Shown: one piece after another, positions 1 to 64,000 of the stretch
How positions within the stretch are numbered: the stretch's first letter is position 1
Layout of the letters: the number at the start of each line of letters is the position of its first letter
Assembly: GCA_021777225.1 (NCBI GenBank)
Contig: JAJYDQ010000002.1
Coordinates: 1 to 64,000, forward strand
DNA length: 64,000 nt
Origin: Deltaproteobacteria bacterium
GTDB taxonomy: Bacteria > Desulfobacterota > Desulfomonilia > Desulfomonilales > Desulfomonilaceae
Direction: 5' to 3'
Position numbers and translations under genes: made by a program
Notes under the pieces: generated by a model
What the model saw: the letters and a program-made list of their open reading frames with translations, nothing else
Told to the model about the DNA's origin: nothing
Databases searched by the model: none

Positions 1-2
1 GC

Positions 3-1652
3 AGAGAATCACAATTGGCCAAGGCGCTTAGTGGAAGACTCTATCAGATTGGCATCCTGCAAAAGGGAGAATTTAGGGGGGAGTTTGAACTCGAACCAGT
101 GTTCAGGCAGCAATTGGTGGATTTAAGTCCCGGTGAATTCAAGACTCAGTTCATCAAGCCGCTGAAAGTCGATTCTGTTCCTCTTGACTCGCACACGATA
201 GACAAATCGATTACAAGAAGCATTTTGGCGAGGTTGTCATACAAACCGGAAACATCGACACATATCCTGCTATATGGGCCGCCTGGCACAGGAAAAACAA
301 GCTACGCTATGGGGATTGCAGAAAGGTTGGGGTTAACCTGCTACCAGTTTGTCTATGGAGACGGTCCAGACAAAGGCTTTTCGCGTAGGGCAGCGATCAC
401 AGCGTCCGTGAACCTGGCCAGCGAAACTGAAGCCTCAATGCTTGTAGCCGATGATTGTGATTCGATTCTGAACACCAGAAACGCCTGGTTCTTATTTGGC
501 GAAACTCACGACAAGCGCTGGCTCCATGAAATACTTGAAAGACCCGTTGTTAGAATGATCTGGATCGTCAATTCCGTCGCCGGCATAGAAGAATCGGTCG
601 CCCGCCGGTTTTCATTCAGCGTCAATTTCAAACCTTTCAACAGATGCCAACGTGGTCAACTTTGGCAAAACGTGGTTAAAAAGCACGAAGTTGAGAATGT
701 TTTAAAGGATCCTGAGATTGAAGATCTTGCCTCCCGGTTTGAGGTGAGCGCGGGAGTAATTGACCAGGCGGTGCGCAAGGTGGCGGAAGCAAGCAAACAC
801 TCTGACGAGGATGTAAAAGAGTCGGTAGTATTGGCTCTGGAATCGCATTTGCGTCTCCAAAAAGGGGGTTTTAGTCTTGGGAACCAAAGATATGACAATA
901 AGAATTTTATCCTGGATGGACTCAATTTATGCGGGACAGATCCACATGCGCTATTGGAAGAACTGTCTGCGTTCAACGATTTCTGCAAGGGGCCGGGTCA
1001 TCATGGGCCCGTTTCCGTGTCTTTGTTGTTCCACGGACCTCCAGGCAGCGGCAAAAGCGCATTGGCGAGATTCATAGCTACTCGTCTCGATAAGGAAATA
1101 GTCTTCAAAAGAGCAAGCGACCTTTTTTCAATGTGGGTCGGCCAAACTGAACAGAACATTCGGGAAGCTTATGAAGAAGCTAATTCAAAGGAAGCTGTGT
1201 TGATATTTGATGAGGCTGATTCACTGGTATTCAATAGAGACAGGGCGGAGCATTCCTGGGAGTTAAGTTTCACGAATGAGTTCCTGACGTGGATGGAATC
1301 TTTCCAGGGCATCCAGATATTCACCACGAACAGGTTGAAGGACATGGACAACGCCAGCCTGCGCAGGTTCAATCACAAGATAGAGTTTGGATACCTCAAG
1401 CCTGAAGGGAATGTGATCTTCTATGAAAAACTGATAGCGCCGCTGATCAGTAAATCGCCCGATGCTTTTACAACTAAAGCGCTTAGAGGATTGTCGGGGC
1501 TTGCTCCGGGAGACTTCAAGTCTGTCAGGGACAGGTTCGCGTTCAGGAATAAAAAAGATATTACTCATAAAGCACTCGTGTTGGCGTTAGAGGAAGAAGC
1601 CAGACTCAAGGAGCTGCATTCAGGGCAAACAAAAATCGGTTTCTTGCCCTGA
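3..1652 (+). CDS. Tandem AAA+ ATPase, 5' end outside window
   Basis: The reading frame is open to the left edge, so the N-terminus is probably missing; the first usable start inside the window is TTG at 15. Counting from there, two AAA+ modules are visible. The first has Walker A GPPGTGKT near residues 88-95 and a Walker B-like LVADDCDS. The second has GPPGSGKS near 342-349, Walker B LIFDEADS near 397 and a sensor-like FTTN. The second module resembles the CDC48/FtsH/spastin type of AAA ATPase, so the likely role is ATP-driven remodelling of a protein substrate. The partner is unknown. It is followed after 93 bases by two small genes on the same strand that may form a unit with it. I do not recognise a named family. 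Confidence 0.85.
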   Translation, partial: RESQLAKALSGRLYQIGILQKGEFRGEFELEPVFRQQLVDLSPGEFKTQFIKPLKVDSVPLDSHTIDKSITRSILARLSYKPETSTHILLYGPPGTGKTSYAMGIAERLGLTCYQFVYGDGPDKGFSRRAAITASVNLASETEASMLVADDCDSILNTRNAWFLFGETHDKRWLHEILERPVVRMIWIVNSVAGIEESVARRFSFSVNFKPFNRCQRGQLWQNVVKKHEVENVLKDPEIEDLASRFEVSAGVIDQAVRKVAEASKHSDEDVKESVVLALESHLRLQKGGFSLGNQRYDNKNFILDGLNLCGTDPHALLEELSAFNDFCKGPGHHGPVSVSLLFHGPPGSGKSALARFIATRLDKEIVFKRASDLFSMWVGQTEQNIREAYEEANSKEAVLIFDEADSLVFNRDRAEHSWELSFTNEFLTWMESFQGIQIFTTNRLKDMDNASLRRFNHKIEFGYLKPEGNVIFYEKLIAPLISKSPDAFTTKALRGLSGLAPGDFKSVRDRFAFRNKKDITHKALVLALEEEARLKELHSGQTKIGFLP

Positions 1653-1745
1653 TCTTTTTGTCCTTAATCCATGCCACTAGGCACGCATGTTGCAGAGGCT
1701 AATTGTGACGGTTTTAAACCTTTAACACAGCCATAGGAGGCAATT

Positions 1746-2531
1746 ATGACAGAGATCCTGTTGAACATGGAGCCGGCGTTAGTGTCTTGTGAGGATACTA
1801 TTTTTGCAATTTCCCCGAATATTCAACTGGTCGAGGATATCAGGGATTTCTGTGTTCAGAGACACATGAAACTATGGGTCGGCGATCCTAACTCTCCCGA
1901 CGTTATAGCGGTCCCTTACAAGGTCGGCATTGTGGACAAATACTATATGGACCCAAAGTCCTGGGGGGACTGGATTGAATTTCTGAGGGAAACAAAAGGA
2001 GACCGCTACGACGATTTGCTCATAATTATCCTTCCTTATCCGTTCTCGGAAGCGGCTTTAGATGAAGCCAAGAAAGAGTTTGAGGATGCCCATGAGCCGG
2101 TCCATTTCATGTTCGGCGGAGATGGAAACCACATTGTCAAAATCGTTGGGGACTGGCTGGATACGGGGTCAATAGAACCATTCAGCGTTTTCCAGGATGC
2201 GACATCAATAATAGTTCCGGCCAATTCAAAAGAGACAAGACCGTTGAGTTTTCGAGATCGCCTCGATGAGTTGATGAACAGGTTTACCTTTGACGATACC
2301 AAAGCGAAAGTGAATCTCGATGTCTATTATAAATTTAGAATTCAGGCAAAGTGGCTCCTAGTCCAATGTTTGGGGGAATATCATCCTTATACAAGGGAAC
2401 TTAACACGCTGTTCACAGCCGATATGGACCCGTTCTCTGTAGGAGCATATTTGTTGGCGGCGAAAGGAATTTTCGAAGCTCTTGCGGAAGATCTGGATCG
2501 TGACTTGATAGAAATAAAGGAGGGAGCATGA
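1746..2531 (+). CDS. Hypothetical cytosolic protein, 261 aa
   Basis: The ATG at 1746 is preceded by a clear ribosome binding site (AGGAGG, about 1735-1740). The protein is acidic and soluble, with no signal peptide or membrane segment. It is rich in Asp, Glu and aromatic residues, including a block with WGDWIEFLRET. I do not recognise the family. Its stop overlaps the start of the next gene by ATGA, so the two are translationally coupled, and the AAA+ gene lies 93 bases upstream. This context suggests a three-gene unit, but gives no function. Confidence 0.75.
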   Translation: MTEILLNMEPALVSCEDTIFAISPNIQLVEDIRDFCVQRHMKLWVGDPNSPDVIAVPYKVGIVDKYYMDPKSWGDWIEFLRETKGDRYDDLLIIILPYPFSEAALDEAKKEFEDAHEPVHFMFGGDGNHIVKIVGDWLDTGSIEPFSVFQDATSIIVPANSKETRPLSFRDRLDELMNRFTFDDTKAKVNLDVYYKFRIQAKWLLVQCLGEYHPYTRELNTLFTADMDPFSVGAYLLAAKGIFEALAEDLDRDLIEIKEGA

Positions 2532-3010
2532 AAAAGGTAGCGGTATTTTTAACCGTGGCGTTGCTAATGTCTGCGACCGCTTACGTGTACTCAGGTTCAT
2601 TGGGAACGAAACAGCATCCCAGAGGTGTTCCTCAGCGGCAGGAGAAAATATATGACAGTCGCGGACAGCTTCAACAAACTATCAAAAGGGATTCATCAAG
2701 GAACCAGAGTGTCTATGACAATCACGGTCAGCTTCAGCAAACGATTAAAAGGGGCACGTCAGGAAACCAGACCATCTACGATAGCCATGGGCAACTACAG
2801 CAAACGATTAAGAGAGACTCATCTGGAAATCAGAAAGTTTACGATAATCGAGGTCAACTCCAACAGACCATAAAAAGGGACTCGTCTGGGAACTTGAGCG
2901 TCTATGACAGCCATGGTCAACTCCAACAAACCATAAAGAAAGAATCATCCGGGATTGAGAAGGTTTATGACAGCCATGGTCAACTCCAGCAATATGTCAA
3001 TCCGAAATGA
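2528..3010 (+). CDS. Small exported protein with 21-residue tandem repeats
   Basis: The ATG at 2528 overlaps the previous stop (ATGA), with GGAGGGAGC just upstream as ribosome binding site. Residues 1-22 form a signal peptide (MKK plus a hydrophobic core ending near SATAYVYSG). From residue 41 the protein consists of five full 21-residue repeats and one partial repeat with the pattern (V/I)YDsxGQLQQTIKrdSSGNq. Each starts with a YD dipeptide, loosely like YD/RHS repeats but shorter. The mature protein is hydrophilic, very rich in Gln, Ser and Lys, and lacks Cys. A periplasmic or surface beta-repeat role is possible; there is no recognised enzyme motif. Confidence 0.8.
   Translation: MKKVAVFLTVALLMSATAYVYSGSLGTKQHPRGVPQRQEKIYDSRGQLQQTIKRDSSRNQSVYDNHGQLQQTIKRGTSGNQTIYDSHGQLQQTIKRDSSGNQKVYDNRGQLQQTIKRDSSGNLSVYDSHGQLQQTIKKESSGIEKVYDSHGQLQQYVNPK
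2648..3007 (+). repeat. 63-bp tandem coding repeat (5.7 copies)
   Basis: Five complete units start at 2648, 2711, 2774, 2837 and 2900, and a partial one starts at 2963. All are in frame inside the exported repeat protein. The DNA units differ at many third positions while the peptide stays constant, so the array is old and kept by selection on the protein. Replication slippage could change the copy number. Confidence 0.9.
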
Positions 3011-3080
3011 GTAGTCATGAATAGACACGGTCGGCAAAATTGGATAGATAAAGTTAAAAATAGTCATCTCAACGTTTCCG

Positions 3081-3299
3081 ATGCGCCAGATGAATTGGAG
3101 TAAATACTATGTTGATGAACCGAAACATGCCCTATCTCCCACAATTGAAATCCGGTTCGCCAGAATGGCACACATCGGAAACGAGAGGTTCAATCTTGCC
3201 TACATGCGCCATACCGGGAATTGGAATGAGATCTACTACGACCTCTCCGTTGAAGAATGCTTGACAGCCATCCGGGACGAACCACCTTTCTTGCCTTAG
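3081..3299 (+). CDS. Small hypothetical protein, 72 aa
   Basis: This short frame has ordinary protein composition: a WSKYYVDEPK start, IEIRFARM, LAYMRHTGNW and a Leu/Glu-rich C-terminus ending PPFLP. It has no signal peptide or membrane segment. The alternative ATG at 3090 gives 69 residues; neither start has a good ribosome binding site. The sequence reads like a conserved small protein rather than a chance frame, but I cannot name a family. Confidence 0.5.
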   Translation: MRQMNWSKYYVDEPKHALSPTIEIRFARMAHIGNERFNLAYMRHTGNWNEIYYDLSVEECLTAIRDEPPFLP

Positions 3300-3923
3300 G
3301 AAACGAGTGGGACCAATGGCGCTCCGTGACGACTACTTCGAAGCTTTCCCCGAGGAGGAATAGGCGCCCGCTCGAGTTTTTTAACGTGACTGCCTATGCG
3401 GGAAACCTCTTTATCTTACTGTCGCGCTATTCCCATGATCATGGGAAAATCATAGCGCTGTCCTGGATTGTACCAGTATCGAGGTTCATGGGTCTGCCTA
3501 CATCTCTGTCAGATGTATGATTTCAATCCCTATTAATCCCTTCGGTCCCTACTGATCCTTATTGGTCCGAAAAAACGGCAACAAAATGAGAACAAAAAAA
3601 ACGTTGGAGGAGTCTGGCTGGCCGGTTTGCAGCGCTCCCCTATCCTATACACAGTCGAGTAAAATTCTATTCGGCATGATCGTTTTTAAGAGGAAATGTT
3701 TTCCCAAGATGCCGGATATGTTTGACAGGGAGGATGCGAGTATATTACGCTCCCAGAAACACATTACAATAGGTTCTTTCACAATTTGGCACGGCTTTAA
3801 GTGCGTCTTACGGGGCAAGACACCTCAGAGAGACTTGGATGACTTGGCTATCTCTCCGTCTCGGAGGCAAAGAGCTCCAAAATGTCAAAACCGCCTAATA
3901 ATGCCGGACAAAGGAGAATCCTA
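3300..3923. other. Gene-poor stretch with relics
   Basis: No credible gene is seen across these roughly 620 bases. The stretch holds the 3' stump of an MFS transporter gene on the minus strand (about 3425-3513), a perfect 16-bp palindrome at 3433-3448 and a cluster of near-10-base repeats at about 3525-3567. Open frames here have no ribosome binding site and poor amino acid composition. Confidence 0.6.
3425..3513 (-). pseudogene. 3' stump and downstream flank of a third MFS transporter copy
   Basis: About 90 bases match the end of the MFS gene at 10964 and its downstream flank. Both contain TCCCATGATCATG followed by a GAAAATCAT block, a GCTGTCC block and finally CCTACATCTCTGTCAG or CTTACATCTCTGTCAG. 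Read on the minus strand the last codons give LTEM and a stop, as in the transporter. Homology fades beyond about 3514, so nearly all of the coding region is gone. This is a relic of a third copy, or of a recombination junction. Confidence 0.6.
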
Positions 3924-4862
3924 ATGAGAATGGTTTTCTTGGTATTGGGCGCAGTGCTGTGCGTGGTAGGGATGACGGGTTTTCCCCGGGCGAACGAGAA
4001 CGAACAGGCCGGTAGGACAGTTAGACAGACGACAGGTTCGGATGGAGCGATCCTGTTTGCCAACGGGACGATCTATATAAATACTGACAAGAAAGCACAT
4101 AATCTCCTTGTGAAAGACGGCTCGGTCGCCGGCTGGAACGTGCGAGCCGAAGAACATCCTTCTGCGACAACCATAGACCTAAAAGGCGCTTCGGCTTATC
4201 CTGGTTTTATAGACAGCCACTGCCACCTGATGGAGGCCGGGACCGTCTTAGAAGTTGGGGCAGATCTCGCGTCTTGCGCGGTTCTTGACGCTCTCGACAA
4301 AGTCCATGCCGAGAAAGGTCGGATTAAGGGTATCCACACTCTAATACACTTAGCGTTCCCAACAGACGAACAGGTTGAGCGAATAAAGAAATTCGACGGT
4401 CATGTAGTGACAACGGTTCAGCCTGGTTTTTAGGCGGTCGAGACAGACGGCGAGCATTATTACGGTGAACACGCCATCCACGAATACCCGATCAGTAAAC
4501 TCATAGAGGCCGGCGTTTCAGTAGGTATGAGCACCGATTTCAGCGTCTCACCCATCCAGTATGCGCCAACCACGGTGGTTCTCGGTGTTGCTGCTACAGG
4601 GGGCGGTAACCCTGAGGCTCATTCACCCCTCAAAGTCAGGGATGTCCTGCATGGTTTCACGGTAGGAAGCGCTAAGACTACAGGGAAGGATGATACCGGC
4701 AAACTGGATGTCGGATACAAAGCTGATATGGTCGTCTACGATCAAGATCTCTATTCAATTAGTCCGGTGAAATTCTCAAAGGACTGTCCAAAACTGCTTT
4801 CTACATGGGTAGGCGGGAGAAAAACTTTCGAAGCGCCCGAGGTCAGTATGCCGAAGCAATAG
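3924..4862 (+). pseudogene. Broken exported amidohydrolase (YtcJ/Amidohydro_3 type)
   Basis: Start ATG at 3924 follows AAGGAG; the upstream ATG at 3882 lacks a site. A signal peptide covers residues 1-25, and the mature protein begins like YtcJ-type metal-dependent amidohydrolases, with a beta-sandwich segment and the metal motif GFIDSHCHL. After about 115 residues it jumps to a segment that in the family lies near the C-terminal third (DEQVERIKKF, then VVTTVQPGF). A TAG stop follows at 4431-4433. The same frame continues to 4862 with the family C-terminus (VGMSTDFSVSP, KADMVVYDQDL). About half of the usual 550 residues is missing in the middle and an amber codon interrupts the rest, so I call it a pseudogene. 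Confidence 0.75.
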
Positions 4863-5015
4863 CGTCTCAAAACTGGATTCCTGCACGATTAGAAACATTC
4901 AGATACTGTGGGTAGATTTTGTTGCAAACACTTAAAAACTGAATAGACAACCGCTCAGAACAGAATCGGACAGATAGACGGCATCATAACTTTGTGGGCA
5001 AGGAGATATATCTCA

Positions 5016-6617
5016 GTGAATGGGGCACAAGCATTATTCAAAGCTCTAGTTGACGCGAGACTGGACACATGTTTCGCAAATCCTGGCACGTCGGAGATGC
5101 AACTCGTTTACGAGATCGGCCGAACCGAAGGAGTCCGAGCTGTTCTATGTCTACAGGAGAACACAGTTACCGGGGCAGCTGATGGTTATTCACGTATGGC
5201 GGAGAAACCTGCCTTTACTCTCCTGCACGTGGGTAGCGGTTTTGCGAATGGAATCGCGAATCTCCATAACGCTGGTCGCGCCAATACAATGATGGTCAAC
5301 ATCGTTGGCGCAAACGCTACCTACCACCAGCCTAGATTCCCTGAACATGAGCTTATCAACGGCAAGATAATAGACCTGGCCCGTACAGTTTCACATTGGG
5401 CTCGCGAAGCTAAATCGGCTTCTGATCTGGCCGTTCTTGGCGCACTTGCCTGTCGTTACGCCGGAATGGGAGCCGGGAAGATTTGTACGGTCATCGCTCC
5501 TACTAACTGTCATTGGGACCCTGCGACCGAACCACCGGTAACAATGACTCCATTCGAAGCGCCGAAAGTTGCGCCTCAGACCATTGCCGAGACCGCAAGG
5601 CTAGTTGTAAACGGTAAGAAAACGGGCATGGTACTGGGGAGTCATCTGCTACACGGCGAAGGGTTGGAACTAGCGGGGAAAATCGCTGCCAAGACTGGAA
5701 TCACATTGTTGGGTGAAACTTTTCCGTCCCGGTTGGCTCGAGGCGAAGGTCGGGTTCCCGTAAAGCTGATCCCGTACTTTTTGGAGATGGCTCTCAAAGA
5801 TCTTGCCTCCTATGAGCAATTAATTCTGGTTGGCGCTCTTACCCCAGTTGCCACCTTCGCATATAAGGGGAAGCCGGTTCTTAAAATTCCTGAATCATGT
5901 CAAGTCATAACCTTTGCAACCGTAGAACACGACCTGTTGGCCGCTCTTAGGGATCTCACTCAAGAGCTAAATGCGCTGTCTGAACCAGTAGAACTCACGG
6001 AAAAAATGGAAAGTACGCCGCCATCTGGAGTTCTGACCGCTGAAAGCATTGGTAAAAGCCTCTGTTCGCTAATTCCGGAGAATTCGATTCTAGTAGATGA
6101 GGGGGCTACCAACGGGCTTACAATCTTCGAACTGACTAAGGGGGCACGGGCGCACGACTACCTGAGCGCCGTTTGTGGTGGTGCCATTGGCGGTGGATTA
6201 CCTCTTGCCTTAGGCGCTTCAATCGCTTGCCCCGACCGTAAAGTCATTGCCCTTCAAAGTGATGGCAGCGGAATGTATACCGTTCAGGCTCTCTGGTCGA
6301 GGGCAAGAGAGAAAGCCGATGTAATAGTCATCGTACTGAAGAATGATGACTATGCGATCCTGGAGGTAGAATTGGCTCGTGTTCGTGAAGGCGAGGCTAA
6401 CGAAAAAATGCAATCAATGATGAATCTCAATAATCCGACTCTCCAATGGGTTAAAATTGCTGAAGGACAGGGCGTTCCGGGCTCCCGTGCGGAAACTGCG
6501 GACGAGTTTCACCAGCTGTTGGAATCGGCTCTTGCCAGAAAGGGTCCATATCTGATTGAGGCTCAAATAGCCCAGAACATTCAGGCGATGATTGATCTGG
6601 TGCGTGGCTCCAAATGA
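5016..6617 (+). CDS. Thiamine diphosphate enzyme, acetolactate synthase/benzoylformate decarboxylase-like
   Basis: The GTG at 5016 is chosen because AAGGAG lies 10 bases upstream and the product then begins MNGAQAL, as family members do; the frame is open back to a TTG at 4992. The 533-residue protein has the three-domain ThDP fold. The N-terminal PYR domain has FANPGTSEM and the catalytic Glu in LQENTVTGAADGY (near 48). A central domain follows, and the C-terminal PP domain has the ThDP/Mg motif running from QSDGSGMYT (near 415) to NDDYAIL. It should decarboxylate or ligate a 2-oxo acid; substrate cannot be told from sequence. It resembles the stand-alone ALS-like branch rather than biosynthetic IlvB, and no small subunit gene is present. 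Confidence 0.88.
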   Translation: MNGAQALFKALVDARLDTCFANPGTSEMQLVYEIGRTEGVRAVLCLQENTVTGAADGYSRMAEKPAFTLLHVGSGFANGIANLHNAGRANTMMVNIVGANATYHQPRFPEHELINGKIIDLARTVSHWAREAKSASDLAVLGALACRYAGMGAGKICTVIAPTNCHWDPATEPPVTMTPFEAPKVAPQTIAETARLVVNGKKTGMVLGSHLLHGEGLELAGKIAAKTGITLLGETFPSRLARGEGRVPVKLIPYFLEMALKDLASYEQLILVGALTPVATFAYKGKPVLKIPESCQVITFATVEHDLLAALRDLTQELNALSEPVELTEKMESTPPSGVLTAESIGKSLCSLIPENSILVDEGATNGLTIFELTKGARAHDYLSAVCGGAIGGGLPLALGASIACPDRKVIALQSDGSGMYTVQALWSRAREKADVIVIVLKNDDYAILEVELARVREGEANEKMQSMMNLNNPTLQWVKIAEGQGVPGSRAETADEFHQLLESALARKGPYLIEAQIAQNIQAMIDLVRGSK

Positions 6618-7015
6618 CCACGTTAGCGAAGCTCAAGGTCAGGAACTCACGCATAGACATCGCTGCATGTGGGTAACGGAAATGATAATTTCGAGCGTCG
6701 GAATATTGCTTGTATTATAATTTCAAAAAACAGAGGCAAACCGGGGGGAATTTCACCGGCGGTCTCTTTTGTAATTGGCTGAAATCTTTGGCAGTCCCAA
6801 CCGGTTTCGAACTGGTGTCTCCGCTGTGACAGGCCGAAAAAATTAACCAAGCACATCCATTTCCCGTAATATCTTCGAGCAGTTATAAAATCTATTATTC
6901 TCTGTTATTACAAATTGTATCAAAAAATGTTACCTTTTTTACCAGACCACTTGAATTAAATCCTTAAAGTAAGCCATTTATATTTCGGAGCGGAAACTTT
7001 GAAACAGTGTAGTTG
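6618..7015. other. Intergenic stretch with a tRNA remnant
   Basis: These 400 bases hold no gene. The left part is neutral, the middle carries the tRNA-Asp-like 3' half at 6789-6834 and the right part (6870-6990) is A+T-rich. A stop codon at 7010-7012 closes the frame directly in front of the truncated gene at 7016. Confidence 0.6.
6789..6834 (-). other. tRNA-Asp(GTC)-like 3' half, possible att remnant
   Basis: On the minus strand this reads as the end of a tRNA: an anticodon loop like CTGTCAC, a variable region, a T-arm with TTCGAAA between near-complementary 5-base arms (ACCAG/CCGGT, one mismatch), an acceptor strand TGGGACT, discriminator G and an encoded CCA. No matching 5' half (it would need AGTCCCA) is found upstream on that strand. 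Such 3' halves are what site-specific integration into a tRNA gene leaves behind. No integrase gene is in the window. Confidence 0.45.
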
Positions 7016-8290
7016 ATGTGTCGGATTGAGCCGCAAACTTTCCCCGTCGTTGAAACCTTAGATATCGGAAAAGAAAAGTCTGTCATTGTGCTCCATGTTG
7101 CTGGCGGCGGCGGTTTGTACACTTTTGAGGGCCGACCCTATATGCGCCAGGGTCCCACTACCCGTATCATGCCTCATGGTGAGTATAATAAACGGCTTAT
7201 GGACAGGCTACACTCCACCCGTCGGTGGGAAAACGAGCCGGTTGCCAACGGAGTGTCGGTCGAGGATCTTGATGAAGATGAGATCCTGATCACATTGGAT
7301 AACGCAATCCGGCTCGGTAGATTGGAAGCTACCGACAGACGTTCGCTTCCATCCATTCTCCGGGGTTTAGAACTGATACGCGACGGTAATCTCCTTAACG
7401 CGGCGGTAGCCCTTTATGGAAAGAGTCAACGACTTCGAACACTCTATCCACAGATGAGTATACGTTTGGCCCGTTTTCGGGGGCAGACACGGTTAGCCGA
7501 TTTTTCAGATAACCGGCAATACTGGGGTCACGCTTTTTCACTTCTCCCAAGGGCGGAGTCGTTTCTGATGGATCATGTGCCCATTGCCGGGCGGGTTTTG
7601 CCTGGCCGTACTGTTCGCGAAGATCAGCCATGGTACCCACCTCGGGCAACTCGCGAAGCCCTCGCAAACGCTCTATGTCATCGCGATTACACCATACCAG
7701 GTGGCGCAGTGTCCGTCGCGATGTATGACGACCACCTTGAGATCACAAACCCTGGCTCATTTCAATTTGGCATAACACCTGAAAAGTTGACTCAACCTCA
7801 CGAGTCCAGGCCATGGAATCCAACCATAGCAAACGTCTTTTACCGTGCTGGAATCATCGAGCGCTGGGGCAGCGGCACTCTCAATATTATCGATTGGCTC
7901 AAAGCAAATAATATCCCGACACCTTCTTGGGAGGAACAGGCCGGGTCCATTTACGTGACTTTCCGACCGGCCACCTTACCTGAGGATCATGGGGGACCTG
8001 GGCAAAACGTCCTCCAAGAGATCACGGAATTAGGCCACATGTGGGCACCAAGTCGGCACCAAGTTCAGATTATGAATAAGTGCCGTGAAGACAGGACGTT
8101 GTTGCAGCTTATGGAGATCGCAGGAAGATCTGACCGCACCAAGTTCAGGCACCAAGTCTTAAACCCTCTCATAGAAGCCGGATTAATCGAAAAGACTATC
8201 CCTGATAAACCTCAAAGCAGCAAGCAAAAATACAGGCTTTCAAATAAAGGGGTCGAATTTTTGTCTGCTGGCCAAAAGACTCGAAAATGA
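7016..8290 (+). CDS. ATP-binding transcriptional regulator, N-terminally truncated (AlbA_2/Schlafen-HATPase type)
   Basis: The protein begins inside the usual AlbA_2 (Schlafen-like) DNA-binding domain: the segment from RIEPQTFPVVE to FEGRPYMRQGPTT normally follows about 80-100 residues that are absent here. A TAG lies at 7010-7012. Next come the GHKL/HATPase_c_4-like part (REALANALCHRDY, ITNPGSF, NPTIANVFYRAGIIERWGSGT) and a C-terminal winged-helix region (AGLIEKTIPDKP) that usually follows in RecG-like regulators. ATG at 7016 or TTG at 7013 could start translation, but no ribosome binding site is evident. Function is likely impaired by loss of the N-terminal domain. It sits about 180 bases from the tRNA remnant. 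Confidence 0.7.
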   Translation: MCRIEPQTFPVVETLDIGKEKSVIVLHVAGGGGLYTFEGRPYMRQGPTTRIMPHGEYNKRLMDRLHSTRRWENEPVANGVSVEDLDEDEILITLDNAIRLGRLEATDRRSLPSILRGLELIRDGNLLNAAVALYGKSQRLRTLYPQMSIRLARFRGQTRLADFSDNRQYWGHAFSLLPRAESFLMDHVPIAGRVLPGRTVREDQPWYPPRATREALANALCHRDYTIPGGAVSVAMYDDHLEITNPGSFQFGITPEKLTQPHESRPWNPTIANVFYRAGIIERWGSGTLNIIDWLKANNIPTPSWEEQAGSIYVTFRPATLPEDHGGPGQNVLQEITELGHMWAPSRHQVQIMNKCREDRTLLQLMEIAGRSDRTKFRHQVLNPLIEAGLIEKTIPDKPQSSKQKYRLSNKGVEFLSAGQKTRK

Positions 8291-10038
8291 ATATCCATTA
8301 ATGATTGGCCATTCTGTCCTACCTCATCTCCATCTAACCATAATAAAAAAAACAACCAAAGACTTCTAACAAGAATTGATCAGAATGGATTCCAGGCCCC
8401 TTCTCGTCGATGTGCCGGATAAAGCTGTGCCCCTCCAACTTTGCAGGTGAGTATAGAGGAAAGACATCCACCGCGTGCGTATGGAGAGACCCACTGACCA
8501 GGAATCAGTTGTTCCAAAATGGTTCCAGTTGGATGACCAAAATAGACCAGAGGGGGGGATCGGGAAATCTCATTTGTCAGATCCTATCCTCGATTACGCC
8601 GAAACCAGGGCAATTAATTGAACCGCAATTCATTCCCTTTTCGCGGTTTAGGAAAAAAGTGGCGGCCCTAAATGTCAACAGCAAGGGGATTTACGAATAA
8701 ACATATTACGAACATCTTGATGTTTCTGACGTGGGGAAATCTTGAAGCCAGTATACCCTCCAATCACGCCGCTTTCATCTCCCGGGCCCACAACATGCAG
8801 TTGCTCTTTTTAAATTCCCGTTTTGGTCCGCATGTTCCGGTCCAGGGCAAGCGCCGCGTCGCCAGACACTTCTTGCTTTTGCCCTATCCGTATTGCGGCG
8901 TCGATCCTTGGGTTACAGACTTGATCACGCCTCTTGCTCGGTCTCCGGCACGGTCCATGCTATCTTATGATCTGTATCGCATGTTCCTTGCCGGGCAACA
9001 GGCGTGCCCGCAGGGGCTTTAATCGTGTTTCCTCGTCCATCCCAAGCGGTCAAGACATCCTGTATCCCAATGGATGATTCTTGTTTGTCGTTGCGTCCCA
9101 GCTATCTGTTCGGTTCCAAGTGGGTGGTCTTACATAAAATGGCGTTTTCCGACCCTGCCGGGTTTCATTCCCCAAAAATGTGGCGAGCAGAATATGTTCT
9201 TTTGTCGGAAAGAGTCTCTGACATCTAACGATTTGGCCAAGATTTTAAAAGAGGCGCGAAAAATTATCGAGGAAATCCAAGACAAATGTCGCGAAAATGG
9301 CCACACAACGCCGTACATTAAATCATCGCGGTTAAAATCTAAGCCCAAATTTTACATTAAAAAAGAAAGGTCCGGATACGTCCGAAAATAAAAGCCCCTG
9401 TGCCTTTATGCCGTGCCTTTCGGCTATTGGGTGTGCAACCAGCGAGACGATCTCCCGGATTTACGCTAACCCTCAAACGGCAATGTATTGGAGTTCTTAC
9501 GTCTCCGCACAACGGGGCGTTAATACAATTGAATAATAACTCATTTTAATGGTGTGCCAATTCATTTGGATTAACAAAAAATTTCATAGCGGTGTCATTC
9601 TTATATTATCAATCATCTCTCATCAGGCGGAAACATTAGCTGGAGCAATATCACCCCAGATGCTATGGGGGTATAAGATAAAAGTTGTTGCCACCGCTAT
9701 AATCTCTTCTACTGTCAGTTGTCAGTTTTGGGTCTGACGGAAGTACCCAGGTCCAGGACCGATGCGGCAACCTTGCTGAAACAGAAGAAAGACACGGCGA
9801 CGATTCCACCGTCCAGGATGGCAACATAATCGGAACTGGACACATTCATTGAGCAAGCAGACTTCCATTGATTTCAAATATGGCGCTTGGTAATTATGGA
9901 CCAATTTATCGTTTGGCTTAAGGAAAGTGTTTAGCTAGAGAGTTAGTGTGAAATTTATAGAGCAAAATCCAAAGTCAGGAAGATGTTGTTAAATTTATCA
10001 TATTGACTAATTTGGTTAGGGGGATTATTTTCTGAACC
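8291..10038. other. 1.7-kb gene-poor stretch
   Basis: Short frames exist (for example 8672-9022 and 9074-9391 on the plus strand) but none has a ribosome binding site, a recognisable domain or a convincing composition. The tail of the latter (SNDLAKILKEARKIIEEIQ) looks helical and might be the end of a degraded gene. No transposase, integrase or RNA gene is seen. It is best read as decayed DNA between the truncated regulator and the toxin-antitoxin pair. Confidence 0.5.
10003..10031 (+). promoter_or_regulatory. Candidate promoter for mqsRA
   Basis: TTGACT (10003-10008) and TATTTT (10026-10031) are 17 bases apart and resemble sigma-70 -35 and -10 boxes. Transcription would start close to the mqsR ATG at 10039, giving a very short or absent leader. 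A GGTTAG/CTGAACC imperfect inverted repeat overlaps the same bases and could serve MqsA autoregulation. Confidence 0.3.
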
Positions 10039-10347
10039 ATGGAGAAACGCAAACCTCATTATAATCTAGAAGAGGTAAAAACAGTAGTTTCTGATCCAAA
10101 TAGCCATCCCTTCACAGCAAGCGCAAGGAGGGGAGGTATCGCTTTGGGTTTGACTCCACAAGAGATGCGACAGGTTGTTTTGGCGATTTCTCCATCAGGT
10201 TTTGTCAAATCAATGACGACAAAACTGGACAACAAGGTTTGGCAAGATGTGTATCATGGCTCAACTCCATCAGGCGATTCCGTATATATCAAAATCACTG
10301 GTTACACTGATGGTCGGCCTCCTGTTATTTCATTTAAGGAAAAATGA
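10039..10347 (+). CDS. mqsR: MqsR-family mRNA interferase toxin
   Basis: This 102-residue protein has the length and layout of MqsR: MEKRKPHYNLEEVK start, a central GLTPQEMRQVVLAI segment, a basic middle and a C-terminal YIKITGY strand. MqsR belongs to the RelE-like fold and cleaves mRNA (at GCU in E. coli). The gene is followed after 9 bases by the antitoxin, in the toxin-first order typical of this system. The pair is intact in an otherwise decayed area, consistent with a toxin-antitoxin unit that maintains itself. Confidence 0.88.
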   Translation: MEKRKPHYNLEEVKTVVSDPNSHPFTASARRGGIALGLTPQEMRQVVLAISPSGFVKSMTTKLDNKVWQDVYHGSTPSGDSVYIKITGYTDGRPPVISFKEK

Positions 10348-10356
10348 GGTGGAACT

Positions 10357-10821
10357 ATGCAATGTCCAGCATGCGGCTATCCAGAGATGGAACAAAAGAA
10401 CCAAGACGAGACGCTTTCTTACAGCGGTCAATCAATAACAGTTGAGAATCTAAAAGGTGAGTTTTGTCCGGCTTGCGGTGAAGGTGTATGGGATTCAGAA
10501 AGTAATCAACGTCTTGATGAAGCGCAGACAGCATTAATGAATACTGCTAGATCTGAGGTGAGCGCCAATATCCGACGTATTCGCAAGTCGTTGAAGCTTA
10601 CTCAATCAGAGTTGGCAAAGAACTTTGGCCTCGGACCGTTGGCCTTCTCTCGTTATGAAAGAGGGAAGACCCAGCCACCACTTTTGCTTGTCAAGGTTCT
10701 CTCATTGTTGGAGAAACACCCTGGCTTATTAGAGGAATTGCGAGAAATGAATGCGCCTGATGGGGGGGACGTGATAACCGGAACTGGCAATGCCACTCGT
10801 CGCAAAAGGGCGGCAGTCTAG
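10357..10821 (+). CDS. mqsA: MqsA-family antitoxin and autorepressor
   Basis: The N-terminal zinc-binding domain has CPAC at residues 3-6 and CPAC at 37-40, the same spacing as the four Zn ligands of E. coli MqsA. The C-terminal half is an XRE-type helix-turn-helix (IRRIRKSLKLTQSELAKNFG, then FSRYERGKTQP). The N-terminal half should bind the toxin and the C-terminal half the operator. At 154 residues it is about 20 longer than the E. coli protein because of a hydrophilic tail ending TRRKRAAV. A ribosome binding site (GAGGTGG) precedes the ATG. Confidence 0.92.
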   Translation: MQCPACGYPEMEQKNQDETLSYSGQSITVENLKGEFCPACGEGVWDSESNQRLDEAQTALMNTARSEVSANIRRIRKSLKLTQSELAKNFGLGPLAFSRYERGKTQPPLLLVKVLSLLEKHPGLLEELREMNAPDGGDVITGTGNATRRKRAAV

Positions 10822-10963
10822 AGCCAATGTCTCTATGTCTTTGGAGATGAACATAGAAAGAAACGTTTGAGCCCGCCGGAAGCCATAATATCCCTTCCCA
10901 TGATCATGAGAAAATCATGGAGCTGTCCCGTGATTGTTGCGGTACCGGCCATCGTGAGGCTCC

Positions 10964-12187
10964 TTACATCTCTGTCAGTTGTGACGCCCCATCCCCGTTG
11001 AAGCGTCTGGAGGCGGAACTCATAGCCAAGGCCACACTCAATGCCGCAGCCACGAAGGCAAGACAGCTACTTGCCAGAAAATATCCATGGTAGTTCCAAT
11101 GGGCCACCAGTGCGCCACCTAACATTGGGCCTAAGAAAAATCCCGCTTGAACGGCGAAGAGCATCAGGTTTGCGTTAAGGGAGCGGAAATTGGGCGCGGA
11201 GATCTGTAGCATCAGGCCGTTGATAGCGGGATAGCCCAAACCCATCCCTAGCCCAAAAAGAACACCCACGAACGGCACAGCCCAAAGCCCAGGGAGGTGA
11301 TCCAGCGTCAGGTGCCCCAGCCCAACGATAATGAAGCAAATTCCCACCAGCCACACTTTATTGATCACATCGAACATCCGGCCCCCCAAAAGCCGAATGA
11401 CGATCATTGATACCATCTGCACAGTAAAAAAGGCCCCTACATTGGCGAGACCCTGCTGTTGCGCAAATCCTTTGAATAGAAAAAACAGACTGCTCCAATT
11501 GGAAAAGTAGCTCATGTTCAACAAAAGCAGTAACGCCACCGGTAGTTGGAGCACGTTGGCCCGGATGTCGGCCCACGCGGGCAGATGTCCTTGTGGCGAA
11601 GATTTTGATGACTTTCCCTGCCTTCGACGAATCCGTAAAACGATAAATGCCGCTGGAACCAGTGACACTGTGGCTGCCGCATAGCCATAGGGCGGCGAAG
11701 GGATGAAAGGGGCTAGCGCATCCATGATCGTGGGTACTCCCGCATAGCCCAGCAAAATAGCCACTGAGTAAAGTCCAAAAGCCTGGCCGCTTTTCTCAAG
11801 AGGGATGACCGACACGAATAGGGCCATTACTCCACCACTCGTGCAGAACTGACCAGCGCCGTTGATTATGCGCAACACTATCAGCCCGTAGAACGAATGA
11901 ACGAAAAGATAGCCTATGCCGCAGACTATCATCAGCATCATACCCAGCAGCATAACGCGGGGAGCGTTTGTGATCTTCAGGAATGGACTTCCCAACAGAT
12001 AAAGAACCATAGCGGTGAGCGAATAAGCGCCGATCACCAATCCGCACAACCCGGTGGGAATCCCCAAAGTTTGCAGATAGTTGAAGAGGTTGTAGAAGAC
12101 GCTAACGTTGCAGACGGCCAGGAATGCGACCATGCACAACCCGAAAAACTCGAACGTGAATAGCTTGTGAGATTCAGTCACAAACAT
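10964..12187 (-). CDS. MFS transporter (copy 1)
   Basis: This 407-residue integral membrane protein has about 12 hydrophobic segments and the overall pattern of the major facilitator superfamily (CynX/YbfB-like proton-coupled transport). A Gly-rich first repeat contains VIGAYSLTAMVLYLLGSPFL, a basic loop (RIRRRQGKSSKSS) separates the halves, and the second half has GRMFDVI. The substrate cannot be told. A very similar copy lies at 21455-22678 in the same orientation, and the stump of a third at about 3425. The AAGGGG before ATG is close to the start, so the start is only moderately certain. Confidence 0.88.
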   Translation of the reverse strand: MFVTESHKLFTFEFFGLCMVAFLAVCNVSVFYNLFNYLQTLGIPTGLCGLVIGAYSLTAMVLYLLGSPFLKITNAPRVMLLGMMLMIVCGIGYLFVHSFYGLIVLRIINGAGQFCTSGGVMALFVSVIPLEKSGQAFGLYSVAILLGYAGVPTIMDALAPFIPSPPYGYAAATVSLVPAAFIVLRIRRRQGKSSKSSPQGHLPAWADIRANVLQLPVALLLLLNMSYFSNWSSLFFLFKGFAQQQGLANVGAFFTVQMVSMIVIRLLGGRMFDVINKVWLVGICFIIVGLGHLTLDHLPGLWAVPFVGVLFGLGMGLGYPAINGLMLQISAPNFRSLNANLMLFAVQAGFFLGPMLGGALVAHWNYHGYFLASSCLAFVAAALSVALAMSSASRRFNGDGASQLTEM

Positions 12188-12270
12188 CCCCTTTGGAGAA
12201 TTCCTTACGAGCTACCACCTAATCTCAAGTTACAATCGGGCTGGTCCTCAGGTCGTGGAAGGGGTTATGT

Positions 12271-12293
12271 GTGGACGCCGACGAAACGTCCAC
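12271..12293. other. Perfect 7-bp inverted repeat
   Basis: GTGGACG and CGTCCAC are separated by 9 bases. It lies upstream of the MFS gene (minus strand) and downstream of the small membrane protein gene. It could be a terminator stem of the latter without a T-run, or an operator. Confidence 0.25.
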
Positions 12294-12415
12294 CTGATAC
12301 CCCCGAAGACGAACTCGCAGTCATGGCGCCTTTTGTTTGATATGGCCAGAAAAGGTCAGATCGTTGTAGGCCGCCCCAAATTGGGAAGATCCTGGAACAA
12401 CGAGTCGTACATAGA

Positions 12416-12688
12416 TCATGACGAACCATGTACGCATCTACCACCCCTTTTACGGCAGGCGCTTGCAGGCATCTGAACGATTTTTTTACCGGGTATCTTA
12501 CAATAACAAAGAGGTGACTGCTGAGTTACCAAGAGACTGTCTTGCCGTTGAGCCAATTGGTTTCCGAACCCTTCTCCAATGACAAAGATTCCGGCAATCC
12601 CGATCAAGGCGATGTATATCGGCAGATTTTTGAACCAGTTTAACCCGGATTCGTTAACAACCATAGCCTTGAATTGCTTGTTACTCAT
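12416..12688 (-). CDS. Small membrane protein with Cys-containing tail
   Basis: A strong ribosome binding site (AGGAGG) lies on the minus strand just before a first ATG (12697) and 8-9 bases before a second ATG (12688); the second has the better spacing and gives 90 residues. The protein has one clear membrane segment (about residues 24-40, with PIYIALIGIAGIFVIGEGF), then a polar part with LCYCKIPGKK and a Cys/Arg-rich end. I do not recognise the family. It is upstream of the MFS gene and downstream of the flavoprotein gene, all on the minus strand. Confidence 0.6.
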   Translation of the reverse strand: MSNKQFKAMVVNESGLNWFKNLPIYIALIGIAGIFVIGEGFGNQLAQRQDSLLVTQQSPLCYCKIPGKKIVQMPASACRKRGGRCVHGSS

Positions 12689-12851
12689 GTTGGTCATCCC
12701 TCCTGTAGAATCCGATTCCCGCTTAGTTTGAGGTTTTAACTCAACGTCCTACGTTTCCCATTTAATTGAATACTGCGCAATCAGTCTCTGATGGAGCCGA
12801 CTTGAACACAATTTGCCCAAAAATGGCACGGAGCGTGGATATGTCACGGAT

Positions 12852-14447
12852 TTATTCTCCTTGGATCTGAGGCTGAAAATCCCACACATCCTTTTCGTTT
12901 ATCACACGGACCTGGAGATGCCCCATCCACTTTTCATCATTTTGTTGCGGAAAATCTTCTCGAAAGTGAGCGCCCCGACTTTCCTTTCTTTTCAAAGCTC
13001 CCTGCAGGATTAAACCGGCAATTCTCGTTGCGGAAAGGAGTTCAATTGTGTCAACACGGCCTTGACGAGAACATTCAGTAGGAATATTGGCAGCGATTTG
13101 GCGTATTTCGTTTACGGTATCCAATGCTCGAATCAGACCATTTTCGTTTCTGATGACTCCCGCCTCTTCCCACATAGTCTTTCGGAGTCTTGTTTGAAGA
13201 TCCTCTATGGACAATTTTGAAATCCCCATTCCCGTATCCGGACGCTCGTACATTCGTTCGAAGAGAATCTTTTCATGAGAATCGCTAATTCCTTTTGCCC
13301 AATGTGCGGCGGAAACACCTGCGAGCGCGCCGAAAACCATGGTCTCGGTCAAAGCGTTCCCTCCCATGCGATTTGCTCCATGAAGCCCCCCTGTTACCTC
13401 TCCCGCCGCAAAAAGACCCGGGACTGAAGTGGCGCAGTCACTGTTGATTTTTACTCCTCCCATAAAGTGGTGACATGCAGGAGCCACTTGCACGGGGTGG
13501 TCTTTCGCCCCATACTGGTTTCCCAAAATGTGCTCCACTGAAGCGGAGAATGGGTCACGTCTCCATTGCTGATCTGGAACGTTGCTAAGATCCAGTCTCA
13601 CCCTCTGTCCATTGCGGTAAATTTCGGTAAAAATGGCCTGAGACAGTAGGTCTCTGGCCCTTTCCCCCGCAGGACGCTCCTGAATTCCATACTTGGCAAG
13701 GATGTCCTCGTCTAGGTCATTGACCAGTCGTCCTCTGTCAGCGAGTTTTGGGGGGATTACAAGAGGCGGCGTTCCTGGCCCGCATAGACACAAGGGGTAG
13801 AACTGCACGAATTCCATGTCCTGGAGTGTTGCCCCAGCCTCAAGCGCCAATCGTTGGCCGTCGCCCAACATTCGTTTCGGATTGTCGTGACGAAGATACA
13901 GCGCTGATGCCCCACCAGTAGCCAAAATAATCGCTTTACCCGAAAGCGCTTGCCATTGGCCGGAAGGTTGATCCAAAACCTTCACCACACCAGCGCCGCC
14001 TTCCATCACGAGATCAGTTACCATGAACTTACTTGAAAATTCAGTTCCTAATTCTCGATTTCTGTTTATTAGACATCTAATAATTTCTTCACCCTGGACC
14101 GGAGGATGTCCCTTGGCGAACAGGTAACCATTCCTGAATTCGGCTTTTATACCCCACCTACGTAATTCACTCAGCCTCTGGGGAGCTTCATTTACAAGGA
14201 TTTCCACCAGTTCTAGTTGATTGATACCGCGACCAGCGAGGAGCGTACGTTCTAGATGCGCTTTGATCGTGTCGGCATTTAAACCGCCGGCCATTACACC
14301 GGCGCTGAGCCAAGAGCAGGTCGACTTCCCCACAGGACCCTTGGACACCACGCAAACTTTTAGCCCCGTTTCGCGAGCGGATATAGCTGCTCGCAAACCT
14401 GCCGCTCCGCTACCTAAAACCAAAACGTCGTAGGAAAATAGCATCAT
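12852..14447 (-). CDS. FAD-dependent fumarate reductase/succinate dehydrogenase-type flavoprotein
   Basis: The N-terminus has the Rossmann dinucleotide motif VLGSGAAGLRAA and the flavoprotein family landmarks follow: ILATGGAS, GDGQRLALEAGA with DMEFVQFYP, HHFMGGVKI, GLFAAGEVTGGLHGANRMGGNAL and a C-terminal capping region. This places it with the SdhA/FrdA/NadB family. At 531 residues it matches NadB or the stand-alone reductase length better than SdhA. No iron-sulfur or membrane-anchor subunit is adjacent, so it may use another electron partner. NadB (L-aspartate oxidase) is an alternative, but the residues deciding substrate cannot be fixed by eye. The frame has ATGATG at its start, weak ribosome site. 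Confidence 0.85.
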   Translation of the reverse strand: MMLFSYDVLVLGSGAAGLRAAISARETGLKVCVVSKGPVGKSTCSWLSAGVMAGGLNADTIKAHLERTLLAGRGINQLELVEILVNEAPQRLSELRRWGIKAEFRNGYLFAKGHPPVQGEEIIRCLINRNRELGTEFSSKFMVTDLVMEGGAGVVKVLDQPSGQWQALSGKAIILATGGASALYLRHDNPKRMLGDGQRLALEAGATLQDMEFVQFYPLCLCGPGTPPLVIPPKLADRGRLVNDLDEDILAKYGIQERPAGERARDLLSQAIFTEIYRNGQRVRLDLSNVPDQQWRRDPFSASVEHILGNQYGAKDHPVQVAPACHHFMGGVKINSDCATSVPGLFAAGEVTGGLHGANRMGGNALTETMVFGALAGVSAAHWAKGISDSHEKILFERMYERPDTGMGISKLSIEDLQTRLRKTMWEEAGVIRNENGLIRALDTVNEIRQIAANIPTECSRQGRVDTIELLSATRIAGLILQGALKRKESRGAHFREDFPQQNDEKWMGHLQVRVINEKDVWDFQPQIQGE

Positions 14448-14779
14448 ATACGTTCTACTCTTTAAGAGATTCTCAAAACAAAGTTGTTGGTTTCCAATTA
14501 TGATCCCTCACGTAAGGGAGGTTAAACCGGTTAGGAGATCAATTCAATTAAATTGTGAAGTAACACTAAGTATTAAAATTGACTCAGCGGCCCGAGTGAA
14601 CAGACATAGACCGAGGCGGCCGACACACCTTGAATACCTTAACTGATAAGTTCGGGACACAAAGAAACCGAAATATGATATCTATTTGAGACCCCTGATA
14701 ACGACCAGTTAGGGTGGGCGGTTTGCAAATTTAGTTCAGAATCCCCTGTTATCCGGCGCTGTCAACCCAGGAAAATGAA
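14448..14779. other. Divergent intergenic region
   Basis: These 332 bases separate the flavoprotein gene (leftward) from the addBA operon (rightward) and must hold both promoters. I see no gene, RNA or convincing repeat in it; the 14480-14590 part is A+T-rich. Confidence 0.5.
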
Positions 14780-17700
14780 ATGCCTACACGAGACATGAAT
14801 CTGCTCAACAACCAACTGGCAAGGATTTGTAACGATTACAGGATCATAACGAAATGGCTGATAGCCCCTTCCATGAGGATTGGTTTTCAGTGGCTTGACA
14901 ATGTAACTCTTGCCGGACAGCCTGTATTGAACATTAGAGTAAAGACCCTGCAACGTACAGCGCTTGACCTCTCCATATCTGAACTTGATCGCACAGGAAA
15001 AACGTATCTCGGTCGACTTGGCGCAGAACTGCTTGTTTCATCAATTTTCATGAAGCTCAAGGAGGGGGTGGGGCAGGGATACTTCACGGCGCTGCAGCCG
15101 AGTCCGGGCCTTATTCAGGCTTTTGTGTCAACCATTAACGATATGCGCCTCGCCGGAATTACTGCGTCGGATCTGCGTCCAGACGCTTTCGAGGTAACAG
15201 AAAAAGGGCTGGAAACACAGAAAATACTCGCCGAATACGAGAGAGAACTCGAAAAGCAGGGGATTGCAGATTTCGCTGATATTCTCAGGGTGGCGTCTGA
15301 CAGGCTGGCAAAGGTCCCGGACATTATACCGAAAGACACTGTGATCATAATACCTGAGACCGTCAATGATTCTGCCACTAGTCTCGAAAAAGTTTTCCTG
15401 AAAGCTTTTCCTGAGAATAACGTGAAAATTGTCAGCGAAGACAGATCAGGAACAATCCCGGAAGACGAGCGAACTGATCTGGACTTGTTAAGAGCAATTC
15501 TGGCGCCGGCGGACTGTCCTTTACCAAAAGACGATAATACTGCGTTCATTTACAGGGCCATAGGAGAAGTTAACGAAGTTCGGGAAATTTTCCGTAGGTG
15601 CACAGAAAGGACCATCCCGTTCGACGAAGTCGAAATTCTGCACACTGACGGAGTTACTTACGTCCCGTTGATCTATGAACTTGCGTGGAGCCTGAAATCT
15701 GATGACGTTGAGGGTATTCCTGTGACCTTTGCGGAGGGGATCCCAGTAAGTTACAGCAGACCGGGCAGAGCGTTTCGTTCCTGGATTTCATGGATTCTAA
15801 ACGATTACGAGCAATGGACTCTTGTTAGAATGATACAGGACGGGATAATCAGAATAGACGGGGAGGACGAAGATGGTTTCAGCTATTCTCTACTTGCCGC
15901 AACGCTCAGAAGTTTACCCATTGGAGCTGGAGCCGAGCGATACCTGAAGGTTATCGATGACCAGATACAGGCCCTGGAACAACCTCTCCCGGAGAATGAA
16001 TCAGATGAAGAGACCCTTGCCGAATGGACAACTGACAGACATGCCAAAAGAATAGATCTCCTTCGCAAAGTTCGCAGTGTCGCTGAAAAGCTCATCAACA
16101 GAGGGCTAACTAAAAGCTCAACTGTCGGGGAAATCCTTGAAACAGCCCACTGGTTTCTCGAAAACTGTTGTAGACGCGTAAATGAGCTGGACGAGTACAG
16201 CAAGGGACGCTTGCAGGCTGAAATCAGGGACTTGATGTCATGTTTCGACCGGGACATTCAATATGCCGGATTCGACACATGGGAATGGCTTTCTTCACTC
16301 CCGGGAATCTTGACTGTGGCTGGAATGGGGCCACGACCCGGCTGCGTTTACGTCGCCACGATCTGGGATGGTGGCCATTCCGGACGCAAGAACACATTTA
16401 TACTGGGCCTCGACGATTCCCGGTTCCAGGGAGGAGCGATGCAGGACCCGCTGCTCCTTGATGGAGAACGGGGCACAATTTCTCCAAAACTTCCTACGTC
16501 CTTTGGTCGCGCGAACAGGAAACTGGAGGATTTTGCCAGACTGCTTTCACGTATTCGTGGAAACATAACTCTCTCATATTGCTGTCGAAGCCTGGATGAT
16601 GACAGGGAAATGTTTCCGAGTTCAGTATTGATGTCCGCTTACAGGATCCTTTCCGGTAACCACGACGGGGACCAGAAATCTTTCCTTAACTGGGTTGCGG
16701 GTCCTGTATCGTTTGCCGCTCAAAACCCTGAGCAATGCGCCTGCGCATCGGACTGGTGGCTCTGGAAAACCTGCGGTGACAGGGAAATCATCGATTCAGA
16801 ACAACTGGTCGCCGGTTGTTTCCCGCATTTGGGGCAGGGAATGGTGGCGCGTTCCCATAGGCAGAGTGGCTTGTTCACGGAATATGATGGCTGGGTCCCA
16901 CAAGCAGGTATTGATCTTGACCCAACCTCGCCCAACGGGCCGATACTCTCATCGAGTCGATTGGAAAAATTGGGATCATGCCCGCTGGAATATTTTTTCC
17001 GGTACGTGCTCGAAGTGAAAACGCCCGAAGAATACAAAATCGATCCATCGGTATGGTTGGATCATTCACAGAAAGGGACTCTCCTTCACTCAGTATTTCG
17101 GGAATTTATGGTGACCCTGAAAAAGGACAACCTTCTTCCCGATGTGGACCGTGACTCCAAACTAATGTCCGACATACTTAACCGGCAGATAGAAATTTAC
17201 AGGAACATGATTCCTCCACCTGGCGAAGAATTGTTCAACGCGACTGTCCGGGAGTTTCGTAAGACCACACTAATCTTCCTTCAAGAAGAAGCGCTATCTT
17301 GTAAATCGAGTGTCCCTTTCTACTTTGAAGCCGCCATTGGCTTGCCTCAGGATGGAGATCCGACTCCTCTTGACACTCTCGATCCGGTTTCGATCAACTT
17401 GCCGAACGGCAAGTCCATAAGGACTAAAGGCCGAATAGATCGTATCGACCGGCTATCAAACTCCAATAAAAATGATTTTTCAGTATGGGATTACAAGACC
17501 GGTTCAACGAAGGGACATGATAGGAGTAGGCCTTTTAGCGAAGGCCGGAAGATTCAGAGCGTCCTTTACATGGCCTTAGCGGAAAAACTTCTCAAAGAAA
17601 AATTATCAGCCAATTGTTCTGTGGCCAGTTTCGGTTATTTTTTCCCCGGTGTTCGCGAGCATGGCGAACACATCTGCTGGGGTTCCAATCAGTTAAACGC

Positions 17701-17899
17701 AGGAAAGGAAGTCATTGCAGTGCTTGTGGATATGCTTCGGTCTGGATGCTTTCCGTTTACAACCGACAAAGAAGACGCGAAATGGTCGGATTACAGGATT
17801 GTCTTTGGCGCCATTGAGGAGGAGGCCCGGGCCACCAAGCTTAAAATGGAAAACATCTCCAACAAAAACATGGAGCCATTCAGAAAACTGCGTTCATGA
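14780..17899 (+). CDS. addB: AddB-type subunit of the AddAB recombination helicase-nuclease
   Basis: The 1039-residue protein has an inactive UvrD-like N-terminal body and a C-terminal PD-(D/E)XK nuclease domain: SSRLEKLGSCPLEYFFRY near 723-740, GTLLHSVFREF, then GRIDRIDR near 884 and WDYKTGS near 904. The Asp and the DYK Lys are the catalytic positions. There is no Walker A, as expected of AddB/RexB. The canonical four-Cys iron-sulfur cluster is not obvious: one Cys lies in the GSCPLEYF motif, but the C-terminal Cys triplet is missing. AddAB processes double-strand breaks for RecA. The addA gene follows after 29 bases. Confidence 0.85.
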   Translation: MPTRDMNLLNNQLARICNDYRIITKWLIAPSMRIGFQWLDNVTLAGQPVLNIRVKTLQRTALDLSISELDRTGKTYLGRLGAELLVSSIFMKLKEGVGQGYFTALQPSPGLIQAFVSTINDMRLAGITASDLRPDAFEVTEKGLETQKILAEYERELEKQGIADFADILRVASDRLAKVPDIIPKDTVIIIPETVNDSATSLEKVFLKAFPENNVKIVSEDRSGTIPEDERTDLDLLRAILAPADCPLPKDDNTAFIYRAIGEVNEVREIFRRCTERTIPFDEVEILHTDGVTYVPLIYELAWSLKSDDVEGIPVTFAEGIPVSYSRPGRAFRSWISWILNDYEQWTLVRMIQDGIIRIDGEDEDGFSYSLLAATLRSLPIGAGAERYLKVIDDQIQALEQPLPENESDEETLAEWTTDRHAKRIDLLRKVRSVAEKLINRGLTKSSTVGEILETAHWFLENCCRRVNELDEYSKGRLQAEIRDLMSCFDRDIQYAGFDTWEWLSSLPGILTVAGMGPRPGCVYVATIWDGGHSGRKNTFILGLDDSRFQGGAMQDPLLLDGERGTISPKLPTSFGRANRKLEDFARLLSRIRGNITLSYCCRSLDDDREMFPSSVLMSAYRILSGNHDGDQKSFLNWVAGPVSFAAQNPEQCACASDWWLWKTCGDREIIDSEQLVAGCFPHLGQGMVARSHRQSGLFTEYDGWVPQAGIDLDPTSPNGPILSSSRLEKLGSCPLEYFFRYVLEVKTPEEYKIDPSVWLDHSQKGTLLHSVFREFMVTLKKDNLLPDVDRDSKLMSDILNRQIEIYRNMIPPPGEELFNATVREFRKTTLIFLQEEALSCKSSVPFYFEAAIGLPQDGDPTPLDTLDPVSINLPNGKSIRTKGRIDRIDRLSNSNKNDFSVWDYKTGSTKGHDRSRPFSEGRKIQSVLYMALAEKLLKEKLSANCSVASFGYFFPGVREHGEHICWGSNQLNAGKEVIAVLVDMLRSGCFPFTTDKEDAKWSDYRIVFGAIEEEARATKLKMENISNKNMEPFRKLRS

Positions 17900-17928
17900 T
17901 CATCCTCAATATCCATTAAGGAAAGAAA

Positions 17929-20900
17929 ATGGCTGAAAATGAGGCCGCAAACAAGACTGAGCTAAAGGATCAGGCAGCACGTGACATCCTCGTTAATGTG
18001 TTGAATCGGAACCTGCTTGTAGAAGCCGCAGCGGGGACCGGCAAGACTTCCGGTATGGTGCGGCGGATGGTGGAACTGTTACGATCAGGAACGATCAGGA
18101 ACATGCGCAACATGGCTGCTGTCACGTTTACTCGCAAGGCGGCAGCGGAGCTGAAATCACGATTTCGGATAAAGCTCGAAGAATGTGTTCACTCAGAGAC
18201 TGGTCCAACCAGGGCCAGTCTGGAGATAGCTTTACAAAACCTGGAACAGTGTTTCATCGGCACTATTCATTCATTTTGTGGGCGTCTTCTTCGCGAGCGC
18301 CCTGTAGAGGCTGATATCGATCCTACATTTATAGAGCTGGACGAAAATGGAGATGCGATTGTCCGAAAGGAAGCATGGAACGAGTACTGCTCAAGAATTT
18401 TTGCGGAGGACGGCGACGGTGTCCTGACTCGTCTCTATGAACTGGATTTGCGGCTTCAGGACCTTGAAGCAAGCTTTCTTCGTTTCACCGATTATCCCGA
18501 CGTTGATATCTGGCCCGTCCCGGAAGAAAAACCTGACTTTAAAATATTTGATCCTGTTCGAGAAAAGATATTTGAATATGTTTCATATATGAAGTCACTC
18601 GCAACAAGACTTCCTGACGAATGGGGCAGCGATGGGCTAATTCCTGAATATCAACGTTTGCCGCGAGTGGTGTCTCACTACGGGGCTTTGGAACAACCCG
18701 CAGATGTTGCGGCTGTGCTTGAATATTTCGACAAGGGCTCCAAATTGGTCCAAAAGAGTTGGACACAAAACGGCCAATTCACTAAAGACGAAGCTAAGTC
18801 GGAGCAAGCAAGATGGGATGAGTTTCGATCTAAAGTCGTTAAGCCGGCCCAAAAAAAATGGCGAGAATGGCGATACGGCCCTACAATTGAAGTAATGAAA
18901 CAGGCGCAGAAGGTCTATGATGAAATGAGACACTCCCGCGGCCAGTTAAATTATACGGATCTTCTTATGCGGGCTGCCGAGCTTCTGAGGAACAAGCCCC
19001 ATGTGCGGACCTATTTTCGGAATCGTTTCACACACCTTCTTGTGGATGAATTTCAGGACACTGATCCGATACAGGCGGAAGTGATACTCTTGTTGACCGC
19101 TTCCCGACGAGATGAAAATGATTGGAGGAAGGTGGTTCCGACGCCAGGATCGCTCTTCGTGGTGGGGGATCCAAAGCAATCCATATATCGGTTTCGGAGA
19201 GCCGACATTGTTACATACAACGATGTTAAGAACGCCATAGAAAAAAGGGGAACCCGGCAGGGAAGTGTCATACAGCTTTCATCAAACTTCCGAACAGTGA
19301 AAAGCGTTGTTTCGTGGGTAAATCGTGTGTTTGAGCCGAACGACGATGACCCTTGCGAATTCACAAGCACAATGACCCGCTTCGGGGAAAAGGCCTCAGC
19401 CGAGGCGCCTCAATATGTAGGGCTAAATCATGCCAGAAAAGACTCAACCTGTGGGACCTTTGAGGGCATTTATTCTTTGACTATTCCAAAGGAATATAAC
19501 AACAAGGAAAAAGTCCTGCATTACGAGACTGACCGTATAGCCGGCGCAATACGACAGGCGCTTGATGATCCTGGTATCACAATTCCGCGGACCGAGCAGG
19601 AAATTCAACAGGGTAAAACAAACAGACCTCAGCCTTCGGATTTCCTGATCATAAACAAGAACAAAGGCCGGCTAAGTTTTTACGCGAGAAAGCTTGAAGA
19701 ATACGGAATTCCCGCTGAGGTCACCGGTGGAAGCGCTCTGAACGAAGTTCAGGAGCTGAATATGCTTTACACCTGCCTGAATTCCTTGACGAACCCGGAT
19801 AATCCTGTGGCTCTGCTGGCAGTCCTTCGGGGAGAACTATTTGGTATTAGTGACCCGGCTCTATACGAGTTCAAGAAAGCAGGCGGGCGATTTTCCTTTC
19901 GTTCGGAAGTCCCCGATAACCTCGATTGTCGGTATGCGGCCCAGTTTAAAGACGCTTTTTCACGTCTGAGGTCTTACAGCGGATGGCTCTCCAAAATGCC
20001 GCCACTTGCGGCCTTCGAAAGAATAGTGAACAATTTGGGTCTGCTCGCTCTTTCGTCCATTCGTCCGGGAGGAAACGTCCAGGCCGGAAGTTTCTGCAAA
20101 GCCATTGAGATTCTGCGGGCGTTTCAGCGCGAGACATGGACAACCGCCCAGATTGTAGAACTACTGGGGCAACTCGCTCAGGCAGCTACTCCTTACGATG
20201 GGGTACCGGCCAGTTCTGGAGACCGATCCGCTGTCCGAATCATGAATCTCCACAAGGTCAAAGGGCTTGAAGCTCCGATAGTTTTTCTTGCATGTCCTTA
20301 TGGTGATTCGGAACATGACGTGGAGTTTCATATTGACCGATCAGGCAATTGTGTCAAAGGCTATTTCAGCGCTAACAGGCAAAAATCCCAAAACAGAAAA
20401 ATAGTACTCGCTCACCCGGCCAAATGGGACGAATTTACTAACAGGGAATCGAAATTCCTGAAAGCAGAGTTGTTAAGACTTCGTTACGTTGCAGCCACCC
20501 GAGCGGGGATCGCTCTCATCATTACGAAAAGAGATTCAGGTAGAGGCGATAGCCCGTGGAAATGCTTCCACCCGTATCTGACTTCCGAACTCGAAATAGG
20601 GAGTTTTTCTCAAATTCTAAAGCCGACCAGAGAAAAGATTACCGTTACTTTGGAAGAAGTCGATCAGGCTCAACAAGGAATCGAAGTCAGGATTGCTGAC
20701 CTGTCCAAACCTACCTATGGAACACTTCGAGCAAAGGAATTCGCTCTGGGACAAAAGGTTGCAACGCATGTGGACATTGACAAATCACAGACGGAAACCG
20801 AAGAAGGCGCCGAACCCAGTGAGATTTTCGAGAATGATGAACATGGAGTAGAGTGGGGAACAGTTATACACTCGTTGCTGCAGCTTGCCATGGAGCGCCC

Positions 20901-21336
20901 CGGGGCTGATCTGAAACAAGCCGCCAAAACATGGGCTATTGACCATGATTTTCAGTCAAAGCGTATGGAATCAGCGGAAACCACAGTCCGAAAGGTTATG
21001 GATTCAGATATTTGGACCAGGGCTCAACAGAGCGATAACAAATTGTTTGAAGCCCCATTTCAGGTACTAAAAGAAAAGATACCAGAGACAGGGAACAATA
21101 CGCCGACGATTTTGAGAGGAACGATTGACCTCATTTTCAGGGAAAACGGAGGGTGGGTGCTTGTCGATTACAAGACGGACATCGTCAGAGAAGACACATT
21201 TCAGAGGGTCGTTGATAGGTATGCCCCTCAATTACAAATTTATTCTGAAGCATGGCAGGAGTGTACTGGTGAACCGGTCATTGAGGCCGGTATATACTTG
21301 GTGCGGCTAAACAAATATGTACCTGCGAGGTGGTGA
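17929..21336 (+). CDS. addA: AddA-type UvrD helicase-nuclease
   Basis: Superfamily 1A helicase motifs run in order over 1135 residues: Walker A VEAAAGTGKTS near 34, TFTRKAAAELKSR, DEFQDTDP near 372, VGDPKQSIYRFRRAD near 411, SSNFRT, NLHKVKGLEAPIVFL near 772 and RYVAATRA near 853. A C-terminal PD-(D/E)XK nuclease follows (RGTIDLIF near 1064, LVDYKTD near 1080). Length and two-module layout fit AddA/RexA. With AddB it forms the break-resecting complex that in other bacteria responds to Chi. ATG at 17929 follows AAGGAAAG. The downstream convergent neighbour is the second MFS copy. Confidence 0.92.
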   Translation: MAENEAANKTELKDQAARDILVNVLNRNLLVEAAAGTGKTSGMVRRMVELLRSGTIRNMRNMAAVTFTRKAAAELKSRFRIKLEECVHSETGPTRASLEIALQNLEQCFIGTIHSFCGRLLRERPVEADIDPTFIELDENGDAIVRKEAWNEYCSRIFAEDGDGVLTRLYELDLRLQDLEASFLRFTDYPDVDIWPVPEEKPDFKIFDPVREKIFEYVSYMKSLATRLPDEWGSDGLIPEYQRLPRVVSHYGALEQPADVAAVLEYFDKGSKLVQKSWTQNGQFTKDEAKSEQARWDEFRSKVVKPAQKKWREWRYGPTIEVMKQAQKVYDEMRHSRGQLNYTDLLMRAAELLRNKPHVRTYFRNRFTHLLVDEFQDTDPIQAEVILLLTASRRDENDWRKVVPTPGSLFVVGDPKQSIYRFRRADIVTYNDVKNAIEKRGTRQGSVIQLSSNFRTVKSVVSWVNRVFEPNDDDPCEFTSTMTRFGEKASAEAPQYVGLNHARKDSTCGTFEGIYSLTIPKEYNNKEKVLHYETDRIAGAIRQALDDPGITIPRTEQEIQQGKTNRPQPSDFLIINKNKGRLSFYARKLEEYGIPAEVTGGSALNEVQELNMLYTCLNSLTNPDNPVALLAVLRGELFGISDPALYEFKKAGGRFSFRSEVPDNLDCRYAAQFKDAFSRLRSYSGWLSKMPPLAAFERIVNNLGLLALSSIRPGGNVQAGSFCKAIEILRAFQRETWTTAQIVELLGQLAQAATPYDGVPASSGDRSAVRIMNLHKVKGLEAPIVFLACPYGDSEHDVEFHIDRSGNCVKGYFSANRQKSQNRKIVLAHPAKWDEFTNRESKFLKAELLRLRYVAATRAGIALIITKRDSGRGDSPWKCFHPYLTSELEIGSFSQILKPTREKITVTLEEVDQAQQGIEVRIADLSKPTYGTLRAKEFALGQKVATHVDIDKSQTETEEGAEPSEIFENDEHGVEWGTVIHSLLQLAMERPGADLKQAAKTWAIDHDFQSKRMESAETTVRKVMDSDIWTRAQQSDNKLFEAPFQVLKEKIPETGNNTPTILRGTIDLIFRENGGWVLVDYKTDIVREDTFQRVVDRYAPQLQIYSEAWQECTGEPVIEAGIYLVRLNKYVPARW

Positions 21337-21454
21337 ATTTTCTCGTCCACAGTGACTTTACTGGCAATGTTCACATTGAAATGGATTGGAATCCTTTTGC
21401 CAGTTTCCCCCAATGTTTGCGTATTTCTCCCAGTAATGAGGTTCGCGGGACTGA

Positions 21455-22678
21455 TCACATCTCTGGCAGTTGTGACGGTCCATCCCTGTTCAAGCGTATG
21501 AAGCCTGAATTCTTGGCTAATACCACACTTAGAGACGCGGCTACGAACGCCAGGGAGGCGCTTGCCATGAAATACCCATGGTAATTCCAATTGGCGACCA
21601 GTGCGCCACCTAGTGCGGGTCCCAGAAAAAATCCTCCTTGCACGGCGAAGAGCATCAGGTTCGCGTTAAGGGATCGGAACTGGGGTGGAGAGATCTGAAG
21701 CATGAGGCCGTTAATAGCGGGGTAGCCTAAACCCATCCCGACCCCAAATAGGACACCCACGAAGGGCACAGCCCAAAGCCCAGGCAGGTGATCCAACGTC
21801 AGGTGTCCCAGTCCGACGATAATGAAACAGATTCCCACCAGCCAAACCTTGTCGATCACATCGAACATCCGGCCACCCAAAAGCCTTATGACAATCATTG
21901 ATACCATTTGCACGGTAAAAAACGCTCCCACATTGGTTAGACCCTGCTGTTGCGCAAATCCCTTGAATAGAAAGAACAGGCTGCTCCAATTAGAAAAGTA
22001 ACTCATGTTCAAGAGTAGCAGCAAAGCAACCGGTAATTGGAAAACGTTAACGCTGATATCGGCCCACGTAGGTAGCTGTCCGCGTTGCTCAGTCCTTGAG
22101 GACTGACCATGTCGTCGGCGAATCCGCAAAACGATCCATGCGGCCGGGGCCAGTGATACTGTAGCAATCGCGTAACCGTATGCTGGTGAAGGGATGAAAG
22201 AGGCTAGAGCGTCCATGATGGCGGGCACTCCCGCATAGCCCAACAATATGGCCACGGAGTAAAGTCCGAAGGCCTGGCCGCTTTTTTCAGGAGGGACGAC
22301 CGACACGAATAGGGCCATTACTCCGCCACTAGTGCAGAACTGGCCAGCGCCGTTAATTATCCGCAATAAAATCAGCCCATAGAAAGAATGAACAAAAAGG
22401 TAACCCGTACCGCTGACTATCATAAGCAGCATGCCCAGAAGCATGACACGGGGAGCGTTTGTACGGTTGAGGAAGGGGCTCCCCAAGAGATATAGAACCA
22501 TAGCGGTGAGCGAATAAGCTCCGATGACCAATCCACACAAACCTGTAGGAATCCCCAAAGTTTGTAAATAGTTGAAAAGGTTATAAAAGACACTAACGTT
22601 GCAGATGGCGAGGAATGCGACCATGCACAATCCGAAAAACTCGAATGTAAACAGTTTATTAGGCTCAGTCACAAACAT
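21455..22678 (-). CDS. MFS transporter (copy 2)
   Basis: It has the same length (407 residues) and the same predicted topology as the protein at 10964-12187, with about 9 differences in the first 104 residues. DNA similarity is also high along the gene, down to the last codons. The loop between the halves (RIRRRHGQSSRTEQ) is the most divergent part. The pair is 10.49 kb apart in direct orientation, with the flavoprotein and addBA genes between. Duplication with later divergence is the simplest reading. The substrate is unknown. Confidence 0.88.
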   Translation of the reverse strand: MFVTEPNKLFTFEFFGLCMVAFLAICNVSVFYNLFNYLQTLGIPTGLCGLVIGAYSLTAMVLYLLGSPFLNRTNAPRVMLLGMLLMIVSGTGYLFVHSFYGLILLRIINGAGQFCTSGGVMALFVSVVPPEKSGQAFGLYSVAILLGYAGVPAIMDALASFIPSPAYGYAIATVSLAPAAWIVLRIRRRHGQSSRTEQRGQLPTWADISVNVFQLPVALLLLLNMSYFSNWSSLFFLFKGFAQQQGLTNVGAFFTVQMVSMIVIRLLGGRMFDVIDKVWLVGICFIIVGLGHLTLDHLPGLWAVPFVGVLFGVGMGLGYPAINGLMLQISPPQFRSLNANLMLFAVQGGFFLGPALGGALVANWNYHGYFMASASLAFVAASLSVVLAKNSGFIRLNRDGPSQLPEM

Positions 22679-22806
22679 CTCTTTGCCGGCAGGTTAAATA
22701 TAAAACTGTAGGTTTCCTATATTTTTGTGTAGAGTCAGAGGCACAAATCTTGGAAGGCGCAACGCGACCTACACAACGCTGACGGTCCTGCAATAAATTC
22801 TACCTT

Positions 22807-23589
22807 TTATTTACCAGATGAATCGATCCTTCGTACTACCTGCTTTGCCGAATTCCATGCCTTCTCGAGGATGTCCAAGGTACCGGGTCGCACTTCAGTT
22901 CGAAGACCATAAATCTCGCTAAATTCCTGACTTCCCGATGCCAGTTCATGTTCGGTAGCCACTGCCGTTGGCAGGAGCAAGCTTCTTTGGTAGCTTGCCA
23001 TCAGCCTCTTCATCATTTTGATGCCGTATCTTTCCGCTGTGCGTCCTTCATGGAGCAAAGTTTTCCAGTGACGCGAGAACCCGGAAGTAATGAACATTGT
23101 CCCGGCTACTCTACACTGTTCCTCGTAATAATTCTCACGGCCCCCAATTGTTAGGCCTATGCAATCATCAACCGGATGGTCTCCGTCCATTGGAAGGATT
23201 ACCGGAACCACGGAAGCTGGCAATAATTCCTCGTAGTCTTTTAAAGCGTTTCCACACAAACCGTAACCGAGCAATATGGTGTCCACATACGGCTCCATCG
23301 CTATTGCCGCTTGTCTAACTCCATTCCGTAAGTCCGGTATTACACTGTGAAGCCCCACCTTGATGACTCGAACAATTACTTCCAGTCCATCTGAAGATGT
23401 GGGCGCATGTTCAGCCGCTGACGCCAATGATTTTGGTCTGATAGTGGTCTTTAGCTCCAGGGTTTTGCTAAATTCCTGCGAATATTCATCCCCAATGATA
23501 CCAATCATCGAGATTTCGGGGTCATTGGCAAGAAGATGCGCGAATTCCCGTTCCAAAATTTGACAAGTAATAATGCCCAATACAGCCAT
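22807..23589 (-). CDS. DUF1638 family protein
   Basis: The 260-residue soluble protein begins MAVLGIITCQILEREFAHLL and carries the DUF1638 hallmarks: the early Cys, then VDTILLGYGLCGN and a His-rich later part (GDHPVDDCIGLTIGG). DUF1638 proteins occur mainly in anaerobes, often near corrinoid methyltransferases; their biochemical role is not established. No corrinoid gene is adjacent here. The start is supported by AGGAATAG upstream of the ATG. Confidence 0.8.
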   Translation of the reverse strand: MAVLGIITCQILEREFAHLLANDPEISMIGIIGDEYSQEFSKTLELKTTIRPKSLASAAEHAPTSSDGLEVIVRVIKVGLHSVIPDLRNGVRQAAIAMEPYVDTILLGYGLCGNALKDYEELLPASVVPVILPMDGDHPVDDCIGLTIGGRENYYEEQCRVAGTMFITSGFSRHWKTLLHEGRTAERYGIKMMKRLMASYQRSLLLPTAVATEHELASGSQEFSEIYGLRTEVRPGTLDILEKAWNSAKQVVRRIDSSGK

Positions 23590-23796
23590 TTCAACTATTC
23601 CTAAAAGTAGTTAGATCTGGAAAGACAAGTAAACTTCATTAACAGATACCTCTTTCATATCAACAAAGCATTATTGGCCGGTACGTAAATTTAAAATATC
23701 ACATCGCATGTGTCCAGTTCGTAGAATACTTGGAATTCAAATGATCCGGGGATTTGTGTAGACTATGGCTGTATTGGCACGACAAAAGGAAAACAA

Positions 23797-24036
23797 ATGA
23801 ATCAATTTGACACCATATTTTCTCCCCAGTCAGTAGCGGTTGTGATTACTTTCACAACCCCGGGGAAAGTGGGTCACGATATTATTCTAAACATACTCCA
23901 GGGCGATTATAAAGGAACTCTATACCCGGTGAACCCAAGGGCGAAGTCTGTAAGGTCCGTCAGGGCCTATCCTTCCATTTCTAAACTTCCCGAACCAGTC
24001 GATTTGGCAATCATTGATCTTACTGCACGTCAATAG
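23797..24036 (+). pseudogene. N-terminal stump of an ADP-forming acyl-CoA synthetase (CoA-binding domain)
   Basis: Residues 1-79 match the start of the CoA-binding domain of ADP-forming acetate/acyl-CoA ligases: FSPQSVAVV, then TPGKVGHDIILNIL, YPVNPRAKSV and PVDLAIIDL. A TAG at 24034 ends it where the family continues for at least 380 residues. The following bases show no continuation in any frame, so this is a 3'-deleted relic. The peptide might be made, but would lack most of the nucleotide-binding fold. Confidence 0.75.
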
Positions 24037-24134
24037 TTAGCAAGGCTGATCTAGGCCAATCGGGTGTGGTGTAAATGTCCATGAGGCAATTATCTCCTGT
24101 CCGTGGGGATTGTGTTAAAATGTTACTGATGAAC

Positions 24135-24151
24135 ACTTTTTTGAAAAAAGT
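24135..24151. other. A+T-rich inverted repeat
   Basis: ACTTTTTT and AAAAAAGT face each other around a single G. It lies between the CoA-ligase stump and the DUF488 gene and could be a weak terminator. Confidence 0.25.
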
Positions 24152-24259
24152 ATTACAACATTTGTGGAACAAAGAAAACTTGATCAAAATTGTAAACTTA
24201 AGCGATATAGGAATAGTTTAACTCATAAGCCCAAATTCTAATCGAAAGCAGGAAAACCT

Positions 24260-24640
24260 GTGATAAAAATCAAGCGGATTTATGACGAGCCGTCCGATGA
24301 CGATGGCTACCGGGCCCTTGTAGACAGGCTTTGGCCACGAGGCGTATCGAAAGAGAAAGCCCAAATTGACACGTGGTTAAAAGACGCCGGTCCAAGTGAC
24401 GAGTTGAGAAAGTGGTTCAATCATGACCCTGAAAAATGGTTCGATTTTAAAGAAAGATATTTTGCTGAGTTGGAACAACAGCGTGACACACTGGAACCTT
24501 TAATTGAAAATATGGCAAAGGATATAACCCTTCTTTATAGCGCCAAAGACCAGCAATACAATAACGCTGTAGCGTTAAAAGAATTCTTGGAAAAACTAAC
24601 AGAGGCCAAGGGTGAAACAGATTCCCTACCTTGCCGGTAA
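24260..24640 (+). CDS. DUF488 family protein (YeaO-like)
   Basis: This 126-residue protein shows the whole DUF488 pattern: [49 protein letters not shown] and a C-terminal [20 protein letters not shown]. The GTG start is preceded by AGGAAAACCT. The biochemical role of the family is uncertain. The gene ends 38 bases before the Sec-containing fusion gene and is probably co-transcribed with it, so a shared stress role is possible. Confidence 0.85.
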
Positions 24641-24678
24641 CGTTGAATTTTGGTTCTACGAATAAGGAGATTCCCGTC

Positions 24679-25788
24679 ATGAAGCTTGATTTTACCAACC
24701 AAGACAGGAAAAAGATCGAAGAGGGCATTCGAGGAAAATACTCCAGGGTAGCAGTGAATCCTGAAGGACTCTTCAGCTATCCAACGGGACGCGCCGGGCT
24801 GGAAGCCTTAAAATATGATCCAGACATTATTGAAACTTTACCCGAATCAGTGCTGGATTCGTTCTGTGGTGTAGGGAATCCATTCTCCGTCGGTGAAATC
24901 CACGAGGGAGAAAGTATCCTGGATGTTGGTTGTGGCGCTGGTGTGGACACAATGGTCGCCGCTATTATGGTTGGTCCCTCGGGTAAGGTAGTTGGAATAG
25001 ATATGAGTTCCGACATGGTAGAGCGAGCCAGACAGAACCTAAGCCGGACGAATCTCAAAAACGTTTCATTTCTGGAATCTTCTGGCGAAGATTTAACCTT
25101 GCCTGATGAAGACTTTGATGTTGTGATCTCGAGCGGGGTTTTTAACCTGATACCCGACAAACTCAAGGCATTGAAGGAAGTTTTTCGAGTAATGAAGCCA
25201 GGCGGGCGGCTCATGATGGCTGACCAGGTTCTCACAGGCCATCTTTCGGGGGATGTCAAAGCACGAATTGACACTTGGGCCGGGTGAATGGGCGGAGCCA
25301 TACCAGGAAAGGATTTCCTGGAGATGACAAAAGAGGCTGGTTTTAGGGATGTGGAAATAGTATCCGAGACAGGGTTTAATAGCTCTCCAGTTACCAAGGG
25401 CATGTTGTTTAAAGCTGTGAAACCTGCTGTGTCAATCTCTGAACGGGGGATAAACTCAATGGCTGCCCTAGATAAGTACAAGGAATTCTTTGATGATGCT
25501 TATGCCTCAGGAGCACTTGATCGCAAGACAAAGCACCTCATTGCCCTGGGGGCCTCACTGGCTGCTGGATGTGACCCTTGAACCCGCTATTGCCTTGCAG
25601 TTGCAAGGCGCCTTGAGGCAACAGAAGAAGAACTTCAGGAAGTAATGGCCGTGGCCATGACGGTAGGGGCCACAAAGATACAAATTTTGCAGCAAAACTG
25701 CCTGACAGCGGTAGGTGGAGAGGGACATCATGAAGAAAAGGCGTCTCAGCCGGAAGCGCCCGCTGAAGAGCAAGCCTGCAGCTCTTGA
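24679..25788 (+). CDS. Double-Sec selenoprotein: ArsM-like methyltransferase fused to AhpD/CMD domain
   Basis: ATG at 24679 follows AAGGAG by 9 bases. The frame is interrupted by UGA at codons 203 (25285-25287) and 301 (25579-25581) and ends with UGA at 25786. Read through, it gives 369 residues. Residues 1-240 are a SAM-dependent methyltransferase of the ArsM-like family: FCGVGNPFSVG (Cys63), LDVGCGAGVDT, FRVMKPGGRLMMADQVL, then DTWAG-Sec-xGGAIPGKDF where relatives have WxGCxxGA. Residues about 255-345 are an AhpD/carboxymuconolactone-decarboxylase-like domain with redox motif CDP-Sec-TRYC (Cys298, Sec301, Cys305) where AhpD has CxxC. Both codons replace a Cys expected to bind metal(loid) or do redox chemistry, and each has a SECIS-like hairpin. 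Roles are inferred: methylation of a soft metal(loid) or related substrate, coupled to a thiol/selenol redox site. No selABCD gene is in the window. Confidence 0.8.
25285..25287 (+). other. In-frame UGA, predicted selenocysteine 203
   Basis: The codon lies between DTWAG and MGGAIPGKDF. The C-terminal sequence after it continues the methyltransferase family without a frameshift or gap, and the position is that of the conserved Cys in WxGCxxGA of ArsM-like enzymes. A chance nonsense mutation would not be expected to hit that codon. Confidence 0.75.
25303..25321 (+). promoter_or_regulatory. Bacterial SECIS-like hairpin 1
   Basis: CCAGGAA and TTCCTGG form a perfect 7-bp stem around loop AGGAT. 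The loop starts 22 bases after the UGA at 25285-25287 and has G at its second base. This fits the general bacterial SECIS description (apical loop 16-37 bases downstream, G in the first two loop bases). The hairpin lies in coding sequence, as it must in bacteria. Confidence 0.65.
25579..25581 (+). other. In-frame UGA, predicted selenocysteine 301
   Basis: The UGA sits in GCDP-UGA-TRYC, replacing the second Cys of the AhpD CxxC site. The downstream frame keeps the AhpD-like helical pattern (LEATEEELQEVMAVAMTVGAT). AhpD-like proteins with Sec are a known selenoprotein type. Confidence 0.78.
25592..25609 (+). promoter_or_regulatory. Bacterial SECIS-like hairpin 2
   Basis: GCCTTGC and GCAAGGC form a perfect 7-bp stem around loop AGTT, which carries GU. 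The loop starts 17 bases after the UGA at 25579-25581, inside the accepted range. The geometry matches the first hairpin. Confidence 0.68.
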
Positions 25789-25798
25789 GGTACACAGG

Positions 25799-25817
25799 GC
25801 CGCTCTGGATGAGCGGC
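25799..25817 (+). terminator. Hairpin after the fusion gene: terminator, or third SECIS-like stem
   Basis: GCCGCTC and GAGCGGC form a 7-bp stem around loop TGGAT, starting 11 bases after the final UGA. There is no T-run after it. As a terminator it would be rho-independent only in a weak sense. Its loop also starts 17 bases after the last UGA with G at the second position, the same geometry as the two SECIS-like hairpins. Confidence 0.45.
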
Positions 25818-25844
25818 GGGAAAAGAATCAGTGAGGGGCCTTCT

Positions 25845-26729
25845 CTACGCGCTGGTCGATAGAAATTCAATCGCGTTACGCTCCAAAATTTTCTCAAGAA
25901 AATCGTCCCGAAGTTGAAGCTTTCCCAACTGCCGGATTTCTGTGTCCCATGCGTAAGGAATATTTGGAAAATCTGTTCCAAACATGACCCGATCCGATCG
26001 GAGTTCCGTCAATTTCGGAACTTTGAAACCTGGCACGTAATCCACCAAAACCATTGCCGTATCGACCCACAAGTTATCGTAGCCTTCCAATAATCGTTTA
26101 TACTGATCGAATTCATCAGCCCCAAGGTGTGGGACACAAATTTTCAGACTCGGATAGTCCTTCAGAACGCGTTCCAGTTTGTCGGCCTTGCAGGTTTCGT
26201 ATGGATCTCGTTGATAAGGAAAACCGTGGTTTTTTGGTTCTCTGCCCACATGCATGATCAGAGGCTTGCTATAGTTAACGCACGATTCATATATTTCATG
26301 CATTACGGGGTCATCCATAGCGAAATACTGAACGTGAGCATGTAGCTTTACTCCGGCGAGTCCCAATTCAAACGCTTCCTTCAAAATATCTACGGCATTT
26401 TTTTCACCAGGAAAGACAGTGGCCGTTCCGGTTAGCTTAGGATGGTCTCGGCACAATCCGGCCATATAGGTATTCAATTGACGGGCTATACCCGGTTTGT
26501 GAGCGTAATGCAGTCCTAGAATACGATCTACTCCTCTGGATGTAAGGAATTCCATTATTTGAGGTGAGGTTAGTTTGTACCGGATAGGCCATGCGAACTG
26601 ATCAAACCACCGCCAAATGGCTTGAAATACTCCATCAGGGAAGAGATGCACATGCGCGTCTATGACGATTGAAAAACTATCCGGCAGTCTCTTGTCTTCA
26701 TAGTCATCTAACAGAAGCCAATTATTCAT
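25845..26729 (-). CDS. Amidohydrolase_2 family metal-dependent hydrolase or decarboxylase
   Basis: ATG at 26729 is preceded by AAGGAG at good spacing; an in-frame TTG further upstream (26771) is less likely. The 294-residue TIM-barrel protein has the metal motif DAHVHLFPDG near residue 25, the strand GVKLHAHVQYFA, IMHVGREPKNHG, VPHLGADEFDQY and the late Asp motif MFGTDFPNIPYAWD. This is the ACMS-decarboxylase/uronate-isomerase-like branch. The substrate is unknown. It is convergent with the selenoprotein gene, 56 bases apart. Confidence 0.85.
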   Translation of the reverse strand: MNNWLLLDDYEDKRLPDSFSIVIDAHVHLFPDGVFQAIWRWFDQFAWPIRYKLTSPQIMEFLTSRGVDRILGLHYAHKPGIARQLNTYMAGLCRDHPKLTGTATVFPGEKNAVDILKEAFELGLAGVKLHAHVQYFAMDDPVMHEIYESCVNYSKPLIMHVGREPKNHGFPYQRDPYETCKADKLERVLKDYPSLKICVPHLGADEFDQYKRLLEGYDNLWVDTAMVLVDYVPGFKVPKLTELRSDRVMFGTDFPNIPYAWDTEIRQLGKLQLRDDFLEKILERNAIEFLSTSA

Positions 26730-26914
26730 GTATCTCCTTATTCCATAATGTACGGCTTGCGGCCATGACAAAACAATAATTTCAATTGACCATGCTTTAA
26801 CTCTTCTCAGGGATGCGATTCATCGAAACTTAGGCAAGAATATATTAGCACTGAGGCTTCACAAGGACTACAATTCGCTCAGATATTAACCGTAAAATTG
26901 ACTGGAGGAGCGTC

Positions 26915-27466
26915 ATGAGATCACAACGGATCTACTGGATTACAATTATTGCCTTCCTATCAATACTGGCGCCTTGGTGGACGTGTAGTGGGGCAGAAAT
27001 CACTCTCAATGATACTCCTGTCAAGGTATGTTTCAGCCCCAATAATGGATGCGGCAGGGCCATTGTCTACGAGATAAATAACGCGAAATCACAAATACTT
27101 TTACAGGCTTATTCCTTTACATCAAAAGCGATTGCAAAAGCTCTATTGGCTGCCCACAAAAGGGGCGTAAAAGTCGAAGTTATCATTGATAGGAATCAGT
27201 TGTTGGAGAAATACAACTCGGCGACGTTCCTGGCTAATTCAGGATTACCGGTATTTATGGATGGTGATCACGCAACCGCTCATGACAAAATCATGATTAT
27301 TGATGGCAAGACCGTTATTACTGGTTCTTTCAATTTTACCAACGCGGCTGAATACAAAAACGCCGAAAACCTTCTTATTATAAAATCTGACGAGCTTGCA
27401 AAAATATATACAGGTAACTGGAACAAACACCTGGAACATTCAGTCCAGTTCGGACCACGATACTAG
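26915..27466 (+). CDS. Exported phospholipase D-family nuclease (Nuc-like)
   Basis: GGAGGAG lies before the ATG. Residues 1-27 form a signal peptide. The 183-residue protein has a single HKD motif (HDKIMIIDGKTVITGSFNFT) with His, Lys and Asp at the expected spacing, preceded by ILLQAYSFTSKAIAKAL and HKRGVKVEVIIDRNQ. These are the features of the small periplasmic Nuc/endonuclease proteins that dimerise to build the active site. It likely degrades nucleic acid in the periplasm or outside the cell. It stands alone, facing away from the amidohydrolase gene. Confidence 0.88.
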   Translation: MRSQRIYWITIIAFLSILAPWWTCSGAEITLNDTPVKVCFSPNNGCGRAIVYEINNAKSQILLQAYSFTSKAIAKALLAAHKRGVKVEVIIDRNQLLEKYNSATFLANSGLPVFMDGDHATAHDKIMIIDGKTVITGSFNFTNAAEYKNAENLLIIKSDELAKIYTGNWNKHLEHSVQFGPRY

Positions 27467-28204
27467 AGCAGTCTGAAAAGAATTAGCATGTGCGGATTCC
27501 CATGTTCATGTTTTTAGTGGGAATAAATAAAAGTACTTAAAGGAAAACTTCTCCCAATAGTGTTTCGCAATAATTGGCCCACCTCGTCATGATTAAATTT
27601 TCTATCAATTCTTTAAACCATTTGGAGATGGGCGGGTTCATCAATTGTAGAGCATTATCAATTAATGTGCTTACTAATGAATTCCCCTGCCGCAGAAAGG
27701 TGTATCCGCGAATTCAGGGGCATTGCATATCACTGATCGAACTGGATCACGATGAGCCGCTACCCATCTTCCAAAATCGTCTTCATCAGGCCATACTTCA
27801 ACGCTTGGACGCACGCTTTGCTCTTCTATCCTTTGCCCAAGACCATCATTTATATTTCCTAGAAATTCACTTGTTGCGCTCATTTTATATCTCCTCCGTT
27901 TTCCGGAATCACTATATCAATCTGCTTAAATAGATGCTCGGGGTTATGAGAGGATTCACTGTTTGTTAAAATTTTGTTTTAAGCGGCATACCTTTTTGAG
28001 TTGTTTGGATACGTGATCTCTACGTAATGGAAACAAAAGTGGGCTACTGAACAGAAAATTTTTATGGCTCAATAAAATGCCTATAGTGAGAACTAAAATT
28101 TGAGTAGCTTGTCGTTAAGGTAACAGAAGCAAGATTCTCTAAATATGGGTTTACTTGCGGCTATGAAATCTAATGAATTATTATAGAAAGGGGATTGATT
28201 TGTG
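27467..28204. other. Mostly non-coding stretch with one small minus-strand gene
   Basis: This 740-base span holds a candidate 69-codon gene on the minus strand (27674-27883). The plus-strand frame 27574-27933 overlaps it and looks like its shadow. Bases 27900-28200 are A+T-rich and probably carry the promoters of the small gene and of the yfdX-like gene. I see nothing else. Confidence 0.5.
27674..27883 (-). CDS. Small hypothetical protein, 69 aa
   Basis: The minus-strand ATG is preceded by a strong ribosome binding site (GGAGGAG, 7 bases away), which is the main support. The product is soluble, starts MSATSEFLGNINDGLGQRIE and ends with RSVICNAPEF and a Cys/Gly-rich tail. I do not recognise it. 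The abrupt end may mean that it is the start of a truncated gene. Confidence 0.45.
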   Translation of the reverse strand: MSATSEFLGNINDGLGQRIEEQSVRPSVEVWPDEDDFGRWVAAHRDPVRSVICNAPEFADTPFCGRGIH

Positions 28205-29113
28205 ATGTTAAAGAGGCTCTCAGTTTACGGTTTGCTTTTTTGCACTGGTATTTTGTGTTCGAATGTTTTCTTAGAAGGGACAGCTTTTGCCGCTGACACT
28301 ATTACTTCAGATATTAAGGTCAGCCCAAAGAAAAAACTTACCGACGCGGAGTATCGGGCACTTTCACAAGCGGCCGGCCGAATTTTGGTTCATGTGAATC
28401 TGGCTCGTAAGGACATAAAAAAAAATGACCTCGACGCGGCCAACGAACAGGTAGCAAAGGGTCTTACCCTTGTGAAGATTGTAGACAACGCTGCCCCCAC
28501 TTATGAGGTTGACGCCAACATAAAATCCGGCGACACGACCTACACGGACAAACGCGTGGTCGAACAACTAGTTGTTCCCATCTATTCCGAACTCGACGAG
28601 GCGGAATCGGTCTTACTTCCGATCAAGCAAGCCAAAAAGGAAGCCGCAGCCCAAGCCGCTGCAAAAAACTCCTCGACCCCGGTGGACATTGATTTTGTTT
28701 TCACCAAAGCGTCTCTTGACGTTGGGGAAGCTAAGCTAGAGCTGCAAAAGGCTGCGGAAGCTTTGAACGCCAAGAATGGCGAAGTTGCGAATCAGTGTTT
28801 AGCCGACATTCAAAACAGATTGGTGTTTTTTGAATATGATGAATGGGATTCCCCGGTTGTGAAAGCCCGGTCAGACCTGTGGGAGGCTCTGAAGAGCGTG
28901 CAAAACAATGAATGGGCCGGAGCGAAAGCTTATGTGAAAGACGCTTCTGATACGCTGAAACTTTTAAAAGATAAGGGTGGCAAGGAAATTTCCGAAAAGG
29001 TCAAGACGTTGACGGACCAATTTTCTACCTTAAACAAAAAACTTGATGAGAAAAAGGACAGCGCTAAGGCCGACATACTTTCTCTCTGGGACAAGCTTAC
29101 AAAAGGTTTGTAG
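28205..29113 (+). CDS. YfdX family protein, exported
   Basis: The ATG at 28205 follows GGGG by about 11 bases (a GTG at 28202 is in frame). A signal peptide spans residues 1-30 (FCTGILCSNVFLEGTAFA). The mature 270 residues are mostly alpha-helical and rich in Lys, Ala and Asp, with the YfdX pattern: LSQAAGRILVHVNLARKDI, then VKIVDNAAPTYEV and paired late helices. YfdX proteins are periplasmic and linked in E. coli to acid/drug-resistance regulation; the molecular role is not settled. It stands alone. Confidence 0.8.
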   Translation: MLKRLSVYGLLFCTGILCSNVFLEGTAFAADTITSDIKVSPKKKLTDAEYRALSQAAGRILVHVNLARKDIKKNDLDAANEQVAKGLTLVKIVDNAAPTYEVDANIKSGDTTYTDKRVVEQLVVPIYSELDEAESVLLPIKQAKKEAAAQAAAKNSSTPVDIDFVFTKASLDVGEAKLELQKAAEALNAKNGEVANQCLADIQNRLVFFEYDEWDSPVVKARSDLWEALKSVQNNEWAGAKAYVKDASDTLKLLKDKGGKEISEKVKTLTDQFSTLNKKLDEKKDSAKADILSLWDKLTKGL

Positions 29114-29183
29114 ATTTACATCGTCTCAATCAGACGTTTATAATTAACTGGTTTTAGCTAAAATCATTTTACCTTCCAAGCAG

Positions 29184-29220
29184 AGGTTCTCAGGAACTAT
29201 TTTTATGATCCTGAGAACCT
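29184..29220 (+). terminator. Long hairpin after the yfdX-like gene
   Basis: AGGTTCTCAGGA and TCCTGAGAACCT are a perfect 12-bp inverted repeat with a 13-base A+T-rich loop. It lies 71 bases after the stop. No T-run follows, but the loop is T-rich. A terminator or RNA-stabilising stem is the best guess. Confidence 0.45.
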
Positions 29221-29403
29221 AAACTATCTGAAGAATACTCTATTACATTCAATTCAATCCAATTCTGAATTTCGCCAGGCTTTTTCAAGGGGGTTGGCTT
29301 TTTCAGTGGACAGATATACCAATCTTTCATAAACCTTAACTATTGCTGAAAAAATTTACTATAACAAAACCTGGCGCTGACGCCGGAGATTTAGAGGAAA
29401 CAT

Positions 29404-30720
29404 ATGGAAAAACACGTAGTTGGAATGTCTAGGTATGTCGCTCCTTTTGATTCTGTAAGAGAAGTTGTGGACTTGGCCGGTGGTTTAAACTCAATACCCA
29501 CGTCGTCTAAGGTTTTCGTCAAACCTAACATTGTGTTTTGGGGTAAATCGGTTCCTTTCCCCAAGTGGGGTGTTATCACGACGTCCAGAGTAGTCGCAGA
29601 TATGGTAAAGCTCATGGTGGACTACGGGTTGAAAGATATAACTATAGGCGAGGGTACAGTAGTCCTTGATCCCAAGGACAAGGAAAGTCAGGAAGACGCT
29701 TATAGATATCTAGGATACAGGTCCCTGGAAAAACGGTACGGGATCAAGTGTGTCAATGTCTTTGACCGTCCTTTTGAAAAGGTGGATTTGGGTGATGGAG
29801 TAAGTCTGAACTTCAACTCAGACATAGTGAACAGTGACGTTGTGATAAATCTGCCAGTTCTGAAAACGCACGCCCAGACAGTTGTGAGTTTGGGAGTTAA
29901 GAACCTCAAGGGGACTATTGATATAAATTCCCGGAAAAAATGTCACAGTGTTGATGGAAATCGCGATTTGCATTTCTATGTCTCTAAGCTTATGAATAAA
30001 TTTCCAAAAATGCTTACAGTCATCGATGGTATATATTCAAACGAGCGAGGCCCCGCTTTTGACGGAAAGGCCAGGAGGAGCGATCTTCTCGTTGCTTCAT
30101 GGGATGTGTTGTCAGCCGATTTTGTAGGAACGAAAGCATTAGGGTATTCTCCGGATCAAGTTCCTCACCTTGTACACGCCGCGAAATCCCGATCAAGGTC
30201 CATGGACATGACTGATATTGAATTGCGCGGACTGGATCTCAAGTCCGTAATCTCATTCCACGACTACACATTCCCTTATACTGAAGACAATTCTCTTCCT
30301 TTGCCGATGGCGAAAATGGGTATTGCAGGCATAACCTACCCGAAATATGACTCAAGTCTTTGCACCTATTGTTCCCTGTTAACCGGCGCCGTGTTGACTT
30401 CAATAGCGATGTCGTGGAAAGGAAAGCCATGGCCTAATGTGGAAGTCCTAACGGGTAAATTGATGAAACCCACCCCGGGGAAAAAATCTGTGCTTATTGG
30501 AAAATGTCTTTTCGAAGCCAACAAGGGCGACCCGGGCCTTAAAGACGCTATTTGTGTGAAGACATGTCCTCCGTCTCCTGAAAAGATATTGGAAGCCTTG
30601 AAACAGAGTGGAGTGGAAATAATACCGGAAATATTGATGAATCTGGATAAATTTCCAGCCATGTTCATGAAGAAATACGCCAACAAGCCAGATTTTGAAG
30701 AATCTTTTTATCGAATCTGA
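29404..30720 (+). CDS. DUF362 family protein
   Basis: The 438-residue protein has the DUF362 pattern: VKPNIVFWGK near 40, then GEGTVVLDP, NSDVVINLPVLKTHAQTVVSLGVKNLKGTID, VIDGIYSNERGPAFDG and a middle with ADFVGTKALGY. C-terminal Cys residues (LCTYC, GKCLFEA, CVKTCPPSPE) are possible iron-sulfur ligands, but there is no standard CxxCxxCxxxC ferredoxin motif. DUF362 proteins are frequent in anaerobes; the activity is not established. ATG at 29404 follows GAGGAAAC. Confidence 0.82.
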   Translation: MEKHVVGMSRYVAPFDSVREVVDLAGGLNSIPTSSKVFVKPNIVFWGKSVPFPKWGVITTSRVVADMVKLMVDYGLKDITIGEGTVVLDPKDKESQEDAYRYLGYRSLEKRYGIKCVNVFDRPFEKVDLGDGVSLNFNSDIVNSDVVINLPVLKTHAQTVVSLGVKNLKGTIDINSRKKCHSVDGNRDLHFYVSKLMNKFPKMLTVIDGIYSNERGPAFDGKARRSDLLVASWDVLSADFVGTKALGYSPDQVPHLVHAAKSRSRSMDMTDIELRGLDLKSVISFHDYTFPYTEDNSLPLPMAKMGIAGITYPKYDSSLCTYCSLLTGAVLTSIAMSWKGKPWPNVEVLTGKLMKPTPGKKSVLIGKCLFEANKGDPGLKDAICVKTCPPSPEKILEALKQSGVEIIPEILMNLDKFPAMFMKKYANKPDFEESFYRI

Positions 30721-30739
30721 ATTCTAAAGCGGTTTGGAT

Positions 30740-30760
30740 GATTTTAGGAAAAATCTTTTT
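30740..30760 (+). terminator. Candidate rho-independent terminator
   Basis: GATTTT and AAAATC pair around loop AGGA and are followed directly by TTTTT. The stem is A+T-rich and short, but position (20 bases after the DUF362 stop) and T-run fit. Confidence 0.45.
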
Positions 30761-30963
30761 GAATAATGGTTTAGGTTGAACATCTTTATCAAATTCGGGA
30801 GCGCGTCTGCATCGTGAAATTAGTTGACTTTAAAGTCAATCTCGATAGGATAAGTTATTCAACATCCGTTTATTAAATTCCCCGGTTTTGCCCGATCCCC
30901 GTATACTGAAATCTGCTTGAAAGAGCGCAAGAATTGCCTTTAAAAAATTTAAGGAGTTTTGAG

Positions 30964-32625
30964 ATGGATAAGCAACCCAGACTGATTCAAAGAACCCCTA
31001 GCGCGTATTCCTACCCGCTCTTAATAAAAAACATTTTGATCACCCCGATTCTTTACGCTCCCGATCAAGAAATAGTATATCGGGACAAGTTAAGAATGAC
31101 CTACAGAGACCTGTATCAGCGCATAAACCGTCTGGCGTCGGCATTGACCGGTCTGGGAGTTGGTTATGACGACACTGTCGGTGTCATGGATTGGGATTCG
31201 CATCGTTATCTGGAATGTTTTTTCGCTGTTCCAATGATGGGCTCAGTGCTCCACACTGTTAATGTTCGACTTTCAGCGGAGCAGATAGTGTATACGGTTA
31301 ACCATGCCGAGGACACGGTATTGCTGGTCAACGAAGAGTTCATTCCGCTTTTGGAAAGTGTTGCCGATCAGTTAACTACCGTAAGAAAGATAATATTACT
31401 GAAAGACAGCGAGGAAGGTCCGAAGACAACTTTGTCATTAGCGGGCGAATACGAAGCCCTACTCGCCAAGTCATCACCCGAATTTGAATTCCCTGACTTT
31501 GACGAAAATACTATGGCGACGTTGTTCTATACTACTGGAACAACTGGTGACCCTAAAGGGGTTTATTATAGTCACCGGCAGCTAGTATTACATACCTTTG
31601 ACATAGGGATGGCGCTCTCAGCGTTTAGTTCTGTAGCGCGGTTCCAATCCAGCGACGTTTATATGCCTATAACGCCAATGTTCCATGTTCACGCCTGGGG
31701 TATCCCATACCTGGCTACACTCATGGGTTGTAAGCAGGTTTATCCGGGAAGATACGAACCGGCCATGTTGTTGAAACTTCTACTTTCCGAGAAGGTCACC
31801 TTTTCTCACTGTGTGCCTACAATCCTTCACATGTTGGTAACAAGTCCTATAGCTAAACAGGTCAATCTCAGCAATTGGAAAGTGGTAATTGGTGGGTCCG
31901 CTCTACCCAAAGGACTGGCAAAGGCTTCTATGGATTTAGGAATAGAAATTATAGCGGCCTACGGCATGTCTGAAACCTGTCCGCTCCTGACAGCGGCCAA
32001 TTTGAAACCAAAGATGATGGATTGGAGTAATGAAGACAAGCTTGATGTGTTGATCAAAACGGGGCTTCCTACTCCACTGGTAAATCTCAAGATCGTGGAC
32101 TCAAAGGGTAACGCAGTTCCTCATGATGGTGTGACCACTGGTGAAATAGTAGTCCGAACACCCTGGTTGACGCAGGGTTATTTCAAATCACCGGAAAAAT
32201 CTGAAGAACTCTGGAAAGACGGATGGTTACACACAGGCGATGTGGCTAACATAGATTCCGAGGGTTATGTCAAGATAACGGATAGGGTTAAGGATGTCAT
32301 AAAAACGGGAGGCGAATGGATTTCGTCCCTTGAGCTGGAAAGTCTTATCAGTCAGCATCCATCAGTTTCCGAAGTCGCTGTAATTGGAGTTCCAGACGAA
32401 AAATGGGGCGAGAGGCCGGTAGCGCTGGTAGTACTCGGTCCTGATCACACGTTCTCTGAAGACATTCTGCGTGCGTATATGCAGGGATTGGCAGATAAAG
32501 GAGCTATATCCAAATGGGCGATTCCCGACAGATTTTATCATGTCCAGGAAATCCCTAAAACAAGTGTCGGGAAACTGAACAAGAAAGTAATACGCCAGAA
32601 AGTAGGCGAAGGGGCCTACAATTAG
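30964..32625 (+). CDS. AMP-forming acyl-CoA synthetase
   Basis: ATG at 30964 follows AAGGAG. The 553-residue protein has all ANL family motifs: ATP loop YTTGTTGDPKGVYYSH near 190, AYGMSETCP, GEIVVRTPWLTQGYF, W(L)HTGDVA, TDRVKDVIKTGGEWIS and the C-terminal catalytic Lys in KTSVGKLNKK. It is of the medium/long-chain fatty acid type and would activate a carboxylate to its CoA thioester. Its neighbours give no pathway, although it lies 8 kb from the giant synthase. An upstream in-frame start (30934) lacks a ribosome site. Confidence 0.88.
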   Translation: MDKQPRLIQRTPSAYSYPLLIKNILITPILYAPDQEIVYRDKLRMTYRDLYQRINRLASALTGLGVGYDDTVGVMDWDSHRYLECFFAVPMMGSVLHTVNVRLSAEQIVYTVNHAEDTVLLVNEEFIPLLESVADQLTTVRKIILLKDSEEGPKTTLSLAGEYEALLAKSSPEFEFPDFDENTMATLFYTTGTTGDPKGVYYSHRQLVLHTFDIGMALSAFSSVARFQSSDVYMPITPMFHVHAWGIPYLATLMGCKQVYPGRYEPAMLLKLLLSEKVTFSHCVPTILHMLVTSPIAKQVNLSNWKVVIGGSALPKGLAKASMDLGIEIIAAYGMSETCPLLTAANLKPKMMDWSNEDKLDVLIKTGLPTPLVNLKIVDSKGNAVPHDGVTTGEIVVRTPWLTQGYFKSPEKSEELWKDGWLHTGDVANIDSEGYVKITDRVKDVIKTGGEWISSLELESLISQHPSVSEVAVIGVPDEKWGERPVALVVLGPDHTFSEDILRAYMQGLADKGAISKWAIPDRFYHVQEIPKTSVGKLNKKVIRQKVGEGAYN

Positions 32626-32691
32626 GATCGGCTTTTTGGAATAGCTTGACGATTTATCATTCTTTGGGCATGGTGGAGCGCATTTTATAAG

Positions 32692-32708
32692 GCGCTTTCT
32701 CAAAGCGC
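32692..32708 (+). terminator. Hairpin after the acyl-CoA synthetase gene
   Basis: GCGCTTT and AAAGCGC pair perfectly around CTC. There is no T-run. Location after the stop supports a terminator. Confidence 0.3.
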
Positions 32709-32798
32709 TTGCATCAACGAAATCGTTTGTGCGACGAATGATCCTTAGAAACTTTGGGATGCCGATAACCCTGATTCATGGGAAGGAGCGCCATAACA

Positions 32799-33293
32799 AT
32801 GAAGGACCTGTATTATCTAATTGTGATTTGCCTATTTGTAGGATTTGCCTCACAGTCTTTTGCCACGGACTATTCGGTCCATCCCATAGGATATGTGGTC
32901 AAAAATTCCGGCAAGGTGACGCTTGACATTTTGCCACAGTATCGGGAAGCCCTGTCAGGGCTCAAAGATTTTTCACACATCTATGTTTTTTACTGGTTCG
33001 ACAGGAACGATTCACTGGAGAAACGATCCATATTGAAAGTCCATCCGCGGGGAAACAAAGAAAACCCGCTTACAGGTGTTTTTGCTACACATGCGCCGGT
33101 TCGACCAAATCTCATAGGTTTGTCAATATGCAAAATAGAATCCATAGATGACGGTGTAATTACAATCAACGGCATAGACGCGTTTGATGGCACACCCATA
33201 ATTGATCTCAAACCTTATAGACCCAGTTCTGACTGCTTTCCCGATGCATCTGTAGCGTCTTGGGTCAATACTCACAAGGGCAATCAACATTAA
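32799..33293 (+). CDS. TrmO/YaeB-like protein with signal peptide
   Basis: ATG at 32799 follows GGAAGGAG (an in-frame ATG at 32778 precedes that site). A 22-residue signal peptide (KDLYYLIVICLFVGFASQSFA) leads into a full TrmO/UPF0066 domain: HPIGYVVKNSG, LSGLKDFSHIYVFYWFDRND, HPRGNKENPLTGVFATHAPVRPNLIG and NGIDAFDGTPIIDLKPY. TrmO is a cytosolic SAM-dependent tRNA methyltransferase, so an exported version must do something else, or keep the fold for another ligand. The usual SAM-binding residues appear kept. Confidence 0.8.
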   Translation: MKDLYYLIVICLFVGFASQSFATDYSVHPIGYVVKNSGKVTLDILPQYREALSGLKDFSHIYVFYWFDRNDSLEKRSILKVHPRGNKENPLTGVFATHAPVRPNLIGLSICKIESIDDGVITINGIDAFDGTPIIDLKPYRPSSDCFPDASVASWVNTHKGNQH

Positions 33294-33322
33294 AACCAAT
33301 AAGGATTTGAGGGAAACAGGTC

Positions 33323-34741
33323 TTACTCTCCATGATCCAGCTCATTGGTTGTTTGTGAAAATGATTCTCTTCGGCTGCTGTTACAGTGAAAAAACAGAAA
33401 AATAAAGATACCTAAACAAATGGTCAGAAAACCCCAAAGGGTAGTAATAGGCCTGCTTTTTATAGAGAAATAGATAATCCATAGGTTTCCCAAAATAAAT
33501 ACTAACGGTGTCACCGGGTAACCAAACGTTTTGTATCCGGGATGGTTCGGTAGAGTAGCAAACCTCAAGCGCATCAGGCTGACCACTGCCAATGAGGTAA
33601 AAATGGAAAGGGTGAAACCGATATAAACAAGGAGCTTGTCAAATGACGCTGTAATTACCATCAATATGGCTATTGCCCCTTGCAATACTATTGAACGCGC
33701 CGGCGTTTTGTGAATGGAGTTAATTCTTCCTAAAGACTCGAAAAACACCCTGTCCCTGGACATGGCATAGTAAACTCTTGGACCAGTCATGATCATAGCG
33801 CTCAAAACTGACAAAAGAGCCAATGATATTGAGGCGCTAAAGTATTTGCTGATGTATTCACCAAATAATGCTACGGCCGATTTTGCTCCGATCTCAATGA
33901 CCCCCACCATGGCTTGTTTTGGCAGAGAATAGATATACACAACGTTTAAAAGAAGATAGAAACTAGTCACCAGAATCGTGCCTAAAATAAGGGATGCGGG
34001 GAGCGTAACGTCCGGTTTCCTGATTTCGGCGCCGAGGTAGGCCGCCGCATTCCATCCGCTGTATGCGAATGACACAAATACAAGTGAGATGGCAAACTTG
34101 TCCTGAAACATGCCAGTAACTCGCCATCCTCCTGAAAAGTGAGACATTGATCCTTGACCCACAACGAGGGCAGTTACAATAAAAACAATGATAACGCCTA
34201 TCTTGAAGAGGGTCAGCGCATTCTGGATTGTGCTGCCAAATGCGACGCCGCAGTAATGTATGAAAGACAATAGCACGATCGTAGTTACAGCCAGCGCCGT
34301 GGGAAAAGAAAGAGTAACAAGGGGGACTGCAAACAAAGAAAATGTCATCACTGGCCCGGATGGAATGGCTAAGGTTTCAAATACGTAACCGCCAAAGGCT
34401 ATTGAAGCCGCAGCGATAGGCGCAGAAAACCCCACAATCAGGGAGACCCAGCCCGACAGGAACCCCACCAACTTTCCGAATCCCTCGCGCAGATATACAT
34501 ATTCTCCTCCCGCCTCAGGATATATCGCGCCCAATTCCCCATAACAGAGCGCTCCGGTCACCGCGAAAAGCCCGCCCAGAATCCAGCAGACCAGCATGCT
34601 AATAGGTTTGTCAAGTTCACCGGCAATTAGTCCTGGAGTAGTGAATATGCCAGTGCCTACCATGTTTGCGACAACAATAATCGTAGCAGAAAACAGGCCC
34701 AGCTCTCTTTTTAATTCACCACCATTGTGACTATCACTCAT
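33323..34741 (-). CDS. APC family amino acid permease
   Basis: This 472-residue protein has about 12 membrane segments and starts with the APC signature: LGLFSATIIVVANMVGTGIF, then GELGAIYPEAGGEYVYLREGFG and the second-repeat segment SFAYSGWNAAAYLGAEIRKP. It fits the LAT/YfnA-type amino acid or polyamine transporters. The last 20 residues are hydrophilic. It is convergent with the TrmO-like gene. The substrate cannot be told. Confidence 0.88.
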   Translation of the reverse strand: MSDSHNGGELKRELGLFSATIIVVANMVGTGIFTTPGLIAGELDKPISMLVCWILGGLFAVTGALCYGELGAIYPEAGGEYVYLREGFGKLVGFLSGWVSLIVGFSAPIAAASIAFGGYVFETLAIPSGPVMTFSLFAVPLVTLSFPTALAVTTIVLLSFIHYCGVAFGSTIQNALTLFKIGVIIVFIVTALVVGQGSMSHFSGGWRVTGMFQDKFAISLVFVSFAYSGWNAAAYLGAEIRKPDVTLPASLILGTILVTSFYLLLNVVYIYSLPKQAMVGVIEIGAKSAVALFGEYISKYFSASISLALLSVLSAMIMTGPRVYYAMSRDRVFFESLGRINSIHKTPARSIVLQGAIAILMVITASFDKLLVYIGFTLSIFTSLAVVSLMRLRFATLPNHPGYKTFGYPVTPLVFILGNLWIIYFSIKSRPITTLWGFLTICLGIFIFLFFHCNSSRRESFSQTTNELDHGE

Positions 34742-34803
34742 TGTCTGGAGCCTTGCGGATTTTGATTAAGGGATAGCAGCTTAGGCGGAATTGAGTCAAA
34801 ATT

Positions 34804-36177
34804 TTATATTCGTGACAGCGATGGTCTACCTATCCTATGGACCGAGAAACCAATTTCATACAATTTCCTGTGGTCAAGCAAATTCCTTCCGTCAAAAATG
34901 AAAGCGGGTTTTTCCATGCTTTCATAAATTCGTTCATAATCTAATGTTGCGAATTCGGCCCAGTCAGTAGCCACTACGATTGCATGGGCCCCCAATGCGG
35001 CTTCGTAAGGGTCCGACTCCAATGTAAATTGACCTGTATAATCAGCAAGTTCTTGATTGGCGCTTTCAAGGGCCTTTGGGTCGTGAATTGCCAAAACAGC
35101 CCTTTCTTCAAGGAGTGCTTGACAGACGCATATAGCCGGTGATTCCCTAGTGTCGCCAGTGTCTGCCTTGAATGAAAAACCGAATACAGCTATCCTTTTC
35201 CCTGCAACGGTATTGAACATGTTGTTTATTATATGGTTTACGAATCTTCTCTGCTGGTATGAATTGATTTGGACTACCTGTTCCCAGTACCGCGCTACTT
35301 CGAACAAGCCATAGTTTTCAGCAATATAGGTGAGATTGAGTATATCCTTTTTAAAGCATGAACCGCCAAATCCTACACCAGCTTTAAGGAATTTGGACCC
35401 TATTCTCGAATCCATTCCAACTGCCTTGGCCACTTCTTCTATGTCTGCGTTTGTCTTTTCGCAAAGGGCTGAGATGGTATTTATGGACGATACTCTTTGA
35501 GCAAGAAACGCATTGGCCACGAGTTTGGAAAGTTCGCTTGACCAAACGTTGGATGTAACAATTTTTTCTTCCGGGACCCAATGCCTGTAAATCTCAACAA
35601 TTTCCTGAAGGGCGGCTTGACCTGACTCAGTTTGCCTGGCCCCAATGAGTACTCGATCAGGATTTTCCAAGTCACGGACTGCGCTCCCTTCTGCAAGGAA
35701 TTCAGGGTTGGACACAACCTCAAAATGGACCCCCTGATCATTGGAATCGAGAATTCTACCTATTGCGGCAGCAGTCCTGACCGGTAGCGTGCTTTTCTCA
35801 ACTACTATTTTTCCGGTTAAACTGAATTTTAGTATCTGGCGGGCCGTTTTTTCCCAAAACTGTAAATCAGCGGCTTTACCTGCTCCTAAACCAAATGTTT
35901 TGGTCGGTGTGTTTACACTAACAAATATGATGTCAGCCTTTTCAATGTGACTGCCAACATCAGTGCTGAAAAAGAGATTCCTGCCGATGACTTCCGATAC
36001 TATTTCGGCCAATCCCGGTTCATATATGGGTAAATTTCCAGAATTCCACTGAGCGATGCGCTCGTGACTGATGTCCACAACAACCACTCTATATTCAGGA
36101 CAATGGCGGGCGACAACCGCCATTGTGGGACCGCCAACATAGCCTGCGCCGATACAAAGAATATTTTTCTTAAACAT
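34804..36177 (-). CDS. ugd: UDP-glucose 6-dehydrogenase
   Basis: ATG at 36177 follows TTGGAG. The 457-residue protein has the N-terminal NAD motif GAGYVGG, the DLENPDRVLIG segment, and the catalytic Cys in GFGGSCFKKDI near 272, followed by the C-terminal UDP-binding domain (FGFSFKADTGDTRES). Its length and the VNTPTKTFGLGAGKAADL segment are like the longer eukaryote-type enzymes. It would make UDP-glucuronate for exopolysaccharide or lipopolysaccharide. No glycosyltransferase is adjacent. Confidence 0.9.
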   Translation of the reverse strand: MFKKNILCIGAGYVGGPTMAVVARHCPEYRVVVVDISHERIAQWNSGNLPIYEPGLAEIVSEVIGRNLFFSTDVGSHIEKADIIFVSVNTPTKTFGLGAGKAADLQFWEKTARQILKFSLTGKIVVEKSTLPVRTAAAIGRILDSNDQGVHFEVVSNPEFLAEGSAVRDLENPDRVLIGARQTESGQAALQEIVEIYRHWVPEEKIVTSNVWSSELSKLVANAFLAQRVSSINTISALCEKTNADIEEVAKAVGMDSRIGSKFLKAGVGFGGSCFKKDILNLTYIAENYGLFEVARYWEQVVQINSYQQRRFVNHIINNMFNTVAGKRIAVFGFSFKADTGDTRESPAICVCQALLEERAVLAIHDPKALESANQELADYTGQFTLESDPYEAALGAHAIVVATDWAEFATLDYERIYESMEKPAFIFDGRNLLDHRKLYEIGFSVHRIGRPSLSRI

Positions 36178-36293
36178 CAGTTGTCTCCAATCCAGGATGA
36201 CGCATCCGGAATGTCCCCGCGGAACCGGATTACGCCTTCAATCACAGACATTCTCGTCTAAAAAAACAGATAGATGGTAACAAACGGCAGGAA

Positions 36294-36947
36294 TTACTTA
36301 TTCTTAATGCGCTCAAGAAGGTTCTTGGCTTCATCGTCCAGTCCCAATTTTGGGTACTGATCCAAAACACGTTGAGTCGCGAGCCGGGCCGCTTTGTAAT
36401 TGCCCAGGCTTATGTAGGACCTTGCCTTATACAATTCTTTTTCGGCAAGTTTCCTCTCACATTCACGAGTTTTCTCTTCAGCCTTTTTGCCCCATTCTCC
36501 TGGGGTCTGTGCTTCAGAAACAGCTTTAAAAGCCCTAATGGCCTGTTTTACTACAGTATTGTCAAGATCGGTGCCCTTTATTTGCTTAAAATAGGCCATG
36601 CCTATTTGATACCTGGCTCTTGAAGCTTCTTTGTCGCCCGGGTACAATTCCAGAAATTGCAGGTAACGGGCGATAGCCTTGTCATAGGAATTCTGATCGT
36701 AAAATGAGTCGGCTATTGCCAGATAAACCTGGGGCATTTGTTTGAATTCCGGATAAGCTGATTTTAAACGTTCGAGAATATTTACACCTTCTTCATATTT
36801 CTTCTGCTTTATTTTATCCTGTCCCTGACTGAACAATTCCTCAGGAGTCGGATTCTTCTCTTTTACATCGGATGACCACCAGGAAGGGCAACCCGATAAC
36901 AAAATTGCAAGAAGAGCCACCAACAAAAAACGTACGAGGGAAGTCAC
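36294..36947 (-). CDS. bamD: Outer membrane assembly lipoprotein BamD
   Basis: The start is GTG with GAGG upstream. A lipoprotein signal ends at LLSGC (Cys20). Four to five TPR-like helical repeats follow (ELFSQGQDKIKQKKYEEGV, YDKAIARYLQFLELYPGDKEASRARYQIGMAYF). This is the BamD/ComL pattern, with the usual 210-250 length. BamD supports beta-barrel insertion with BamA, so the organism has an outer membrane. The gene is unlinked to other bam genes here. Confidence 0.85.
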   Translation of the reverse strand: MTSLVRFLLVALLAILLSGCPSWWSSDVKEKNPTPEELFSQGQDKIKQKKYEEGVNILERLKSAYPEFKQMPQVYLAIADSFYDQNSYDKAIARYLQFLELYPGDKEASRARYQIGMAYFKQIKGTDLDNTVVKQAIRAFKAVSEAQTPGEWGKKAEEKTRECERKLAEKELYKARSYISLGNYKAARLATQRVLDQYPKLGLDDEAKNLLERIKNK

Positions 36948-37020
36948 TATAGAATATCCTCACAAAATTATGGCCTATTGCGCTGTTTATCAATCCAACA
37001 CAGTTATGTCAAGAAATGGC

Positions 37021-37986
37021 TCAGTATGTTCGATGTAATATTTTATCGGAAAGCTTGATTAGTGCACTTTTCTCATACGAGTCCGGAAATACGGCGAGAC
37101 ATTCCACTGCTTTTCCTAAATACTCACGACTTTTAAGTAATGTCTCAGAAATACCGTTTCTTCGATTGAGAAACTCTCTGACCCATTCCAAGTCTTCGTT
37201 GGTCACTACTCCTGCTGAAATCATAGCATTGACCCTGGCCTTTTCTTGCATTGTAGCCCTTTTCAGAGCCGTGATCATGGGCAGAGTCAATTTCCCTTCC
37301 TCCAGGTCTTTGCCTGGGGTCTTGCCCATCGTTTCTTTGTCAGACCTGTAATCTATCACATCATCGGTCATCTGAAACGCTATTCCTAGGTTGAAGCCAA
37401 ACTGCGCCAAAGCATCTTCCTGTACGGAATCAAGACCACCCAAGATAGAACCGCCTCTGCATGCCGTTTCCATAAGCACGGCGGTTTTGTCTGCGATTAC
37501 CTGAAGATAATCCGCTTCCGTAAAATTCATGTTGCCTATATTCATCATCTGGAAAAGTTCACCCTCGCTTAATCTTTCAGTAGTTCGGGAAACAATTCCC
37601 AGAATTTTCAGATTATTAAGCGAAGTCAGAGCTGAGAAGGCCTTGGCAAGTATGAAATCTCCAGCCAAAACACACATTTCGTTTGACCAGAGTATGTTTG
37701 CCGATGGTCTCCCCCGACGCGTGTCGGCCGAGTCTACAACATCGTCATGAAGTAATGTAGCTGTATGTATACACTCTATCGCCCCAGACAGGGTAATAGC
37801 GTCCATACCGGTGTATCCTCCAATTCGAGCTGAAATAACGGTCAACTGCGGTCTAACTCTCTTCCCACCGCTGTTCATTATATGTGCGCCAATTTCAAAA
37901 GCCACTGGAACTCTACTCCTGATTTGCTGAATCAGTTCCTGCTCAAGTTTGTCCATGGTGACTTGTGTTGACTCTAAAACATCCAA
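37021..37986 (-). CDS. ispB: Polyprenyl diphosphate synthase
   Basis: The TTG at 37986 is chosen because GGAGA lies about 7 bases upstream. The 321-residue trans-prenyltransferase has both Asp-rich motifs, LLHDDVVDSADTRRG (near 81) and MTDDVIDYRSD (near 207), and a GGKRVRPQL segment near the start. Octaprenyl or another long chain length for quinone biosynthesis is likely; the exact chain length cannot be read off. Confidence 0.88.
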   Translation of the reverse strand: MDVLESTQVTMDKLEQELIQQIRSRVPVAFEIGAHIMNSGGKRVRPQLTVISARIGGYTGMDAITLSGAIECIHTATLLHDDVVDSADTRRGRPSANILWSNEMCVLAGDFILAKAFSALTSLNNLKILGIVSRTTERLSEGELFQMMNIGNMNFTEADYLQVIADKTAVLMETACRGGSILGGLDSVQEDALAQFGFNLGIAFQMTDDVIDYRSDKETMGKTPGKDLEEGKLTLPMITALKRATMQEKARVNAMISAGVVTNEDLEWVREFLNRRNGISETLLKSREYLGKAVECLAVFPDSYEKSALIKLSDKILHRTY

Positions 37987-38010
37987 AATTCTTCTCCATA
38001 ACCGTTTATA

Positions 38011-40647
38011 TTAACGAATATTGTAGAAAAACGCGTTTATGGCCTTGACCATTAGAACCGAAATTGTCAAACCCACAAAAACATGAGGGGCCAAACCAAT
38101 TAGCTTCTTGGGCCATGACTTTTTGCTCCACTGTCCCAATTTGAAATCAGTTATCAAGGTCCAAACCAGTCCAATAAAGATTACAGTATATTGAATAAAT
38201 CTTGTAGTATTAGGCTCAATCGTAATTATGAGGCTCCGCAATATCTCAATGTCAAAGTACCTGCTGATAAGAATGGGTATCTGCACACCGAGGTTAATAA
38301 GATAGTAAACATGAAAAGCTGTAAAGCAGGCAAGGGTTAGTGGTAATAGAGCGAGGCCGAATCTCGCGTAGTTCTGCCTGAGGCTGTCTCCGAAGATTTG
38401 TCGTGATATTTGGGCGGACGCCAATGTCATCAGATTCAGGCTAATGATGATGCTCAAAAATACCAAAGTGAAAAAAAGCGCAGGCGCCAGTGGCGTATCA
38501 GAAGCAAGAGAGTGGTATTCCGGCATTTTGCTCACCATCTCACTAAACAGGCCACCGATCATCCCCAAGACCAGGAAAGCCGTGCCCGCATGCCTCTGGC
38601 TAAGTTGCCAGATCTCTTCTCCCGGTGGACGCAAATTGAGAGTTATAGCAGAGTGAGGACAGTTTTTCACACACTGTCCACAGAGTCTGCAAACCCGATT
38701 GCTCCGGAGTCGTGGACCGGCATGTCCGAACTGGCAACCTACATTGTCTTCCGTGCCCACATAACATTCATTGGAAGAACATTCGGCGATGCATATGGCG
38801 CTGTTGGCGCGCAACTCAAGAAAAGAAGTCTTTGAAAGGACACCAACCATTCCGCCTAATCCACAAAGGTAGAGACACCAGGATTGTCGTTCATAGACGA
38901 TGGACACAAGGATTGCTGATAGTAGCATCGTAAGTAGGAGAAGCCCAAGCTTTGCCGGGGAATTTCTGATATTTGTGGCGGTTTCAAACCAGATTACAAA
39001 AAGGACCGCTCCGGCTATTAGAAAATCCGAATGCCGCTTAAGGAATGCGGGGAAAGGTTTTTCAAAAGACAAAATTCTCTTGGCCAGGTTTGCTATCACT
39101 CCAATCGGACATATGGAACACCAGAATCTTGCCCAAAGGAGCGAGCCGATAATCAGGATCGGCCAACCAAGGGCCCAACTTATAAGAGCGGCAGGGTTGT
39201 TCATCGGATCGGATGGACCAAGAAAAAGGAACAATAGTATTAGGAAAAAAAATGGAGTGGCCGCGCTTTGTAGTGACGCTGGGTACAATGGACTCAGAAA
39301 TGCCTTCTTGATGAATGAGAATTTGAAAAGGTTGAACTTCTTTGTTCCCTGGACTCGCTGCAAGTCAAAATATATATCCTGAGGCCTTAGAACACCGGCT
39401 TCACAAACCAGAATGGCCCGTTTCAGAGTATTCGCGAGTTCCAAATCGTTTCCAGGCCACGAATAGTTCAGGAGCGTATTTAGAGTTTCCTCAGGCACAT
39501 CGCCTAAATTCCTATTAAGTTCAGTCTGATATTTTGTAAGGTAATGTTGAATTAAGCCCGGGATTTCGCGATGTCTCTCCCTGAGCGGTGGTATTGTTAT
39601 AGATCGCTGCAAGAGACCAAAAATTAGAGGGTGGTCTTCCAAAGTAATCTGGCGTGGGGCCAGCCTTGTAGTGGCTATCAGTCGAATTTTTGCCTGGAGC
39701 TGGGCAATTCCTCCATTACGCCTGAAGGTGTCGGTAACAATTGCCTCCATCAGTTTCATCTGACATACTGGGGTAAGTTTCTCGATGCCACGGATTAAAA
39801 GTGTCCCATCTTCGCTTAGTTCAAAGTAACCTGGGGTTTCTTTTGTAGCGCCGTCACGACCGACCTCTTCAAATCCGAAGAGAAGCTTTAGTTGTTTTTC
39901 AGTGAGGGAAGCTTCATTGCAGTTGTTTGGATTTTCTAATGAGTTCGAAAGCCAACTATCCGAAGCCCTGTGCAAGTCAAGGACTAAAAAAACCTCCTTG
40001 CCGTGGGTACTCATCTTGTACATCTGGTAGGCAATAATCTCTTTACCAACCCCACTTTCGCCTATTACCAATGCTGGGCCGTCGGATTCGGCAAGCTGTT
40101 CTATATTCTTTGTAAGGCTTTTCTGTACATACTCCCCAATTACATAATCTGGAAATATTTGATATTCTTGGCTAATAAGAGAATGGAGCGTTCGTCTCTT
40201 CAGCTTGCTTCTGAGCATAAGCCTATCGAGAGACATTATTTTACGAACAAGGTTTTTGGTCAGGCCTACGATAAAATCGGGATTTTCACGTATAAGTTTT
40301 TCAAAGTCTTCCGATGAAATGATCAAAGCTGTCACAGGCTCTTCCGCCACAAGATCCGTGTCGGATTTCCATGGAACGCCTGTAAAAAACTCTATACCCC
40401 CGAAGATGTCTCCTTGTCCGCGAGTATCGACTGATATCCTCTCGTTGTCTTCATTGCGTAAGACAACGCTGGCAGATCCGGAAATCAGATATGCGACGTG
40501 ATTTGCCGATGTTTCCCTATCCAGAATAAGGGAGCCTTGCTCAAATTCATGGACTACATCCTTTTCATAGGCCAAGCGCCTCAGAGGCGCCGGCAGATGG
40601 TCCCTGATATCTTTATCTGGAAAAGGGCTCAAAGCGTAATTCGGCAT
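38011..40647 (-). CDS. CRP-AAA-polyferredoxin membrane fusion protein
   Basis: I prefer ATG at 40647, although the frame is open to a GTG at 40740; neither start has a good ribosome site. The 878-residue chain has a cyclic-nucleotide-binding/CRP-like domain (about 25-130) and a sigma-54-activator-type AAA domain with Walker A GESGVGKE near 197 and LRERHREIPGLIQHYL. A membrane module of the NapH/NosR type follows, with CSICPIG near 515, CRLCGQCVKNCPHS near 659 and about ten membrane segments. The GAFTGA loop that touches sigma-54 is missing, and the Walker B reads GTLLIRGIEKL instead of GTLFLDEI. There is no C-terminal helix-turn-helix. It is more likely a membrane redox or nucleotide sensor than a classical activator. 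Confidence 0.72.
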   Translation of the reverse strand: MPNYALSPFPDKDIRDHLPAPLRRLAYEKDVVHEFEQGSLILDRETSANHVAYLISGSASVVLRNEDNERISVDTRGQGDIFGGIEFFTGVPWKSDTDLVAEEPVTALIISSEDFEKLIRENPDFIVGLTKNLVRKIMSLDRLMLRSKLKRRTLHSLISQEYQIFPDYVIGEYVQKSLTKNIEQLAESDGPALVIGESGVGKEIIAYQMYKMSTHGKEVFLVLDLHRASDSWLSNSLENPNNCNEASLTEKQLKLLFGFEEVGRDGATKETPGYFELSEDGTLLIRGIEKLTPVCQMKLMEAIVTDTFRRNGGIAQLQAKIRLIATTRLAPRQITLEDHPLIFGLLQRSITIPPLRERHREIPGLIQHYLTKYQTELNRNLGDVPEETLNTLLNYSWPGNDLELANTLKRAILVCEAGVLRPQDIYFDLQRVQGTKKFNLFKFSFIKKAFLSPLYPASLQSAATPFFFLILLFLFLGPSDPMNNPAALISWALGWPILIIGSLLWARFWCSICPIGVIANLAKRILSFEKPFPAFLKRHSDFLIAGAVLFVIWFETATNIRNSPAKLGLLLLTMLLSAILVSIVYERQSWCLYLCGLGGMVGVLSKTSFLELRANSAICIAECSSNECYVGTEDNVGCQFGHAGPRLRSNRVCRLCGQCVKNCPHSAITLNLRPPGEEIWQLSQRHAGTAFLVLGMIGGLFSEMVSKMPEYHSLASDTPLAPALFFTLVFLSIIISLNLMTLASAQISRQIFGDSLRQNYARFGLALLPLTLACFTAFHVYYLINLGVQIPILISRYFDIEILRSLIITIEPNTTRFIQYTVIFIGLVWTLITDFKLGQWSKKSWPKKLIGLAPHVFVGLTISVLMVKAINAFFYNIR

Positions 40648-40816
40648 AAGGAGGCAATTTGGTAGGCGCAACCGGCATAACCGAATACCTAACCGGCTGG
40701 ACCGAAAACAGATTTTGAATGGCTTCCTAAAGGATAACACATCAATGGTTAATTATGTATCAAAGCCATGCAGAAAACAATTCTTATCATGGCACGAAAA
40801 TTATAAATCATACAAT

Positions 40817-43800
40817 CTAGCGTCTTATCAAAGCCCTGGCCACAACTACATCGCCCATGTCCTCCACACGAGCCTCAATGGATTGAAAACCATTATCACG
40901 CAGGAAATTACCAGCCTCATTTTGAAATTCTAACCTTGCCCTGCCGCATTTTTCGAGTGAAACAACGTTAATATCTCTCAGGTCATAGCGTAAGCCGACA
41001 CCCAGCGCTTTTAGGCTGGCTTCTTTCAGGCTCCAAATCCGAGTCAACTGACGTGCTCGATCTTCTGATCCATTAGCCAGTTCAATTTCTGAATCGGAGA
41101 AATAATCGCTTCCCCAGCCGCTACTGCGCTTTTCAACTTTTTCTATATCTATTCCAATTCCCTGAAACGCTTTGGTTGCTGCGGCCGAACCCATTACAAG
41201 ACCGTTGGAGTGAGATACCGTCACTGCCGCAAATTCCAAATCGGAATCGTCTGAGAAACTTGCGGTGGGTTTCCCGAGATCGTCAGAAAGTATCCTTACG
41301 AGTTTGTCCTTATATTGGGCATTACCGTTGTTTGAGAGCAAACGCGTCAAGGCTCTCCTCATAATAATCCGTCCCGCAATCCATTCCTTGCGTCTTTTGG
41401 GGGTCGCATTTGCGAGATAAGACGTGCTGTCACCATCCACAAATAGTTTGGCTGATTCTGAATCCTTTTCCAGTTCGTCGGGAAGCTCATCAACAGGAGA
41501 CATTTCTTCAAAGATCCTGTTTGGAAAAGAATCCACAGTTTTTAACTCCACCATCTCAAAACCTTTCAAGAGAATCACAGGAGTCCCGTCGGCTTCGCTA
41601 AGAATTCCGTCAAACCGAATCTTAGTACGAACGTCTGTCCCAGGTTTTGAAATTATGTTGGTCGGAATTACAACTCCATGAGTAGGTGTGCCGTTTGGCT
41701 TTAGAATCACAATCTGTTCTATTCCGACGGGTAACGGCATTACCCCGTAAGATTCAAGTCCGAACGCAGCTCCAGCCTGAAAAGCTGTTTCAATTGCCGC
41801 TGGAATAATATCCGGAAACATATCTGACCTACGTTCAGTGTCTTTGAATCGGAAGCGGACTCCATTACCGTTTCCTTCAACCGACACATAATCCAGGAAT
41901 CGAAAGGCGGGACCATGGAAAAATACCGAGTAAATCTCTTGTTCCGGAACAAAAACAGCCTGTTTCCAATTTTGATTCGGCACATCAATATGAGCGGGTT
42001 CGTCTGAACCGAGAGACAGTTCGTGATGTAATCTTGGCTCCCCGAAAGGTCTGCCTTCTTTATCCAGAAGACTGCTGGATATATGGGCCTTAAATTTGAT
42101 CACAGGACCGGAAACTCGAAAAACATCAACTATAGCCTCGAACTTCTCGTTTTTGAATATCTTTAATGGCTTCATAAATCGAACATTCTGAATCACCATT
42201 TCGGACGTGGAAGGATCAAGAATTTCCGCAGCTTTTCTCATAATCTCAATGCCACCTGCTCCAGGGAACACGGCCGCTCGATCGATTCGATGATCATTAA
42301 GCAGTGGGTGAGAAGGATCGAGTTCGATCTTCATCTTTAGATGTTCACCTGGGATCAAAGATTCGATAGTTGCTTTTTGCCCCGCCAAGAAAAAGACTTT
42401 CTCTGATTGTTCACCAGGGATGACAAATGCGTCTTTTTCAAAAGGTCCAAGCTTTCCCGCCACCAGAATTTCAGGTGAGCCCGACGATCTGGCTAACTCC
42501 TGCATAAAAGCCGACACACCATTTTCCGGAGGAATGAAGTCTATCCCAGCCCCCTCAAGGCTTTGTTGAACGCTTCCTCTGGTAGCCATACCTACTTCGG
42601 CCCAAGGAGCCCAGTCAATTATAGACGCCCGGACCTCGTTGTCTCCGTCCATTCTACGCAACAGGTGCGCGAGAGAGTCATTGGCTGCTGAATAGTCAAT
42701 CTGCGCGATATTGCCAAATCTACCGGCCACGCTGCCAAAACCTATAATTCGTCTTGGTGGAAGCTGTAGCCTTTCTAAAGATGCAAGGATATTTCTTGCC
42801 CCTACGACCTTAACGTCGAAAACCAGCCTCATTTGATCCATCGTCTTGGAACTGAGAGATCGGCTGATGTCGATGCCCGCTCCATGAACAAACACATCCA
42901 CACGACCACAAAGCCGACCTATTTCATTAATAGCCCTGTCCACCGCTCCCGGATCTGTGATGTCAACCCCACGATAAATGACTTCAGACCCAAAGTTTCT
43001 GAGCTTTTTCAAGTTTATAAAGACTTCTCCCTCGTTCCTGAGTCTTGAAAGCTCCTTTTCTACTGACACAGGGGTAGGGGACTTGCCTTCGCGTTTGTGG
43101 CGCTCAACTATTTTAAGTTTTTCCTGGTTCCATTCTTCGGGCCCGTAGGTGGACAGGGACTCGGATCGAGGCGACAACGTGGTTCTTCCAAATATCACAA
43201 ACGTCACAGGAACCTGCGTGGCGATTCCTTTAATGCACTCCGCTGTGATGCCTCTGGCGCCCCCGGTCACAAGGATCACCTCACCCTGACTAACGAGGTT
43301 GGAAGTTTCTGCCATTTCCGGGGAAAGAGCAAACCTTACGCTTCGCAGTTTGAGATCGCTACTAACGCCTGTCTCAAGGGGAAAGTCTTCAATCAGGCTT
43401 CGGAAGACAATTTCAGGACCATTCTTCTCCAGGATTTCCGGGTGAATATCCAGGCATTTGCATATGGTTCGAGGGTATTCCCTAGAAAATGATTTGGCCG
43501 CTCCAGTAATGGCCCCGCTAATGTAACCCGTATCTTTGGGCGCTTCAAAGCCACAAGCGCCATCTTCCGAGACTACATTTACCAGAAACACTGGGCCATT
43601 ATCAAAAGTCGCGGCCAATGTACGAAATAGCTCAAAAGAGTTATTTAACGAGGAATCAAGGTCAAATGACGCCGCAATGTTGATCAGTCCGATTTTACTG
43701 TTGTTTCGCGACTGAATTTCACCAGGGTCAATCAGTCGTGTAACAGGGATGGAACCAAACGCTTCTCTGACACCTGTTACAAAAGAATCTTCACCTCGGA

Positions 43801-46800
43801 AAACCAACACTTCATCTATGGCAGGGATAGTTGAGATTTTTCGAGTCTGCACGGTGACCAGTTTTGCTTCGTAAACATTTATCCTGGCTGAACTCAAGTT
43901 TGTTGGAGAAGGATCAAGCGATTTTTCTGGAACTTTATCCGACGGTTTATGAGACCCCTTTTCAACCACAAATCCTATAATGTGCTTTATGGTGGGGAAA
44001 TCGGCGATTTTAAGACCTTCTATCCGAGGAATCCCAAAAGTTTCCCTGACCTCTGTGATGAATTCAGCCTGCTTAACCGTATCAATTCCGAGGTCAGCTT
44101 CCAGGTCCAGATCGGGATCCAGCATTTCTGAAGGATATCCTGTCTTGGCCGAAAGCAATTCTAATATCTTGGTTCCAACTTCAGCTTCGTCCTGGGTCCT
44201 TTGATCAATGGGAATGGAAGCTTGATTTGCCTCTACAGTGGTCTGAGGGGGCGCCGATGCGGATGTGCGTTCCATGACGAAATTGATGATATGCTCGATG
44301 GTTGGGAACTCCGCTATCTTTAGACCTTCAATTCTAGGGATGTTGAATTTCTCACGAACGTCGGAAATGAATTCAGCCTGTTTCACCGTGTCAATTCCGA
44401 GGTCAGCTTCGAGATCGAGACTCGTATCAAGCATATCTGGGGGATAACCTGTTTTTTCCGAGAGCAAGGCCAAAATCGTTTGTCTAATTTCGTCAATTGC
44501 AAGTACTGAATCTGAATTTGTCGCTACGGCCGCTAATGCCGGTTGATTCAACGCAGCCGGTTCGATCCTGACTACGGCTGGTTTCTCTGCTGCTATGCGT
44601 TCCACCATCCTCAAAGTTCTATTTTGAATTGAAACCACAGGATCTTGATAACCTGAAATTTCTTTCAGCCATTTACGGTTTGCGGTGAAATCTGTAACTC
44701 GATTTTCTTCATGACTCACTATTTTGTAGAGGGACATCACAATCTGTGATCCGAATCCAGCCGCTAATCTCAGAGCGTATTCTGCGTCACAGTGGCCCCC
44801 ATGACTGAGGTTCATGTCCTTAAATTCTGGATCAGGGACCCTGAGATTTGGGATAGGAGGCAATCTACGCTTTTGGAGACATCTCAACGCAACGACATCT
44901 TCAATCCCTACTCCCATAGTATGACCGGTAAAACCTTTCGTATTGGCTATGGGAATAATCCCGGCGCTTTCTCCGAAAGTTGAACGCAGAGCCTTGATCT
45001 CGGCGGACGAACTCCCGCCCCGTTTCGGAGAATACGTTTCATGTGACATGAAGAACATTTTCCTGGCCAGTTCGTGACGGGATATACCGGATTGTTTCTC
45101 CCATCTTGAGATCATCTTCTCCATGACGGTCACAATATGATCAACATCAAGGCGTGTTCCATGGAAACCACTGTTTGCAACTGCTCCCGCTTCGATAGAG
45201 GCGATTGGTTCCATACCCCTCTGTTTTACGAGATCTTCATTTTCGAGGACTATAGCCGCAGCAGCAGAACCCAATATCAGTCCATGTCTACGATCATCAA
45301 ATGGCAGGGCAGCTTCATCTACGTTGGCGTTAGTAGTGGCCGCTCCCATTGCCAGGAACCCGGAACCTATCCATGGGAACAGTTGCCTTCCAGCTACGTC
45401 GTCCGCTGCAACGACCAATACTCTTTTAGCCTGACCTGTTCTTATCCAGTCTTTCGCAAGAAGAATCGCCTGCGTAGTTCCGGCGCAAGCAGCGTCAACA
45501 TGGGTGTTTGGTCCCTGCGCCTTGATCAGTTGCGCCAATTGGCTGTGTCCCATACTCATGACTCTTAAAAGAAAGTTCCTGTTAAAAGTATAGAGTTCAC
45601 CGGAGTTTGCTCCACTGAGTCCGTCGAATTCTTCTGTGAACCAGCTGGTTATGGATTCTTTTACGCGATCGTCTTCAATTCTTTGAACAATTCCAGTGTA
45701 AAAATCAATAAGCCGCTTCTTCGCTCCAGCTCCATATCTGGCACGCGCCTCCTTGGTCACTTCATCCACCAATGACGCCATACCGGGGAAAGCTGATGCG
45801 AAAATTACTCCCGTTTCTTCTCTTAGATCTGGTGATAAGGTCCAAGCTCCAGGTAGTTCACCTCCCGTCGTAGTTGTCTTGACTTGCTGAATTAGTGGTA
45901 CACCGGCGTCTTTAAGGGCTTCCAAGCCTGCTGCTACAGCCAGCCTGGTTGTTACATCCATGGTGTCTACAAGGCGTCTTTCAAGCCCGAACTCCTCTAC
46001 AACCGATTCGTGGTCTTCAAAAAAACCGGCGAGTTTGATGACTCCAGACATGTTATCAACGATCTGAAGTTCCACTTCGCCGGCAGGGCCTTTAAAAAGC
46101 CGTTCGACATTTTTATCGAGCATCTCACGACGGGTTGTTTCAGGAACCTTCTTTATGAAATTCTTTCCCAGAATAAGGTCATCAAGATTTGCCTTGTCAA
46201 AAGCAAACCGAATATCCGTAGGTAATCCCGTCGACATTCCTGAAATCACAACGGGCTTTAGATCCATGCCCTCAGTTTTCAGAAGGTTCGACGTCCTTTC
46301 AAGCGGTAAGATATTTTCTACAAAACTGGTGAAACTTGACTTGATCAGACTCTTTATCGGCGCTCCCTGAAGTTCCAGAAAGCGCTTGAATTCCATTTTC
46401 GAAGCGATTTCGCGCAACTCGGTATCAAGAAGCCCGTCTAGAGGCGATGGAATCTCCTTTGATTTGTTGGCCTCCTTTTTCGAAAGACGGTCGTCGGTCT
46501 CACCAACTGATGAAACGATGGCAAGAGTAGGCCTTTTACGAATCGGGTGAACATTCTGAGGCTGTGTCGGAGACTCTGCAGCCGGAATATCCAACTCAAA
46601 ACCTTCTACGATCAAGGCGGCAATGGATTCGAACAACTGCATGATCCCTCCCTTTTTGGGATGGTTTGTAGGTAACGCGAGCGAATCCTTGGGTAATGTG
46701 TCGAGTGTTAGATTTGTCATAACTCGTTTGGGACCGCATTCTACGAACACTCGAATTCCATCCCCATGTAGCCGCCTGAGTGTTTTTACCCACTCCACCG

Positions 46801-49800
46801 GGGCAGCGAACTGTTTTCCCAAAAGGTCCCTGATTCTGGCAGGAGCGCCGGGTCCCACCGGATAGTAATCGCCTGTGACATTTGAAATGATGGCTATGGC
46901 AGGTGATGAAACTTTTAACTTTTCGAGTGTTTTCATAAAGGGCTCACGCGCAGGGGCGACAACGCCCGAATGGAATGCCGCTGATACTGGTATTAGCAGG
47001 CCTTCCAAGCCTCTCTCCCTGAAAAGTTCCCCAGCTTTTTTCACGGCTGCAGTCTCACCTGAAATCACGGTCTGTTTTGGCGAATTTTTGTTCGCCGCTA
47101 CCACATATCCGTCAACTTGAGCCAAAACCTCTTCGACCAGTCTAGCGTCCGTGGGGATGCTCATCATTAAACCTGGATCAGCTATGCTAACCCTTGCCAT
47201 TTCTCGGCCGCGAACAGCCACCGCTTCCAACGCGTCGCGGAACGAAAAAACGCCGGAAGCCACGCAGGCGGCATACTCCCCGAGTGAATGCCCCGCACAA
47301 GCGACCGCTCGCATTCCCATTTTTTCGAGCAAACGAAAAATGGCCGTATCAGCCGTCAAGATCATAGGCTGCAAAATCTGAGTGTCTTTTATAATGTCAC
47401 TTGCGCCTGATTCGGGAATTTGAGCCGGATCAGGGAAGACTAGGGAACTGATCTCCTTTTGACCGAGTTCTTTCATTATTTCATCAGCTTCCCTAAATGT
47501 GTCCGCCACTATCGGAAATCTGTCGCACAGATCCCTTAACATGTAAGGATACTGCGACCCTTGACCAGGGAAAAGAAATGCGGCGCCGGGTGAATTACGT
47601 GATGGCTTACCCTCTGAAAAATAGACCCCTCTGGCGCCTAAAAAGCCCCTTTTGGCCGGGTCTTGAAGGGCCTCGAGTATTGAAGACAATTTCTTTGAGG
47701 TAGCTTCGATATCCGACGCGGCAAAGCCAAACCTCAAATTGAAACTTTGACATTCATTTCTATGCGTCTCCGCCTGGTTCGCATATGTTGACGGATTGAT
47801 CCCCTCGAGGATAGTGCGAATTTTTGCAATTAATTCGTCTGGATTGTTTCCACCGATAGCCCATATTGTCCCATCCAGGCTCAACTTGTCGGGCTTGGGC
47901 CAATCGGGTTTGACAAATTTAACTACCGGAAGTTGTAAGGGTCTATTTGCCGGTACCAAACGCAAAGCCGGATTATATTCTTGGAGGACAATATGAAAGT
48001 TTGTGCCGCCAAAACCGAACGCGCTAACGCCGGCGCGTCTGAATGACCTGTCCGAAGTTTTCCATTCCCGAGCTTCAGTTATTAAAGAAAGAGGTGAAGA
48101 GTCCCAGTCTATGCATGGGTTGGGATTAGTTACGTTTATGGTTGGTGGCAGTGATTGATGATATAGGCTAAGAATTGCCTTTATCATTCCTGCCGAACCG
48201 GCTGCCGCTTTTAAGTGCCCAAGCTGTGATTTCACGGATCCAATGCCTACTGAGCCCGAGGGAGATCCGGCATTCCTAAAGAATTTGTCAAGAATCATTA
48301 GTTCGGTTTTGTCGCCAACGGCAGTAGATGTTCCATGAGCCTCAATGAGTCCGATTGTGGCCGGGTCCACACCTGAATTTTCCAGACAAGCCCGGATGGC
48401 TCGTTCCTGACCCGCTGCGTTCGGCGCTGTTATGCCCTTGCCTCGTCCATCAGAAGACGACCCCACGTCGAGAATTAGAGCGTAAATTCTATCTCCACTC
48501 GACAAAGCGTCGGAAAGCCGTTTCATAACCATGACACCGGCGCCTTCACCCATGACAAAGCCGTTAGCCGAAACGTCAAAGGGCCTGCTTCCATCCGGTG
48601 AAAGAGCGCCGACTTTGCAGAATTTTACGAATATTGATGGTTGCATCGAGGTGTCAACACCACCCGCTATGGCGCAATCCATTGTTCTCGATCGTAGACC
48701 TGAGACAGCGTTCATTATTGCGGCCATAGATGATGCGCACGCAGCGTCCACAGTGAAATTGGGGCCTTCCAGGTTAAATACATTGGCAATTCTGCCGGAA
48801 ATCACATTGGCCAACTCGCCGGGCAATGAATCCTCAGTTATTTCCGGAAGCCCGGCAAGGAAACGGCCGCGAAAATCTTCAATAATTTTCTCGCTAATCG
48901 ATGAATCAACATTTACCGAAGCCATCGCTTCACGCATCCGCAGCAGAGTTCGAGGTAATCCTACCCGTTCTGCATACAAATCAGTGATTTCACCACCCAT
49001 GCTATTTCCGATAACAGTCCCTACCCGCTGCCCCTTGAGCGCTTCAGGCGACAGCCCTGCATCCGTCAATGCGTCAGCCACGCAAGCTATGGCCATTTTC
49101 TGAGTCCGGTCCATTTTTTGCGCGACAGTCGGAGGAATCCGATATTTGAGAGGATCAAAGTTGAAATCACAAATGAAGCCGCCTATCTTTGAATAGGTTT
49201 TGTCCGGAACCCGTGGATCCGAATCGTAGTAAAGATCTACCGACCCCCACCTTTCATCAGGTGTTGGTATTATGCCACTCCTTTTCTCAACTATCTGACG
49301 CCAGAACTTTTCCGGCGAATCGGATCCCGGAAGCCGCAAGCCGATTCCAATTACTGCTATTGGCTCATTGTCGGATTTCAGTTCCACTTTTTGTGTTGGT
49401 TCGAAATCCTCGCCGGGTTCATTAGAATTCATGGCGTTGACTCCTGTTTGAATGGCTTCAATTTGTTTAAAAGCCTTCAATTGAGTTGTTGCTGTGGTAT
49501 GGGCAGGCTCAAGCAATTTGAGCCTATTAGCTGTTTCTGTATAAATTTGTTGTCCTTTGTAAATGAGATTCTCATGGAGCCTAGCAATGGTAGTGGGTTC
49601 GTCTAACAAGCACGCGACTTGTCCCATGAGATATAGGCCTCTTTCGATTTGCTCTTGAGGGCTCAACTCACAAAATTGAGGGCAATCGGATTGTGAAGTC
49701 GCAGGATCAATAGCGCATCCCTTTGAAGCCAGACGAAGACCGCCGAGGTTATCCTGTTCATAAAATTCCTTGCGGTCCCGCAACGGCATCCCGGCCCGGA

Positions 49801-51541
49801 CACGTTCAAGCTCTCGCTCAACAAGTTTAGTGGCCATCTGTGAACACGCTACTCTTGTCATAGTGTTTACAGTCCGGCCTACTACTACAGTATCACGCGA
49901 CTCGAGAGTCAGTCTCCGGTAGGAATCGGTAATAGCCTTAGCTTTGACGGCTTCCTCGGTCGTAAGGTAAGCGGTTCCGAGCTGAAGTCCAACCTTGAGG
50001 CCCTTTTCAGTAAGATGATCTGTCATGCCCGCGATAAATGCTGATCCTCGCCGTGAGCCAATTCCACCAGCAAACAAAACACTCACCGCACTCAAATCCA
50101 GGCCATTTTTATGAGCTTCCTCCAATTGATTCAGGTTAGCGTTCCACAGATTGAGGCTGCTAAGGTTTCCGATGTGTCCACCGGACTCGCCTCCTTCAAA
50201 GACGAATCGTTTGAGACCTGCTTTCAGGGCCTCCGATAAGATTCCAGGTGAAGGGCAATGCAGATAGCAACAAGTGCCAATACCTTCAATTGTTGAGGCT
50301 AGTTCTGGACCACCAGCAGCCAGGATCGCAAATTTGGGGGGATTGGAGCGCATTATTTCTAGATGCGCTTCATAACGGCTACGATTGACCTCGAGCCCTA
50401 TCAGGCCTACTCCAAATCTTGATCCATTTTTTTCACGTGCCTGTTCAAGGGTCTCCTGAGCTATCGGTCCGGGCATATTCCCCAACGCCAGGAATGGCAA
50501 TCCGCCTCCGTCAGCGACTGCTTTCAGAAAGTCCGCGTTGTCACTTACATGAGCCATTGGACCTTGCACAACCGGAAATTTTACACCGTGCTCAAGGCTG
50601 ATCGCGGATCCTTCTTCAAAAGGCCATTGTGAAGGGCCATTTTTCATAGCGTCCACAAACTTTTTAATTACATCGGAAACAGAATGGCTTTCCTTGAACA
50701 GGCCCTTATTGATTACTAAATCCTCAGAAAATGGGAAAATGGAATCATCAATGTCAGGTGTAGCAGTGGGGTGGCCGATTGTCTTCGAAAGAATTTCTCT
50801 ATATTCGTCAAAATCTTCCGTTGCCATGGACTCTTCAAATTTTTTAAGTTCTCGAATTTTTTTTGTTCCTATGCGCGAATAAGCTCGGAAGACGCGACCT
50901 GAAACTTCATTTAATGTTGTGGATGAAGGCAAATTGAGATTGGTGAAAAACTTCTTGAGTTCGGGATCAATCGCTGACTCATCAGTTAATAACAGGTGGT
51001 AATCCAGGACAATTCCGGTCGCTCCTGCCCTGATTGCACCCGCCGCGGTGCATGGTCCGACACCCCCCTGATGGAAGACGGGTAACGTAGAGGCTTCGAG
51101 GACTTGTTGCAGCAGTACAAACCCATGCGTTGCGCTGACCCATCCACCAGCTTCGGTTCCTTTTGCGATCAGCCCTTGGGCGCAGAGCCGTTCAGCCTGC
51201 CTCACATGTTCAACGGAACCGACCTCGATCAGGACAGGAAATGGTAATTTCGACAAGGCGCCGTCATCAATAGATTTTAGAAGATCGCTATCCTCCATTG
51301 GAACAATAGCAAGTTTTATTCCTGACACCTTTCCTGAATGTATCAGGTCGTTGACATGGGCCCGTATCCCACGCGAGATAGAGGTGTCTGAGGCAAATAG
51401 GGCTTGACCAGCAGTCACGTGATCAATTACACCGACCCCTCCCAGTTCTGTAACCTTGTTTATTAACCGGCAGTCCTGATTAAAGTAGGGATTAATGAAA
51501 ATTATCGGTATTGTCATATTAAGTTGGCTAATGATATTCAT
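40817..51541 (-). CDS. Giant PfaA/PfaD-like iterative polyketide/fatty acid synthase
   Basis: One 3574-residue chain. Domains in order: nitronate monooxygenase/PfaD-like barrel 1 (about 1-260, HQGGVGPCTAAGAIRAGA near 160), barrel 2 (about 300-690, VVQGPMAHVS near 320 and FEGGESGGHIG near 450), KS1 (725-1170, DAACASS with Cys near 934, EAHGT, KSQLGHLKAAAG), AT (about 1315-1640, FLFPGQGSQ and GHSLGEYAA), KS2 (about 1755-2265, DAACAGTT near 2018, SHET, NTKGFTGHT), two ACPs (GIDTVKQAEF near 2384 and 2486), KR (VTGGARGITAE near 2760, YSAAND near 2950), a double-hotdog DH (HPLLNDHR near 3083) and a phosphopantetheinyl transferase (GIDIEKVE near 3465, WSLKEASLKALG near 3508). It has its own ER-like, loading and activation functions, and no thioesterase. 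The start overlaps the TetR stop (ATGA). Product unknown; a long-chain, possibly polyunsaturated or hydroxylated lipid is plausible. Confidence 0.88.
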   Translation of the reverse strand: MNIISQLNMTIPIIFINPYFNQDCRLINKVTELGGVGVIDHVTAGQALFASDTSISRGIRAHVNDLIHSGKVSGIKLAIVPMEDSDLLKSIDDGALSKLPFPVLIEVGSVEHVRQAERLCAQGLIAKGTEAGGWVSATHGFVLLQQVLEASTLPVFHQGGVGPCTAAGAIRAGATGIVLDYHLLLTDESAIDPELKKFFTNLNLPSSTTLNEVSGRVFRAYSRIGTKKIRELKKFEESMATEDFDEYREILSKTIGHPTATPDIDDSIFPFSEDLVINKGLFKESHSVSDVIKKFVDAMKNGPSQWPFEEGSAISLEHGVKFPVVQGPMAHVSDNADFLKAVADGGGLPFLALGNMPGPIAQETLEQAREKNGSRFGVGLIGLEVNRSRYEAHLEIMRSNPPKFAILAAGGPELASTIEGIGTCCYLHCPSPGILSEALKAGLKRFVFEGGESGGHIGNLSSLNLWNANLNQLEEAHKNGLDLSAVSVLFAGGIGSRRGSAFIAGMTDHLTEKGLKVGLQLGTAYLTTEEAVKAKAITDSYRRLTLESRDTVVVGRTVNTMTRVACSQMATKLVERELERVRAGMPLRDRKEFYEQDNLGGLRLASKGCAIDPATSQSDCPQFCELSPQEQIERGLYLMGQVACLLDEPTTIARLHENLIYKGQQIYTETANRLKLLEPAHTTATTQLKAFKQIEAIQTGVNAMNSNEPGEDFEPTQKVELKSDNEPIAVIGIGLRLPGSDSPEKFWRQIVEKRSGIIPTPDERWGSVDLYYDSDPRVPDKTYSKIGGFICDFNFDPLKYRIPPTVAQKMDRTQKMAIACVADALTDAGLSPEALKGQRVGTVIGNSMGGEITDLYAERVGLPRTLLRMREAMASVNVDSSISEKIIEDFRGRFLAGLPEITEDSLPGELANVISGRIANVFNLEGPNFTVDAACASSMAAIMNAVSGLRSRTMDCAIAGGVDTSMQPSIFVKFCKVGALSPDGSRPFDVSANGFVMGEGAGVMVMKRLSDALSSGDRIYALILDVGSSSDGRGKGITAPNAAGQERAIRACLENSGVDPATIGLIEAHGTSTAVGDKTELMILDKFFRNAGSPSGSVGIGSVKSQLGHLKAAAGSAGMIKAILSLYHQSLPPTINVTNPNPCIDWDSSPLSLITEAREWKTSDRSFRRAGVSAFGFGGTNFHIVLQEYNPALRLVPANRPLQLPVVKFVKPDWPKPDKLSLDGTIWAIGGNNPDELIAKIRTILEGINPSTYANQAETHRNECQSFNLRFGFAASDIEATSKKLSSILEALQDPAKRGFLGARGVYFSEGKPSRNSPGAAFLFPGQGSQYPYMLRDLCDRFPIVADTFREADEIMKELGQKEISSLVFPDPAQIPESGASDIIKDTQILQPMILTADTAIFRLLEKMGMRAVACAGHSLGEYAACVASGVFSFRDALEAVAVRGREMARVSIADPGLMMSIPTDARLVEEVLAQVDGYVVAANKNSPKQTVISGETAAVKKAGELFRERGLEGLLIPVSAAFHSGVVAPAREPFMKTLEKLKVSSPAIAIISNVTGDYYPVGPGAPARIRDLLGKQFAAPVEWVKTLRRLHGDGIRVFVECGPKRVMTNLTLDTLPKDSLALPTNHPKKGGIMQLFESIAALIVEGFELDIPAAESPTQPQNVHPIRKRPTLAIVSSVGETDDRLSKKEANKSKEIPSPLDGLLDTELREIASKMEFKRFLELQGAPIKSLIKSSFTSFVENILPLERTSNLLKTEGMDLKPVVISGMSTGLPTDIRFAFDKANLDDLILGKNFIKKVPETTRREMLDKNVERLFKGPAGEVELQIVDNMSGVIKLAGFFEDHESVVEEFGLERRLVDTMDVTTRLAVAAGLEALKDAGVPLIQQVKTTTTGGELPGAWTLSPDLREETGVIFASAFPGMASLVDEVTKEARARYGAGAKKRLIDFYTGIVQRIEDDRVKESITSWFTEEFDGLSGANSGELYTFNRNFLLRVMSMGHSQLAQLIKAQGPNTHVDAACAGTTQAILLAKDWIRTGQAKRVLVVAADDVAGRQLFPWIGSGFLAMGAATTNANVDEAALPFDDRRHGLILGSAAAAIVLENEDLVKQRGMEPIASIEAGAVANSGFHGTRLDVDHIVTVMEKMISRWEKQSGISRHELARKMFFMSHETYSPKRGGSSSAEIKALRSTFGESAGIIPIANTKGFTGHTMGVGIEDVVALRCLQKRRLPPIPNLRVPDPEFKDMNLSHGGHCDAEYALRLAAGFGSQIVMSLYKIVSHEENRVTDFTANRKWLKEISGYQDPVVSIQNRTLRMVERIAAEKPAVVRIEPAALNQPALAAVATNSDSVLAIDEIRQTILALLSEKTGYPPDMLDTSLDLEADLGIDTVKQAEFISDVREKFNIPRIEGLKIAEFPTIEHIINFVMERTSASAPPQTTVEANQASIPIDQRTQDEAEVGTKILELLSAKTGYPSEMLDPDLDLEADLGIDTVKQAEFITEVRETFGIPRIEGLKIADFPTIKHIIGFVVEKGSHKPSDKVPEKSLDPSPTNLSSARINVYEAKLVTVQTRKISTIPAIDEVLVFRGEDSFVTGVREAFGSIPVTRLIDPGEIQSRNNSKIGLINIAASFDLDSSLNNSFELFRTLAATFDNGPVFLVNVVSEDGACGFEAPKDTGYISGAITGAAKSFSREYPRTICKCLDIHPEILEKNGPEIVFRSLIEDFPLETGVSSDLKLRSVRFALSPEMAETSNLVSQGEVILVTGGARGITAECIKGIATQVPVTFVIFGRTTLSPRSESLSTYGPEEWNQEKLKIVERHKREGKSPTPVSVEKELSRLRNEGEVFINLKKLRNFGSEVIYRGVDITDPGAVDRAINEIGRLCGRVDVFVHGAGIDISRSLSSKTMDQMRLVFDVKVVGARNILASLERLQLPPRRIIGFGSVAGRFGNIAQIDYSAANDSLAHLLRRMDGDNEVRASIIDWAPWAEVGMATRGSVQQSLEGAGIDFIPPENGVSAFMQELARSSGSPEILVAGKLGPFEKDAFVIPGEQSEKVFFLAGQKATIESLIPGEHLKMKIELDPSHPLLNDHRIDRAAVFPGAGGIEIMRKAAEILDPSTSEMVIQNVRFMKPLKIFKNEKFEAIVDVFRVSGPVIKFKAHISSSLLDKEGRPFGEPRLHHELSLGSDEPAHIDVPNQNWKQAVFVPEQEIYSVFFHGPAFRFLDYVSVEGNGNGVRFRFKDTERRSDMFPDIIPAAIETAFQAGAAFGLESYGVMPLPVGIEQIVILKPNGTPTHGVVIPTNIISKPGTDVRTKIRFDGILSEADGTPVILLKGFEMVELKTVDSFPNRIFEEMSPVDELPDELEKDSESAKLFVDGDSTSYLANATPKRRKEWIAGRIIMRRALTRLLSNNGNAQYKDKLVRILSDDLGKPTASFSDDSDLEFAAVTVSHSNGLVMGSAAATKAFQGIGIDIEKVEKRSSGWGSDYFSDSEIELANGSEDRARQLTRIWSLKEASLKALGVGLRYDLRDINVVSLEKCGRARLEFQNEAGNFLRDNGFQSIEARVEDMGDVVVARALIRR

Positions 51542-52497
51542 GAAATCACCTTCAAGGGGTTAGTGTTCGAAGCCTGATCAGGTGGGATGGCAAAACCATA
51601 AAAAAGAACCTCTCGAACAGTATCTATTTCATCTAACAGGGACCTTTCAGCGCCCTCGCTAAGCCACTTTTGAATTACACCGTTAAGGAACCCTATAATT
51701 CCGTAAAAAACGGTAAAATAGTTCATCTGTTTTAGACAACCTGATCGGGAAGCCTTCCAACACCGACGCTTTAGACCTGGCAAAGCCAGAATCAGTTCCT
51801 GTATGAACTTCTCAGAAAATTCTCGACCGAAATCTTTGTGTTCCTGAATTATAACTTTGAAAAACGAAGAGTTTTGTTCAAAGAAACTGAGATACATTTT
51901 TATTACACTTTCAATAATAGTGAGTATATCGTCCTGGACACTGAGATCCTTGCGGGCCAATTCAACGAATTCTGACATGGTGTCTTCTTTGAGCGCCGTA
52001 AAAATGCTCTCTTTTGTCTTGAAGTAGCGGTAGACGGTCCCTTTTGCTATATCTGCCCTTTCCGCAATGGAATCGATCGTGGAAGTGTGAAAGCCTTTGT
52101 CGGAAAATTCAGTAAGAGCGGCTCGCAGAATTCTGCGTCTGACGTCCTTTTGCTTTTTCCTTTTTGATGTTTCAACTTCTGATGATCGTTTGAGGCTTTG
52201 AAACAAAAGGTCTTCAAGGATAAGTTCTCTGGGAACACCATTTACCTCAGCGATATCTATTGCGCTTCTGTAGAATTCTCGCATTAGCGTATCGGAATAA
52301 ATGGGAGAGGCGATAAGCGCTCTTGCTGCAAGATCGACCATGTTGAGAATTGTATCGGATCGAGTCGCTTCGTCGTAAGGAAGCGCGTGAAGCTGGGTTT
52401 CAAGTATTTTAATAATTTCTGGAATAGCGAAGGCATCCCGGTGGGCTTTGGTATTATTGACAATACTGTTGACAGCGTGTTCCATAGAAATATCCAT
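51538..52497 (-). CDS. TetR-family regulator with long N-terminal extension
   Basis: ATG at 52497 is preceded by AGGAG at 6 bases. The 319-residue protein has its TetR helix-turn-helix at about residues 119-165 (ILRAALTEFSDKGFHTSTI, IAKGTVYRYFKTKESIFTALK), not at the N-terminus as usual. The first 118 residues are an unrecognised alpha-helical part (ARALIASPIYSDTLMREFYR). The rest is the ligand-binding domain. The stop overlaps the synthase start by ATGA, so regulator and synthase share a message, and it probably controls the synthase operon in response to a fatty acid or lipid ligand. Confidence 0.85.
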   Translation of the reverse strand: MDISMEHAVNSIVNNTKAHRDAFAIPEIIKILETQLHALPYDEATRSDTILNMVDLAARALIASPIYSDTLMREFYRSAIDIAEVNGVPRELILEDLLFQSLKRSSEVETSKRKKQKDVRRRILRAALTEFSDKGFHTSTIDSIAERADIAKGTVYRYFKTKESIFTALKEDTMSEFVELARKDLSVQDDILTIIESVIKMYLSFFEQNSSFFKVIIQEHKDFGREFSEKFIQELILALPGLKRRCWKASRSGCLKQMNYFTVFYGIIGFLNGVIQKWLSEGAERSLLDEIDTVREVLFYGFAIPPDQASNTNPLKVIS

Positions 52498-52520
52498 GAT
52501 CAACTCCTACTGATGATATC

Positions 52521-52560
52521 TGATCAGTACAATTGGAAAAAACTAATGACTGACCAGTAC
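52521..52560 (-). promoter_or_regulatory. Candidate operator: two TGAYCAGTAC boxes 30 bp apart
   Basis: TGATCAGTAC (52521-52530) and TGACCAGTAC (52551-52560) are direct repeats with exactly 30 bp between their starts, about three helical turns. They lie 24-63 bases upstream of the TetR ATG, and the flanks are A+T-rich. This is a natural place for autoregulation of the TetR-synthase operon. Confidence 0.4.
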
Positions 52561-52655
52561 GTCATAAATTGGTTGTAACGAACATGACCGGCAGTTGTCA
52601 AGGCTTTATCGTCAGGCAACTTCGAATGCCCCCCTCTCGACGATTAGCTGATTTT

Positions 52656-53846
52656 CTATTCTATTGGAGAATTGTTGGAAGAAGGCAATGTGAAACAAAA
52701 GCGGCAACCACGACCAAGCCCTTCTGATTCTACCCAGATCCGCCCGTTTTCAGATTCAAGAATTCGTTTGAGCATGGCCAGTCCAATTCCAGTTCCTTCG
52801 GATTTCTCGTCAAGTTTGACAAACAACTTGAAGATTTTGTCCTGGTCCTGAGTGTCTATACCTATACCGTTATCCTTAACGAAGAACGTGATTTCATCGC
52901 CGCCGCGCTCTGCCCCGATCGTAATTTTAGGCTGGGTCTGCCCACCCATGTATTTAACAGCGTTCTCTATCAGGTTTTGCAGAATGGTAAGCAATTTATT
53001 TCTGCACGTATGGATGGAGGGTAAATTTTCCTGGATCTCAATCTCGACATTGCTATTAGCTATCTTCCCGGCCAATATTTCTAGAGCTTCCTGGGCAATT
53101 TCCTCAAAAACCAATTCCTGACGTTCATCTTCAATTGTTGCGATTCTGGAAAGTTTCAACAAATCTGTGATCAGTACTTCCATTCTATCGGCTGAATGCA
53201 GGATTGTGGCCATGGTTTCAGTCAATCTCTGGAGATTGCCGTTTTGGGCGTCCTTTTCGATCCACTTTAGCAGACCCTTTATAGTAATTATCGGACCCCG
53301 AAGGTCGTGAGAGATCGCGTAACTGAATACCTCGAGGTCCGAGTTTTTGGCTTTCAACTGGGCTATTAATTTTTCTCTTTCGATTTCACCGATTTTTTGA
53401 TCAGTCACGTCTTGAATCATGGACATTTTCGAAATTGATCCATCGGGGTAATAGATGGGAGTATTGATAACATAATAGTAACGATTGTCTTTGGGACTCC
53501 TGATCTCCCAACGAACTGTCTCTCCTTGCAATACCCTGTCATTTACGCACCAATCACAAATGTCATCTAGTCCATGTAGAGCCTTGAAGCACTTCTTTCC
53601 AACGGGATTGTACCCTGTTCGCTCGATCAGCTTGTCATTCATGTATTCGATTTCATAATTAGCCGAACATACATAGATGAAACCATCAAAAGCCCGAAAA
53701 ATCGCTTCCAGTTTTGCGGAATTTTCAAAACAGACTCTAGCTTGACCACGAAGTTCTTTTTGAAGCGCGCGCAGATGGTCCAGTTCCTGGCGCATAAATG
53801 CGATCTGCCAGTTTAAACTTTCAAGACTTGTGTCAACAAAACTCAT
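52656..53846 (-). CDS. PAS-domain sensor histidine kinase, soluble
   Basis: ATG at 53846 follows GGAG at 6 bases; an upstream TTG is less likely. The 396-residue protein has an N-terminal coiled helix, a PAS/PAC segment with several Cys (YVCSANYEIEYMNDKLIERTG, DDICDWCVND), the HisKA box with YAISHDLRGP (His near 179) and the HATPase N, G1 and G2 boxes (NLIENAVKYM, VKDNGIGID, GTGIGLAMLK). No membrane segment is seen. No response regulator is adjacent. The Cys-containing PAS domain could sense redox or metal. Confidence 0.86.
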   Translation of the reverse strand: MSFVDTSLESLNWQIAFMRQELDHLRALQKELRGQARVCFENSAKLEAIFRAFDGFIYVCSANYEIEYMNDKLIERTGYNPVGKKCFKALHGLDDICDWCVNDRVLQGETVRWEIRSPKDNRYYYVINTPIYYPDGSISKMSMIQDVTDQKIGEIEREKLIAQLKAKNSDLEVFSYAISHDLRGPIITIKGLLKWIEKDAQNGNLQRLTETMATILHSADRMEVLITDLLKLSRIATIEDERQELVFEEIAQEALEILAGKIANSNVEIEIQENLPSIHTCRNKLLTILQNLIENAVKYMGGQTQPKITIGAERGGDEITFFVKDNGIGIDTQDQDKIFKLFVKLDEKSEGTGIGLAMLKRILESENGRIWVESEGLGRGCRFCFTLPSSNNSPIE

Positions 53847-53929
53847 TAGACGCTCCAACGTCCGAAATCGGTCCTGAAATGAGAGACAGGAATTAAATTA
53901 ACAGAGCAAATTTCTTGGTGAATAGTTAC

Positions 53930-55102
53930 CTAATCTAACCTTCTTTTAAATAGCGCGGAAGCCCATGCGATGTAAACTATCGCCATGATAAATATTGGCG
54001 CCAGCTGTGGCCACAATATTTCCCATCCAGAGCCTTTCAAGAATACCCCTCTAACAATAGCGATAAAATACCGGACAGGATTCAGATATGTAATATATTG
54101 AATTATCACCGGCATATTTTGTATAGGGAATGCGTATCCTGACAACAGAATCGACGGCTGAAGAAACATAAATGACGTGAGAACCGCTTGTTGCTGAGTT
54201 GAACAAAATGCTGAAATAGTCATTCCAATGCCAGATGCAGTAATAAGAAACAGCAAGAACGCGCCGAAAAAGAACGAGAGTGATCCTCTAAAAGGGATGT
54301 CGTACATAACCAGGGCAAGAGGTGTAATAGTCAAAAGTGTGACTATCTCAATCGTAAAACAAGGTATTGTTTTGCCGAGTATCAGCTCTAGGCGGGAAAT
54401 TGGCGCTACCATGAGCTGCTCAATAGTCCCGATTTCCCTCTCTCTGACGATGACGGCGGACGTCAGTATTATAGCAAGAGTCAGGAGCAGGAGAACCACA
54501 ACGCCGGGCACGAAGAAATCCTTGGAATTTAGATTTGGGTTAAACCATGCACGCGAAGCGACTGTCACCTGAGGGATGATGAGCCTTGGGTTTGTCGAAT
54601 CATACAACAGTCCTTGCATGCTGTTGATTCGCGAGATTAGTATGTCATCAGAAAAACGTTGCAATATGGATTGAGCGTATCCGGAAACAGTCCCCGCCGT
54701 AACGGTGTCGACCCCGTCTATAAGTACCCCTACTTCTGCTTTCCGCCCACCGTTTACGCGTCGCTCAAAATCCGGAGGAATCAAAATTGCTAGTGAAGCG
54801 ATATTTCGCTCAAGAAGTTTGTCTACTTCTTCATAACCGTCAAGGGAACTAATAATTTTGAAATATCCAGACTTCGAGAACCCTTCCACTATGTCACGGC
54901 TCATCCGGCTATGATCTAAATCCACTACAACCGTAGAGACACTATTTACATCCAATCGACTAGCCGACCCAAAAATTATCAGTTGGATCAGCGGAGCCAA
55001 CAGCAACATCATAAGGTTTTGTCGATTTCGAACGATTTGTATAAATTCTTTTCGAATCAGCCATCTTATTCGCTGAAGGCTTTCCAGGATTTTCCTTTTC
55101 AT
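53930..55102 (-). CDS. ABC-2 type permease (YbhR-like)
   Basis: The 390-residue protein has one N-terminal membrane segment (LLLAPLIQLIIFGSASRL), a large periplasmic loop of about 150 residues and five C-terminal membrane segments, with the REREIGTIEQLMVAPISR signature of ABC-2 exporters. Its start overlaps the previous permease stop by ATGA, so the two are coupled. It is the last gene of the exporter operon. Confidence 0.88.
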   Translation of the reverse strand: MKRKILESLQRIRWLIRKEFIQIVRNRQNLMMLLLAPLIQLIIFGSASRLDVNSVSTVVVDLDHSRMSRDIVEGFSKSGYFKIISSLDGYEEVDKLLERNIASLAILIPPDFERRVNGGRKAEVGVLIDGVDTVTAGTVSGYAQSILQRFSDDILISRINSMQGLLYDSTNPRLIIPQVTVASRAWFNPNLNSKDFFVPGVVVLLLLTLAIILTSAVIVREREIGTIEQLMVAPISRLELILGKTIPCFTIEIVTLLTITPLALVMYDIPFRGSLSFFFGAFLLFLITASGIGMTISAFCSTQQQAVLTSFMFLQPSILLSGYAFPIQNMPVIIQYITYLNPVRYFIAIVRGVFLKGSGWEILWPQLAPIFIMAIVYIAWASALFKRRLD

Positions 55103-56235
55103 AATTGGATTTTCCCGAGCTTGTGAGCAACCAAGGTCGTCACCAAGACGGCAAAGACAACAAGCGCCAAAGTGGGAACAAGGATGGCCCCCCAGCCGAC
55201 TCCCTTAAGGTATATAGCCCTGAGTATCGTCACATAGTGCCGGGCTGGAATAATGTATGTGAAATACTGTAAGAGCACAGGCATGTTGGCGATAGGAAAG
55301 ACGAATCCGGATAAAAGAAAAGTAGGAAGAACCGTTCCTAGTAGCGCTAACTGGGTGGCAAAAAATTGATTTGAAGCTACAACCGAAACCAAAAAACCAA
55401 TAGACATCGCTCCGATCAGAAAAACACTGGAAACCACAAACATTATGAGCAGGTTTCCTCGAAACGGTACCCTAAAAACGTACTCTCCCATAAGGTAAAC
55501 CATTAATAGATCTATATAGCCAAGCGTAAAATAGGGAATCAATTTCCCGATTACAAGCTCATTAGGCTTTAGAGGAGTTGACATCAACTGTTCCATCGTT
55601 CCCGTTTCACGTTCCCTGACAATAGTAAGGGAAGTAAGGAGAGCTGCGATAATCATCATAATGACAGGGATCAATCCTGGAATAATGTTGTTTCGGCTGA
55701 TTAGCTCGGGGTTGTATACAATTCGGATTCTTGGATCAATCGGAGGTACGACGCGACTCTGTACAGCCTGTCTTGTCAGGGCTTTCATCTTCAAATCACT
55801 CTCAAATGTCGTAGCGATAGTTTCCAGATAAACTATTGCCAGATTTGCCCTGGTAGAATCGGAGCCGTCGACAATAGCCTGAATTTGAGTTCGATCTCCT
55901 TTTTTTATCTTTTCGCTGAAATCAAAAGGTATGATTAGCCCGACGCTAATGACGTTGCTATCCAGGTCCCCTATTATCTGACCATAAGCTTCCGTTTGAA
56001 CCACGAGGCGAAAATAGCCTGAGCTGGTCATTCGATTGATGAAGTCTCGTGATTCGTGACTGTTGCTTTGATCCCAGATAGCTATGGGAATGTTGTCAAC
56101 ATCCAGAGACAACGCAAATCCGAAAAGAATCATTAGCATAACTGGAATTCCCAGAGCGAGGTACAAAGATCTGCTATCCCGAATTATCTGTCTTGTTTCC
56201 TTTTTGGCTACCGCCAGGGTTCTTACAATGTTCAT
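55099..56235 (-). CDS. ABC-2 type permease (YbhS-like)
   Basis: This 378-residue protein has the same layout as the next gene (N-terminal segment, large external loop, five C-terminal segments) and the RERETGTMEQLMSTPLK signature. The two permeases likely form the heterodimeric membrane part of one exporter. It lies 58 bases after the upstream ATPase gene. Confidence 0.88.
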   Translation of the reverse strand: MNIVRTLAVAKKETRQIIRDSRSLYLALGIPVMLMILFGFALSLDVDNIPIAIWDQSNSHESRDFINRMTSSGYFRLVVQTEAYGQIIGDLDSNVISVGLIIPFDFSEKIKKGDRTQIQAIVDGSDSTRANLAIVYLETIATTFESDLKMKALTRQAVQSRVVPPIDPRIRIVYNPELISRNNIIPGLIPVIMMIIAALLTSLTIVRERETGTMEQLMSTPLKPNELVIGKLIPYFTLGYIDLLMVYLMGEYVFRVPFRGNLLIMFVVSSVFLIGAMSIGFLVSVVASNQFFATQLALLGTVLPTFLLSGFVFPIANMPVLLQYFTYIIPARHYVTILRAIYLKGVGWGAILVPTLALVVFAVLVTTLVAHKLGKIQL

Positions 56236-56293
56236 TTTCGTTGGATGTCCTGATAAGGAATTCGTCTAGAATTGTAACTATGTTTCGGACTGG

Positions 56294-57241
56294 TCATTCA
56301 GTTTGTGTGATTTTTTTTTGAGGAGAGGTAAGTGTCACAAAGACGTCCTCCAGAGTGGGGGTAACAATTTCAAGACGTTCAACAGTAATCCCATTGTAAA
56401 CAAGTACATTTCGAATTCTGACCTTGGCTGCTTTTGGGTCTCGAGTGACCAGATGGACTGAACTTCCAAATACGGCCGCTTCTGAAAAAATTGGTTCCTT
56501 TTGAAGAAGTTCCGCTGCTTTCATCAATTGATCACATTCCAGATCAATGACAGATTCAGGCATCCATTTTTTTTTCAACTCTGATGGGGTTCCAAGAGCG
56601 ACAATTTTACCTGCGCTCATCAATGCAAGTTTGTTACAATATTCAGCTTCTTCCATATAATGGGTTGTAACAAAAATGGTAACACCTTGAGACGCCAGGT
56701 CATTGATAAGTTCCCAGAAATTTCTTCGAGACAGAGGATCAACTCCTGATGTAGGCTCATCCAGGAAAAGAACGGGGGGTTCATGGAGAATTGCGCAACC
56801 CAGAGCAAGTCGTTGCTTCCATCCTAGTGGGAGAGAACCGGTTATGGTATCGGTTTTATCGGTTAGACCAGCCATCTCGAGAACCCACAGGCTGCGTGCT
56901 GCTTTTGTCTCATCGCCCAAGCCATATACGCCTCCGAAGAAATCGAGGTTCTCCGAGACCGTGAGGTCCTCATACAGCGAAAACTTCTGGGACATGTAGC
57001 CAATATGTTTCTTTATCTCTTCACTTTCACTGTTAACATCATATCCGGTAACCATTCCTTTTCCCGAGGAGGGGGTGAGTAGTCCACACAGAATCTTGAT
57101 CGTAGTGGTCTTCCCTGCTCCATTGGGGCCTAGAAAACCAAATATTTCACCTTGCGGGACTTCAAACGTCACATGATCGACCGCTACGAAGCTGCCAAAG
57201 ATTCGGGTCAAGTCCTGTGCGAAAACGGCTACGCGATCCAT
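56294..57241 (-). CDS. ABC transporter ATPase (second half of YbhF-like pair)
   Basis: The 315-residue protein has Walker A FLGPNGAGKTTT, Q-loop MSQKFSLYEDL, signature region ITGSLPLGWKQR (LSGG replaced by SLPLG), Walker B VLFLDEPTSGVD and H-loop TTHYMEEAEYC. The degenerate signature suggests that one ATP site of the pair is weak. Its start has AGGA in front. With the other ATPase it corresponds to the two halves of E. coli YbhF. Confidence 0.88.
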   Translation of the reverse strand: MDRVAVFAQDLTRIFGSFVAVDHVTFEVPQGEIFGFLGPNGAGKTTTIKILCGLLTPSSGKGMVTGYDVNSESEEIKKHIGYMSQKFSLYEDLTVSENLDFFGGVYGLGDETKAARSLWVLEMAGLTDKTDTITGSLPLGWKQRLALGCAILHEPPVLFLDEPTSGVDPLSRRNFWELINDLASQGVTIFVTTHYMEEAEYCNKLALMSAGKIVALGTPSELKKKWMPESVIDLECDQLMKAAELLQKEPIFSEAAVFGSSVHLVTRDPKAAKVRIRNVLVYNGITVERLEIVTPTLEDVFVTLTSPQKKITQTE

Positions 57242-57269
57242 ATCTTATCCTATGCGAAATTGACTAATG

Positions 57270-58232
57270 TCACGATCGAGTTTCCCTATTCGAAAGGACC
57301 GACAGGAAGACGTCTTCCATTGATGGAGCGACTCTCCTGAATGACTTAACTTGAATGCCGGGGCTGTCTAGAATCCTTTTCACCTGAGACTCATCAGATT
57401 CTGAATGAAGACGAACGTGAAGGCAATCCCCAAAAATATTTACGTCAAGTACTCCTTCGTGCTTTTTTAAGGCGTTCCTGGCGATCCTAACATCGGACGG
57501 AACAATCTCTAAAATAATTCCTTTTACCATAGATTTTAGGTCCTTAGGGGTGCCAAGCTCGATAATTGACCCATCTCGCATAAAGGCCGTCCGGGTTGTA
57601 CGTTCAGCCTCATCCAGATAGGCCGTTGAAACGAGCATAGTGATTCCTTCCATCAGTAGTTCATAGAGAATTTTCCAGAAGTCTCTTCGCGAAACTGGGT
57701 CCACCCCGTTAGTAGGCTCATCGAGTAAAAGTACCTGAGGGCTGTGAATCAATGCGCACGTCAATCCAAGCTTTTGTTTCATTCCACCGGACAACGCTCC
57801 GGCGAGTCTTTTAGAAAAAGGGCCTAAACGACTGAACGAGAACAATTGATCTATTCTCTGCGCCCTAATTTTTTTAGGCACGCTGAATAGATCAGCGTAA
57901 AAATTCAGATTCTCCATTACAGTGAGATCCTGATAAAGTCCAAATCTTTGAGGCATATACGCTAAGTGATTTTTGACTTGATCAGGATTTTCGCGAACAG
58001 AAATTCCATCGATGTAGGCGTTTCCGGATGATGGAGAAAGAATTCCTGCAAGCATCCGCATAGTGGTTGTCTTGCCGGCCCCATCCGGCCCGATAAGGCC
58101 GAACAATTCCCCCTTTTCCAGCTTCAAATTCAGGTTGTTAACAGCTTTTAAAGGGCCGAAATGTTTACACAGGCCTTCGGTCAAAATTACTGGAGCAGGA
58201 GTGTCTTTAATTTCGGTTTTGTGCAAAACCAA
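57270..58232 (-). CDS. ABC transporter ATPase (first half of YbhF-like pair)
   Basis: The 320-residue protein has LIGPDGAGKTTTMR, MPQRFGLYQDL, the canonical signature LSGGMKQKLGL, VLLLDEPTNGVD and STAYLDEAERT, where the H-loop His is replaced by Ala-Tyr. The start is TTG, 7 bases after the stop of the upstream gene. The pair thus splits signature and H-loop defects over two proteins. Confidence 0.86.
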   Translation of the reverse strand: MVLHKTEIKDTPAPVILTEGLCKHFGPLKAVNNLNLKLEKGELFGLIGPDGAGKTTTMRMLAGILSPSSGNAYIDGISVRENPDQVKNHLAYMPQRFGLYQDLTVMENLNFYADLFSVPKKIRAQRIDQLFSFSRLGPFSKRLAGALSGGMKQKLGLTCALIHSPQVLLLDEPTNGVDPVSRRDFWKILYELLMEGITMLVSTAYLDEAERTTRTAFMRDGSIIELGTPKDLKSMVKGIILEIVPSDVRIARNALKKHEGVLDVNIFGDCLHVRLHSESDESQVKRILDSPGIQVKSFRRVAPSMEDVFLSVLSNRETRS

Positions 58233-58238
58233 TCCATT

Positions 58239-59249
58239 CTACTGTTTGCTACTGTTGTCGTTCACCAGAATATATCCTTCCGCAGGCATTCCAATTTTAA
58301 GTTCCTGTTCAGGGTTTGGTATTGTTATTTTTACACGATAAACCTGCTTGACCCGTTCCTCTCGCGTCTGAACATTCTTGGGCGTGAATTCAGCTCTCGA
58401 AGAAATAAATGTGACTATTCCTCGATAGATTTTACCTGGGAAAGAATCAGTGGTAATATTAACCTTTTGTCCCAGTTTGACCAAGCCCAGGTCCTTTTCT
58501 CCTATGTAACCTTTTAACCAGACCTTATCAATTTCGGCTATAGTGGCTACAGTTGCTCCCGGAAGAACGACCTCTCCCAATTCGTTAGCCTTGACAAGCA
58601 CTGCGCCATCTGTAGGTGATAGTAATGTTGAGTGATCAATATCAAGTTCAATTTTTTTCAGGTCCCATTTAGCTTTTTCCAAACGGCTTCGCGCTGCTCT
58701 GATTTCCTGCTCTCGTGGGCCTTTTTCAAGTTCAGCCAACCGTTCGGACAAATTGTTGAATTCTTCTTCAGCTACCTTGAAGGCAGTTTGTTTTGTATCA
58801 AACATGGAAGCTGATATCGCTCCCTGATCCAATAGCGGATAATAGCGTTCATACTCATCTCTGGCGTTTTTCAACCGGCTCTCGGCGGCCTTGGCCTGGG
58901 CCCTGGCGCTTTCTATTACCTCTTTTCTAGTGCCCTCTTCCAATTCATCCAGTGAAGCTGTTAAAGCTGAAATGTCACCTTTCACAGACCCTCGAATCGC
59001 CTCGAGGGTATCGGTGTCCAGCGTAGATATTATCTGATCCTTTTTGATGCGGTCACCTTCTTCGATGGGCAAGGTCTTAATCTGACCTGCGAGTCTGAAT
59101 GATAGATCAACTTCGGTAGCTTCGATATTGCCGCTTACGAAAACGGTTCCCGCCGCCGCGCCGAGATTTTTCATGTAATGAATTAGATATGTGGCGATCG
59201 CTCCAATTACACAGAGGACTACAACTGGAATCCCAATCCGTTTTATCAT
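58239..59249 (-). CDS. HlyD/YbhG-type membrane fusion protein
   Basis: A single N-terminal membrane segment (GIPVVVLCVIGAIATYLI) is followed by a lipoyl-like half (SGNIEATEVDLSFRLAGQI), a long coiled-coil hairpin rich in Glu, Arg and Ala (about residues 85-200) and a beta-barrel region (KGYIGEKDLGLVKLGQKV). At 336 residues it fits YbhG/HlyD adaptors. It should bridge the ABC permeases to an outer membrane channel, which is not encoded here. Confidence 0.88.
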   Translation of the reverse strand: MIKRIGIPVVVLCVIGAIATYLIHYMKNLGAAAGTVFVSGNIEATEVDLSFRLAGQIKTLPIEEGDRIKKDQIISTLDTDTLEAIRGSVKGDISALTASLDELEEGTRKEVIESARAQAKAAESRLKNARDEYERYYPLLDQGAISASMFDTKQTAFKVAEEEFNNLSERLAELEKGPREQEIRAARSRLEKAKWDLKKIELDIDHSTLLSPTDGAVLVKANELGEVVLPGATVATIAEIDKVWLKGYIGEKDLGLVKLGQKVNITTDSFPGKIYRGIVTFISSRAEFTPKNVQTREERVKQVYRVKITIPNPEQELKIGMPAEGYILVNDNSSKQ

Positions 59250-59567
59250 CGGGTTATCTCTAAGAAATTATAACTAAATCATTAAAAAAGCAACAATAAC
59301 AGCTAATGGCGGTGTTTACAAGGGATCGTTACGGATTTGATTTTGAAAACGTGAAAAATTATGGCACGTATACATATCTAATTTCGCGAAACAAACTGGT
59401 AACATCTCATAAATTAAACTACTTTTTTATGTTCTAGTCGTTATATATTTATTAGATTGAATTTATAATGAATATTTTAAGTCAATTTTTTTATTGACAA
59501 GCCTAAATCAGTGTGATATCCACGGCTCGTCAACCCTAGGTTGACCATCTGAGCGATGGAGATTTAA
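59250..59567. other. Divergent A+T-rich intergenic region
   Basis: This 318-base region separates the exporter operon (leftward) from the SNF2 gene (rightward). It is strongly A+T-rich around 59370-59495. Apart from the candidate promoter at 59494-59522 I see no gene or RNA in it. Confidence 0.55.
59494..59522 (+). promoter_or_regulatory. Candidate sigma-70 promoter of the SNF2 gene
   Basis: A perfect -35 box TTGACA lies 17 bases before TATCCA, a weak -10 box. It is 46 bases ahead of the GTG at 59568. Confidence 0.35.
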
Positions 59568-62500
59568 GTGTTCGGAAAAGTGATAGATTTCCAAAAGAAA
59601 GCTTCGGAAGCAGGCCGAAGGATTGAACTCCCCTCAGAGATAACCACTCAATTTAATTCCGAAGTCCTTAATCAAGGCCTTAGGCTTGCTGAGGCTTCGC
59701 GAATTACACATATAAATTTTGGTAGAGAAGCATATTTTGCCGTAGTGTCAGATCAGTATGGGAAACTATTTAATGTACACATCATGCTGGATCCGGAGAC
59801 TAAAGTACTGTCAAAAGCATCCTGTGGCTGTTTCCGCTCTTCGACTCGAACCTATTGTCACCATATTGTCTCTCTTGTTCGTTATGTGCTTCGGCCTGAT
59901 CCGCAGACCGGTAGTCTTCGCTCCCTAGGAGATGATTTTCAGGATAGTTTTTGGAACGAAATAGGCTGGTTCGGCTTCAAAAATTTTGGTGATTCAACTT
60001 TAGGCTTCAATGCACAAGTGAATCATGGCGGGGAAGGGATAAGAATAACCTTCTGTGATCGAAATCGGCGCGAGATTCTCGCCTTTATGCCCGGTGAACG
60101 TCTGGTTGAAGAATTCCTGCACGAGTTTTATGACATAATTCGGCGGGATATAGATGGAACTGTCTTCCGACGGATGTATGGAAGGAAACTCAAGGATCCA
60201 AACGTGCCTTCGCTGAGGCGGCGACCCTGGAGATATTCGGACGATGAATTAGAGATAAATCGTAAGGGACTCAAATCTGTACGTCAGCACATGGAAGACA
60301 GCATGTGGCACACGATTGCGAAAGTTGGTTTTCTCGTTTCGGGTCGTGATGGGGGCGCCTTCAATTTCAGGTTTCTGGAATTCAAAGAAGAACTTATTGT
60401 AGAGGCGATCGACGAAAACGATTCCCCGATTCTGAGATTTGTACCTCCGAGATCTATGATCGGCGCGGTTATTAGTAGAGCAGAAAAAAAAGATGTCATA
60501 GGAAGTGATTTATTTATCAACCCTCAGCCTTTGCAGACAGGCTATAAAATTGAGTTAAATGACTCGTCAGACCTTGAAGTAATTCCGGTTGTTGAAAATC
60601 CCGATGAAGACACCTCATTGGAAGACCGATATCTGGACAGAACCGAATTGGAGCATCAACTATTCGGAACGTATTATCTTTTTCCAAATCTTGGTTTTTA
60701 CAAAATCTCTAGCGCTCCCTCCGGATTACCAACAGACTATTTTTCGCCACAAAAGAAAATTACCATATCATCTGAGAAAATTGGTGATTTTCTCAATTTG
60801 TGTGGAACTGTTTTAAGGTCCGAACCGGCGATAATTGTAGATGAAAGTCTGCTCAATCGTGAAACTTTGACTTCTTATGATACGCTGGCCGTAAATCATC
60901 AAACCGTGTCTCCAGATGAAGTTACAATAAATATTGATTACAAATATGAAGATTTCTCAATCTCGTTGTCTGACATCATGGAAGCCAGGTCCCAGAATCG
61001 TCGTTACATTGTTAGAGGCAGCAAGTGGATAGACATTCAGAGGCCTGAATTCGCATGGTTGGATGGATTGGAAACACGGAAGCAGGTTTCCAATCTGATA
61101 AGTCTGAGCAGGTCCGAGTATCTAAGGTTCCTTGCGCTAAATGATCGGGTCGAGAAGAAATATCCGTCTGCCAGAATCCGTGAGTTAGCAGAAAATCTCG
61201 AAGCTTTGAAACCGCCGACAAGGGTCCCATCTATTTCGGCTATGAAGGGAAAACTTAGATCATATCAAAAAAATGGCTATGGATGGTTGTGGTTCCTTTA
61301 CCAAAACAGGTTCTCAGGTCTTCTTTGTGATGACATGGGGCTCGGGAAGACTCACCAGATAATGGGCTTGATGACTGGAATACTGAGCAAGTTTGTGGAG
61401 GCGCAGGGTGACGTGAGGTTCCTTGTGGTTTGTCCCACGACTGTTCTGAATCACTGGCTTGACAAAGTCATGGAATACGCCCCATTTCTCGGACCATATA
61501 TTTATCATGGAACTGACCGGTTGTTTGAGAGCGCTTTCAAGGATCACAATTTGATCATCACTTCTTATGGAATAGCCTTGAGAGATCGGGAAATGCTTGC
61601 GGAATACCGGTTTGAACTAATGGTTCTGGACGAGGTTCAATCGATAAAAAACAAATCTACGAAAACGTACGCAGCGATAAGATCATTACAAGCGGCCTGT
61701 ATTATTGGTCTAACAGGCACGCCAATTGAAAACAGCATAACTGAATTAAAATCCCTATTTGATATTACCTTGCCTGGTTATCTGCTTTCCGACTCGTCGT
61801 TTGAAAGTCATTTCCGTGTTCCCATAGAGGAATTCTCCGACCGTGAAGCCAAGGAAAAACTTACAAAATTGATTAGACCGTTCACTCTGAGACGGAAGAA
61901 AGAACAGGTCCTAAAAGAACTCCCACCGAAAATTGAAGACATAAGACGTTGTAATCTGAGCGAATCACAGGTCCGGTTTTATAGGGACGTTATTGAAAAC
62001 CAGGGGAGAGATTTGGTCCAACAGTTGAAAGATCCTGATACAAAAGTCCCCTATATGCATATCTTCGCAGTTTTGAACTATCTAAAACAGATCTGTGATC
62101 ATCCGATTCTTCTGGAAAAACAGGGCACGGATTATACTAAATATTCTTCCGGCAAGTGGGATTTGTTTATAGAACTGCTCGACGAGAGCCTTCGATCGGG
62201 ACAAAAGGTTGTTGTTTTCAGTCAGTACGTCAAGATGTTGGAACTTATCGAAGTTTATCTAAGAGACATTGGGATCGAGTTTGCTACCATAAAGGGCAGC
62301 ACCCGTAAACGAGCTGAAGAGATTAAAAGATTCAACACAGACCGTGACTGCATGGTATTTTCCGGCTCGTTACGCGCTTCCGGATTGGGCATAGACCTTA
62401 CCGGCGCTTCTGTTGTCATTCATTATGATCGTTGGTGGAATGCGGCCCGCGAGGAACAGGCGACAGATCGTGTCCACAGGATCGGTCAGACTCGAGGGGT

Positions 62501-62660
62501 CCAGGTGTTCAAACTCTTGACCAGAAACACGCTTGAAGAAAAAATTGATCAGATCATTTCCCGTAAGAAGCGTCTTATGGAGTCTGTCGTGAAACAGGAC
62601 GACAAATCTATCCTCAAACATTTTTCACGGGAAGACCTTATAGAACTCATTTCTTTCTAG
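59568..62660 (+). CDS. SWIM/SNF2-family DNA helicase-like ATPase
   Basis: The 1030-residue protein starts at GTG with GGAGA 7 bases upstream. An N-terminal SWIM zinc motif (CGCFRSS, then YCHH; residues about 86-101) is followed by about 480 residues typical of bacterial SNF2 proteins. The motor has DDMGLGKTHQ near 588, VLDEVQSIKN near 687 and GLTGTPIENS in the first half, then GLGIDLTGAS, RWWNAAREEQATDRVHRIGQ and RKKRLMES in the second. Such proteins move along double-stranded DNA and displace bound protein. It stands alone. Confidence 0.9.
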   Translation: MFGKVIDFQKKASEAGRRIELPSEITTQFNSEVLNQGLRLAEASRITHINFGREAYFAVVSDQYGKLFNVHIMLDPETKVLSKASCGCFRSSTRTYCHHIVSLVRYVLRPDPQTGSLRSLGDDFQDSFWNEIGWFGFKNFGDSTLGFNAQVNHGGEGIRITFCDRNRREILAFMPGERLVEEFLHEFYDIIRRDIDGTVFRRMYGRKLKDPNVPSLRRRPWRYSDDELEINRKGLKSVRQHMEDSMWHTIAKVGFLVSGRDGGAFNFRFLEFKEELIVEAIDENDSPILRFVPPRSMIGAVISRAEKKDVIGSDLFINPQPLQTGYKIELNDSSDLEVIPVVENPDEDTSLEDRYLDRTELEHQLFGTYYLFPNLGFYKISSAPSGLPTDYFSPQKKITISSEKIGDFLNLCGTVLRSEPAIIVDESLLNRETLTSYDTLAVNHQTVSPDEVTINIDYKYEDFSISLSDIMEARSQNRRYIVRGSKWIDIQRPEFAWLDGLETRKQVSNLISLSRSEYLRFLALNDRVEKKYPSARIRELAENLEALKPPTRVPSISAMKGKLRSYQKNGYGWLWFLYQNRFSGLLCDDMGLGKTHQIMGLMTGILSKFVEAQGDVRFLVVCPTTVLNHWLDKVMEYAPFLGPYIYHGTDRLFESAFKDHNLIITSYGIALRDREMLAEYRFELMVLDEVQSIKNKSTKTYAAIRSLQAACIIGLTGTPIENSITELKSLFDITLPGYLLSDSSFESHFRVPIEEFSDREAKEKLTKLIRPFTLRRKKEQVLKELPPKIEDIRRCNLSESQVRFYRDVIENQGRDLVQQLKDPDTKVPYMHIFAVLNYLKQICDHPILLEKQGTDYTKYSSGKWDLFIELLDESLRSGQKVVVFSQYVKMLELIEVYLRDIGIEFATIKGSTRKRAEEIKRFNTDRDCMVFSGSLRASGLGIDLTGASVVIHYDRWWNAAREEQATDRVHRIGQTRGVQVFKLLTRNTLEEKIDQIISRKKRLMESVVKQDDKSILKHFSREDLIELISF

Positions 62661-62814
62661 CTCAATCCTACCAAATTTAACTCGTGTTGCGGCTCATGTT
62701 CGAAAATGTTATACAGCCTCTTGTACAAAAAGCGGACCTGCGAACTTTCGCCATTTTTCTCCGGAGATCGAGGCCGAGAGCGTAGGCCTTTAAAGCAGCC
62801 CAAGGATACATAAA

Positions 62815-64000
62815 ATGGAAAAGATGGTGATAAGAGGAGGCCAGTCACTTCGAGGAACAGTAGAAGTCAGTGGGGCCAAGAATGCGGCTCTGCCTCTGAT
62901 GGCCGCCGCTATATTGACGACAGATGAGATGACATATCACCGAGTGCCTGCTCTCAAGGACATTAAGACTACCAAACAACTTTTGCTCCAGTTAGGTGTA
63001 CAACTTGACGATTTCACTTCCGGCGCGCTCCGGATTAAAGCTCGTGAAATTACGGACCACACGGCGCCCTATGAACTCGTAAAGACGATGAGGGCCTCTG
63101 TCCTTTGTCTGGGCCCTCTTATGGCCAGAGAAGGTCGAGCTGATGTCAGTTTGCCCGGTGGTTGCGCAATTGGCGCTCGCCCGATTGATCAGCATTTAAA
63201 AGGGCTGGAAGCTATGGGAGTCCGAATAGAGCTTGAAAACGGTTACATCCGGGCAAGGTCTAAAGGTCTGCGTGGAGTTGATTTCAAATTTGACCTGAAC
63301 ACGGTTACAGGCACCGAAAACCTTCTAATGGCCGCGACACTTGCCAAAGGTGTCACGATTCTACAAAACTGCGCCATTGAGCCTGAGGTGTCCGAGCTTG
63401 CCCATGTTCTCAACAGAATGGGGGCGAAGATCCATGGAGCAGGAACGGACGTCATAACAATCGAAGGAGTGGAAAAACTCAACGGGATTGTTCATGAAAT
63501 TATGCCGGATCGGATTGAGGCCGGTACCTTCCTGATTGCTGGAGCCATTACTGGCGGCGATGTAACCGTTCAGGGGTGTAGAGCGGAACACATTTGTTCA
63601 TTACTGGAGAAACTTGATGAAGCTGGTTTAAAGGTTGAAACTGGACCAGATTACGTCCGTCTTTGTTCAAACGGCGGGATTTGGAGCAGAGATGTTGAAA
63701 CCAATCCATACCCTGGGTTTGCCACTGACTTCCAGGCGCAATACATGGCGTTGATGTGTCTGGGAAACTCGACGTGCTCGATTTCTGAACAAGTATTCGA
63801 AAATCGTTTCATGCATGTTCAGGAGTTGGTTCGTATGGGGGCAAATATACGAATTTCCGGCCGGTTTGCTAATGTGCGTGGTGTTCCCAAATTGTCAGGC
63901 GCTCATGTGCAGGCTACCGATCTGAGGGCCAGCGCTTCTCTGATCCTCGCAGGCCTTGCTGCTCATGGGGTTACTGAAGTGCACAGGGTTTACCATCTCG
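62815..64000 (+). CDS. murA: UDP-N-acetylglucosamine 1-carboxyvinyltransferase, 3' end outside window
   Basis: The frame has no stop before the right edge. ATG at 62815 follows CAAGGATACATAAA. It starts [20 protein letters not shown] and continues with [12 protein letters not shown], a MRASV segment, [16 protein letters not shown] with the catalytic Cys near residue 117 (Cys115 of E. coli), [24 protein letters not shown] and [16 protein letters not shown]. About 395 of the usual 415-430 residues are present. It catalyses the first committed step of peptidoglycan synthesis from UDP-GlcNAc and phosphoenolpyruvate. Confidence 0.93.

Follow-up and report, generated by a model that had tools for sequence, protein, structure and literature searches.

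A three-selenocysteine methyltransferase–AhpD fusion of the NF041537 family with a glycine at an arsenic-ligand position

The 64,000-nucleotide stretch of DNA analysed here (the window) carries a complete gene that is almost certainly a three-selenocysteine (Sec) member of the NF041537 family, named "arsenite methyltransferase/AhpD domain selenoprotein" (ArsM_AhpD_UU), and offers a clear and complete example of a rare type of enzyme that has been listed only recently. The methyltransferase clade to which it belongs has glycine in place of one of the cysteines that bind arsenic in the known enzymes, a feature that appears to be new here, in that no earlier report of it was found and the passages on the family in the review cited below do not mention the lost ligand. 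The best overall explanation, held with slightly better than even confidence, is a three-Sec NF041537 fusion that combines a two-ligand substrate site with an in-chain selenol/thiol relay.

Gene model and family membership

By translation of the sequence, a single frame runs from ATG 24679 through three UGA codons to a final UGA stop at 25810-25812, and the gene is organised as follows:

24663..24678, + strand: putative ribosome-binding site region, AAGGAG just 5' of ATG 24679 (read from the sequence)
24679..25812, + strand: full-length gene of the fusion selenoprotein, encoding 377 aa with Sec residues 203, 301 and 370 (from translation and the alignment of homologues; NF041537 score 604.9 bits vs a cut-off of 510)
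24898..25338, + strand: core of the SAM-methyltransferase domain, residues 74-220 (Pfam Methyltransf_31, 5.5e-35 for the protein)
25285..25287, + strand: UGA 1, Sec203, in the context WAGUMGGAIPG, at the position of CmArsM Cys224 (translation, alignment with CmArsM, motif table)
25471..25671, + strand: core of the AhpD/CMD redox domain, residues 265-331, with the CDPU motif (Pfam CMD, 2.4e-15)
25579..25581, + strand: UGA 2, Sec301 in CxxU (CDPU), with Cys in the G381 and G428 homologues (homologue alignment)
25786..25788, + strand: UGA 3, Sec370, last residue of the CSSU motif in the C-terminal tail (UGA in 9/9 fusion genomes, a few codons before the true stop)

The original prediction had described a Sec-containing fusion of methyltransferase and AhpD in one frame, and this is borne out, as the frame from ATG 24679 passes through the UGA codons at 203 and 301 and holds both Pfam domains, joined by a short linker according to the Pfam boundaries. 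Conversely, its two-Sec chain of 369 residues ending at 25788 was wrong: UGA 25786-25788 encodes Sec370, followed by GTQGRSG and the final stop, and this third UGA has a covarying hairpin with a GG loop behind it and a terminal RSG in common with three relatives. Moreover, the PF02627 (CMD) match reaches 56.7 bits against a cut-off of 23, with CxxU present as CDPU, and a PDB sequence search returned the arsenic methyltransferases 5eg5, 4kw7 and 4fr0 (about 2e-27) as the nearest solved relatives of the methyltransferase domain. A single-sequence AlphaFold model of the fusion, with a mean pLDDT of 43.8, was too poor to use. The same genome encodes a tRNA-Sec (68.4 bits, over the cut-off) and SelB (402 bits against a cut-off of 242).

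The window protein and the NF041537 model share the same two domains in the same order and the same two Sec sites, residues 1-343 aligning on positions 1-344 of the 345 in the model, while the tail with Sec370 lies outside it. In-frame UGA codons are found at both family motifs, UxxG being U203-M-G-G and CxxU being C298-x-x-U301. In its passages on the family, a 2026 review (PMC13188914) gives NF041537 three Sec and the motifs UxxG and CxxU, with credit to Haft & Tolstoy 2025 (mSystems 10:e0141724), and this count per chain agrees with the window protein, whose third UGA at 370 is accompanied by a conserved hairpin. The fusion had been put forward as an undescribed enzyme; NF041537 names exactly this architecture. 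The fusion had thus been recorded before, in those passages even with its number of Sec, and the window gene is an added member. The expectation that automated annotation would see broken pieces is likewise not supported, since NCBI has an exception-type model for the fusion.

Several related families delimit this assignment. NF047649 (methyltransferase/UXPK-star) and NF041536 (ArsM_DUF2284_UU) belong to the same methyltransferase clade and likewise combine Sec203 with a tail that carries Sec and a hairpin; however, both lack the AhpD domain, and the window protein falls below their cut-offs (325.5 vs 460 and 389.4 vs 575, respectively). The AhpD/tail part aligns with MduS (NF045649), residues 260-362 on MduS 231-333, although the whole protein is far under the cut-off of that model (122.9 vs 380). 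The canonical ArsM proteins (NF008823; CmArsM 4fr0/4kw7) have the fold, the SAM motifs and the active-site loop position 224 in common with the window protein, which nonetheless remains below the NF008823 cut-off (198 vs 263 bits).

Conservation of the UGA codons and their hairpins

An NF041537 profile search over about 700 genomes of the same phylum retrieved the fusion in nine of them (G000, that of the window, and G007, G010, G011, G179, G143, G328, G381 and G428); the G011 copy is cut by a contig end, and the G381 and G428 coding sequences are identical. Homologues thus exist fused and not only as two separate genes, and the same frame and UGA codons recur across seven genera and four families. 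Specifically, UGA is found at position 203 in 9/9 fusion genomes and in the tail in 9/9, where it precedes the true stop by 2-9 codons. The search for Sec and Cys variants proposed in the original prediction found Sec203 together with Sec301 in seven genomes and with a natural Cys301 in the other two (G381, G428). A related-locus search in the genome contigs returned a single match, marginal and partial.

Selection remains purifying beyond each of the internal UGA codons. As synonymous sites are saturated in several pairs, only unsaturated dN/dS values are given: among measurable pairs within the taxonomic family to which the genome of the window belongs, these are about 0.10-0.32 between UGA 1 and UGA 2 and about 0.04-0.17 after UGA 2, so that the ratio near 1 after the first UGA, named in the original prediction as a sign against it, is not what was found. 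The closest pair (G000-G007) gives 0.08 before U203, 0.27 from U203 to residue 254 and, within AhpD, 0.18 before and 0.17 after U301; G007-G011 gives 0.04 after U301, and the distant pair G143-G179 gives 0.56 after the same codon. The 7 codons past UGA 3 are too few for dN/dS. In the tail (residues 346-369) dN is about 0.25-1.2, and because its sequence evolves fast only the tail Sec and its hairpin are clearly kept.

A SECIS-like hairpin follows each of the three UGA codons, in line with the claim that each of the two Sec codons then recognised has its own:

25303..25321, + strand: SECIS-like hairpin after UGA 1, CCAGGAAA-GGA-TTTCCTGG, loop centre 27 nt past the UGA (same place in 34/37 relatives)
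25592..25609, + strand: SECIS-like hairpin after UGA 2, GCCTTGC-AGTT-GCAAGGC
25799..25817, + strand: SECIS-like hairpin after UGA 3, GCCGCTC-TGGAT-GAGCGGC, containing the final stop codon (stem covaries among relatives)

Because no Rfam family exceeds its threshold in the window, the position and covariation of the hairpins serve as the evidence. The loop centre lies 27 nt past UGA 1 in 34 of the 37 clade members and 22 nt past it in the other three; past the tail UGA, the distance is 22-23 nt in all fusions (nine genomes), 22-25 nt in the UXPK-star relatives and 27 nt in the DUF2284 relatives, and most loops contain GG. The three stems of the window score about 20, whereas the median is 10.4 in a control set of 18 open frames of the window that end in TGA, a set that includes the UGA codons of the fusion gene itself. 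The tail stem has two-sided changes at 6/6 pairs and a covariation score of 0.812 vs 0.293 after shuffling (13 distinct core sequences); the 100% pairing in these cores comes by selection, as they were picked as hairpins, and the evidence for the tail hairpin is its sequence variation and its fixed distance.

That the protein contains only two Sec, UGA 3 being a real stop with a transcription terminator behind it, is hardly credible. Hairpins near gene ends are common and the tail past UGA 3 is merely 2-9 residues long, but no T-run follows this hairpin and a terminator scan found nothing there, on which grounds the terminator reading was rejected. Moreover, the 22-23 nt spacing, constant in the nine fusion genomes, falls within the span seen for the other Sec hairpins, the CxxU around UGA 3 is kept in five of these genomes, and G179 and G328 end after the tail Sec at TAG/TAA instead. 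The UXPK-star relatives have the same tail Sec, and the count of three in the review's passages on the family points the same way. The residues RSG after UGA 3 are common to four genomes, while the DNA past the final stop is just 12-19/42 identical. In the two homologues with Cys at 301 (L041 and L062, from G381 and G428), the AhpD motif reads CEPC yet is still followed by the hairpin, reflecting either a recent loss of Sec or a coding constraint.

Genomic neighbourhood and the Tso link

Immediately upstream of the fusion lies one gene that the original prediction took as probably part of the same unit:

24260..24640, + strand: DUF488 gene of the inactive N3i subclade, 38 bases ahead of the fusion (Pfam; neighbour only)

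The gene is present as described, but its membership of the unit is not supported, as a tblastn search of the relatives' neighbourhoods found no DUF488 near other fusion or clade members, and it was rejected as an operon partner. The window fusion is flanked by a DUF1638 gene (22807-23589) and an amidohydrolase gene (25845-26771), whose relatives in G007 adjoin each other about 5 kb downstream of the fusion gene, indicating that the locus has been rearranged. Between the DUF1638 and DUF488 genes, a 79-aa CoA_binding_2 fragment that ends at TAG (23797-24036) looks like the broken start of a gene of the CoA-binding/acyl-CoA synthetase type; it has no match in the relatives' fusion or clade loci.

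The fusions of G007 and G179 lie near a thioredoxin reductase gene (over the cut-off) and an MtaA/CmuA-like methyltransferase gene. Around the G007 fusion there are also genes for CobW and a corrinoid protein, as well as a partial TsoA (below the cut-off). The G179 fusion has an ArsR-type regulator nearby and, both scoring under their cut-offs, a TsoA-like gene and a thioredoxin-like protein related to the HUIPC selenoprotein. In G143, a heavy-metal P-type ATPase is encoded about 1 kb downstream of the fusion.

No Tso (three-selenoprotein operon) or thioredoxin reductase gene was found beside the window copy, and the only TsoA match of its genome is on contig C23, which is not the contig of the window. 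The same contig holds a paralogue (L080, 1288-2058) that consists of the methyltransferase alone, with one Sec and the ending ISEL, and no AhpD is encoded on it; this paralogue lies 2-3 kb from TsoA and from the ArsR/SmtB metalloregulator TsoR, both over their cut-offs. Across 395 genomes from the phylum, TsoA is present in 13/21 genomes with a strong clade match vs 44/395 overall (p=7.5e-9) and in 6/6 genomes with the fusion (p=1.4e-6), p values that overstate the link because both depend on the Sec machinery and the genomes are related. Physical proximity is better evidence for the Tso link: a clade gene lies near TsoA-type genes in five genomes (the G000 paralogue, G007, G179, G269 and G005).

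The substrate site and the proposed function

The three arsenic-ligand positions were compared across the fetched loci, between 35 aligned clade members and 8 canonical ArsM proteins, and two codons of the window gene stand out:

24865..24867, + strand: codon of Cys63 (FCGVGNPF), two residues before the position of CmArsM Cys72 (35/35 clade members; alignment with CmArsM)
25135..25137, + strand: codon of Gly153 (SSGVFNL), at the position of the As-ligand Cys174 of CmArsM (Gly in 35/35 clade members vs Cys in 8/8 canonical ArsM)

The three-cysteine set that binds As(III) in CmArsM (Cys72, Cys174 and Cys224) is not found in the window protein, which has Val65, Gly153 and Sec203 at these positions, the first being Val or Ile across the clade. 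The clade motifs are (F/Y)CGVGNP, S(N/S)G(V/A)xNL and UxGGA, whereas canonical ArsM proteins of the same class mostly have GLGCGNP, SNCVINLSP and C-or-U xAGA. The 35-member alignment was chosen by requiring Sec at 203; the motif table allowed Cys there and none occurs in the clade, and its one odd row, L054, is a mis-hit that also has Sec at 203. The clade methyltransferase is found with AhpD, with DUF2284, with a UXPK tail or alone, always with Sec203. In L022, L032 and L037, Sec occupies the 224 position of canonical three-ligand ArsM proteins that are distinct from the clade of the window protein.

In CmArsM, neither C174A nor C224A is active on iAs or MMA, and C72A is inactive on iAs only (PMC3877260). 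Gly in place of Cys174 thus deprives the clade of a ligand without which the known enzyme performs neither step, and the name "arsenite methyltransferase" becomes doubtful. Judged from the alignment, arsenite would be a less likely substrate, soft-metal(loid) chemistry not being argued against, and a site with one Cys and one Sec as its two ligands would be suited to MAs(III), Hg(II) or a chalcogen. The missing ligand makes the substrate assignment of a named family testable.

The fusion probably carries out soft metal(loid)/redox chemistry, while the detoxification role put forward in the original prediction stays hypothetical. The methyltransferase would bind a soft substrate atom (candidates are MAs(III), Hg(II) and selenium or tellurium species) through two ligands, Cys63 and Sec203, and not through three cysteines, and would methylate it from SAM. 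The AhpD CxxU pair and the flexible Sec tail (CSSU) may then form a selenol/thiol relay within the same chain, one that thioredoxin reductase would recharge and that would hold Sec203/Cys63 in the reduced state or free the product by reduction. In thioredoxin reductase itself, the C-terminal GCUG arm places a Sec near the C-terminus, in a flexible tail beside the redox domain; the placement in the window tail is analogous, without homology, and serves as an analogy only. In AhpD, the proton relay is a His that follows the second Cys of CxxC by four residues; the window motif CDPUTRYC has Cys305 at this position (Ser in G381), and, the His being replaced, classical AhpD peroxidase chemistry may not apply. 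The fusion probably works with the Tso system and with corrinoid methyl-transfer genes. Drawn from the domain content, this mechanism, in which two-ligand methylation at Cys63/Sec203 is served by a relay of the AhpD CxxU and the tail Sec, is a serious candidate that falls somewhat short of even confidence.

Three other functions were weighed against this mechanism. A true arsenite methyltransferase, as the NCBIfam family name has it, would methylate As(III) with Cys63 or a tail Cys/Sec replacing the missing ligand and with AhpD as a built-in reductant; the closest solved structures are arsenic methyltransferases, canonical ArsM proteins of the same class may also have Sec at 224 (L022, L032, L037) and an ArsR-type regulator lies near related genes, but the Gly at the Cys174 position in every clade member, set against the dead C174A variant of CmArsM (PMC3877260), makes this reading rather unlikely. 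Still less probable is that the three Sec sites form a device for sequestering or handing over a metal such as Hg or Cd, and not a redox relay, with methylation being secondary. The tail motifs CxxU and GGxU resemble ligand arms, a Pro/Ala-rich insert holds as many as three tail Sec in some relatives, TsoR is a metalloregulator and G143 has the heavy-metal ATPase nearby; AhpD CxxC/CxxU domains are, however, known as redox domains, and the neighbour that recurs, in G007 and G179, is a thioredoxin reductase. The sharing of the AhpD/tail part with MduS, a different methyltransferase selenoprotein, would fit an AhpD part that does the work (peroxide or selenide/thiol redox) beside a vestigial or regulatory methyltransferase, a very improbable arrangement given that the clade has the methyltransferase as its conserved core, always with Sec203 and with varied partners or alone, and that dN/dS before U203 is about 0.08 in G000-G007.

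Extended to the whole clade, the two-ligand reading leads to a more tentative proposal, namely that these ArsM-like selenoproteins may not be arsenite methyltransferases at all and may combine an obligate Cys63/Sec203 site for another soft substrate with interchangeable Sec arms (AhpD CxxU, CxxU/GGxU tails, and up to four Sec in the DUF2284 relatives) that would serve the Tso system as an in-chain redox/metal relay. Should both the Sec arms and the two-ligand Cys/Sec site prove real, the uncharacterised Tso system would tie together SAM methylation, selenol redox chemistry and the transfer of methyl groups by corrinoids.

Lastly, three loci encode DUF2284 fusions of the same clade (NF041536; L044:1501-3048 and L045:1501-3030, both over the cut-off, and L059). 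In these, a Pro/Ala-rich stretch inserted ahead of the DUF2284 C-terminus holds up to three UGA codons, and each of these codons has a hairpin centred 27 nt downstream. These relatives would have up to four Sec per chain, vs two in the passages of the review (PMC13188914) that list them, and L059 has Cys in the third repeat.

What the first reader, a model, noticed from the sequence alone, without database searches (positions are those of the whole stretch)
40817..51541. Self-contained giant synthase with duplicated PfaD-like barrels and built-in PPTase
Normally PUFA-type synthases are spread over PfaA-E. Here two nitronate-monooxygenase/ER-like barrels, KS, AT, a second Cys-bearing KS, two ACPs, KR, DH and the activating PPTase are in one 3574-residue chain, with the barrels at the N-terminus. 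KS2 keeps Cys in DAACAGTT, so it is not an obvious chain-length factor. The product may be a long-chain lipid not described for this lineage.
Basis: partly seen in the sequence, partly recalled or inferred. Interest (0 to 1): 0.7.

Follow-up and report, generated by a model that had tools for sequence, protein, structure and literature searches.

The report
One-chain lipid synthase with threonine carriers
A 3574-residue enzyme in a Desulfomonile-type bacterium carries the core fatty-acid-building and self-activating activities in one chain, has near-identical architecture in Asgard archaea, and belongs to a widespread clade whose carrier domains use threonine where all known carriers use serine, which has not been explained or tested.

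Summary
Confirmed: one intact minus-strand ORF (3574 aa) reads FabK-type barrel, FabK-type barrel, KS1, AT, KS2, ACP, ACP, KR, DH, PPTase. It is not a one-off. Orthologues of 61-96% identity occur throughout its family, including cultured Desulfomonile tiedjei DSM 6799. The same order is found in Heimdall/Asgard archaea, one of them a complete chromosome.

KS2 is a full ketosynthase (Cys-His-Lys-His in 82 of 82 homologues). The core KS-AT-KS2-ACPn-KR is that of the "Type R" secondary-lipid synthases of Shulse and Allen (2011), which they annotated with a CLF at this position.

This holds for 214 of 216 ACPs with a Thr or Ser there in KS2-type synthases across many phyla, written with all four Thr codons, against Ser in all 26 ACPs of PfaA-type synthases. 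I infer an iterative, fully reducing long-chain acyl synthase whose dedicated PPTase modifies Thr. Product and Thr modification are unproven.

The parts
40817..51541 (-). Single-chain synthase, 3574 aa (ATG at 51541)
   Evidence: orthologues
50756..51541 (-). Barrel 1 (res 1-262), NMO/FabK-type TIM barrel without the catalytic His (W134); predicted pseudo-enzyme
   Evidence: Pfam NMO 6e-13; eight alternating beta/alpha units in AF2 model; GW instead of GGH in all orthologues
49592..50614 (-). Barrel 2 (res ~310-650), FabK-type enoyl reductase with ESGGHIG (H456)
   Evidence: TIGR03151 9.6e-20; Foldseek best hits of the N-terminal model are FabK structures
47957..49369 (-). KS1 (res 725-1195), C935, EAHGTST, GHLKAAAG
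46622..47584 (-). AT (res 1320-1640), GHSLGEY, AFHS (malonyl-type)
   Evidence: sequence
44687..46270 (-). KS2 (res 1758-2285), complete KS active site C2019/H2167/K2202/H2207, diverged N-terminal half
44267..44494 (-). ACP1 with Thr2385 (codon 44387-44389, ACG) at the phosphopantetheine site
43958..44185 (-). ACP2 with Thr2488 (codon 44078-44080, ACG)
42467..43309 (-). KR (res 2745-3025)
   Evidence: S/Y/N motif in sequence
41507..42364 (-). DH, double-hotdog PKS type (res 3060-3345), DHRIDRAAVFPG; Glu in place of the second catalytic Asp
40832..41434 (-). Sfp-type PPTase domain (res 3370-3570), GIDIE and WSLKEASLKALG intact
51538..52503 (-). TetR regulator, 4-bp ATGA overlap with the synthase; nearest NCBIfam models FadR and FasR (below cut-off)
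   Evidence: overlap in all orthologous loci examined
52656..53858 (-). PAS-HisKA-HATPase histidine kinase, adjacent in some relatives
53930..59249 (-). Putative export set: two ABC-2 permeases (53930-55102, 55099-56235), two ABC ATPases (56294-57241, 57270-58232), HlyD-type adaptor (58239-59249)
   Evidence: linked in several but not all orthologous loci

Best explanation
This is an iterative type I fatty-acyl (secondary-lipid) synthase of the KS-AT-KS2-ACPn-KR-DH clade, i.e. a Type R relative, into which a FabK-type enoyl reductase and the activating PPTase have been fused. Proposed cycle: AT loads malonyl units on the two ACPs; KS1 and/or KS2 condense (both have complete active sites, so one may prime or handle a different chain length); KR and DH process the beta carbon; barrel 2 (FMN FabK type) reduces the enoyl, while barrel 1 serves as a catalytically dead pseudo-dimer partner. 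The expected product is a fully or mostly reduced long acyl chain, not a PUFA. The C-terminal PPTase is dedicated to its own ACPs because they present Thr instead of Ser. Shown: domains, motifs, family-wide conservation, Thr at both sites, and PPTase fused or linked. Inferred: activity, saturation, iteration, Thr-phosphopantetheine, regulation by the FadR-like TetR, and any link to the ABC/HlyD exporter.
For: Domains and motifs. The chain carries the core activities of an elongation-reduction cycle (KS, AT, ACP, KR, DH, ER) plus PPTase; release is missing. Conserved as one chain with an overlapping TetR gene throughout the family, D. tiedjei DSM 6799 included. KS2 catalytic set 82/82. Thr in 214 ACPs vs Ser in 2 of KS2 synthases, and Ser in all 26 PfaA-type ACPs; all four Thr codons used (ACA 22, ACC 59, ACG 70, ACT 15), so the residue is kept by selection. 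PPTase is fused or within about 10 kb in most of the KS2 loci that have full flanks. Function from related loci: Heimdall L083 has biotin carboxylase, BCCP and carboxyltransferase genes and a FabI next to a synthase lacking the barrels; L095 (complete Heimdallarchaeum chromosome) has carboxylase subunits and a PlsY-like acyltransferase beside a synthase that has them. ER is thus supplied either fused or in trans, and malonyl-CoA supply and acyl transfer are nearby.
Against: No product known for any member that I could find. No thioesterase or obvious release or starter domain. The literature I could search names only Ser as the attachment residue, so Thr carriers might be poor or inactive. Most bacterial members of the clade have no enoyl reductase of this type in the DNA examined (about 10 kb each side), so full reduction is not a clade trait. 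DH has Glu for the usual second Asp. The host also has a FAS II cluster (fabD, fabG, acpP, fabF), so need and role are open.
Confidence: 0.66

Rival explanations
1. A PUFA (Pfa) synthase fused into one chain, making polyunsaturated or polyene-derived lipids.
For: TIGR02813 PfaA is the best NCBIfam model (908 bits); tandem ACPs; KS1-AT about 36-40% identical to Pfa-like synthases of the same phylum.
Against: Score below the PfaA cut-off; no FabA-like DH/isomerase domain; barrels not PfaD; ACPs Thr not Ser; KS1-AT-KS2 tree puts it outside the Pfa-like rows (100% SH-aLRT; quick tree).
Confidence: 0.1
2. An iterative polyketide synthase (enediyne-PKS-like KS-AT-ACP-KR-DH-PPTase plan) making an exported specialised metabolite rather than a lipid.
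For: C-terminal self-activating PPTase as in enediyne PKSs (own knowledge); exporter genes upstream in several genomes.
Against: Presence of an ER; exporter not conserved next to the gene in all orthologues; archaeal relatives next to acyl-CoA carboxylase and PlsY-like genes; few tailoring genes nearby.
Confidence: 0.15
3. The Thr ACPs are degenerate and the chains travel on another carrier (e.g. AcpP).
For: Thr is not the known acceptor; E. coli ACP S36T is, from memory, used as a non-modified control.
Against: Thr is nearly invariant within an otherwise well conserved ACP motif in many phyla with all four codons; ACPs are kept in 1-5 tandem copies; PPTase usually fused or linked.
Confidence: 0.12
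4. The synthase is the main fatty-acid synthase of the host, replacing FAS II.
For: Family-wide conservation; no canonical FabZ in the family.
Against: FAS II genes fabD, fabG, acpP (Ser), fabF present; the sister family f2 also lacks FabZ and has no such synthase; a 529-aa SDR-hotdog fusion may serve as dehydratase.
Confidence: 0.07

Closest known systems
Type R secondary-lipid synthases (Shulse and Allen 2011, PMC3098273; Roseiflexus, Koribacter, Solibacter, Elusimicrobium)
   Same: KS-AT-second KS-tandem ACP-KR in one protein with a PPTase; relatives from Roseiflexus, Korobacteraceae, Solibacter and Elusimicrobia found with the KS2 profile, with Thr ACPs where the ACP is covered
   Different: Adds two N-terminal FabK-type barrels and the PPTase in the same chain; 2 ACPs instead of 3-6; the second KS they call CLF has a full KS active site
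PfaA-E PUFA synthases (Types A, B)
   Same: KS-AT-ACPn-KR order; ER in the NMO superfamily; dedicated PPTase
   Different: Five proteins, KS-CLF and FabA-type DH/I in PfaC, PfaD-family ER, Ser ACPs
Asgard (Heimdall) archaeal synthases L082, L087, L091, L095
   Same: Same order barrel-barrel-KS-AT-KS2-ACP-KR-DH-PPTase; dead first barrel; Thr ACPs (L095: one Thr, two Ser)
   Different: Archaeal hosts, in L095 beside carboxylase subunits and PlsY-like genes; separate KS clade from the Desulfomonilaceae one
Enediyne PKSs (e.g. CalE8, DynE8)
   Same: KS-AT-ACP-KR-DH-PPTase, self-activating, iterative (own knowledge)
   Different: No ER, no KS2, Ser ACP
Bacterial/fungal type I FAS
   Same: FabK/NMO-type ER and PPTase in the megasynthase (own knowledge; fungal FAS beta among fold hits)
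   Different: Different domain order and AT/MPT arrangement

Membership tests
Type R secondary-lipid synthase | KS-MAT-second KS/CLF-ACP-KR in one protein | tested here: met
Type R secondary-lipid synthase | KS phylogeny with Roseiflexus/Acidobacteria/Elusimicrobia members | tested here: met
   All KS2-bearing rows lie apart from the Pfa-like rows at 100% SH-aLRT; the long-branch Ser-type L007 falls among them and is not reliably placed (quick tree)
Type R secondary-lipid synthase | 3-6 tandem ACPs | tested here: not met
   Two ACPs; other members of the clade have 1-5
Type R secondary-lipid synthase | Second KS is a CLF (no active Cys) | tested here: not met
   Cys present here and in 82/82 relatives, so their label is questioned rather than the kinship
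Type R secondary-lipid synthase | Separate PPTase gene downstream | tested here: not met
   PPTase fused; discrete in most bacterial relatives
PfaA-type PUFA synthase | TIGR02813 over cut-off | tested here: not met
   908.4 vs 1010.1 bits
PfaA-type PUFA synthase | PfaD-family ER (TIGR02814) | tested here: not met
PfaA-type PUFA synthase | FabA-like DH/isomerase pair | tested here: not met
   Only PKS_DH/PS-DH found
PfaA-type PUFA synthase | Ser-bearing ACPs (LGIDSIK) | tested here: not met
FabK-type enoyl reductase (barrel 2) | Barrel fold and catalytic His motif | tested here: met
   TIGR03151 hit well below the equivalog cut-off, fold match FabK, ESGGHIG
FabK-type enoyl reductase (barrel 2) | FMN-dependent enoyl-ACP reduction | not testable with these tools
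   needs enzyme assay
Sfp-type PPTase | GxDIE and WxxKEAxxK motifs | tested here: met
Sfp-type PPTase | Modifies the synthase's own Thr ACPs | not testable with these tools
   needs mass spectrometry

The most novel reading that the evidence does not exclude
A clade of megasynthases spread over many bacterial phyla and Asgard/Thermoplasmatota archaea uses Thr-linked 4'-phosphopantetheine, installed by dedicated co-encoded PPTases, as an orthogonal carrier system; in Heimdall archaea the same enzyme, beside carboxylase subunits and PlsY-like or FabI genes, is a complete fatty-acid synthase in an archaeon.
Probability: 0.4. Interest if true: 0.88.

Novelty: new variant of a known kind. Interest (0 to 1): 0.68.

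Why it matters
Carrier-protein activation at Ser is taken as universal in fatty acid, polyketide and nonribosomal peptide synthesis (for example, PMC13291983 and PMC9769936 speak of the conserved Ser). A broad clade with conserved Thr at that site would mean either a second acceptor chemistry with its own transferases, useful as an orthogonal labelling and engineering pair, or an unknown way of tethering. The cultured D. tiedjei DSM 6799 makes lipid analysis possible. The Asgard relatives make the question of fatty-acid synthesis in archaea, central to the lipid divide and eukaryote origins, directly testable.

Tried and rejected
PfaD identity of the barrels: rejected. KS2 as CLF: rejected. 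Primary-FAS hypothesis: tested through FabZ, KS and PPTase searches; weakened because FAS II genes are present and the sister family lacks both FabZ and the synthase. A one-off fusion or assembly artefact: rejected by orthologues. An operon with the exporter as a defining trait: not general. Literature searches for Thr carriers, for GIDTVKQ and for Asgard FAS gave no description; subscription papers are not covered. S36T in PMC10607373 is only a plasmid-table entry.

Full report
OBSERVATION. The ORF 40817..51541 is real, lies on the minus strand and encodes 3574 aa. The gene is not a chance fusion. In 119 related genomes, orthologues of 61-96% identity occur in most members of the same family and almost nowhere else in the phylum. 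Nine, the window's own included, were aligned and keep the same plan, two of them cut by an end of the contig or of the stretch fetched. One of these genomes (G010) was identified through its plasmid as Desulfomonile tiedjei DSM 6799, a cultured strain; named relatives include Desulfomonilaceae MAGs. In all orthologous loci examined a TetR gene precedes the synthase with the same 4-bp overlap; its nearest NCBIfam models, below cut-off, are the fatty-acid regulators FadR and FasR. The HlyD-ABC-ABC-permease-permease set upstream is linked in several but not all.

BARRELS. Neither barrel hits the PfaD family TIGR02814, which true PfaDs from relatives hit with 606-660 bits; both hit FabK TIGR03151 weakly, far below its cut-off. 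The AF2 model (mean pLDDT 67) shows eight alternating strands and helices in each half, and Foldseek ranks FabK structures first, PfaD far lower. The catalytic His motif (GGH) is present in barrel 2 of all homologues in which the motif was found. It is replaced in barrel 1 by W, R, K, V, F or Y in all of them, bacteria and archaea alike. Barrel 1 is thus most likely a structural pseudo-enzyme.

KS2. Its C-terminal half aligns with FabF-type enzymes; Cys, His, Lys and His are all present in 82 of 82 homologues. The second KS of Type R synthases, called CLF by Shulse and Allen (PMC3098273), therefore looks like a complete KS.

ACP. The motif reads LEADLGIDTVKQAEFI in both ACPs and in all orthologues, and aligns with GxDS of solved carriers. 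Over all loci held, ACPs of KS2-containing synthases have Thr in 214 and Ser in 2 (both in L095); PfaA-type synthases have Ser in 26 of 26. Some loci overlap or are close relatives, so these are counts of domains, not of independent events. Among regex-matched motifs of a set with the nearest duplicates removed, the Thr codons are ACA 22, ACC 59, ACG 70 and ACT 15, so the residue is held by selection although Ser is one base away. In most of the KS2 loci with full flanks a PPTase is fused or nearby. The host's own AcpP has Ser. The genome has three PPTases: AcpS, the fused one, and one beside a second synthase. I found no paper describing this; papers I saw name Ser as the attachment residue.

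RELATIVES. A genome-collection scan with the KS2 profile gave at least 560 loci (80 kept) in Acidobacteria, Actinobacteria, Chloroflexi, Myxococcota, Elusimicrobia, Spirochaetes, Thermoplasmatota and Heimdall archaea, among others. Most lack the barrels. The complete plan with barrels and PPTase recurs in Asgard loci L082, L087, L091 and L095, the last in a complete chromosome, and L117 is partial. The quick KS1-AT-KS2 tree separates the KS2 rows from seven Pfa-like rows (100% SH-aLRT). Ser-type L007, a very long branch, falls inside and is not reliably placed; L145 is labelled Ser only because its KS2 lies in another frame. The barrel-2 tree groups the KS2-type barrels of Desulfomonilaceae and Asgard apart from Ser-type ones with moderate support (90/89), so a single old fusion followed by losses, or transfer, remains open.

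FUNCTION. Core activities for elongation and full reduction are present; FabA-like DH/isomerase domains are not, so saturated rather than polyunsaturated chains are expected. Heimdall L083 has carboxylase genes and FabI next to a synthase without barrels; L095 has carboxylase subunits, biotin ligase and a PlsY-like gene beside a synthase with barrels. This supports fatty-acyl synthesis. In the bacterium FAS II genes exist too, so the synthase is likely accessory.

LIMITS. No product, no biochemical proof of Thr modification, release step unknown; Thr/Ser sampling covers the 80 best KS2 loci plus relatives; paper search covers open-access texts only.

Noticed in passing
L007 11840-19489 (G000:C28, cut by contig end): Second giant synthase in the same genome: barrel-barrel-KS-AT-ACP(Ser-type LAIRS)-KR, with a separate PPTase and a B12-radical-SAM gene next to it; similar frames at ~30% identity family-wide.
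   Followed up: partly
L095 1952-18592: Complete chromosome of Candidatus Heimdallarchaeum endolithica: PlsY-like, biotin ligase, carboxyltransferase, full synthase, BCCP and biotin carboxylase clustered; a candidate archaeal fatty-acid synthesis locus.
   Followed up: partly
L083 3008-17474: Heimdall MAG: acyl-CoA carboxylase genes, barrel-less synthase with PPTase, and FabI next to it (enoyl reductase in trans).
   Followed up: partly
L065 4628-15802 (G221): 3724-aa relative with an extra KS between KS1 and AT, three Thr ACPs, discrete PPTase.
   Followed up: partly
L164 8510-10099 (G000:C56): The class appears to lack canonical FabZ; a 529-aa SDR protein with a partial FabA-like hotdog match may be the FAS II dehydratase.
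   Followed up: partly
L053, L054 (G067, G042): Ser-ACP Pfa-like synthases of the same phylum also carry two fused N-terminal barrels with the first His lost.
   Followed up: partly
window 38011-40740: Cyclic-nucleotide-type/sigma54-activator/ferredoxin membrane fusion downstream of the synthase, syntenic in only some relatives.
   Followed up: no
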